From: a virus
Length of the DNA: 35,729 nucleotides
Reading direction: 5' to 3' (one strand)
IMG/VR virus record: IMGVR_UViG_3300035698_030034
Coordinates: 1-35,729 of that record
Below the pieces are notes generated by a model. It did not search any database and had not been told where the DNA came from. It was given only the letters and a program-made list of their open reading frames with translations. This document shows positions 1-35,729 of this stretch, piece by piece. The position numbers and the translations under genes were made by a program. Positions within the stretch are counted from its first letter, which is position 1; each line of letters opens with the position of its first letter.

Positions 1-144
1 ATAGATGGTGAAGGATTGGAAGATACCGCAGCTGTAACAATAAATCTTACAAACGAAGATGAAAACCCCATTTTAAATGCAGACACATACACATATAGTT
101 ATACATTAGTTAACACATCTATACACCTCTTAATATTTACCTAG
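1..144 (+). CDS. C-terminal fragment of a cadherin/VCBS-like repeat protein (partial at left edge)
   Basis: An open frame enters from the left edge in frame 1 and ends at TAG 142-144, giving 47 residues. It contains AAVTINLTNEDENP, which resembles the end of cadherin-like or VCBS-type beta-sandwich repeats, where the acidic D/N-E-N-P turn binds calcium. A short beginning of a further repeat (ILNADTYTYSY) follows before the protein stops. Such repeats occur in large adhesins and in some phage tail proteins. Only this tail is visible, so the start, full length and owner are unknown. It reads toward the terminase genes but is separated from them by about 400 bases and a promoter, so it probably belongs to an upstream unit. 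Confidence 0.5.
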   Translation: MDGEGLEDTAAVTINLTNEDENPILNADTYTYSYTLVNTSIHLLIFT

Positions 145-227
145 ATCACTTTCCCCCACGCCGGGTTGTTATATTGTGTATACACCTGCATATTTTCGGA
201 GCAAAATTTGAGTCGATCTAATATAAA

Positions 228-255
228 TAGGTATATAGGTATATAGATAGGTATA
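228..255. repeat. TAGGTATA repeats (three copies)
   Basis: TAGGTATA occurs at 228-235 and directly after at 236-243. After the spacer TAGA it occurs again at 248-255. The composite TAGATAGGTAT (244-254) recurs at 308-318 overlapping the -10 region of the promoter at 283-311. Spaced short repeats flanking a promoter suggest protein-binding sites; this is inferred from spacing only. Confidence 0.45.
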
Positions 256-282
256 AGTTTATAGCATCCCAGATAAGGATAG

Positions 283-311
283 TTGACAACCATAATAATA
301 TATGGTATAGA
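283..311 (+). promoter_or_regulatory. Sigma70-type promoter ahead of the terminase genes
   Basis: A perfect -35 hexamer TTGACA (283-288), a 17-base spacer and TATAGA (306-311) as -10. The predicted start near 318 would leave a leader of about 230 nt before the small terminase gene. The spacer is optimal and the -10 matches TATAAT at 4 of 6 bases. TAGGTATA repeats lie upstream and over the -10/start region, so control by a bound protein is plausible. Confidence 0.6.
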
Positions 312-443
312 TAGGTATCGTCATTATCCCAAGATGAGAAGGGAGGGATTATATCATTCATGGCTTCATACTCCACTCGGATGGTCTAACTTTTACAACC
401 CTCCCCTTCTTTATCCTACTAGGGACATAAAAACAAAGGATGT

Positions 444-464
444 CAGGAACTTACCAAGTTCTTG
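444..464 (+). other. Hairpin in the terminase leader
   Basis: CAGGAACTT (444-452) and AAGTTCTTG (456-464) can pair as a 9-bp stem with one G-U pair and a 3-base loop. No T-run follows immediately, so it is not a typical terminator. It would sit in the 5' leader of the transcript starting near 318. A shorter alternative palindrome, CCAAGTTCTTGG (454-465), overlaps it. Confidence 0.4.
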
Positions 465-499
465 GTCATATCGCTAAGGATTTTTAAGGCTACCATTTA

Positions 500-511
500 A
501 TTGGGCCCAAT
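500..511. repeat. 12-bp palindrome upstream of the small terminase gene
   Basis: ATTGGGCCCAAT is a perfect 12-bp inverted repeat, 40 bases before the ATG of the small terminase gene. It could be a DNA-binding site, for instance for the terminase itself, but a short palindrome like this may also arise by chance. Confidence 0.35.
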
Positions 512-551
512 AAATCATTACTATGACAAACCTATTATTGAGGACTAGTAT

Positions 552-1070
552 ATGGCAAGATCTCCAGCACCTAAAGAAACATTAGAAGTATGGGAAATTG
601 AATTTCTAAAATTACGCAGAATGGGACATGCGGTAAAGGAAATAGCTAAGTCATCAGGGATCCAACACCTAGATGGCTCCTTCGTATCCTTCAAAGAAAT
701 GCTCTCCTTCTCTAAAACTAAAAGATATAAAACTGGCCTCACAGTATCTATGGAAGCAGGCATAGAAAATATAGTAGAATCAGTCAATAAACTAAGCCAC
801 ATAGCTGTGGGAGTTCTAGAAAGAGGACTCCACTCCAAGAATGAAAAAATAAGAATAGATGTGGCTAAAGATATTCTAGATAGAGTCGGGGCTAAAAAGG
901 TAGAGGTAAAAAAGAAGCTAAATATAAATGTAGATAGCAAGGATATGGATAGGATATTAGAAGAACTTAAAGGCATAGCTGTCTATAAGGAATCTGTTAA
1001 TGTAGATGCTCCTATAATAGACACATCCATAGCTATATCTAAACCAAAAAAAGACTCTCCAAGTCAATGA
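552..1070 (+). CDS. Terminase small subunit (probable)
   Basis: A 172-residue protein with a TGAGGA ribosome site ten bases before the ATG. Residues about 10-45 (VWEIEFLKLRRMGHAVKEIA) look like a helix-turn-helix that would recognise packaging DNA. Residues about 60-115 resemble the oligomerisation helices of small terminases, and the tail is lysine-rich. Small terminase subunits bind the packaging site and hand DNA to the large subunit. The assignment rests mainly on position: the stop codon overlaps the start of the large terminase gene in an ATGA, so the two are translationally coupled. Small terminases diverge quickly and the fold is not certain from sequence alone. Confidence 0.65.
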   Translation: MARSPAPKETLEVWEIEFLKLRRMGHAVKEIAKSSGIQHLDGSFVSFKEMLSFSKTKRYKTGLTVSMEAGIENIVESVNKLSHIAVGVLERGLHSKNEKIRIDVAKDILDRVGAKKVEVKKKLNINVDSKDMDRILEELKGIAVYKESVNVDAPIIDTSIAISKPKKDSPSQ

Positions 1071-2980
1071 CCATAACTAATGATTCTATCATTCCATCAA
1101 ATGACTCCACCGACACCACCGAAATGGACGCCCACCCTATAGAAGCCCTCCCATCTATAAAAGATGATAAAGGATGTGATACTGAGGTAGTCAACGGGGT
1201 TAGTATGTTCAACACCCCCACAGCCCTAAAACATAGTAGGAAGATAGATAAACCTTTATCATTAATGAATAGTGATGAGACAGGTAGGGTTAAGCATAAT
1301 CTCATAACAGAAGAGATGGCCCAATGTATCAAGAATGAATGTTCTAATCCTAAAACTGGCCTATGGGCATTTCAAAGATTAGTAGTAGGACCTGGATATC
1401 CTGGAGGGGATGCTTCTATAGATAGAATACATGGTAAGTTATGTTTATTCTTAGCTGATTTTGAAACCTATGGCAACTTCAAAGATGTAACCGTACCTAG
1501 ATCATTTTTTAAAACAGCAACCTGTTCTACCACCTTCGGTTTATGGTACGTAACATGCATCAACCCCCAAGCCCGTTTACTAATAGTATCAGCCAGGGCT
1601 GTGCTTGCAGAAAATATCATCCATAGCATAAAAGGTATAGTAGAAAGGAATCATATATATAGAAGTGTATGGCCTGAAATGCTCCCAACAAAGATGGCTA
1701 GTTGGTCTGACCGTAAAGCTGAGCTAGGAGAAGGACTTGGGGAAAAGGAAGGTAATTTCAATAGTGCTGGAGCAGGTGGAGGAGCGGTTGGATTCCATTA
1801 CCACGGCATCATAGAAGATGATCTTATCTACCCAAGAAAAGATGACCTACGAGGAGATGAGATAGAACCTTCAGCAGAGGAAATAGAAAAAGCCATAGGC
1901 TTCCATAAATTCAACATATCCCTCCTAATAGATCCCGCAACTGGATGGGTTCATAACATAGGGACTAGATTTGCCCCTAAAGATCTCAAAAACTACATAA
2001 GCACCAACCAGGCAGATCAATATTCATTTTTTAGTATGGCCTCAGAATATAATGAAGACGGTTCACAAGTACTAGCCCCATTAACAGGAATCCCCACCTG
2101 GGAAGAACGCTACGGTATAGATCAATTAGATATGATATATAAAACCCAAGGTTCATGGATGTACTGCACCCAATATTTACAGATCCCTCAAGATCTATCT
2201 TCTAAAGTATTTAACAAAGATCAACTTAAATATTATTCAGGTATGGCAGAAGTACCTAGGACATTTAAAGAAGTAGCTACTATAATTGACCTTGCCTCAT
2301 GGACAGAAAAAACTTCCAAAAGAAGATCTGCCTACAATGTAGTATCTACCTATGGACTAGACTACTACAACCACGTATGGTTTCTAAAATACTCCAGAGG
2401 AAACTACACCCCCACCAATGTATACTACGAAATAGTAAAACATCTAGAATTTGTAAAAACACAATTTGATCTAGAAACAGACGTGTACATAGAAGAAGTA
2501 TATTACCAAGCTGCTATGTCCCATGTAGCAGAGATTCTCATGCAAAAAGATGGGACATACTTCACCCTAAACCGCTTGCCCGCCGATACCAAGAAAAATG
2601 CAAAAGACATCCGTATCCGTAGACTAGAAGCCATCACAGCAGCATCAGCATTTCACATAGATTACACTATGAGGGAATTTGTAGATGAGTTCGATGAATA
2701 TCCAATGTCAAGATCCAAGGATCTTCTAGACACAACAGGATGGTTTATAAAATTAAAAGGAATATCTATGATGGATATCCTAGAACAACCCTCCTCAGAT
2801 GATTACACTGGAGAATTTAGTATAAATATAAATGATATAGAAAAAGAACTTAAAGAACGTAGTACGAAAACTGCGTATCCAATAGTAGCTCCCCTGGAAG
2901 ATGTAGAAGATTCTTTCTATCCCCACCATAGTAGTAGGCTACACCCCGAAGAAGCCCTGGAAGATCTGCACTACCTATAG
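1067..2980 (+). CDS. terL: Terminase large subunit
   Basis: A 637-residue packaging motor that pumps DNA into the prohead with ATP and cuts it with a C-terminal RNase H-fold nuclease. The ATPase part shows a variant Walker A, PRSFFKTATCST (about residues 144-155), and Walker B HGIIEDD (about 246-252). The nuclease part shows acidic strands at ATIIDLASW and VYIEEVYYQ, and a late DLLDTTGW. The variant Walker A (basic residue then K-T) is of the type found in terminases of short-tailed phages. The first 80 or so residues are polar and unassigned. Start ATG overlaps the preceding TGA. The following 148 bases carry a separate promoter, so terminase and head genes can be expressed independently. 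Confidence 0.88.
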   Translation: MTITNDSIIPSNDSTDTTEMDAHPIEALPSIKDDKGCDTEVVNGVSMFNTPTALKHSRKIDKPLSLMNSDETGRVKHNLITEEMAQCIKNECSNPKTGLWAFQRLVVGPGYPGGDASIDRIHGKLCLFLADFETYGNFKDVTVPRSFFKTATCSTTFGLWYVTCINPQARLLIVSARAVLAENIIHSIKGIVERNHIYRSVWPEMLPTKMASWSDRKAELGEGLGEKEGNFNSAGAGGGAVGFHYHGIIEDDLIYPRKDDLRGDEIEPSAEEIEKAIGFHKFNISLLIDPATGWVHNIGTRFAPKDLKNYISTNQADQYSFFSMASEYNEDGSQVLAPLTGIPTWEERYGIDQLDMIYKTQGSWMYCTQYLQIPQDLSSKVFNKDQLKYYSGMAEVPRTFKEVATIIDLASWTEKTSKRRSAYNVVSTYGLDYYNHVWFLKYSRGNYTPTNVYYEIVKHLEFVKTQFDLETDVYIEEVYYQAAMSHVAEILMQKDGTYFTLNRLPADTKKNAKDIRIRRLEAITAASAFHIDYTMREFVDEFDEYPMSRSKDLLDTTGWFIKLKGISMMDILEQPSSDDYTGEFSININDIEKELKERSTKTAYPIVAPLEDVEDSFYPHHSSRLHPEEALEDLHYL

Positions 2981-3044
2981 TATTTCTGCCCTATCTACTT
3001 AGTTTGTCCTATACTCCTTCCCATGCCATCAATATAAATACCTA

Positions 3045-3073
3045 TTGACAAACCCTTTATTATATGCTAAATA
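3045..3073 (+). promoter_or_regulatory. Sigma70-type promoter ahead of the portal and capsid genes
   Basis: TTGACA (3045-3050), a 17-base spacer and TAAATA (3068-3073), with a TGC just before the -10 (extended -10). It lies in the 148-base gap between the large terminase and portal genes, which contains no gene. The leader that follows is AT-rich and includes a weak GCCG/CGGC inverted pair just before the portal ribosome site. Confidence 0.6.
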
Positions 3074-3128
3074 TATAAATAAATAAAGGCCGTTTATACA
3101 CCCCTACTTCGGCATTAAGGAGCATACT

Positions 3129-4904
3129 TTGGCTAATATAATACATTCTGGAGGGATAGCAGTAAATTCATCTGCTCCAAACATAATAGCAACATCCTCC
3201 AATAGAGAAAGTGCCTCCTTTTGGCAGCAATCCATAATATCAGGTCAACGCTTCCAAGAACGATTTGCTCGTTCAAAAGATTGGGCAAGATTTAAAAAAT
3301 ATTACAGGCATCAATTTGGCAGAGGTAGACTACCCCTCAATCTAACCTTCGCCCACATACGCACCCTAATACCACAAGTATATTTTAAAAACCCTCGTGT
3401 ATCAATAACCCCTACAACCCCTCAAGCTCTAGTAAAAGCTAACCTCCTAGAACATGTACTTAATTACCTAATCCGAGAACAAGGGGTTAAGAAACAACTT
3501 AAGCGTATGATCCTAGATGCTTCCTTGGCAGGAATAGCATCAGGCATAGTGGGTTATGATTCTGAATACGGTTTCGACCAATCACTAGTTGATCCAAGAG
3601 TAGACGGAACAGGTACCTTATCCTTATTCGACCAAAAAGGTAATCGTATAGAATATCAAAAATCAATAGCTTCAGGATCCCCATGGTTCTTACGGGCACG
3701 TCCTGAAGATGTAATCTATCCATATGGATGTTCTTCCCCAGAAAATGCTGAATGGGTAGCCATAAGACATATACGTCCTTTAACAGATCTAAAGTTAGAT
3801 AAAAAATATTCCAACACTTCCAAACTATCTGGCAACTTTAATATCCGCAGAACAGATTCCTTTGGAACTGACAATCAAACTGGAGATAGGATGTTTGATT
3901 CGACAAATGTAGCTTTCACAGAAATATGGGAAATACGTGATTACAAATCTGGAAAAGTCAGAGTAGTCACAAAGGATTCTAACAAGTTCCTCCGCAGCGA
4001 CATCGACGACCTACTCATAGACGGTATCCCAGTAAAAACATTAATCTTCAATGAAGACCCCGACTATGTCTATGGAGTATCAGATGCCAGAGTACTAGAA
4101 CCGCAACAATTAGAATCTATAGAAATTAGAGAACAAATACGTCTCCATCGTAAATTATCTGTAATAAAATTCCTCTATGCCAAAGGTAGGATAGATGATG
4201 AAGAGTTAGAAAAAATGCTATCAGGTCGTGCAGTAGCTATAAAAGTAAAGGACGACAAAGTAGGAGATGTAGTTAGGGATCTAAATCATCAAATCCCCCA
4301 AGACCTCTTCCTGGATGCCCAAGCTACAGAAAACGACGTCCGCACAGTCCTAGGCACCAATCGAAATCGTGGTGGAGAATTCCAAGGAAAAACCCACATA
4401 TCAGCTACAGAAACTAAAGCAGTTAACATCCACTCAGAAATTAGAATAGATGAACGTCGTGATGCAGTAGCAGACCTATTAACAGACATAAACAAATCCT
4501 TCGCCCAAGAAGTATTTAAATACTGGAATCAAAAAAGAGTAGCTCCCATAATAGGTCCACAAGGAGCTAAACTATGGGTTCAATTCAGTGGTGAAGAACT
4601 TCGGGGTCAATATAACTACAAGGTAGATCCCAATGAAGCACGAAACATAGATCCAGAATCTAGAAAACAAGATGCAACTACATTAATACAATCATGGGTA
4701 GCTTTGCACCCAGGAACACCTCCACCAGAAGAATTAGAACGTTACTATTACCGTCAATTTGAAGGTATAGATATGAATGCTATCCTAACCCAAATACAAC
4801 AACAACAAGCTCAAATGCAACAAATGATGCAATCAGGGGCAGGAACTACACCTCAAAATGCAGTACCAATGAAAGATGTGTCAGCCAATAGAGGAGCAGC
4901 TTAA
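3129..4904 (+). CDS. Portal protein
   Basis: A 591-residue protein in the portal position between terminase and scaffold. Portals form the 12-subunit ring at one capsid vertex through which DNA enters and leaves and onto which the adaptor is built. Residues 30-110 (FWQQS...RFARSKDWARFKKYYR...FAHIRTLIPQVYFKNPRV) match the N-terminal pattern of portals of short-tailed phages. The middle holds the expected mixed helix and strand region, and the end is glutamine-rich (IQQQQAQMQQMMQ), as is common in portal C-termini. The start chosen is TTG at 3129, because AAGGAG lies about six bases before it and no ATG or GTG serves as well. The stop overlaps the next ATG as TAATG. Confidence 0.82.
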   Translation: MANIIHSGGIAVNSSAPNIIATSSNRESASFWQQSIISGQRFQERFARSKDWARFKKYYRHQFGRGRLPLNLTFAHIRTLIPQVYFKNPRVSITPTTPQALVKANLLEHVLNYLIREQGVKKQLKRMILDASLAGIASGIVGYDSEYGFDQSLVDPRVDGTGTLSLFDQKGNRIEYQKSIASGSPWFLRARPEDVIYPYGCSSPENAEWVAIRHIRPLTDLKLDKKYSNTSKLSGNFNIRRTDSFGTDNQTGDRMFDSTNVAFTEIWEIRDYKSGKVRVVTKDSNKFLRSDIDDLLIDGIPVKTLIFNEDPDYVYGVSDARVLEPQQLESIEIREQIRLHRKLSVIKFLYAKGRIDDEELEKMLSGRAVAIKVKDDKVGDVVRDLNHQIPQDLFLDAQATENDVRTVLGTNRNRGGEFQGKTHISATETKAVNIHSEIRIDERRDAVADLLTDINKSFAQEVFKYWNQKRVAPIIGPQGAKLWVQFSGEELRGQYNYKVDPNEARNIDPESRKQDATTLIQSWVALHPGTPPPEELERYYYRQFEGIDMNAILTQIQQQQAQMQQMMQSGAGTTPQNAVPMKDVSANRGAA

Positions 4905-5167
4905 TGCCAACCTATCAATATTATTGTAAATCATGCTATGACCATAAAGATATAGCATCTACAGTAGATAAACGGGACAAGCAACATTGCCCCTTATGCG
5001 CTAACCCCCTAAAAAGAGAATTCTCAATCCGCAATTTAGCTACAGGCCTAGGCTATGCAGGATGGTACACAGAAATGGCCACCACACCAGTATACATAAC
5101 ATCGAAATCACACCTAAAAGAAGAGTGTTTAAAAAGAAATGTAATGGCACATTCATTATTAACCTAA
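4904..5167 (+). CDS. Small zinc-ribbon protein (FmdB-like)
   Basis: An 87-residue protein with two CxxC pairs, YYCKSCYD (Cys8, Cys11) and HCPLCANP (Cys29, Cys32), 17 residues apart. This is the layout of FmdB-type zinc ribbons, and the start MPTYQYYCKSC is typical of that family. The second half (about residues 45-87) shows no motif. It is translated from a TAATG overlap with the portal gene, so it is co-produced with head proteins, though its role is unknown. Possible roles are virion assembly or modulation of host transcription; neither is shown by the sequence. Confidence 0.7.
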   Translation: MPTYQYYCKSCYDHKDIASTVDKRDKQHCPLCANPLKREFSIRNLATGLGYAGWYTEMATTPVYITSKSHLKEECLKRNVMAHSLLT

Positions 5168-5176
5168 GGAGCAAAC

Positions 5177-5404
5177 ATGGCACTAGGAATGACCAATAAA
5201 CCTAAAGTAATTAAAAGGATAGAAATAAAAATATACGATGACACAAGTATAAGATTTTTCTTTTCTGGAGACGGTTGGACAGGAAGATTAATTAACGGCA
5301 TCCAAGTTCAACTACGAAAGCAATACAAACTACACCAAAAATCAATAAGATTACAGAACACTAAACTAAACAACCTATCAACAACTAATCAGGAAGGTAA
5401 CTAA
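5177..5404 (+). CDS. Unknown 75-residue basic protein
   Basis: Not recognised. It starts at ATG 5177 behind AAGGAG. Residues 12-45 alternate basic and hydrophobic residues (IKRIEIKIYDDTSIRFFF), suggesting a small beta-sheet, and the C-terminal half is rich in Lys, Gln and Asn. It sits between the zinc-ribbon and scaffold genes with two-base spacing to the latter, so it is co-transcribed with the head genes. Confidence 0.65.
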   Translation: MALGMTNKPKVIKRIEIKIYDDTSIRFFFSGDGWTGRLINGIQVQLRKQYKLHQKSIRLQNTKLNNLSTTNQEGN

Positions 5405-5405
5405 T

Positions 5406-6161
5406 ATGTCAGAACAATCTATAAATACTCAGGCCACAGAACCAACACCTACACCTACACCTCCAGCTACACCAGATCCAACACCTAACCCACACGATGA
5501 ATTGAAAACAGAAATTCAAACTATGAAGTCCCAACTTTTAACTCTTCAATCAGAAAATAATGAACTAAGAACAACCCTAATGTCCGATGAATACCAGTCA
5601 ACCATAGATAGTCCTAGCTATGATGCAGTCGAACCAACAAAACCATCTTCCCTAGATCTATCCACCATGACTGATGATCAATTAGAATCAATGTCCAAAA
5701 GAGACTTACTATCTAGCATAGGAAAAATTATAGAAGAAAAAGTAACCCCTCTAGAAAAACAGCAAGAAAAAACTATCACTGAATCTAAAAAGGACGTAGA
5801 CTTATTAAAAGCACAACAAGAGGTTGGATCCCTATTAAATAAATACGGAAAAGATAGCGTAGCACGAAATCCAGTTTTTACAAATATGATGGCAGGAATA
5901 GCATCTGCCCACCCTAATAAATCAGTAGAACAAATATATTTAGAAGCAGACCAATTATATACGTCCACAATAGGAGTTCCAAAGGCGCCAGATCCAGGAT
6001 CGGATCCAGTTAAACCTAAAACTCCCCTAGTGACAGAAAAGCCTACAAATTTTCCATCCGCTGCAGCAGACATGCACGGTGAGGGGGCTAAAAAAACATC
6101 ACAACAAGCAGGGGAGGATGCCTGGGATCAAATATTCGGTGCCGACACCCAAACCATATAA
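5406..6161 (+). CDS. Capsid scaffolding protein (probable)
   Basis: A 251-residue acidic, low-complexity protein immediately before the major capsid gene, the usual place for a scaffold. It opens with a Thr-Pro repeat (PTPTPTPPATPDPTP). A coiled coil follows at about residues 30-60 (ELKTEIQTMKSQLLTLQSEN), then helical segments to residue 185, a Pro-rich linker, and a final basic/aromatic stretch (AWDQIFGADTQTI). Scaffold proteins line the prohead and guide capsid assembly through a C-terminal segment. No protease motif is visible, so this is probably scaffold only. Confidence 0.7.
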   Translation: MSEQSINTQATEPTPTPTPPATPDPTPNPHDELKTEIQTMKSQLLTLQSENNELRTTLMSDEYQSTIDSPSYDAVEPTKPSSLDLSTMTDDQLESMSKRDLLSSIGKIIEEKVTPLEKQQEKTITESKKDVDLLKAQQEVGSLLNKYGKDSVARNPVFTNMMAGIASAHPNKSVEQIYLEADQLYTSTIGVPKAPDPGSDPVKPKTPLVTEKPTNFPSAAADMHGEGAKKTSQQAGEDAWDQIFGADTQTI

Positions 6162-6186
6162 TTAACAATAATCAGGAGGACATAAA

Positions 6187-7164
6187 ATGACAGCCCCAGC
6201 AACAAGAACTGAACAATTAGATGATCTCTACACAACCACCTTCAATAATCGTAGGGCGGGTGTGGTAGATAATATTTTTACAGAAAACACATTACTAAAT
6301 GCATTACGTGCTATGGGTATGATTAAGTTTGATGGCACAGGCGGTCGATACTTAGAACAACCCCTATCATATGCTAAAAACTCAACTGTAACTTCTCTAG
6401 GTCGTGGAGATACAATTGGTTTAAATGAAAGTAAATTCTTAACAGTAGCTCAATATCAGTGGAAATTTATTGCGGCATCAATAGTACGCTATTTCACAGA
6501 TGATGCTAAAAATAAATCTAAACAGCAGCACATTAACTGGGCTAACAGTAAAATAGATAACGCTTCTCTATCCATCTCTGATGAATTGGAAGCACAATTA
6601 TTTTCTGATGGTACAGGAAACAGTGGAAAAGATATCAATGGATTAGATAATCTAGTAGATACAACTCCTACAGCTTCCCTATCTATAGGTAACATCAACC
6701 AATCAACAAATAGTTGGTGGCAGAATAAACAAAAAACATCTACAGGCCCAGCTTCCACATATCTAATTTCAGATATGCGTAACCTCTTCAACACATGTTC
6801 TGTAGGCGCAGGCGCAGGTACTCCAAATATGATAGTATCTGATCAAACCTCCTACGAAATATACGTAGAAGAGCAGGAAGAGAAACAACGTCTAGTAGGT
6901 ACATCCCCAAAAGGTGACGTTATCTCAGATGTAACTTTTATGGGTCAACCATACATATGGTCAACTAAAGCTACTACTGGAAGAATCTATTTTCTAAATA
7001 CAAGATTCTTAGGATTAGTTATGGATCCAGACATCAACTTCATGATGACTGAATGGAAAGCCATTCCTAATTCTCTAGACCGTGTAACTCAGATCGTAGT
7101 TAAACTAAATACAGTAGCAACTCGTCGTGCATCTCAAGGTGTACTTACAGGCGTAGCTGCTTAA
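6187..7164 (+). CDS. Major capsid protein
   Basis: A 325-residue protein directly after the scaffold, with a strong AGGAGG site. It has the layout of HK97-fold capsid proteins of short-tailed phages: an N-terminal helix (MTAPATRTEQLDDLYTTTF), then RYLEQPLSYAKNSTVTSLGR and a tryptophan-bearing strand (AQYQWKFIAASIVRYFTD). A helical spine region follows, then LGLVMDPDINFMMTEWKAIPNSLDRVTQIVVKLNT near the end. It would form the capsid lattice. The fold is assigned from context and pattern rather than an alignment. No N-terminal propeptide is apparent. Confidence 0.8.
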   Translation: MTAPATRTEQLDDLYTTTFNNRRAGVVDNIFTENTLLNALRAMGMIKFDGTGGRYLEQPLSYAKNSTVTSLGRGDTIGLNESKFLTVAQYQWKFIAASIVRYFTDDAKNKSKQQHINWANSKIDNASLSISDELEAQLFSDGTGNSGKDINGLDNLVDTTPTASLSIGNINQSTNSWWQNKQKTSTGPASTYLISDMRNLFNTCSVGAGAGTPNMIVSDQTSYEIYVEEQEEKQRLVGTSPKGDVISDVTFMGQPYIWSTKATTGRIYFLNTRFLGLVMDPDINFMMTEWKAIPNSLDRVTQIVVKLNTVATRRASQGVLTGVAA

Positions 7165-7187
7165 TTTAAACTTAGGAGGACCATATA

Positions 7188-7931
7188 ATGAGTAACTTGA
7201 ATGGAACAGGCTACGGAAATATCGTAGAAGCTGAGATTCGTATTTTTGAAACAACTACCTCTAACCCTGGAGCAGACATAGGATCTATCCTTCATCTAAA
7301 TGATGGACGTAAATTTCGTCTATGCAAAAACGGTGCTACAGCCCTTGCCCCAGGATTACTAGTACAAGCTCCTGTATACACCACTGCTGGTGATTTTGAA
7401 GATATGGCTATCGGAACAGGTGCAGTCGGAGACGTGACCATAGCAGTCACTGCCGGCTCTACAGATGCCATAACTAAAGATCAATTCGCAGATGGCTACC
7501 TAGTAGTAGGTGCAGGATCTGGAGAACTAGGACATCAGTATATGATTAAGTCAAATACTGCTGCCGATGCCGCTGCTGACGCTACTCTAACCTTAGCTGA
7601 CCCAGGTGGACTACGTGACACCATCAGTGCAGCTTCAACTGCCAACCTATATCAAAACCCATGGAATGGGGTAGTTATTGATGCAGGTACAGCAGCCATA
7701 GTAGGAGTACCTATCACAGATGTAGCTATCAGTGCATATTTCTGGGCACAGGTATCAGGACTATGTGGTGTAGTATCTGGGGGAACTATAACAGCAGGAA
7801 TTCCAGTACTAGCTAATGAGGATGGAACAGTAATCGTAGATAATGCAGCTACAATTAAAACTGCTGTAGGACAATCTAACTATGCTTACGATTCTGGAGA
7901 TGCAGGATTAATTAACTTGAATATTCTATAA
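7188..7931 (+). CDS. Head decoration-like or capsid-stabilising protein (probable)
   Basis: A 247-residue protein behind AGGAGG, 23 bases after the capsid gene. It is rich in Gly, Ala and Thr with regular beta-strand patterns (LHLNDGRKFRLCKNGATALAPGLLVQAPVY), as in proteins that sit on the outside of the capsid and stiffen it. Near the end, CGVVSGGTITAGIPVLANEDGTVIVDNAA resembles a repeating beta-roll. No enzyme motif is present. The gene is followed directly by a terminator-like hairpin, which suggests that capsid and decoration proteins are needed in large amounts. A less likely alternative is a minor virion protein. Confidence 0.6.
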   Translation: MSNLNGTGYGNIVEAEIRIFETTTSNPGADIGSILHLNDGRKFRLCKNGATALAPGLLVQAPVYTTAGDFEDMAIGTGAVGDVTIAVTAGSTDAITKDQFADGYLVVGAGSGELGHQYMIKSNTAADAAADATLTLADPGGLRDTISAASTANLYQNPWNGVVIDAGTAAIVGVPITDVAISAYFWAQVSGLCGVVSGGTITAGIPVLANEDGTVIVDNAATIKTAVGQSNYAYDSGDAGLINLNIL

Positions 7932-7952
7932 CTAGGGTATAGTTATAGAAAT

Positions 7953-8001
7953 AAAAGGCTACTGAGGGGTGAACCTAACTCAACCCCTCCTACGGCCTTT
8001 T
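7953..8001 (+). terminator. Terminator-like hairpin inside the structural cluster
   Basis: Two nested inverted repeats: AAAAGGC (7953-7959) with GCCTTTT (7995-8001), and inside it GAGGGGT (7964-7970) with ACCCCTC (7983-7989). The outer right arm ends in a short T-run. It lies between the decoration gene and the next small gene. Because downstream tail genes show no strong promoter of their own, partial termination (attenuation) is the likely role. Confidence 0.65.
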
Positions 8002-8019
8002 ATAAATGGAGGCTACAGT

Positions 8020-8262
8020 ATGAGTGTAAGACAAAATGTAATTAATAAAGTATTTGCAGGAAATAGTGATCCATTTAGAGATATTCGTATAGTATCTAGC
8101 GCTCCTATGTCTGGGGCTGTTACTACCTATACAGCTAATGCCACTATTGGATCATTACTATGGGATGTAACTAATACAGACGCTTACATTGTAACCGCTA
8201 CAGATGGTGCCATAGGTACAAATTCTGGAGCTACATCTACAGTAGTTAAGCTAAACGCCTAA
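8020..8262 (+). CDS. Unknown 80-residue protein
   Basis: Not recognised. The start chosen is ATG 8020 because TGGAGG lies eight bases upstream. An earlier in-frame GTG at 7969 lies inside the terminator hairpin and has no ribosome site. The protein is Ala/Thr-rich with a beta-like pattern (SSAPMSGAVTTYTANATIGSLLWDVTNTDAYIVTAT) and ends TVVKLNA. Position suggests a minor virion protein. Confidence 0.65.
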   Translation: MSVRQNVINKVFAGNSDPFRDIRIVSSAPMSGAVTTYTANATIGSLLWDVTNTDAYIVTATDGAIGTNSGATSTVVKLNA

Positions 8263-8287
8263 CATAACTATATGAAAGGATAATATT

Positions 8288-8446
8288 ATGGGAAGTTTTG
8301 GAACAACGGGAAATGGCGGTAAATCAACTGCCAGTGGAACAGAGAAAAAATCTAAAGTAGAAGTATTAGGGGTAGATAATAAAACATCTAACTCTAAACT
8401 AAGTAGTGGCCTACGTCCAGCAGGTCCTAACTCTAAAAAGTTATAA
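8288..8446 (+). CDS. Unknown 52-residue basic, disordered protein
   Basis: Not recognised. It runs from ATG 8288 to TAA 8444-8446 behind an AAAGGA site. Composition is Gly, Ser, Lys and Thr (MGSFGTTGNGGKSTASGTEK), with no hydrophobic core, so it is probably unstructured. The tight fit between neighbours supports it as a real gene. Confidence 0.55.
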   Translation: MGSFGTTGNGGKSTASGTEKKSKVEVLGVDNKTSNSKLSSGLRPAGPNSKKL

Positions 8447-8460
8447 TAAGAGGTGTGTGA

Positions 8461-9219
8461 ATGGGAGATTTAACTGGGCAGCAAATAATTAGTGAATCAT
8501 TAAACACAGTCGGTAGGCCAGGTACTACAATTCTAGCAGATGGTACTACAACTCTATCAACTTTAGCTCTACGTTGGGTTAACTATGCCCAAAAACGTGT
8601 AGCAAACACCTATGCATTCCCTGAATTAGATCTCCTGTATACATCCACTACCATGACAGCTTCACAAAGCATCTACACAGATACAGAACTAATAGGAGCA
8701 ACCAACGCAGCTAACCTTAAACAATACCTATCTGTCAGATACATAGACTCCTCAGGTACTGCTTCTAGAAAATTAACCTATCGCCACTACAGATTATTTG
8801 ATAAAGATTTCCCAAAACCAGCAGACCTAACAGAAGGTCAACCTAGACAATACTGCCCCTACAATAGAAAAGTAGAATTCTTCCCAGTCCCAGACGACGC
8901 ATACGCACTAACCATAAGAGCATCCTTATATGCTACTGATCTAACAACATCAACCACATCTGACTATCTAAATCTAGATGCAGTAATAATAGCAGACGTA
9001 ATACGTAGATATTATAATTTCGCAAAACAACCAAATGCAGCCGTTCAATGGAATGGAGAATATAAACGTCTACTAGCAGAAGCTGTAGAACCTATATCTG
9101 ATAAATCAGATTGGGAACCAGAAGGTAGAGGATTTCACGAAGGTGGTAGCTATGCCGCAGATTATTGGAACAACCCTTTCATAGGTAGTGACTATGGTTG
9201 TGGTGATCTATTATGTTAA
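8461..9219 (+). CDS. Head-tail adaptor/connector protein (probable)
   Basis: A 252-residue protein. Its N-terminal helices (TGQQIISESLNTVGRPG...ALRWVNYAQKRVANTYAFPEL) fit the pattern of adaptor proteins that dock under the portal of short-tailed phages. A strand region and a helical return (AVIIADVIRRYYNFAKQPNAAVQWNGEYKRLLAEAV) follow, then a Gly- and aromatic-rich tail (WEPEGRGFHEGGSYAADYWN). Adaptors close the portal channel and connect it to the tail nozzle. The assignment is from this pattern and the gene's place after the head genes. Confidence 0.65.
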   Translation: MGDLTGQQIISESLNTVGRPGTTILADGTTTLSTLALRWVNYAQKRVANTYAFPELDLLYTSTTMTASQSIYTDTELIGATNAANLKQYLSVRYIDSSGTASRKLTYRHYRLFDKDFPKPADLTEGQPRQYCPYNRKVEFFPVPDDAYALTIRASLYATDLTTSTTSDYLNLDAVIIADVIRRYYNFAKQPNAAVQWNGEYKRLLAEAVEPISDKSDWEPEGRGFHEGGSYAADYWNNPFIGSDYGCGDLLC

Positions 9220-9236
9220 TATTGGAGGATTAAAAA

Positions 9237-9707
9237 ATGTCAAGAACAGTAACTTTATCGGTAGTGCCTTTTATAAGTACTACTCAATATACTTCTGGTG
9301 ATGTACTAGGTCAGAATGCTACAGGAGATGCAACAGCACTCCAACTAATAGGTGCTACCCAAGACACCGTCAGAAATGGTATGATCACCCAGGTAGTACT
9401 CACAAGCAAAGATGTAGAAACATTTGCAGTACGTGCATACTTCTTTGAATCAGCCCCATCTAATTCTACTATCACAAATAATGCAGCCCTCGATATAGCT
9501 GACGCAGATAGAAATAAATTAGCTGGCTTTGTAAATCTAGACGCCTATGCAGCAGATGCCGCAGGAGCTGTCATACAATCAAATCAACGACCTTTTGATT
9601 TCAGCCTAGACGCCACATCTATATTATATTGTGTACTAGAATGTCTAGGAACCCCTACCCTAGCGGTAGGAGACTTAACATTAAAAGTAAAAGTTAGATC
9701 TAGATAA
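9237..9707 (+). CDS. Unknown virion protein, beta-rich
   Basis: A 156-residue protein behind TTGGAGG. It is beta-rich and Ala/Thr-rich (VTLSVVPFISTTQYTSGDVLG near the start, LKVKVRSR at the end), with the look of a small beta-sandwich subunit. I do not recognise the family. Similar-sized proteins sit between adaptor and fibre genes in many phages of environmental origin. Confidence 0.6.
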   Translation: MSRTVTLSVVPFISTTQYTSGDVLGQNATGDATALQLIGATQDTVRNGMITQVVLTSKDVETFAVRAYFFESAPSNSTITNNAALDIADADRNKLAGFVNLDAYAADAAGAVIQSNQRPFDFSLDATSILYCVLECLGTPTLAVGDLTLKVKVRSR

Positions 9708-9717
9708 GGAGATCTTT

Positions 9718-11736
9718 ATGGGAACACATAAAAGAAGAGCTACTGAGGAAATAGACTACATAGATCTATCTAGATATAACGATACAGAATTAGATTCTAC
9801 CTTCTCTCAATCATATGAAGGAGGGGATATAGGAGACGGAACTTTTGCTGCCTCTCGTAGTTCATCCGCACCAGCAACATACTGGGCCAAAAGACCAGAA
9901 GCTATGTCTTTTGATAATACTATGGAAGGGGCCGTAAATTTCGGCAACGTATCAGAATTTAATTTCACAACTTCAGATGCTTTCACTATATCCTTTACAT
10001 ACACACCAAGAGATACTGCTACATCTTACTTAATATCAAAAACAGATGAATCTACAGGTTACGCAATTAGAAAAACCGATGAATCTAGTTCTCAGGCAAT
10101 TCAATTTGTAGCAAATGGTACAGCATATGCAACAACTACAGTAGGAAGTACCACAACCCCCACCCACATAGCTTTTGTGTACGATAATCAAAATTTAAGG
10201 TTATACGAAGATGGGGAATTTAAGGGGGAAAATACAGCCTCAAAAGCAATCACTTCTAACACACATGATTTTATAATAGGATCTTTTGATGGCGTATATG
10301 ATTCAGCTAAAGAATACAATGGCGAGATAAGCAATGTTAGAGTATATAATCAAGCTCTATCTGATAACGAAATATTAGATATATATAATGAAAAAAATAT
10401 ATCCATAGAAGAATTATCTAGATGGGCTTTTTCGAGGGCATTAGGAGATGTAGATTCTTCTATCATAGATCAGGTAGGATCTAACGATTCATCCTCAGTA
10501 GGAGGCTACAGCTTTCTAACAGGCCCATACCAATTAAACATAACAACAACTAGCAACATACCCAGAACAACATGTGCTTATGCGGACTCTAGTGGAATCC
10601 AAGCATACCCACAAAAACAATCTGGCTTGCTAAAAGAAGGCCCTTCCACTAACTATCTAAAACAATCTAAATTCTCCACCGACACAAATTCGGATGGATT
10701 AGCAGATGATTGGGCTATAGCTACTGACCTTGGTGGAACTCCAACTACCACCCTATTAGATGTGTCTGCTATATTCGGAACTGGTACAAAAGCCCAACGA
10801 ATACAATATACTGGTGAAGCAGGGGATAATGGATTCCTTCAATTAATACAGACAACAGCAGCAGGTACATTTTCTCAAAATGACCCCCTCACAATACCTG
10901 TCTACATAAAAGGCTCAACAACAGGCACTACAGTTAAAATTAGCGCAACTGAGGCCAACTCTGCTGGGGCAGAAATAGGTTCCCAATTAAATAGCTCCGA
11001 CCTACAAGCTAGTATATCAGCCGATGATTGGAAATTATTCCATGCTACTTTCACAGTAGTAGAAGCTCTAGTAGATAGAGTCATAATAAAATTAAATATG
11101 TTTTCAATAACAGAAGGTGACACAGTAGATTTACAATTTGTATTTCCAGAAGTAAATAAATTAGGTTTCGTATCATCTACCATCCCAACTACGACAGCAG
11201 CCTTAACTAGAAATGCAGAATTACTAACCTACCCCACTGCTGGAAATATTTCCCCAGGAGAAGGTAGCATATTTATAAAACACGCCCCTACTTTCCCAAG
11301 CGGCCACGCCAAAGTACAAAAACTATTTGAAACACAAGCAGATATTTTATACATAATATTTAACGGGAATGCTGCTTCTAATGACGTATTTTTACGGCCT
11401 AATGTAACTGATTCAATAGATTCAGGAGTAACTGATCTTATAAATACTGCATGGACGGCCAACACGCCCATGACCATCGGAATGAATTATCAATCAGGAA
11501 CATCTCCTTATGTAGAAGGATTCTATCAAGGCATCGCAGATGGTATTAATGAGACATCAGACGATTTCACTAGTCAAGATTTTGGAACTACCATAGGAAT
11601 AGGGTCTAACGGGGATGGATCTGGAAATGAATACTATGGGGTATTTTTTAACATAACCATTAAAGACAAAATACTAACTCCAGCCCAACACACAGAATAT
11701 CACAATTCTCTAACCTCTCAAATAACAGGGGGTTAA
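9718..11736 (+). CDS. Large surface protein with two LamG-type lectin domains
   Basis: A 672-residue protein built of beta-sandwich domains. Residues about 75-225 form a LamG/concanavalin A-like jelly roll: FTISFTYTPRDTATSYLISK, then ATTTVGSTTTPTHIAFVYD, LRLYEDGEFKGEN and the classic closing NGEISNVRVYNQALSDNEI. Residues about 300-450 resemble a carbohydrate-binding module (NSDGLADDWAI...), ending in SSTIPTTTAALTRNAE, a linker motif common in phage tail proteins. Residues about 455-672 form a second, more diverged jelly roll ending NITIKDKILTPAQHTEYHN. It would bind cell-surface sugars on the virion or tail. It is followed after one base by the next gene. Confidence 0.72.
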   Translation: MGTHKRRATEEIDYIDLSRYNDTELDSTFSQSYEGGDIGDGTFAASRSSSAPATYWAKRPEAMSFDNTMEGAVNFGNVSEFNFTTSDAFTISFTYTPRDTATSYLISKTDESTGYAIRKTDESSSQAIQFVANGTAYATTTVGSTTTPTHIAFVYDNQNLRLYEDGEFKGENTASKAITSNTHDFIIGSFDGVYDSAKEYNGEISNVRVYNQALSDNEILDIYNEKNISIEELSRWAFSRALGDVDSSIIDQVGSNDSSSVGGYSFLTGPYQLNITTTSNIPRTTCAYADSSGIQAYPQKQSGLLKEGPSTNYLKQSKFSTDTNSDGLADDWAIATDLGGTPTTTLLDVSAIFGTGTKAQRIQYTGEAGDNGFLQLIQTTAAGTFSQNDPLTIPVYIKGSTTGTTVKISATEANSAGAEIGSQLNSSDLQASISADDWKLFHATFTVVEALVDRVIIKLNMFSITEGDTVDLQFVFPEVNKLGFVSSTIPTTTAALTRNAELLTYPTAGNISPGEGSIFIKHAPTFPSGHAKVQKLFETQADILYIIFNGNAASNDVFLRPNVTDSIDSGVTDLINTAWTANTPMTIGMNYQSGTSPYVEGFYQGIADGINETSDDFTSQDFGTTIGIGSNGDGSGNEYYGVFFNITIKDKILTPAQHTEYHNSLTSQITGG

Positions 11737-11737
11737 T

Positions 11738-12127
11738 ATGTATAGTAAAATATTCATAGTAACAACACTTATATTATCAAAAGATAATAATTCACTAGTA
11801 CTAGATTTCCCTTACCATACTTTCGGAATAATAGCAGTTAGTAATAATAAATATATCCATGACAACCTCAATGATCTATCCTTAGAGGGATCTCAAATAA
11901 TAGCTTGCGTAGATGTCTTATCCGAAGATATCCCTAGAATAAAGTCCTCTCAATATTTTTTAGCAGACTCAGACATTCAACTGGTAAATACACCCATATA
12001 CCCTACTCACTATAGCTATAAAATAAAAGATGCCAAATCTACAAGGGACCCAATAACGGATGAACTCATTCCATATCTAGGTATCGATAAAGACGACCCT
12101 TTACTATTTACCGGTATAGGAGAATAA
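11738..12127 (+). CDS. Unknown 129-residue protein
   Basis: Not recognised. It starts one base after the lectin protein's stop (GGGGGTTAATATG provides the ribosome site) and ends one base before the next gene. The first half is hydrophobic (IFIVTTLILSKDNNSLVLDF) but is more like a beta-sheet than a membrane helix. Its place between lectin and fibre genes suggests a tail component or fibre attachment protein. Confidence 0.6.
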   Translation: MYSKIFIVTTLILSKDNNSLVLDFPYHTFGIIAVSNNKYIHDNLNDLSLEGSQIIACVDVLSEDIPRIKSSQYFLADSDIQLVNTPIYPTHYSYKIKDAKSTRDPITDELIPYLGIDKDDPLLFTGIGE

Positions 12128-12128
12128 C

Positions 12129-12476
12129 ATGCCTCCTAAAGTCATTTCCAGCGTAACTAAAATAGCAGAATTCTACAAAACATTCGCCCATGAAGTCATC
12201 ACTGTAGCTACTACACCAATAGGATTCACATCTTCCATCTATAACCCTAATTCAGATGAATATGGTATAGCTCAAATAGCCTATGTAACTGTAGAAGATA
12301 ATTCTATAAGATTCTGGGCTGACGGAGATGACCCAGACCCAGACAACTACGATGGCCACTTAGCCCGTGCAGGGGAGTCATTCAAGATAACTTATTTCAG
12401 AGACATCTCAGATTTTAGATCCATCAACAAGACAGACGGAAACATAGCTAAATTAATAGTATCCTACGGTAGGTAA
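12129..12476 (+). CDS. Small virion-associated protein
   Basis: A 115-residue protein containing NSIRFWADGDDPDPDNYDGHLARAGESF followed by a DFRSI motif. The 'IRFxxDGxDP...GHxLxAGxSxxL...FRxI' layout is one I associate with small structural proteins encoded beside phage tail fibres, of unknown exact role. It has one- to two-base spacing on both sides, so translation is coupled with the giant fibre gene that follows. Confidence 0.6.
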   Translation: MPPKVISSVTKIAEFYKTFAHEVITVATTPIGFTSSIYNPNSDEYGIAQIAYVTVEDNSIRFWADGDDPDPDNYDGHLARAGESFKITYFRDISDFRSINKTDGNIAKLIVSYGR

Positions 12477-12478
12477 AT

Positions 12479-15400
12479 ATGATCTTATTTGATAAAGAAC
12501 CTTTTGTAAGTTTATTTGAAGATGACACTATAGAAGGAATAAAGATATTCCAAGATGATGTCACATTCAATGGCGATGTCACATTCAATGGTACAATTAG
12601 TGCGCCTGGTAATGATACTGAGGTTATATTTAATGATGGTGGGTTCTTAGCGGCCGACCCTGGACTTACATACAACAAGACCACTGACACCCTCGCCTCT
12701 GGGATATTCACAGATGGCACCCTTTCTATTGGGTCTGGATCTATTACAGACGCAATACACGGGACTTTCTCTGGAACCCTTCAGGCAGGGCAATTAACAA
12801 GCACAGATAACGCAAACATTACAAATACGCTTACCGCTGGAACGCTTACAGACGGCACTCTCTCAATAAACTCAGGTTCAATCACAAGTGCTGTAAATGG
12901 TACATTCTCAGGGACATTACAAGCAGAACAGCTTACAAGCACAGATGATATTGATGCTGTTGGAAATATATCGTCGAGCACAGGAAGCATGTTTGTTGCG
13001 TCTGGACAAGACTATCATATTAATAATGTAGGGTTTACTGACATAGCTTCTGGAGCATCTGGTGCTGGACTGGTTGGCGTTGCCGATGATGGGCTACACT
13101 TTGTAGGTGAAGAGGTGGAATCAGTTTTACAAGAAATTGGTAAAGGGTACGAGATAACAAAAGAACCAACAGGATTTACAAATCCAGAGAACGTCATAAT
13201 TACTGGGGATTCATCAACAAGGACAGTTACGTTAACAGGTTCAGACTGGGAAACATATTATAGGAACATATTAAATACAACAATTGTTACCGGATGGACC
13301 TCACCTGAACATAGTGCTACAACAGGGACGGGATATTTCCTAGTATACGATGGAACAACAATAGAGTGGGTTGCATTTGCAGATCTTGGTGAGAACTTCT
13401 TTCACGATCTTTTGATTGCGATTGCTTTTTACAACACAAATAATGGGAATTGGGTATACCAGCGGGAATGTCATGGATTGATGGAATGGCAGACACACAG
13501 GGCAGAACATAGGGCTGTCGGAACATACAAACAGAGCGGTGGAACATTAGCGGACTATGTATTAAACTCAACTACTGCATCCAATAGGCGACCTTCTGTA
13601 AGTTCAGCTTTAATTTACGATGAAGATTTGCCGACAACAATTACGGCTTTACCAGTTGATACTTACACGCAATATTATATAGCAGGCGCAGGTGGTACAG
13701 CTAATTTCATAACTGGCTCTACAGATATTGTTCCTCTAAGTGGATCTCGTCCCTATTATAATCAATTTACTGGTGGAGCTTGGCAGCAAACATTAATGTC
13801 AAATAATTATCACATGAATATTTATGTGCTTGATTTCCAGACAGCAGCAGATGTGCCAAGTCAATTGTTAAGAACTCAATTCGTCCAAGGGCAAGCACAA
13901 TTTGCATCACTTACTGGAGCACAAGCGGAAACTACAAACGATATAAACCTTGGAACCTTAGACGACCTAACACCAGAGCTAGTTTTTATAGCTAAGATTA
14001 TTATTAAGTATCAGGGTGGAAACTGGAAAATTATTGAAGTTGAGGCACTTACAGGAACAAAATCTAATCAAGTAAGTAGTCCAACTGGAAACTATTTAAG
14101 CTTAGTTGAAACAGACACGACTTTAACAGGACTTGGTACAGTAGCTTCACCTTTAGGAATTGATCCTCTTGCTGACATTGTGTGTGAGTCCCTCACCGTA
14201 ACTGACACGACAGCGGGCTATACAGAAATAGATTTCACTTCAAGTGCTGGGAACTCCGTTGCGATAACATACGATACAGCTTCTTCCGTTTCGGAAACGT
14301 GGGCGAGATCAAGCACCCCAATCTTTTCACAAAGCTACTCAGCAGTAGCCGAATATATGGTATTTAACGCTGATTCTAAGGTATGGAGAATTAGTAAAGC
14401 TGGTCAAATGGGTATCGGTGGTGATGAAGATGCAAGTTATGCTTTAAAGGTTACTGGTAACTCGCAGGTTACAGGTAATATGCTTACAGGTGATTTTGAA
14501 TCGCTTGATGATGTAATAGTTGGTGATTTGATGCAGGCAGGTCGTGGTCAAATCACTAACGATTTTGCTGTTTTTAAAAACACGAAACTCTTAGGAACTC
14601 TTGGTGTTAATACTGATGCACCAGATAAGCAGGTGGAAATAAACTCTGCAACAGGTGATAATTTACGCCTTACATATAATGATGCAAACGGTTCCGCAAC
14701 TAATTATTGCGATTTTGGTGTTGATTCTACTGGAAAACTTGGGATAACGCCTTCTGGAAATTCAGTAGTTGTAAACAAAAGTCTTATCGCTTTAGGCAAC
14801 GGTGATTATTCTTTAGATTGGGGAAATACAACTGCTTTTGGAAGACTAACATATAGTGGGTCAGACCCTCAAATCACAAGTCTTGGTGATTCAATTATCT
14901 TTAAAAATGTATCAGATGGCACAGAGGGCTTCCAGATTCAAGATGCCGCAGGTCTTGCAGTTTTAACAGCTGACACATCCACACCTCAAGTTATTGTTGG
15001 TAGCACTTCTCAGGCAACGGATGCCATCCTCAATTTACAAACAGGTGCGAATTTAGAATGTGAGCTAAGGTTCTCTGATAATGCAGGGCTTGCCGCGCGG
15101 ATACTATACAATCATCAATTTAATTTATATGAGATGTATACGAGTGGTGGGAAGTTTCAAGAAGTGCTTTCTACGGGAGCGGTAACATTTAAAAACTCAA
15201 CCAATAGCACATCAGCTTTTCAGGTGCAGAATTTAGCAGCGACAAGCATATTAAATGTTGATACTACTAATTCAATATTCACAGTAGATGGCTTTGGCGT
15301 AATCCAGCATGATGACGGAGCAGCATCACCATCACATGGAGCAGCACCAACCTTTACAGTTTCAAATACGAATGCACTTGGGTCAATAAACCATCGTGCA

Positions 15401-17617
15401 GGAATATATCTAAAACAATACGCATCTGATAATGCAACACAACATACTCACTCGATAGTTTCAGAAGATAACAAGCTTATACTACGAGCGAGTTCAACTA
15501 ATTCTCTTGTATTGCAAGACGATGGTGGCAACGTCGGGATCGGGACGACTTCGCCAGGCGAAAAACTACATGTAAACGGTAAAGTATCAATCGGAACAGA
15601 TAATGACAAATTTAAGTTATCTGATGAATCAACATATAGAAAAATACAAAGTTACGGGGGCGCCGACTTGTCGATTAACCCTGATGGCAACAACGTCGGT
15701 ATTGGGACGACTACGCCAGGGACAGCACTACATGTTTATAATACAAGCAACCCTCAGCTAAAGATAGAGGATGGAGGCGATGCAGGAGAAGCTTCTATCT
15801 TGTTCGCAAATTCTTCCAAGCAGTACTTGATGGGTGTTGACGGCGGCGGAGTTGCAGATGGGTTTTTCATTTACGATGGAACGACACGATTTGCTATAAC
15901 TGATGCAGGAGTCGCAGTAATTGGGGCGACTACGGCAACCGCAGGTTATCTTTTGGACGTAAGAGGAAACATTCTAAGTTTAGCAGCAGGTCAAAATGAT
16001 TCTCGTATAGAAGCAGGCGGAACGGAAGAGTTCGCAAATCTTTATTGGGAAAATTCAGTTAGGGAATACGCTTGGCAGTTGACTAATACAGGCACTTTTA
16101 AGCTTTATGACGACACAGCGAATGCGGATAGGTTAGTTCTTGATACTTCTGGCAACTTTACTGTCCCAATAGATGGATACATAGTTTTTGGGCCCAACAC
16201 ATCATGGTCGGAAACGTTATCTATTGGTGGAAATGGTGATGTGCATACAGGAGCTTCAATAGCAACTACCAACGGAAACTTGCACATTGATGCTAAAGAT
16301 GGGGCGTTCGCTACATATATTAATCACTACGGGGGCACCGGCGGAACTATTTTTGGTAATGGTGCATCTGGCGGAAATATTGCAGCAATAACTAGTACAG
16401 GAAATATAGGAGCAGGAATAACATTTCCTGCGTCAAGAGGCCATTTCCACAGCACCTCAGCATCAACAGACATAAGATTATTATTAACAGACGCAACAAC
16501 GGGGGCAACTAGCACAGACGGATTCGCACTAATTAAAAATACAAGTGAACAGGCCTTCGTGTGGAACTACGAAAACGCAGATATGTTTCTCGGCGTTAAT
16601 AATACTAAGGTTGTGCATATGGCTAGTACTGGCAACTTTGGTGTGGGTGCAGATATCACAACACCACAGCACCTTGTTGAGATCCGAAAAAATACAAACA
16701 GTACAATTAACGACATTCTCCAACTCACTAATTATATTAATGTTGATGACTTTTTAGGATCAAGAATTCTATTTTCGTCGGGTGGAAATTCAGCAACTTC
16801 ACATCATCAAAGCTCCATTGAGGGCGGCCATACATCTGGGGGTAATACGTATCTTGCTTTCAGAACGAACGTAGGTGCGAACTACAACACAGATACGGAA
16901 GCAGTGAGGATTGATCATAATGGAAATCTTATTGTTGGCGGAACTACGGCAAACGAATCATTCGACGTATCAAGCACTACCAATGCAGCGATGGCCATAT
17001 CTTGTGGCTCAGGCTATCAATGTGATCTCTGGTTTTATGAAGGAGCTACAATACAAGGCGGGATACGCTACGCCAATTCTGATAACAAGCTATATTTTTT
17101 CGCTAACACAGTTTCTGCAGTAACGATATCATCTACACAACTTTTGCCTATCAATGATAACGCTTTTGATTTGGGAAGCACTTCGGCGGCATTTGCAAGC
17201 GTTGTCGCCCATGTCTTCACAGATGACACATGCGCAACTTTCAAAGACCATACGACAGAAGAGCTATATAACATGTTTAATCAGATACAGCCGCACACAA
17301 ACGGCCTCCTACATACATCTGGTAACGGACAGTTCTTTAGATATATGGACAAGTCAACCCTTCCAGATGAACTAGCAATACACGCCAAAGAAGACACGAT
17401 AAGAAAGAACATGCACCGCATCATTCCCGGTGAAGCATTCCGAAGAGGACTTAAAGAAAAAGACGTTACCTCGAATGTAAACGTTAACTATAAAAAAGGT
17501 GAGAAATGTGCTATTGATATGGGACAATTCCTATACTCAACTAATGAATTATTGCTAAGAGCATATGACCAAATACAAACACTTGAAACTAGAATCGCTT
17601 TATTAGAAGCGGCATAA
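12479..17617 (+). CDS. Giant tail fibre
   Basis: A 1712-residue fibre, probably trimeric, for host attachment. The N-terminus (FDKEPFVSLFEDDTIEGIKI) would anchor to the tail. An 18-base tandem repeat then encodes DVTFNG twice. Two copies of a unit TDGTLSI-SGSIT...GTFSGTLQA-QLTSTD follow (about residues 78-160). The shaft contains about eight spaced versions of GNVGIGTTSPGEKLHV, a motif of beta-rich fibre shafts. The C-terminus (DLGSTSAAFASVVAHVF..., about residue 1560 on) is followed by a basic segment and a closing coiled coil (QIQTLETRIALLEA), like the chaperone ends of fibres, but I see no clear S74 catalytic pair. Codon use differs from neighbours (many ATT, CTT, GTT), suggesting acquisition by transfer. 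Confidence 0.8.
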   Translation: MILFDKEPFVSLFEDDTIEGIKIFQDDVTFNGDVTFNGTISAPGNDTEVIFNDGGFLAADPGLTYNKTTDTLASGIFTDGTLSIGSGSITDAIHGTFSGTLQAGQLTSTDNANITNTLTAGTLTDGTLSINSGSITSAVNGTFSGTLQAEQLTSTDDIDAVGNISSSTGSMFVASGQDYHINNVGFTDIASGASGAGLVGVADDGLHFVGEEVESVLQEIGKGYEITKEPTGFTNPENVIITGDSSTRTVTLTGSDWETYYRNILNTTIVTGWTSPEHSATTGTGYFLVYDGTTIEWVAFADLGENFFHDLLIAIAFYNTNNGNWVYQRECHGLMEWQTHRAEHRAVGTYKQSGGTLADYVLNSTTASNRRPSVSSALIYDEDLPTTITALPVDTYTQYYIAGAGGTANFITGSTDIVPLSGSRPYYNQFTGGAWQQTLMSNNYHMNIYVLDFQTAADVPSQLLRTQFVQGQAQFASLTGAQAETTNDINLGTLDDLTPELVFIAKIIIKYQGGNWKIIEVEALTGTKSNQVSSPTGNYLSLVETDTTLTGLGTVASPLGIDPLADIVCESLTVTDTTAGYTEIDFTSSAGNSVAITYDTASSVSETWARSSTPIFSQSYSAVAEYMVFNADSKVWRISKAGQMGIGGDEDASYALKVTGNSQVTGNMLTGDFESLDDVIVGDLMQAGRGQITNDFAVFKNTKLLGTLGVNTDAPDKQVEINSATGDNLRLTYNDANGSATNYCDFGVDSTGKLGITPSGNSVVVNKSLIALGNGDYSLDWGNTTAFGRLTYSGSDPQITSLGDSIIFKNVSDGTEGFQIQDAAGLAVLTADTSTPQVIVGSTSQATDAILNLQTGANLECELRFSDNAGLAARILYNHQFNLYEMYTSGGKFQEVLSTGAVTFKNSTNSTSAFQVQNLAATSILNVDTTNSIFTVDGFGVIQHDDGAASPSHGAAPTFTVSNTNALGSINHRAGIYLKQYASDNATQHTHSIVSEDNKLILRASSTNSLVLQDDGGNVGIGTTSPGEKLHVNGKVSIGTDNDKFKLSDESTYRKIQSYGGADLSINPDGNNVGIGTTTPGTALHVYNTSNPQLKIEDGGDAGEASILFANSSKQYLMGVDGGGVADGFFIYDGTTRFAITDAGVAVIGATTATAGYLLDVRGNILSLAAGQNDSRIEAGGTEEFANLYWENSVREYAWQLTNTGTFKLYDDTANADRLVLDTSGNFTVPIDGYIVFGPNTSWSETLSIGGNGDVHTGASIATTNGNLHIDAKDGAFATYINHYGGTGGTIFGNGASGGNIAAITSTGNIGAGITFPASRGHFHSTSASTDIRLLLTDATTGATSTDGFALIKNTSEQAFVWNYENADMFLGVNNTKVVHMASTGNFGVGADITTPQHLVEIRKNTNSTINDILQLTNYINVDDFLGSRILFSSGGNSATSHHQSSIEGGHTSGGNTYLAFRTNVGANYNTDTEAVRIDHNGNLIVGGTTANESFDVSSTTNAAMAISCGSGYQCDLWFYEGATIQGGIRYANSDNKLYFFANTVSAVTISSTQLLPINDNAFDLGSTSAAFASVVAHVFTDDTCATFKDHTTEELYNMFNQIQPHTNGLLHTSGNGQFFRYMDKSTLPDELAIHAKEDTIRKNMHRIIPGEAFRRGLKEKDVTSNVNVNYKKGEKCAIDMGQFLYSTNELLLRAYDQIQTLETRIALLEAA
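12557..12591 (+). repeat. 18-base tandem duplication in the fibre gene
   Basis: GATGTCACATTCAATGGC (12557-12574) is followed by GATGTCACATTCAATGG (12575-12591). It encodes DVTFNG-DVTFNG near the fibre N-terminus. Perfect identity suggests a recent duplication that keeps the frame. Confidence 0.85.
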
Positions 17618-17634
17618 CAAAAAGGAGAAATAAT

Positions 17635-17865
17635 ATGTCAATCGAGTATGTAGACAATAGTGATGGAACATGGAGCAAGAAAACAATAAGTGATAATGGT
17701 GTGGTAACAATAGACGCTCCTCAAACACAAGCTAAAACAGTAGCAGATCTTGAAGCAAAGAAAGAAGCTAACCTACTTGCTAGCGCAGCAGACCAAACAA
17801 GGATAGAAGTAAGGATAACAGAGAACGCAGAAATCGATGCACAAATAGCTATAATAAAAGGATAG
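17635..17865 (+). CDS. Unknown 76-residue protein downstream of the fibre
   Basis: Starts behind AAAGGAG. The first third is beta-like (YVDNSDGTWSKKTISDNGVVTID) and the rest is a charged amphipathic helix (ADLEAKKEANLLASAADQTRIEVRITENAEIDAQI) that could form a coiled coil. Position suggests a fibre-assembly helper or small tail component; no family is recognised. Confidence 0.6.
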   Translation: MSIEYVDNSDGTWSKKTISDNGVVTIDAPQTQAKTVADLEAKKEANLLASAADQTRIEVRITENAEIDAQIAIIKG

Positions 17866-17896
17866 TAAGTTAACCAAAACCAATAGGAGAATAAGT

Positions 17897-18070
17897 ATGC
17901 AATACCTAATCGAAGAAGAAGCACTAAAAAACATCAACCAAATATTAATGAAAACTCCTTATGAATTTGCACAACCATTAATAGCCAACCTAAATGCTGT
18001 CAAACCATTAAAAGAGGAGGTTAAAACCCCAGCACCTAACAAAGGGCCTAAAAGCAAGCCTAAAAAATAA
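17897..18070 (+). CDS. Unknown 57-residue protein with Lys/Pro-rich tail
   Basis: ATG 17897, preceded by AGGAGA, to TAA 18068-18070. The sequence begins MQYLIEEEALKNINQILMKT, an acidic helix, and ends in a disordered Lys/Pro tail. Not recognised. It lies between two small genes with short gaps, so it is part of the same transcript. Confidence 0.55.
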   Translation: MQYLIEEEALKNINQILMKTPYEFAQPLIANLNAVKPLKEEVKTPAPNKGPKSKPKK

Positions 18071-18081
18071 AGGCGGGGTAT

Positions 18082-18375
18082 ATGAAGGATGAGATCCATC
18101 AATGTAAAAGTATAGCAATACATGAAAGGATTGCAATAATGGAGCAAAAAATAAGCACCCTAGAAGGAAATTTCTCTGGGATATTTAAAAGGCTAGATGA
18201 ATTAAAAACTACCCTTTCAGAACATAGAATGAATAATCTAAGAAGTATAATAACTCAAGTATTATATCCATTAGTAGTTGTATTTATTGTGTCATTCTTT
18301 AATAATAAAACTATAGAAGTGGTTGAAGTGCAAAAATCTGTGGAAGGAGTAAAAAATGTCCAGCAAGAATCCTGA
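18082..18375 (+). CDS. Coiled-coil protein with one membrane helix (possible lysis-associated protein)
   Basis: A 97-residue protein behind GGCGGGG. Residues about 5-50 form a charged coiled coil (IAIMEQKISTLEGNFSGIFKRLDELKTTL), residues about 55-72 a single hydrophobic span (ITQVLYPLVVVFIVSFF), and a 24-residue charged tail follows. An N-terminal coiled coil before one membrane helix resembles XhlA-type haemolysin/holin-associated proteins, but here the helix is not at the very end. It could instead be a membrane-anchored virion or lysis-control protein. The 3' end overlaps the next small gene by 20 bases. Confidence 0.6.
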   Translation: MKDEIHQCKSIAIHERIAIMEQKISTLEGNFSGIFKRLDELKTTLSEHRMNNLRSIITQVLYPLVVVFIVSFFNNKTIEVVEVQKSVEGVKNVQQES

Positions 18376-18487
18376 AAATACAAAGAATAAAAAGAAGAGA
18401 AAAGTAAAAAGAAGCTTTAAAGTAAAAGGTGGCAATCGTACAGAAAAGGCTATAGCCATCATACATAAAATGAACAAGGATAAATAG
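18356..18487 (+). CDS. Unknown 43-residue very basic protein
   Basis: ATG 18356 behind GGAAGGAG, stop TAG 18485-18487. The sequence starts MSSKNPENTKNKKKRKVKRS and is about one third Lys/Arg, ending in a short helix. It overlaps the preceding membrane-protein gene by 20 bases in another frame, a sign of real coupled translation. It could bind nucleic acid; no family is recognised. Confidence 0.5.
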   Translation: MSSKNPENTKNKKKRKVKRSFKVKGGNRTEKAIAIIHKMNKDK

Positions 18488-18498
18488 GAGGTTATACT

Positions 18499-19368
18499 AT
18501 GGCATTAGGAGATGGTACAGGGTGGGATGAAGATGCCCCATTAAATTCAGATGCAGCTAGAAATGGTGATGATGAGATAAGAGATCTCCGTAAGGGAGTT
18601 CGTATAAGAGATGAGAAAGAACACGCTACAAACGCCTCCAGTTCAGCAGGCGGGGAACATAAGGAAGGATCCGCTAAAGCCTACTATGAGGCCTCTGATC
18701 CTACCAACAGACCAGATGGTTCAACAGCCCTAACAAGTGATGATGCTGGTAGATTAATGGTGGATTCTGATGATGCTACTCTACGCCACTACAGTGGATC
18801 TGCCTGGGTAGATACTAATGTAGCTTCCATAGTAGATCGTACTGCCGGAACAGTAGCAGCCAGCTTACCAATAGTAGCAGGAGCAGATAAAGATGTAGAT
18901 ACATTAGACATCATAGCTCCTAAAATAAATGGGGTAGCAATAACATCTACAGGGGCAGAAGTTAACTCTCTAGATATAATGGCAGAAGCTACAGCAGCAA
19001 GAGCAGTTATCATAGATGGGGACGGTAAGCTAACAAGTTCAGATACTACATCCACAGAAGTAGGATATGTAAATGGAGTAACCTCTGCCATCCAAACCCA
19101 ACTAGCTGCTAGAATAGCAGCCCACGGACTAGGTAACGCAATAATAGCCTTAGGGACATCTTCTTTTTCTTCTCCTGGAGGTGTAAGAGCAATAACTTTC
19201 GGCTATACCTTTGGGGCTGCCCCTCTTATATTTATAAATGGCGGATGCTATTACTCGGGAACTACGTGGTATGAAGCCGCAACTACTGAAGGATTTACTG
19301 CAAAGTCTAATCAAGGAGATGATGCAGGAGGAGCATTTTCTTGGCTAGCAATAGGGACAGCCCCTTAA
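18499..19368 (+). CDS. Second tail fibre / receptor-binding type protein
   Basis: A 289-residue protein. The N-terminus (MALGDGTGWDEDAPLNSDAARNGDDEIRDLRKGVRIRDEKEHA) is a common phage tail-fibre opening. A segment with NGVAITSTGAEVNSLD and EVGYVNGVTSAIQTQLAA follows, the familiar fibre shaft motif. The last 70 residues (GGVRAITFGYTFGAAPLIFING) resemble small C-terminal binding domains of fibres. Between shaft and C-terminal domain lies ARIAAHGLGNAI (codons from 19108), which is identical in DNA to part of the large internal protein gene. That places a recombination-like join exactly at a domain boundary. Confidence 0.7.
   Translation: MALGDGTGWDEDAPLNSDAARNGDDEIRDLRKGVRIRDEKEHATNASSSAGGEHKEGSAKAYYEASDPTNRPDGSTALTSDDAGRLMVDSDDATLRHYSGSAWVDTNVASIVDRTAGTVAASLPIVAGADKDVDTLDIIAPKINGVAITSTGAEVNSLDIMAEATAARAVIIDGDGKLTSSDTTSTEVGYVNGVTSAIQTQLAARIAAHGLGNAIIALGTSSFSSPGGVRAITFGYTFGAAPLIFINGGCYYSGTTWYEAATTEGFTAKSNQGDDAGGAFSWLAIGTAP
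19108..19143 (+). repeat. 36-base perfect repeat, copy 1 (in second tail fibre gene)
   Basis: Starts GCTAGAATAGCAGCCCACGG and ends AACGCAATA. It is identical to 24065-24100 and in the same codon phase in both genes, encoding ARIAAHGLGNAI. The flanking bases differ immediately outside. Confidence 0.92.
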
Positions 19369-19382
19369 TAAGGAGTATATAA

Positions 19383-21449
19383 ATGTCATACGATAAAGAA
19401 ACAAATATAAGAGAAGTATTCTACCCAATGTCTGGGTTGGACTTTCGTGTTCCAGATACTCAGAAAGATCCTAAGTTTGCCTCTTCTATGCAAAATCTTA
19501 AACTAAAAGATGGCATAATCCAAAAGGCCCAAGGCACTGCTAAATATGGATTCGCAGCAACTGACCTTCCTCTTATGTCTGGTGCCTCCTTCTCCAGGAT
19601 GAACCAATATGTCCATGCTGATAGAACAGCAGAGATGTTGGCCTACGGAGAGGACTATATCTACATATATGACACTAGTAACAATGTATGGCAAAATGTT
19701 TCTAGAGCTTCTTCAATAACAGACTGTGAGACAGCTTTCACAGCTTCCGCTAATGTAACCTCCACCGCGGACGAAACTGTAGTAAGAAGAGGAACAGCTT
19801 CTTCTAAAAATATTATAGGAGCAGCTTTTACTACAGGATTAGCATCATATATAAACTTTACTTCCCTAGACATATCTGCTGACAACACCCTATACCTATG
19901 GATGCAGTCAGACATAGCCACCACAGCAGATGATATACGTATAAGATTGTCAGAGGAGAATGCAGGAGGCACAGGAGCCACATATGCAGACTACTCTATC
20001 CCTGCCCTAACGGCTGGAATATGGACAGAGATATCTATAACCCTATCTACCTCCATAGCATCAGATGGAGGAACTTACCCAGATGATCTAGATGCCCTCC
20101 TGTCAGCCTCTCTTATAGTAAACGTAGACAACGGTGCACAAACTATCTACATCGACGACATACGCTCTCCAGAAGCGTACACAGGACTCCAAACAGACCA
20201 TTGGAAAAACACAGTCCACAGATTTCAAAACATGGCTACTAATAATGTAGATGAGATCCAGAGGAAAGACTCCGCAGCTAACTTTATACAATTATCTGGA
20301 GCAACTTCATACAGAGCTAAAAATATAAGATCTTTCCAAGAACGCCTCAACCTATTCAACACTACAGAATCTGGAACTCCATACCCTAGAAGAGTACGTT
20401 GGTCCATCCCACAAGCATTATCCTATGCCACAACTGATTGGACCAATCCAGGATTTGGTTTCACAGATCTCCAAGGAGGCCAAGATGCAATACTAACAGT
20501 AGAATATTTAGGCTCCACAACTATAGTAATATATCTAGAAGAATCTGTATTCACTATGGAATGGGTTGGTGGGGATTCTATCTACAACTTTACCTCTACT
20601 ATGAGTGGAGTTGATGTAGGTCCTATATCAGATCGTGCTGTCACCACGGACGGAAACAGTCACTACGTTATGACTAAGTTTAATCTATACCGCTATGATG
20701 GTGGTACTCGCAAAGTCGACATAGGCGACCCTGTCAAGGAACTCCTATTCGCCTCCCTAAATGATGAGAATGTAGATAAAATAGAAGCATACTATAACTC
20801 GGACGATGAAGAAGCTTGCTGGATGGTTCCTACCACCACAGACGACCCAGACTCAGTATGGTGCTACAATACCAAACTAAACTCTTGGAGAGGCCCTCTA
20901 AAAAGAGACTGGTATTCCATAGGCTACTATACCCAACAAGACAACACAATCTGGGGGGATCTTATTGGCTCTTGGGATGCCCAGAACTGGAGATGGGGAG
21001 ATAGAACAAATAGGGCTAGTGCCCCCATCCTAGTAGTCGGAGGATATAATGGATACATATACTACATAAACCCAAACATCGTAGACATAGATTCATCAAC
21101 AGCCCAGGACGCATTCTTTATCACAATAACTTTCACATCCCAAGGAAATGTAGACACCGATGAAGGTAACGTAGGTAACTATTCTAGAGACATGGTTAGA
21201 TGGAAAAGATTAGCCCTAGACCTAGCTGGTAACTCTGTCACCATATCCTATAGCCTAGACAACGGCCTAAACTGGATAACCCCTTCCCCATGGACAGATG
21301 TAACTTTAACAAGTGCCTTTTCTGTACGAGATTTCTATTTTGATATAGTAAACAGAACTATAAAATTCAGAATACGCAATTCAGATGCTGGATCTAATTT
21401 TCAACTACGCTACATGAGGGTAGATTCTCAATTAGAGGAAGAAAACTAA
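19383..21449 (+). CDS. Tail nozzle / stabilisation protein (probable beta-propeller)
   Basis: A 688-residue protein of the type that forms the nozzle or tail tip of short-tailed phages. The N-terminus (GLDFRVPDTQKDPKFASSMQNLKLKDGIIQKAQGTAKYG) and later repeats (AYGEDYIYIYDTSNNVWQNVS, LGSTTIVIYLEESVFTMEW, MTKFNLYRYDGG, WCYNTKLNSWRG) look like beta-propeller blades. Residues about 120-275 form an inserted beta-sandwich (RGTASSKNIIGAAFTTGLAS...IYIDDIRSPEAYTG) like a carbohydrate-binding module. It ends with a C-terminal strand domain (FQLRYMRVDSQLEEEN). It would extend the adaptor ring and guide DNA into the cell. The stop overlaps the next ATG. Confidence 0.65.
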   Translation: MSYDKETNIREVFYPMSGLDFRVPDTQKDPKFASSMQNLKLKDGIIQKAQGTAKYGFAATDLPLMSGASFSRMNQYVHADRTAEMLAYGEDYIYIYDTSNNVWQNVSRASSITDCETAFTASANVTSTADETVVRRGTASSKNIIGAAFTTGLASYINFTSLDISADNTLYLWMQSDIATTADDIRIRLSEENAGGTGATYADYSIPALTAGIWTEISITLSTSIASDGGTYPDDLDALLSASLIVNVDNGAQTIYIDDIRSPEAYTGLQTDHWKNTVHRFQNMATNNVDEIQRKDSAANFIQLSGATSYRAKNIRSFQERLNLFNTTESGTPYPRRVRWSIPQALSYATTDWTNPGFGFTDLQGGQDAILTVEYLGSTTIVIYLEESVFTMEWVGGDSIYNFTSTMSGVDVGPISDRAVTTDGNSHYVMTKFNLYRYDGGTRKVDIGDPVKELLFASLNDENVDKIEAYYNSDDEEACWMVPTTTDDPDSVWCYNTKLNSWRGPLKRDWYSIGYYTQQDNTIWGDLIGSWDAQNWRWGDRTNRASAPILVVGGYNGYIYYINPNIVDIDSSTAQDAFFITITFTSQGNVDTDEGNVGNYSRDMVRWKRLALDLAGNSVTISYSLDNGLNWITPSPWTDVTLTSAFSVRDFYFDIVNRTIKFRIRNSDAGSNFQLRYMRVDSQLEEEN

Positions 21450-21760
21450 TGGTAGATAATATACTAATAAGACCTACATTAAGATATATAACTTCTTCTT
21501 TAAAGGATGCAGAGACTATAGATGATATAGTAACTATATTAGAAGAATTAATATCTTCCTTAGATATAGATAGAAGAAGATTAATATCAACCTTACAGAA
21601 GTTAGGATCAGAATCATATGAACTTGGTTCTACTTATTATATATATTACGGAGACTCTGACACAAATGGTTCTTGGAGGACTGGAAGAGATGGTAATAAT
21701 CTAGTCCAACAAAGAAGAGAATCCGGAAGTTGGGTTACCAAAGATACCATAACCCCTTAA
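21449..21760 (+). CDS. Unknown 103-residue protein
   Basis: Starts at an ATG overlapping the previous stop (TAATGG). It has a helical N-terminal half (ETIDDIVTILEELISSLDIDRRRLISTLQKLG) and a short aromatic/Gly segment (YYIYYGDSDTNGSWRTGRDGN), ending in a strand. Not recognised. Translational coupling to the nozzle gene suggests a tail or core component. Confidence 0.6.
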   Translation: MVDNILIRPTLRYITSSLKDAETIDDIVTILEELISSLDIDRRRLISTLQKLGSESYELGSTYYIYYGDSDTNGSWRTGRDGNNLVQQRRESGSWVTKDTITP

Positions 21761-21775
21761 AGGAGGCTATATAAA

Positions 21776-22606
21776 ATGGGATTATCTGATTTATTATTTG
21801 GAAGTTCAAAGTCTACTCCAACAACTGTGCAACAAGCACCTACCACAACACCTGAACAACAGGAATTACTTAAACAACTAACCACCATTGTATCTGGTAA
21901 GTTTAGTAAATCTGGTGGAGATATACCTACAGCCACTCCATTTGAAGGAGAAAGAGTAGCAGGCTTATCTCCACTAGAACAACAAGGCAGGGAAAGATTC
22001 TCCACCTTAGCAGATCTATCCCAAAAAGGCCTATCTCCTCTACTTTCTGGAACAGTTACCCCAGAACTACAGAAAGCCTTTCAACAATCAGTAGTAGATC
22101 CATCTATAAGAAATTTTGAACAAGACATCTTACCTACTGTCCAAGAACAATTTATAGGATCAGGCACCTTTGATGGTTCCCCAAGGGCACTTGCCGTAGG
22201 AAGAGCAGCAGGGGATCTTGCTTCATCTATAACCCAAGCTAGGGGTAACTTGGCCCTCAATGTATTTAACGCCCCCCTACAAGCCACAGGTGTAGCTACA
22301 GACTTAGCTAAATCAGAAGCAGACCTTGGTGCTACAGAAAGGGGAATAGATCAAGCTGGCCTCAACGCAGCTTTCAATGAATTTATCCGTACATCACCAG
22401 AAAGCTCCCCCTATATAAGCATAGCTACAAAAATATTAGGCCTAGGAGGAGGGTTTCAAAATATAGTAACACCAGGCACAACTACACAAACTAAAGGAAT
22501 TGCTAGTTCGCTATCTAATTTAGTTTCACAATTTATTCCAGGAAGTTTTCTTCTGCATCTAGTGTACCTAAAACTGGAACTGGTACAGCTGGTTTTAAAC
22601 CAATAA
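21776..22606 (+). CDS. Internal virion / DNA-ejection type protein with a probable C-terminal frameshift
   Basis: A 276-residue Gln/Thr- and Ala-rich protein in the ejection gene block. It starts MGLSDLLFGSSKSTPTTVQQ behind GGAGG and contains long helices (TPELQKAFQQSVVDPSIRNFEQDILPTVQEQF) and a Gly segment (ILGLGGGFQNIV). The last residues as read (FLLHLVYLKLELVQLVLNQ) are unlike the rest. In the -1 frame, a single-base slip back at TTTTC (about 22545) gives SSASSVPKTGTGTAGFKPITF, ending at TAG 22612-22614. That reads like a natural end and leads straight into the next gene's ribosome site. This could be a programmed slip, a mutation or a sequencing error in a T-run. Confidence 0.6.
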   Translation: MGLSDLLFGSSKSTPTTVQQAPTTTPEQQELLKQLTTIVSGKFSKSGGDIPTATPFEGERVAGLSPLEQQGRERFSTLADLSQKGLSPLLSGTVTPELQKAFQQSVVDPSIRNFEQDILPTVQEQFIGSGTFDGSPRALAVGRAAGDLASSITQARGNLALNVFNAPLQATGVATDLAKSEADLGATERGIDQAGLNAAFNEFIRTSPESSPYISIATKILGLGGGFQNIVTPGTTTQTKGIASSLSNLVSQFIPGSFLLHLVYLKLELVQLVLNQ

Positions 22607-22624
22607 CTTTTTAGGAGATATACC

Positions 22625-23677
22625 ATGGCTATAGTAGTACCTAAAACAATAATAAAAAAACCTAGTCCTATAGGTCAGATACTATCTGGGCTAAGTCAAG
22701 GAGTTCAGGACGTCCAACAAAGAGGAATTCAGCAACAACAACTAAACCTTCAAGATCGTCAACAAACTAGACTAGAAGAACAAGCTCAACAAACTAAATT
22801 CATAAACACCCTAAATGCGGGAGCATCCCTAGGAAAAGCTTTCCAAGGACAGCCGGAAAAATTAGCTGACTTTAGATCTAACCTAGAAAACGACCCTCAA
22901 GTATTTCAATCAGGAATGAGCTTTGCTATAGATATAGCAGATGCAGTAGCTAGTCTACCCCAAGAAGCTAGTAAGATTCTAGGAGAAGTAAAATTAGGCC
23001 TAATCAATGGAGTCAAAGACAACCCTAACCTAACCCCAGAACAAAAAGCTAAGAACATCCAAGATATAATAACAGGATCTACTGCTTTATCAGAAGGAGC
23101 TAGGCTTAATCTAAAAGCTAGAGAAGAGTTAACTAAACTAAACGACATCAAACAGAAAGCTAGGTTAGATGTCCTATCAAACACTCTAAATTTCGATGTA
23201 GATCGTAAAACAGGCCAAACTATAATGGCCCCGGAAGCTCAACAGGCCATATCTCAAATAGATGCATCCATCAACCCTCGTATAGAAGAGCTATCCAAAC
23301 TATTCACCCAAACAGAAGGGGCAATAGAAAAGGACAAATCTGATAAAGAGAACATCCTAAACAGCATATCAGAAGTAGAATCCATCTCCCCCCAAGAAAG
23401 AGAAGAGCTATCTAAACTTCCTATAGAAGACCTCAACGCTATCTTACTAGAACTAGGTGCTACCAACACAGGCCCAGACTTAAACTCAACCGAAGCCCAA
23501 TCTATGCAAACCAGGCAAGCACAGAACAACGAAGCCGACAATCAAAATGTTCCTGGAAGATTAGATCAACTAATAAATACAATAGCAGCCGGATTTAAAA
23601 AAAGATCTCCTTTGGAATTACTAACGTTATCTGAATTTGTATTTCCAGACAAAAGAAAAGAACTTAGGGGGAAATAA
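22625..23677 (+). CDS. Internal virion protein, coiled-coil (probable)
   Basis: A 350-residue, mostly helical, Gln/Lys/Glu-rich protein behind TAGGAG. Residues about 25-65 (VQQRGIQQQQLNLQDRQQTRLEEQAQQTKF) and 180-265 are coiled coils. It ends with FPDKRKELRGK. It lies between a 276-residue and an 1188-residue protein, the usual arrangement of core proteins that sit in the capsid above the portal and enter the cell first. No enzymatic motif is seen. Confidence 0.6.
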   Translation: MAIVVPKTIIKKPSPIGQILSGLSQGVQDVQQRGIQQQQLNLQDRQQTRLEEQAQQTKFINTLNAGASLGKAFQGQPEKLADFRSNLENDPQVFQSGMSFAIDIADAVASLPQEASKILGEVKLGLINGVKDNPNLTPEQKAKNIQDIITGSTALSEGARLNLKAREELTKLNDIKQKARLDVLSNTLNFDVDRKTGQTIMAPEAQQAISQIDASINPRIEELSKLFTQTEGAIEKDKSDKENILNSISEVESISPQEREELSKLPIEDLNAILLELGATNTGPDLNSTEAQSMQTRQAQNNEADNQNVPGRLDQLINTIAAGFKKRSPLELLTLSEFVFPDKRKELRGK

Positions 23678-23680
23678 TAA

Positions 23681-26600
23681 ATGGGTACACGAGTACAAGA
23701 AGCTCTTAAAAGATTAAAAGATAAAAAAGTGTCATCCTCTGCCAACATAGGCTTAGAATCATTTGAATCTGAGAAACCCCCTGTAAAGGACGCTGGTATC
23801 ATAGCCAAGTCAGCGGCCCAGGGATTCGCCACAGTCCTGGACTTAGCCAAAGGAGTAACCCTACACCTCACAGAGAAACTCCCAGCAGTAAAAGCCCTAC
23901 GCGAAGGCCAAGAAGCATTCTTCTCTCAACAAGATCTAGGACGCCCAGAAATAATATCAAAAGTAGGAGTCATCCTAGGAGAACTACTTCCTATATCTAA
24001 ATTCACTAAACTAGGTATGGCAATCACAGCCCCAGGGCTTCTAACAAGAGGCTCTACCCCTCTAGCTAGAATAGCAGCCCACGGACTAGGTAACGCAATA
24101 GCAGGGGCAGGTTTTGAAGGAGCCAAGGGAATAATAGAACAAGAATCCCGTGGTGATCTTATGAAAGATATGGCCACATCAGCAGCATTATGGGGAGGTA
24201 TGGGTGGTGGCCTACGAGCATTCAAAGAACTCCCAGCAGTCAAGGAATTTTCTATCTTCAAAAAAATAATGGACAATGCTAAACCTATAGTTAGAAAACA
24301 CAAACCTATAACTACTAGAGGAGCTGTTGCAGGGACTATAGAAAAATCAGCAGAACGAGTAGCTATGGAAAATTACCTAACTGGAGTAAATAAACGCTCC
24401 AAAGGAATGCTAGAAAAAAACCTACATCTAGGAGATTCAAACTTCAAAGGAATTGCTAAGATGACAGATAAAGAACTAGCAGTCCTCACAAGAGAAAACC
24501 TTCGCCGTTCTATGACTCCATCCACTCTACGAGAAATGGGTAATTACATGAATGGGGAACGTGTAGGAAAGATGATAAAAAAATTAGCCGAAGGTTTAGA
24601 TGATGTAGATCCAGGACTTACCCCATTCGGAGAAGTGTTCTCCAACCTCACAGATCGTAGCGCTAAATCTCTATCTATGCCATTATTTTTAGCCAAAAAA
24701 CACCCAACCACCTTTGGAAAGGTATTTGATTCTGTAGACAATGGGATAGCTAGAAAGGAACTTATACGAAATCGAGCCATAGAGACAGCTAACGAATTTA
24801 AAGACTTCTACACCCTCCCCAACACATCACGACAAAGAGTATTCGATGCCATTTACCAAGAAGATGCATCTAGCTTAGGGGAATTCTCCAACCGTGCTTT
24901 TGGAGCACTAGCCGACTCCGAAAAAATAGTCTACAACCAACTTAGAAAATCCTCTTGGTGGGGGAAGTATTCCCTTAGAGAATCTATCAAACAATCTCAA
25001 GGTTACTACCGCACCCAAGACTTAACCTTAAAATCTAAAATAGAAAAAACCGTAAACGACCTCATAGGAAAACCTATAACTAAAAAGATAACCCAAGGAG
25101 TAGACATAGGAGCACCTGAGGCCAACATAGACATAATAGGGTGGCAAGGAGGTAAGATCCCAGGCTACTTTCCCCGTGGCAATAAAGGTAGATTTGTAGC
25201 ATGGATTCCTGGAGTAGACAAGGGAGACCCCTCCCAATTCGTATCTAAGTTCGATGACATCAAGGAAGCCCGCAAAGCCTTAGTAGATTACAGGAAAGCC
25301 AACAACCTAGCAGACGATGTAGGAGGAGTATTTAAACCTCAAGAATTTAATGCTAGGCGCCCCTTAGAATCTATCCGCAGCCTAGACCTAGAAGCAGTCG
25401 CCTCCCGTGCAGGCCTCCACCCAGAGGACACCTCCATCCAAGCGCTCAAAAAACAAATGTTCGACGACTCCAACTTCACCCATCTCATGGAACGTAAGAA
25501 TGTCCCAGGCTACAAAACAGATTGGAAAAGTGGAGAGCAAGCCCTCAAAGATTTTATAGACTCCACATCATCTAAATACGGCAAATCCATAGCCAACATA
25601 GAAGCCCAATCCCACATGGCAACTCTCCCTGAAGGCAATATGAAAGAATACGCCAAAAACTTCCTAGGCGTATACAACAATTCCACCTCATCTAAACTAG
25701 ACTCAGGAATCCGTGCCTTAATAGGAACCCACTACCTAGGAGGATCAATATCCTTCTTAGCCCAAAACCTAACCCAACCAATAGTGACAACCTGGAATGA
25801 ACTAGCTCATCACGTTGGTCCCGGAATCTCCGAAGTTATCTTTGCTAAAAATTATAAAACAGCAGCCCAAGTAGTAACCTCTCTCTACAAAAAGAACGTC
25901 CCCCTACCATTATCTATCCAAAACAATAAACAATTAATGGTAGGATTAAGAGAAGCTATGAAAACTGGTGTTCTTGGAGGTCAGTTCGTATCTGAGGCTC
26001 TCCCTCTCCAGGGTAAAGGAAAAATAAAAGAAGCATTCATTAACGAAGGCCTCATCTCAGTTATGAAAGAAGGATCAAAAGATGTATTCCGATACATGGG
26101 GGCCTTCGGTACCCTAACAGAACGCTTAAATAGAACTCATGCTTTTTTATCTGGATGGGAAGTAGCTACCAAACATAAAAAATTAGCTGGTGACGCCGCT
26201 CTAAAATTTGCTAAAGACTTTGCTAATTTAACCCAGTTCAAATATGGCCTACAATCCATGCCTCAACTAATAACAGGAGTTGGAAAACAAACTGCCCTCA
26301 ATAGCACAACTAAAAATTTCTTTCTATTCCAATCTTATGCCCCCAACGTAATCCATCGACTAGCCAGAACCGTCACCCCTGAGGCAGGACAACCCGCCCT
26401 CAACAAATTCTGGGAAGTTGCCACAACCATGGCAGGTATGGGAGGCATGGCAGGTGTAAAAGGAGTCCCAGCATATGGACTTCTAAAATACGGAATGAAC
26501 AAATGGGGACTAGATCCAGAAGTGGAAATTAAACGAGGACTAGAAAAAGTCGGTATCCCTGAGACAGCTCAGAATGTAATAACCAGAGGCCTACCTACCC

Positions 26601-27247
26601 TAGCTGGAATAGACGCTTCCCGCCTCGTAGGAATAGGAGAATTCCCTAGTGGCATACTTGGAGTAGGAGAAGAACAAAATCCCCTAATAGCCCTATCTGG
26701 AGCAACTGGAGCTATGGTCATATCTTATCTCCAAGGACTAGACTCATCTCGTGATGGAGACTACATGGGGGCAGCAGAAAAGATGGCCCCTCGTTCAATA
26801 GGTCGTAAGTTTAGATCCGCCCGATGGATGACAGAAGGAGTTCGTAGCAAGTCAGGCAAAACCATAATCCCAAGAAAATCTCTAACCCCTAAAGATATCT
26901 TCCTAGGATCCATAGGCCTACCCCCTCTAAAAGTAAACCTAGCATATGACAAGGAAAACTACGAACAATCCATCATAGAACATTCTCGCAATCAAGCATC
27001 TTACTATAACCAAATCTTAGCCAAAGCTATCTTCGAAAAGGATTATAAAAAAGCCCGCACCATAAGGCAAGAGGTAAGAGAAAAGAACAGAAAACTCCCA
27101 GCCTCTGGTAGAATAGAAATAAAGCAACGTAACTTAGAACAGAGAATAACAAACCTTCGTTTATCAGCTAGGGGAAAGAGATCAAGAACTACCCCTAAAA
27201 AACTAACTCGAAAGCTGAGGAATGAAGAGAGATTTTTTAAATCATAA
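23681..27247 (+). CDS. Very large internal virion / ejection protein
   Basis: 1188 residues. The first 60 are charged. Residues about 90-190 are Gly/Ala-rich and hydrophobic (GVILGELLPISKFTKLGMAI, then NAIAGAGFEGAKGIIEQ and AALWGGMGGGLRAF), a possible membrane-inserting stretch. The middle is helical and charged. Residues about 880-1000 include hydrophobic stretches (FFLFQSYAPNVIHRLARTVT, VATTMAGMGGMAGVKGVPAYG). The C-terminus is strongly basic (RGKRSRTTPKKLTRKLRNEERFFKS). Size, order and composition match the largest core protein of short-tailed phages, which forms a conduit across the cell envelope. I do not see a clear lysozyme or transglycosylase motif. It carries copy 2 of the 36-base repeat. 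Confidence 0.65.
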   Translation: MGTRVQEALKRLKDKKVSSSANIGLESFESEKPPVKDAGIIAKSAAQGFATVLDLAKGVTLHLTEKLPAVKALREGQEAFFSQQDLGRPEIISKVGVILGELLPISKFTKLGMAITAPGLLTRGSTPLARIAAHGLGNAIAGAGFEGAKGIIEQESRGDLMKDMATSAALWGGMGGGLRAFKELPAVKEFSIFKKIMDNAKPIVRKHKPITTRGAVAGTIEKSAERVAMENYLTGVNKRSKGMLEKNLHLGDSNFKGIAKMTDKELAVLTRENLRRSMTPSTLREMGNYMNGERVGKMIKKLAEGLDDVDPGLTPFGEVFSNLTDRSAKSLSMPLFLAKKHPTTFGKVFDSVDNGIARKELIRNRAIETANEFKDFYTLPNTSRQRVFDAIYQEDASSLGEFSNRAFGALADSEKIVYNQLRKSSWWGKYSLRESIKQSQGYYRTQDLTLKSKIEKTVNDLIGKPITKKITQGVDIGAPEANIDIIGWQGGKIPGYFPRGNKGRFVAWIPGVDKGDPSQFVSKFDDIKEARKALVDYRKANNLADDVGGVFKPQEFNARRPLESIRSLDLEAVASRAGLHPEDTSIQALKKQMFDDSNFTHLMERKNVPGYKTDWKSGEQALKDFIDSTSSKYGKSIANIEAQSHMATLPEGNMKEYAKNFLGVYNNSTSSKLDSGIRALIGTHYLGGSISFLAQNLTQPIVTTWNELAHHVGPGISEVIFAKNYKTAAQVVTSLYKKNVPLPLSIQNNKQLMVGLREAMKTGVLGGQFVSEALPLQGKGKIKEAFINEGLISVMKEGSKDVFRYMGAFGTLTERLNRTHAFLSGWEVATKHKKLAGDAALKFAKDFANLTQFKYGLQSMPQLITGVGKQTALNSTTKNFFLFQSYAPNVIHRLARTVTPEAGQPALNKFWEVATTMAGMGGMAGVKGVPAYGLLKYGMNKWGLDPEVEIKRGLEKVGIPETAQNVITRGLPTLAGIDASRLVGIGEFPSGILGVGEEQNPLIALSGATGAMVISYLQGLDSSRDGDYMGAAEKMAPRSIGRKFRSARWMTEGVRSKSGKTIIPRKSLTPKDIFLGSIGLPPLKVNLAYDKENYEQSIIEHSRNQASYYNQILAKAIFEKDYKKARTIRQEVREKNRKLPASGRIEIKQRNLEQRITNLRLSARGKRSRTTPKKLTRKLRNEERFFKS
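24065..24100 (+). repeat. 36-base perfect repeat, copy 2 (in the 1188-residue gene)
   Basis: Identical to 19108-19143, in the same codon phase, encoding ARIAAHGLGNAI. In this gene the segment fits its hydrophobic Gly/Ala-rich surroundings, so this copy may be the original. Confidence 0.92.
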
Positions 27248-27269
27248 CCTATAATATAAGGAGTCTAAG

Positions 27270-28274
27270 ATGATATACCTAATAATTAAGGAAACAGGAA
27301 GTGAATGTTCCCTAGCTCAAATGCTAACCTCATCTTCCCATACAGTCATACTATCTACCCCAGAAGAATTATTAACCAACCCTCCCATCACACGTCCCGA
27401 TGTCGTAATAGCCTTATGCACCCTCCCTCTATCCTTAATAGAGAAATTCAAAAAAGCCAACCTAAAAATAATAGGATCATCTATCCTAACTAACTCCTTA
27501 GAAACTAAACCAGAATACAAAGCTAAACTAATCCGCTCCATAGGAAAACCAGTAGAGGATATATCTATAGGAGGCATACTAGTAAGAATAGAATCATTCT
27601 TTAACGGCCTAAAATTCACCTCCCCTTACTTCATACAAACCATAGATACAAAATTAATGAACCACAACTTAGGTGCCACCATAGACTGCTCAGGCTTCAC
27701 CATAACCAAACGAACCTACCCCTCTAAACTATACAAAGAATCATTTGAAAAATTAGAACAACCTCTAAAGAGTACCTGTTACCGGGGGCCAGTTTCTATT
27801 GATTTCTATATAGAATCTAAAGACAATGCATATATAAAAGACATCCATGCTTCCATCCTCCCTGGTACCTTCTACGGAATAATCCATTCCCTAAAAGACC
27901 CCTTGGATGAATTCTTATACCATCTCCAGAACAGCTCCAAAGATTGGTTCTCATTCCACAACGGCTGTACCACAGGAGCACTCATATCCATATACCCTTA
28001 CCCTACGGGAATACTAGTAGATGAAGACCCTACTCTCAAAGACATAAAGTCAACCTCCTACCCTTATCTAATAAATAACCTATACATAGATTCAACCACT
28101 ACAGGTAAGATAGGATATATAATATACAATGACACCGACTCTAAGAAGTCCCTCAAAAAACTATCATCCCTAACAATAGCCCTCAAGGGAATCAATAACA
28201 TACAATACCGTACAGACATATGTAAAAAGTCAGCCACTAACATAGCTATTGCCAAAAGATGGGGATGGCTATAA
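27270..28274 (+). CDS. PurD-like ATP-grasp relative lacking the lid subdomain
   Basis: A 334-residue protein whose order of motifs follows phosphoribosylamine-glycine ligase (PurD, about 430 residues). The N-terminus MIYLIIKETGSECSLAQML parallels the PurD start. RPDVVIALCTLPLSLIEKF and IIGSSILTNSLETKPEYKAK match the 'PDLVVVGPEAPL' and 'GPS...LEGSK' segments. Then FNGLKFTSPYFIQTID, LGATIDCSGFTI, YRGPVSIDF and GALISIYPYP match later core strands. The roughly 70 residues of the ATP-binding lid between the 'LEGSK' segment and 'F-DG' are missing, and the metal-binding 'E-N-R-GDPE' is replaced by IKDIHASILPG. It is therefore unlikely to be an active ligase; a structural or binding role is possible. 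The gene follows the ejection proteins with AAGGAG at its start. Confidence 0.55.
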   Translation: MIYLIIKETGSECSLAQMLTSSSHTVILSTPEELLTNPPITRPDVVIALCTLPLSLIEKFKKANLKIIGSSILTNSLETKPEYKAKLIRSIGKPVEDISIGGILVRIESFFNGLKFTSPYFIQTIDTKLMNHNLGATIDCSGFTITKRTYPSKLYKESFEKLEQPLKSTCYRGPVSIDFYIESKDNAYIKDIHASILPGTFYGIIHSLKDPLDEFLYHLQNSSKDWFSFHNGCTTGALISIYPYPTGILVDEDPTLKDIKSTSYPYLINNLYIDSTTTGKIGYIIYNDTDSKKSLKKLSSLTIALKGINNIQYRTDICKKSATNIAIAKRWGWL

Positions 28275-28296
28275 CCCTAACATAAGGAGATATATC

Positions 28297-28482
28297 ATGG
28301 AATTTATTACTAACCTCATCCCAGTAGAACAATTAAAGATGGGCCTATCTTTTATAGGTGCGTTTGCTGCCCTAGCATCTATGACCCCCAACAAAGCTGA
28401 TAACAAGATAGCTAATATACTACTAGGTTTAGTAAATATCCTAGGCCTCAACATAGGCCAAGCTAAGAATAATGATAAGTAA
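28297..28482 (+). CDS. Small membrane protein (possible holin)
   Basis: The start chosen is ATG 28297 because AAGGAGA lies eight bases upstream; a longer in-frame start at 28249 lies inside the preceding gene and has no ribosome site. The 61-residue product has two hydrophobic segments (LSFIGAFAALASM and IANILLGLVNILGLNIG) separated by a charged turn (TPNKADNK), and a charged tail. Small two-helix proteins at the end of late operons are often holins, but this is inference; no endolysin is seen beside it. Confidence 0.55.
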   Translation: MEFITNLIPVEQLKMGLSFIGAFAALASMTPNKADNKIANILLGLVNILGLNIGQAKNNDK

Positions 28483-28696
28483 GCTACTATCCATAGCCTA
28501 TGTAAGTATTAAATACTTAACAAACCCTGTAGACAGACAAAGGGCTTTTGATTTACATATAACCAAAAATAAACTAAAAGCCCTTAACACTGCTGAGAAA
28601 ATGTTTGCATTAATAAATGAAGACCTATCCTACCTTCCACAAAAAACTAGGACTAGGTTTAAGAAACTAAAAGAAAAGTTCAATGCTTATGACTAA
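28472..28696 (+). CDS. Unknown 74-residue basic protein at the end of the late operon
   Basis: Begins 11 bases inside the previous gene. It is basic and helical (LKALNTAEKMFALINEDLSYLPQKTRTRFKKLKEKF), with an N-terminal hydrophobic patch (LLSIAYVSIKYL). Its TAA (28694-28696) shares bases with the stop of the oppositely oriented helicase-like gene. Not recognised. Confidence 0.55.
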   Translation: MISKLLSIAYVSIKYLTNPVDRQRAFDLHITKNKLKALNTAEKMFALINEDLSYLPQKTRTRFKKLKEKFNAYD

Positions 28697-29868
28697 GTTA
28701 GCTCAGAATTAATAGATCTCATAATAGTTTTCATATCTTCCCCCGCCATATATTTATTAACCCCACTTTCCCTAATAACCTTACACCACCCCATCTTAAC
28801 CAACCTATCTATATGCCTATTAAAAGTCCTTCTATCAATAACCCTACTCCACACCCTCAGTCCATCATTAACTAAATCCATAATATCAGTCATGGACAAT
28901 CCTAACCCAGGACTCTTACAATCTACTTCATATATAACATCTATCATTCTAGAGTAAAACTTATCTATAGAATCCTTACTAACCTTTATAAGAATATCCA
29001 TAACAAAAGCTCCATAATCTTCCTTCTCACATAACATAATAGCTATACATGATCCTAACTTACTAAGCTGTGTATATACCCTCGAAGCACTTTCCTCCCC
29101 ACCACTTCTTAACTTAGAAACATAAAAAGCTAAATCTTGCAATAACTTAGAATACTTAGCAGCTTCCTTAGGCCACGGTCCAGTATAATTCTTAAAATAT
29201 GTTTTATAATATTTCATAAAAGTATGAGTAGCTTCTTTAATCTTCTTATCAAAATCTATCCCTGAACTTATAATATCCCTAATCTTATCTAATTTCCTAT
29301 ATTCATCATTCATATTCATATTCCAAGGCTCTAGATCCACCCTAATAAATCTCTCCCCTAATCCTATTCCCCTTTCCATATTTCTAGCACACTGAGGAGT
29401 TATTCCAATAATAGCTATAAATCTAACTATAAATTTCTTAGCTTCCTTAGAACCTGTTTTATTAGTATACTCCCCATCATAGATAGACCTCAGTTGGCCC
29501 ATTATAGAGTCCCTCTTCTCTTTTCTATTACTCATAACAGTAGTGAAGTCTTTAACAATAAATATCTTCTCATTTGCCTTTATAAGAAGACTAACATCCT
29601 TTCCTTGGTTACCGTGAAAATCCGACGCAAAACTCTTCTCTGTCAAATTATCAATAGCACATACATATTTTTCATTCTTAGTACCTTCAAATCCTTTTAA
29701 AATATGACTTTTTCCTGTTGATGGTGGACCATAAATCTGTAACCATATAGGATCCCCCTTCATATACACATTTAATGTAGAAGCATATACTATATATATA
29801 CTCTTCTCTAATTCCTTAGTCATATATCCTATTCTATATACCTTAAGAACATTATCTATTGGTAGCAT
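28693..29868 (-). CDS. P-loop ATPase, probable replicative helicase
   Basis: A 391-residue protein with Walker A GPPSTGKS (about residues 47-54), a Walker B-like IFIVKDFT (about 102-109), a sensor-like RFIAIIGITPQ and a later ERFIRVDLEPW with an arginine that could act in the ring. The C-terminal 80 residues look like a winged helix (MTDIMDLVNDG...FNRHIDRLVKMGWCKVIRESGVNKYM) that would bind DNA. It is last in the leftward replication operon after the polymerase, supporting a helicase or helicase-loader role. The exact helicase superfamily is not clear by eye, and no primase domain is visible. GGGGAGG precedes the start. Confidence 0.65.
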   Translation of the reverse strand: MLPIDNVLKVYRIGYMTKELEKSIYIVYASTLNVYMKGDPIWLQIYGPPSTGKSHILKGFEGTKNEKYVCAIDNLTEKSFASDFHGNQGKDVSLLIKANEKIFIVKDFTTVMSNRKEKRDSIMGQLRSIYDGEYTNKTGSKEAKKFIVRFIAIIGITPQCARNMERGIGLGERFIRVDLEPWNMNMNDEYRKLDKIRDIISSGIDFDKKIKEATHTFMKYYKTYFKNYTGPWPKEAAKYSKLLQDLAFYVSKLRSGGEESASRVYTQLSKLGSCIAIMLCEKEDYGAFVMDILIKVSKDSIDKFYSRMIDVIYEVDCKSPGLGLSMTDIMDLVNDGLRVWSRVIDRRTFNRHIDRLVKMGWCKVIRESGVNKYMAGEDMKTIMRSINSELT

Positions 29869-29881
29869 CTACCCTCCCCAT

Positions 29882-29947
29882 TTATCTAAACATAGTTATC
29901 AAAGACAACACTATCGCAACCACCCATATAATCATTACAGCATCCAT
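29882..29947 (-). CDS. 21-residue membrane microprotein
   Basis: MDAVMIIWVVAIVLSLITMF plus a final Arg: a single hydrophobic helix with an acidic residue at one end and Arg at the other. It is preceded on its strand by AAGGGGAG six bases before the ATG, and its TAA is followed directly by the helicase gene's GGGGAGG. It is the second of two such tiny genes between polymerase and helicase. Evidence is a good ribosome site, fit between genes and hydrophobicity. Confidence 0.4.
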   Translation of the reverse strand: MDAVMIIWVVAIVLSLITMFR

Positions 29948-29961
29948 ACCTACTCCCCTTC

Positions 29962-30042
29962 CTACTTAAAACTATTCAAAAATAAAGCTATAAACATCCC
30001 CATAATTAATATAAGTACTACCATAGCTATTGGGTCATACAT
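29962..30042 (-). CDS. 26-residue membrane microprotein
   Basis: The product starts MYDPIAMVVLILIMGMFIAL and has one membrane helix followed by a short basic end (FLNSFK). Its ATG lies eight bases inside the polymerase gene's 3' end, with GGGGAG seven bases upstream, so translation would be coupled to the polymerase. Function is unknown; small membrane peptides can anchor replication proteins or affect the host membrane. Confidence 0.4.
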   Translation of the reverse strand: MYDPIAMVVLILIMGMFIALFLNSFK

Positions 30043-32581
30043 ATTCTAACTCCCCCCATCTCTCTCCAACTTCAACCTCTATCGGAATAATAATATTCCT
30101 ACCCCTAATACTAACTGGCTCTTCCATAACCGTATGCAACAACTTAATAACCCTCTCCTTCTCCTCTATAGGAACCTCCAACATAATAGCATCATGAATT
30201 TGAAGTATTATCCTAGTCCCTAACCCCAACTCATCTATCTTACCCTGCACCTTCAACATACTAATATTAATCATATCCCCTACTGTGCTCTGTGGAATAT
30301 AATTAGTAGCCTCAGCATACAATTGCTCCCCAGACTTGGCAGCAAACAACCTCCTCCTACCATATACATTAGTAAGTACCCTACTTTTATTAACTTCATT
30401 CTCTACCCATTTATGAAACATCTTCACCTTTGGAAACTGTGCAAAATATTTAGCAATAAAGCTTGAAGCCTCAGACTGAGCGACGCCAAGAAACTCTGCC
30501 AATGTCTTAGCTCCCATTCTATAATTAGTTCCATGACCAATTCCTTTAGCAAGTTGTCTCTCCGAGGTCCCTTTTCCGCAGTCCTCAATTGGCTTATTAA
30601 ATACTCTGCTCGCAACGAAAGCATGCATATCACCTCCCTCTTCAAACATCCTCATCATAGTAGGCTCTTGGGCAATATATGCAACTATCCTACTCTCAGC
30701 ACTACTATAATCTGCCTCTATTAATATATGTCCTTCTTTAGCCTTAAACATATTTCTAATATCTTTATTCCTAGGTATATTCTGTAGATTAGTCCCTGTA
30801 CCAAATATAGTAGCTGACGAAGACATCCTAGAAGTCTTAGTACCCCCAACTTTATAATTAGTCCTCATCCTTCCATCTTTATCAGGTTTCTTATTCAAAT
30901 ACGTACTACACAATTTATATATCTTCCTCAATTCCAATATATATTTAAATATCTCTACATCAGGATTCCTAACACTAAAATACTTAATAGTCCCTTCATC
31001 TGCTGATATAGTCTTACCCCCTCCCACCCTCTTAGTATATCTAACACGAAATTTAAGTATCTCATACAAAAGTTCCTTCATCTGTATATGAGAGTTAATA
31101 TTTAACTCCGCATTCATAGCATTAACTACACCCTTCTTCGTAGTCAACTTATCTATCTTCCTTCCCGCCACTTCCAACTTCTTCTGCATAGTCTTAGTAG
31201 GTTTAACCTTAATAGCTTCCAGGCAATCTAAATACTTCTTCTTCTCCACCCCCAACTGTTCATATATATCTACAAGAACCTTTTCTTTAAAATCTTCTAT
31301 CTCTATATCCCTTCCAGTCAATTTACAATACTCAACATTAATCTTCTCCTCTAGCTCCACCATCTTCTCATCCAACTTCTTCCTAATAACTTTAACATAC
31401 TTCCCATCAACTAATATCCCTTCATCAGATACCTTATCCATAAGTACAACTATAGGATTAACCACCTTACAATAATAATCCCACATACCACATTCCATAA
31501 GCTCTGCTTCCACCTTTAGAGCACATTCCATAGTAATAGCAGAATCCAATGCAGAGTAATTAAAAAACTCTTCCATATCTCCATGCAGTCCATCTTTATA
31601 ATAAATTTGATCAGTATATATAGAACATATAAACCCTAATGATTTAGGAAAGTCAGCATACAACACATGATGTGCTTCCATCGTATCTAAATAATATCCC
31701 TTAGTCTCTATCCCATATCGCCACTTAAGAAACTTCATATCATAAGTCCCATTATGTGCTATCTTTCTAATCTTCTCATCTTCTAATATTTCCTTAATAG
31801 TCTTCCATATTTCCAACTCTTCCTTATAACTAAAAAACGATCCCCAAGCACCAAACCAAAAGGGTATACATACAGATCTAAACGTACCTTCAGAATAAAC
31901 AGCAAAACTTATAGCATTAACCTGATCTGTCTCCGTCTCAATATCAAAGGCTACTCCATAATGATTTAACTTAGCTGTAGATTTTATTGTCATCAATTCT
32001 ACCAATGCACTTAAGTAGTCCCTAGCTATAACCAACTTCCTATCCGTAGGCACATACTCCCCTTCGGCTATCCTCCTAGCCTTAGCTAGATCAACCAACC
32101 CTACGGGCCTTTCCTTAAACCCTCGCATAATAAAACTAGGATGATAGGTAGGGATGACATAACAATCAAACCTATGCGCCCAATATATGGAACCTCTAAC
32201 CTTACTTATAGCACCTTGTCCAGTTAGCGCCATAGAAGCTTCCCTACCTAACGCAACTATAACCTTCTTCCCTGCTATTCCATCTAATTCATCTCTTAAT
32301 TTGTTCCATATACCTTCCAGTTTGTATGTAGACTTAGTCTTAGACTTATCCATATATAAGTCAGAAAAATTACCATCTCCAACTCTGATCTTAAGTACAT
32401 TAGTAACATAGCACTCATCAAAATCTATCCCCACCTCCGACAACATCCCTTTGAGCACTCTCCCTGCCATACCATAAAAAGGTAACCCTTCCTTCTCATC
32501 TGTAACCCCAGGGACATCCCCCACCAATACTATCTTACAATCCCTAGGGCCTATCCCCATAACCACTCTAGCATCTATCAT
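30035..32581 (-). CDS. Uracil-DNA glycosylase-like domain fused to family A DNA polymerase
   Basis: An 848-residue replicative polymerase. Residues 1 to about 180 look like a family 4/5 uracil-DNA glycosylase: GDVPGVTDEKEGLPFYGMAG, the strand YVTNVLKIR and the IPTYHPSF motif. The cysteines that hold the iron-sulphur cluster in family 4 are not present in their usual spacing. A 3'-5' exonuclease follows (VAFDIETETD, then HNGTYDMKFL and YSALDSA), so proofreading residues are kept. The polymerase carries motif A ADYSSAESR (Asp about 624), the O-helix RQLAKGIGHGTNYRMG (Lys about 679, His about 683 where E. coli Pol I has Phe762) and motif C QIHDAIMLEVP (about 794-804). All catalytic acids are present. 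Confidence 0.88.
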   Translation of the reverse strand: MIDARVVMGIGPRDCKIVLVGDVPGVTDEKEGLPFYGMAGRVLKGMLSEVGIDFDECYVTNVLKIRVGDGNFSDLYMDKSKTKSTYKLEGIWNKLRDELDGIAGKKVIVALGREASMALTGQGAISKVRGSIYWAHRFDCYVIPTYHPSFIMRGFKERPVGLVDLAKARRIAEGEYVPTDRKLVIARDYLSALVELMTIKSTAKLNHYGVAFDIETETDQVNAISFAVYSEGTFRSVCIPFWFGAWGSFFSYKEELEIWKTIKEILEDEKIRKIAHNGTYDMKFLKWRYGIETKGYYLDTMEAHHVLYADFPKSLGFICSIYTDQIYYKDGLHGDMEEFFNYSALDSAITMECALKVEAELMECGMWDYYCKVVNPIVVLMDKVSDEGILVDGKYVKVIRKKLDEKMVELEEKINVEYCKLTGRDIEIEDFKEKVLVDIYEQLGVEKKKYLDCLEAIKVKPTKTMQKKLEVAGRKIDKLTTKKGVVNAMNAELNINSHIQMKELLYEILKFRVRYTKRVGGGKTISADEGTIKYFSVRNPDVEIFKYILELRKIYKLCSTYLNKKPDKDGRMRTNYKVGGTKTSRMSSSATIFGTGTNLQNIPRNKDIRNMFKAKEGHILIEADYSSAESRIVAYIAQEPTMMRMFEEGGDMHAFVASRVFNKPIEDCGKGTSERQLAKGIGHGTNYRMGAKTLAEFLGVAQSEASSFIAKYFAQFPKVKMFHKWVENEVNKSRVLTNVYGRRRLFAAKSGEQLYAEATNYIPQSTVGDMINISMLKVQGKIDELGLGTRIILQIHDAIMLEVPIEEKERVIKLLHTVMEEPVSIRGRNIIIPIEVEVGERWGELEYV

Positions 32582-32625
32582 CTATATCCCTCCAACATAC
32601 ACATAGTTAATATATCCACCCTACT

Positions 32626-33411
32626 CTACAATGACCCTACACCTTCCTTATACTTATCCCCTCCTCCATCATCAGTCTTAGAAGCCCTACCAGCTATGCA
32701 TATAGTAGATTTACCTCCACATACAGGACAACTTATATAAGCACCTACTCCAATAATAACTTCTATCTTCCCTACCTCTTCTTCTGTAAACGGGGGAATA
32801 GCATCAGCCACTGGAGTCATCACCTCTGCCAATTGATCAAACGATAACGGATCAAACACATGCCCTGAGGCTACATACACAGGATTCCTACACTGCTGGC
32901 AACTAAAAACAGTACCTTCATTATGTAACCTATCTGTAGCAACTCCTTCTACCCTTTCTGGCAACTTATTTATAGCAAACGGTAATTCCATCTTGTGAGT
33001 ATTTCCATTACTATCATATATAACCTCCCCAGTAGTATTTCTACGGGCTTCTGTAGCGTCATATAAAGGTTTCTTGGGAGGATTATAGCTAGGTTTATTA
33101 ATATATGAAGCAACCACTTCTGATATATGTTCGGCTCTTACTCTTGGATTTCCTTCCCCTTGAACATCCCTTCCAACGTCACCCTCAATTCCTCCACTGA
33201 TACATCCTTCTCCTTCAACCACTTTCCCATTGTCCTCTCGAATGTCTCGAACATCATGAATGTTTTCATGTCCATCTTTACATATAATTCTCTTGCCATC
33301 TTCATCTCCTCCTATAGTTAGATCCTTTAATATCTCAACAGCCTCCTTAAGACTAATGCCTTCTTCCTTAGCTATTTCCCTAGCTAACCCTAATGCCTCT
33401 TTATCTATCAT
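32626..33411 (-). CDS. Zinc-finger protein, unknown
   Basis: A 261-residue protein. The first 35 residues (EALGLAREIAKEEGISLKEAVEILKDL) form a helical, UBA-like or DNA-binding-like pair of helices. A disordered Gly/Glu/Val-rich stretch follows to about residue 110. The second half holds two CxxC pairs, SCQQCRNPVYVASGH and ISCPVCGGKSTICIAG, about 60 residues apart, which could bind one zinc. It lies in the replication operon just before the polymerase. A role in replication or transcription is inferred from position only. Confidence 0.6.
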   Translation of the reverse strand: MIDKEALGLAREIAKEEGISLKEAVEILKDLTIGGDEDGKRIICKDGHENIHDVRDIREDNGKVVEGEGCISGGIEGDVGRDVQGEGNPRVRAEHISEVVASYINKPSYNPPKKPLYDATEARRNTTGEVIYDSNGNTHKMELPFAINKLPERVEGVATDRLHNEGTVFSCQQCRNPVYVASGHVFDPLSFDQLAEVMTPVADAIPPFTEEEVGKIEVIIGVGAYISCPVCGGKSTICIAGRASKTDDGGGDKYKEGVGSL

Positions 33412-33513
33412 CTCAATCCCTCCAATAATATATTATATAAACCAAGCCCAAACAATAATTACCTAAACATAGAATATAACCATAGATGGTTGGACCTGGT
33501 TTATGACAACAAT
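33412..33513. other. Short gap with an inverted repeat
   Basis: No gene seen. It holds the inverted repeat AACCAT-AG-ATGGTT (33478-33491), which would lie downstream of the 163-residue gene on the minus strand but lacks a following T-run, and a TATAAT-like AT-rich stretch near 33431-33436. It could be a weak terminator, operator or minor promoter; none is certain. Confidence 0.3.
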
Positions 33514-34005
33514 TTAACCCTTAATATATCTAGCTATCTCATTCTGAGGATTTTCCAACTGAACCAACTCCCCAGTATCTTTATCTTTCCTTGTAGTCCT
33601 AACCTTAACCTTAGCCATAAACTCAAGATTAAATAAACTACTGGGCTCTCCATCAAAAGACCCCCATGATAGCCCACAAGCCTCTACAAGCCCTCTTAGA
33701 GCAGCTTGCTTAGACATACCGCCATCCCAACTTCCTTCATCCACACAAATCCACGGAAAAATTTTGGGTGGCAACTGTACCTTAGCCCCTGTACCTGTTG
33801 GATCATATGCAGGTAAGTTAGAAACAGAATCTACAAATTCACAGACAGGCTTTATAAAATTATGCCCATTAGCAGATACTTGCAAAATTTCTTTAGTTTC
33901 TTTATCAGTTGTAAAATCTGTAATCTTCAACTTATACACCCCAGCATCAACCACATCAAATCCCGCAACTGTTTCAGTAGTTGGATCTACATTAATTATT
34001 CCCAT
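33514..34005 (-). CDS. Possible single-stranded DNA-binding protein
   Basis: The start chosen is ATG 34005 (MGIINVDPTTETVAGFDVVD) because GGAGG lies just upstream; a longer start at 34026 would place that site inside the gene. The 163-residue protein begins with a strand-rich part (GVYKLKITDFTTDKETKEILQVSANGHNFIKPVCEFVDS) and ends with strands (LEFMAKVKVRTTRKDKDTGELVQLENPQNEIARYI). This layout recalls phage DUF669-type and other ssDNA-binding proteins encoded beside the polymerase. The assignment rests on pattern and place. Confidence 0.45.
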   Translation of the reverse strand: MGIINVDPTTETVAGFDVVDAGVYKLKITDFTTDKETKEILQVSANGHNFIKPVCEFVDSVSNLPAYDPTGTGAKVQLPPKIFPWICVDEGSWDGGMSKQAALRGLVEACGLSWGSFDGEPSSLFNLEFMAKVKVRTTRKDKDTGELVQLENPQNEIARYIKG

Positions 34006-34006
34006 A

Positions 34007-34174
34007 TTATTTTTCCTCCGATTCATTTACATTATTATTTGCTCTGTCAATTTTCATAAGTTCACTATTAAGCAACTCAATTGTAGTTGCTTGCAAGTCC
34101 ATTACATATCTTTGAAGTGCTTCTAATTCTTTTTTAGCTTCTAGATATTTATCTTTGTAACTTATACTAATCAT
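34007..34174 (-). CDS. 55-residue coiled-coil protein
   Basis: From ATG 34174 behind AAAGGAG to TAA 34009-34007, one base before the next gene's ATG. The product is a nearly continuous charged helix (YKDKYLEAKKELEALQRYVM), ending NESEEK. The last codons contain the ribosome site of the following gene, so the two are translationally coupled. Not recognised. Confidence 0.6.
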   Translation of the reverse strand: MISISYKDKYLEAKKELEALQRYVMDLQATTIELLNSELMKIDRANNNVNESEEK

Positions 34175-34200
34175 ATTATTCTCCTTTCTTATTTTTGAGT

Positions 34201-34620
34201 TTATTCAATAATTCCTAACGCCCTGGCAGACTCAACGCTTAACTTCTCGTTAAATGGTTCTCCATTTCTTGTTATCTCTATCTTTATTCCCTCTTTCTCC
34301 TCTTCTCTGTGTGGGCGACATTGTTCGTACCCTGTATATCCACACGCTTCCCCTGCTTTAAAACTTTCTGGATTGTCTACTGTTACATACTTGTTTTTTT
34401 GCCCCTTAGCTATAGAAAAGAATATTCTAGGATCGCCCCACTCTTCATAATTAGTATCCCTAACATCCACCAAGTCCCCTTGTTCGAAGTAGTGTTCTAG
34501 AAAGTCTTCAGAAAATGATGCTCCTTCAATATAATATGGAAAATCCCCTAGCATTAACTCTGAAATAACTCCAACATTTCCATTATTAGTTATAACCCTA
34601 TCTCCTACTTGATATTTCAT
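34201..34620 (-). CDS. SH3-like early protein
   Basis: A 139-residue protein with an N-terminal KOW/SH3-like barrel motif (MKYQVGDRVITNNGNVGVISEL). Then come KYVTVDNPESFKAGEACGYTGYEQC, which I associate with small early phage proteins, and an acidic tail. It is the third gene of the leftward operon, with AGGAGG before the start. Function is unknown; such genes often act early against host processes. Confidence 0.55.
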   Translation of the reverse strand: MKYQVGDRVITNNGNVGVISELMLGDFPYYIEGASFSEDFLEHYFEQGDLVDVRDTNYEEWGDPRIFFSIAKGQKNKYVTVDNPESFKAGEACGYTGYEQCRPHREEEKEGIKIEITRNGEPFNEKLSVESARALGIIE

Positions 34621-34634
34621 TTTACTGCCTCCTT

Positions 34635-35279
34635 TTATTTACATTCAAAATCCGTCAATGTTTCAATCCAACAATGCATGCAGTAATGTTTTTCTGTCCC
34701 CTCAAAAGTGCTAGTTATAAACTCCTCTGTTTCTCCGTGCTTCTTACATACAACTTTTTTAGATGCCGTAGAAATAGAAAAAGTACCTTTATCTTTATCT
34801 TTTAACGTATACTCGCTTTTATCACAAGATTCCTTAGGTATTGGTTGGGCGAATTTGTACCACATAGTAGAAACAGATTTACCTTCTTTAAAATCTACTA
34901 CTGCACGATCGTAAACAGCCTCGTAAGGCGTAATTGATCCATCGATATAACTCAAATAGGGCAGCCTCTTCCACTCCTCAATAGGCAAATTCTCATCATT
35001 ACTAAACAAAGCCTCTTCCCCGTACTCAAATGCGTGGCCTTCGAAGGCTGCTTGGTGCCAACGCCATACACCATCATCTTCTTCAATACGATAGTAAGCT
35101 CCACTCAAAGTAGAAATGCCCACCTCCTTTATTGTAACGACTTGTCCTAAAAAACTTTTCATGTCGCTTCTTATGTGAGAACCTTCCACCACTATATGCC
35201 CATTTTCATCCTCACCAAACTCCCTAATCAACCCCTTTTCATGTCTTAATCTTGCTTTGTCTCCTGCTTTTAAGTTCAT
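34635..35279 (-). CDS. SH3-like protein with C-terminal zinc-binding motif
   Basis: A 214-residue protein. The first 80 residues resemble an SH3/mind-bomb-like barrel seen in many phage early proteins (GDKARLRHEKGL, FLGQVVTIKEVG, YYRIEEDDGVWRWHQAAFEG). The end has CKKHGETEEFITSTF...CMHCWIE, a Cys/His set that would bind zinc. The start overlaps the upstream stop by four bases (ATGA). Function is unknown. The shared barrel suggests relation to the 139-residue protein encoded next. Confidence 0.6.
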   Translation of the reverse strand: MNLKAGDKARLRHEKGLIREFGEDENGHIVVEGSHIRSDMKSFLGQVVTIKEVGISTLSGAYYRIEEDDGVWRWHQAAFEGHAFEYGEEALFSNDENLPIEEWKRLPYLSYIDGSITPYEAVYDRAVVDFKEGKSVSTMWYKFAQPIPKESCDKSEYTLKDKDKGTFSISTASKKVVCKKHGETEEFITSTFEGTEKHYCMHCWIETLTDFECK

Positions 35280-35479
35280 TTGTTTTCTCCTATGCTCGTT
35301 TTTTTAAACTCTCTCGAAAAAGGAACAAAGTTCGATATTCTACTTTTTCCATCTAAGTTATAAAACAAATAAATCCATCCGCCGGGAACTCTAATCATTT
35401 CAATGTCCTCTGCTAACACAGCAATGTCATGGCAATCCATTCCATATATAGTTTCTCTTGTTGGCTCTTTAAACTTCAT
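35276..35479 (-). CDS. Unknown 67-residue early protein
   Basis: First gene of the leftward operon in this window. The product starts MKFKEPTRETIYGMDCHDIA and is a small alpha/beta protein with no recognised motif. Its leader AGGAGAAAACAAATGAA is repeated exactly before the next gene, hinting at a duplicated expression signal. The 3' end overlaps the next start. Confidence 0.6.
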   Translation of the reverse strand: MKFKEPTRETIYGMDCHDIAVLAEDIEMIRVPGGWIYLFYNLDGKSRISNFVPFSREFKKTSIGENK

Positions 35480-35729
35480 TTGTTTTCTCCTTTTTAGTTA
35501 TTGAAGAGGGCAGGGATTTGCCAGGACCTTTTGCCGTTCCCCTTTTTAGGAGGGGTGGTAACCTGTGTAGTCACCCTGCAATGCGACCCTCTTGCTGCCT
35601 GACCTCGCAAGCCTACAGCCTACTCGTTGGTGCGTCTACCTATTCCGCCATCTCTCCAAAATTATACCCTCCCACCCAAGGCCTTGATTACAGTTTGTGT
35701 AGCTGCACACCAACCATTTATCCCAATGA
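35480..35729. other. Right-end region with tRNA-like RNA
   Basis: No protein gene seen. Read on the minus strand, this holds a tRNA-Leu-like RNA (35657-35502) and, just before it, a TATAAT (35666-35661) that may be a -10 box although no good -35 is seen. The last 60 bases contain short inverted repeats such as GTGT-ACAC but no second clear tRNA. Confidence 0.5.
35502..35657 (-). tRNA. tRNA-Leu-like RNA, enlarged or interrupted
   Basis: Read 5'-3' on the minus strand it begins GGAGAGATGGCGGAATAGGTAGACGC, closely matching the acceptor strand and D-arm of bacterial tRNA-Leu (GGCGGAA-GGTAGACGC). The 3' end CCTCTTC-A can pair with the 5' GGAGAG (six of seven pairs), and CAAATCC before it fits the T-loop end. 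But 156 nt separate the ends, where a tRNA-Leu has about 85. Between them lie a candidate anticodon hairpin CCCCT-CCTAAAA-AGGGG (UAA in the loop, but C at position 33), and GCAGGG/CCCTGC that could form the T-stem across about 60 nt. An insertion, intron or decayed tRNA are all possible. Confidence 0.4.

Follow-up and report, generated by a model that had tools for sequence, protein, structure and literature searches.

An exact in-frame 36-nucleotide repeat shared by a fibre-module joint and a putative ejection-protein gene of one phage

Mosaic joints in phage genes, as described in work on lambda Red (PMC2327257, PMC3945230), are among the closest known counterparts of the locus analysed here, in which unrelated modules likewise abut sharply in a gene of the receptor-binding type. 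The first of these studies notes that RecET can recombine sequences matching over 5-13 bp, and takes the view that phage mosaicism owes about as much to illegitimate as to homeologous recombination (PMC2327257); the second quotes a minimum of 31-34 bp for pairing by RecA and of 23-27 bp for Red-beta (PMC3945230). Short shared sequences also lie beside variable tail-fibre segments in the T-even phages, where, in the account cited in PMC12529663 (Tetart et al. 1998), recombination between conserved motifs of the adhesins swaps specificity. Two further systems offer partial likenesses: template switching and templated filler, treated in quasipalindrome work (PMC7202029), and diversity-generating retroelements such as that of BPP-1, in which a repeat is likewise common to the end of a receptor-binding gene. 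The present locus lies in a 35,729-nt stretch of viral DNA (IMG/VR record IMGVR_UViG_3300035698_030034, positions 1 to 35,729; hereafter the window) and differs from the known mosaic joints in that its joint holds a 12-codon filler that is still identical to part of another gene of the same genome. The features concerned are:

18499..18801, plus strand: N-terminal part (about 101 residues) of the fibre-like gene, common to related phages, with about 47-65% identity in IMG/VR relatives
18910..19107, plus strand: fibre shaft module, residues 138-203 (HTVC106P gp54; phrog_16122)
19105..19121, no strand assigned: perfect 7-bp inverted repeat with a 3-nt loop (GCTGCTA-GAA-TAGCAGC) spanning the left edge of the fibre copy; significance weak
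19108..19143, plus strand: fibre copy of the exact 36-nt repeat (the patch), residues 204-215, ARIAAHGLGNAI
19144..19365, plus strand: fibre C-terminal module, residues 216-289, weak phrog_1396 match
19383..21449, plus strand: 688-residue virion structural protein (phrog_3287) between the two copies, whose homologues adjoin the fibre gene in relatives
21776..22606, plus strand: 276-residue protein between the two copies, kept in relatives
23681..27247, plus strand: 1188-residue PLxRFG domain-containing protein (NCBIfam NF032893), putative ejection or internal virion protein
24059..24142, plus strand: Gly/Ala-rich stretch, residues 127-154, including the patch (AlphaFold2 without alignment, low confidence)
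24065..24100, plus strand: ejection-gene copy of the exact 36-nt repeat, residues 129-140, ARIAAHGLGNAI

The two copies of the repeated sequence, GCTAGAATAGCAGCCCACGGACTAGGTAACGCAATA, lie at 19108-19143 and 24065-24100; they share strand and codon phase and are in direct orientation. As the initial annotation had reported, both begin on a codon boundary. The first codons are codon 204 of the 289-residue ORF 18499-19368 and codon 129 of the 1188-residue ORF 23681-27247, and each copy encodes ARIAAHGLGNAI. Apart from this pair, exact direct repeats in the window reach 17 nt at most, and the longest repeat in simulated sequences (Markov models of order 2 and order 4, 40 runs each) is at most 18 nt. 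Given the peptide, identity at 12 of 12 codons has a chance of ~4e-6 under the codon use of this genome, and on this ground the repeat is copied DNA; convergence at the protein level is ruled out by the same agreement together with the finding of the peptide nowhere else among the scanned sequences. A copy would land in a matching frame by chance about one time in three.

Identity also ends as sharply as had been claimed: the bases flanking the two copies diverge immediately on each side, and the edges hold up under anchored gapped alignment of the flanks, which does no better than pairs drawn at random in phase (P = 0.22 on the left, P = 1.0 on the right). A longer shared segment interrupted by a gap was considered and dropped, the left-edge microhomology of 10/12 matching bases with a 3-nt gap (ACCC..CTAGCT; TQLA-A-R vs TPLA-R) being the one that gives P = 0.22.

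As a base rate for such repeats we used 82 related or fibre-bearing IMG/VR loci (957 kb), counting as dispersed those copies that lie >300 bp apart. The longest dispersed direct repeat among them is 27 nt (in locus L012), and the sole longer match is a 144-nt exact inverted repeat of the portal-gene start at a contig end (L059, positions 4960 and 6325), which is probably an assembly artefact in that IMG/VR record. Seven phage isolate records (HTVC106P, T7, HTVC010P, P-SSP7, BPP-1, lambda and a 50-kb stretch of KpnP_ZX1) contain a single dispersed direct repeat of at least 36 nt, the T7 terminal repeat; the T7 promoters and the retroelement repeats of BPP-1 were both picked up by the search. 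These figures bound the rate per whole genome only loosely, since the related loci are incomplete and few isolates were used. The artefact-like repeat of L059 raises the question of whether one copy of the 36-mer has been wrongly placed in the window during assembly or library preparation. We regard this as quite unlikely: both ORFs are open and in frame through the patch, the gene order on both sides matches that of relatives, and a false join through the shared 36-mer would itself require the 36-mer to lie beside both genes.

Residues 138-208 of the fibre protein are 47% identical to gp54 of pelagiphage HTVC106P, and the phrog_16122 match to the shaft stops at residue 206-208, just within the patch; HTVC106P goes on with IQTQLDAKQAS where the window has IQTQLAARIAAHG. 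From residue 215 onward the protein resembles phrog_1396 (tail fiber protein), though weakly (E 7e-4). Since the shaft match ends at 206-208 and the C-terminal match, weak as it is, starts at 215, the patch (residues 204-215) fills the joint at which module homology changes, and the placement between shaft and C-terminal module given by the initial annotation stands. The gene lies directly upstream of the 688-residue phrog_3287 gene, as it does in relatives, in which the N-terminus of about 100 residues is kept while the distal parts of those inspected differ from that of the window. Because the distal parts differ among relatives, this end of the gene is a place of exchange, and the architecture suggests the usual layout of a receptor-binding protein, in which the anchor is fixed and the tip can be exchanged. 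Upstream of the fibre gene, the window also encodes a 672-residue protein with a Laminin_G_3 domain (9718-11736) and a 1712-residue protein with weak tail-fibre matches (12479-17617), neither of which has a match among the related loci fetched.

The gene that contains the second copy is situated near the end of the virion module. Relatives too carry a very large ORF there, although no sequence similarity between these ORFs and the 1188-residue protein was detected. Its match to NF032893 scores 150.6 bits against a cut-off of 100 and covers residues 495-1161, and its position and size suggest that it is an ejection or internal virion protein. Structure models, predicted without alignments and with low confidence and thus taken only as a hint, show residues 127-154 as one continuous helix, in agreement with the earlier remark that the patch fits Gly/Ala-rich surroundings in this protein. 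As the patch falls inside one predicted Gly/Ala-rich helix (a low-confidence prediction), the large protein is the more likely source of the segment. Copying in the opposite direction, with the segment native to the fibre linker and then copied into the ejection-protein gene, seems unlikely. Codon composition leaves room for it, since it does not separate the two genes, and the AAR at the start of the patch would suit a DAK-like continuation of the shaft as in HTVC106P; in the large protein, however, the segment runs seamlessly on into the Gly/Ala-rich AGAGFEGAKG, and the fibre gene is the one known for exchanging parts.

We therefore consider it probable that the patch records a one-off and fairly recent ectopic copying event at the fibre-module joint, from the ejection-protein gene into the fibre gene. 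The fibre gene would have been joined or repaired between its shaft and C-terminal modules, with a 36-bp stretch of the ejection-protein gene, which lies some 5 kb further downstream, serving as template or filler, through illegitimate or templated recombination or through template switching by a polymerase. The copy would then have been retained in frame, giving a 12-residue linker that the joint could tolerate. A repeat of 36 bp can itself expose a genome to recombination, which is a further reason to suppose that the origin is recent. Of the proposals in the initial annotation, which named recent origin or active conservation as alternatives, a templated patch of probably recent origin agrees with the identity of the copies, the repeat statistics and the absence of the patch from relatives and scanned collections. 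Some observations weigh against the account: no microhomology at the edges is significant, no recombinase was recognised in the phage, and none of the relatives examined has the fibre gene in the form that it would have had before the event.

The same annotation had also proposed that the repeat is a recombination site through which fibre ends are swapped, and this part is not borne out. The patch is missing from all 26 relatives that share the fibre N-terminus (0/26), all of them distant, and yet their distal parts differ. In the window the longest exact match between the fibre gene and the rest of its own record is 36 nt; in these 26 relatives it is 11-15 nt, so that no motifs of the T-even type are seen: those, in the cited account, recur across related adhesins, whereas only one of the two genes with the present sequence is a fibre gene. 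No recombinase was recognised among the family matches of this phage, in which several proteins of the reverse-strand module have no assignment. Of the deletion or inversion products that had been envisaged, inversion does not apply, since recombination between direct copies gives deletion or duplication; deletion would remove 4957 bp including the fibre end, the 688- and 276-residue genes and the start of the ejection gene, and the product is presumably not viable. Given that the relatives' ends differ without the patch, that no recombinase is recognised and that conserved virion genes would be deleted, the swapping site is unsupported.

More generally, it is very unlikely that selection keeps the 36-mer in both genes as a functional site in the DNA or a hot spot of recombination, be it for regulation, packaging or the exchange of fibre ends. 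The perfect identity of the copies would be expected of such a site, and 36 bp exceeds the minimal pairing of both RecA and Red-beta (PMC3945230). Against this, there are only two copies, both intragenic, they are absent from relatives whose fibre ends vary, recombination between them would cost the phage the conserved virion genes, and neither an unusual fold nor an Rfam or tRNA match was found for the 36-mer. On the latter grounds a promoter, terminator or RNA site at the patch was rejected as well. We also give very little credence to the notion that, whenever fibre ends are exchanged, the phage reuses short in-frame segments of its own virion genes as linkers, which would make copying within the genome a regular supply of new fibre joints, or to the notion that exchange still takes place at the 36-mer within the species.

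The edge of the fibre copy offers a possible hint at the mechanism. The arms of the inverted repeat there (19105-19111 with 19115-19121) pair over 7 bp, whereas at the ejection-gene copy only 4 bp pair; a template switch may be suggested by this, but chance alone would give the three additional pairs in about one case of 64. A short exact copy from elsewhere with an inverted repeat at one edge recalls the templated events of the quasipalindrome work (PMC7202029), from which the window differs in that the source lies about 5 kb away in direct orientation and the edge evidence is weak. A terminator-like hit on the minus strand (19122-19104) is this same edge hairpin, and such hits in the window are near shuffle level (10 found, mean 6.9). 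A diversity-generating retroelement was rejected: the copies are identical, and the larger ORFs, when scanned against protein families, gave no reverse transcriptase match. The locus further departs from BPP-1 in having no adenine-specific differences and in having its second copy inside a coding gene.

Small repeats of the kind dispersed in bacterial genomes were also considered. The relative L012 contains a 25-27 nt repeat, TGTCATTGCGAGCGAAGCGCGGCAA, at 5168, 16410 and 17382, always in the phase that encodes VIASEARQ and spread over two ORFs, with two of the three copies within a very large ORF (14791-20277). Its appearance is that of a dispersed repeat of bacterial type which has settled in genes of a phage. 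That the 36-mer is such an element lodged in two genes of the window is nevertheless highly improbable. It has two copies only, both within genes, and no third, degenerate copy was found; it is not palindromic as a whole and its fold z-scores are 0.2 to 0.7; and its coding core, RIAAHGLGNA, is absent in any codons from genome_contigs (84,980 species).

Beyond the window, neither the 36-mer nor the 12-residue peptide in any codons occurs in the scanned viral contigs, and in the scans of both these contigs and genome_contigs, records very near the window may be omitted; the search of related phage contigs for further carriers, proposed earlier, thus yields no other occurrence. Close relatives were sought by single-protein scans with the terminase, the ejection protein and the fibre, which gave nothing or one distant locus, and by a DNA-level search among phages, which gave no match. 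The fibre N-terminus found no relative in genome_contigs, and a portal alignment including the window is too diverged to serve as a search query.

The repeat is real and rare, and most likely the scar of a probably recent recombination event in one phage. Its kind is ordinary, and its unusual point is that the likely source of the scar is still identical within the same genome. A joint filler that still matches a plausible source in its own genome is seldom visible, as such scars blur, and it is relevant to the dispute about the part of illegitimate and of homologous recombination in phage mosaicism. Being a single case, it amounts to a curiosity and not to a system.

Two other features of the window deserve mention. 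A 25-nt repeat, 92% identical, at 35267-35291 and 35467-35491 covers the minus-strand ribosome-binding site and start codon of two adjoining genes and is perhaps a small gene duplication. The minus strand also encodes, at 30035-32581, an 848-residue protein that combines an N-terminal family-4-like uracil-DNA glycosylase domain with a family A DNA polymerase, a fusion that has weak full-length relatives in Bacillus phages and others.
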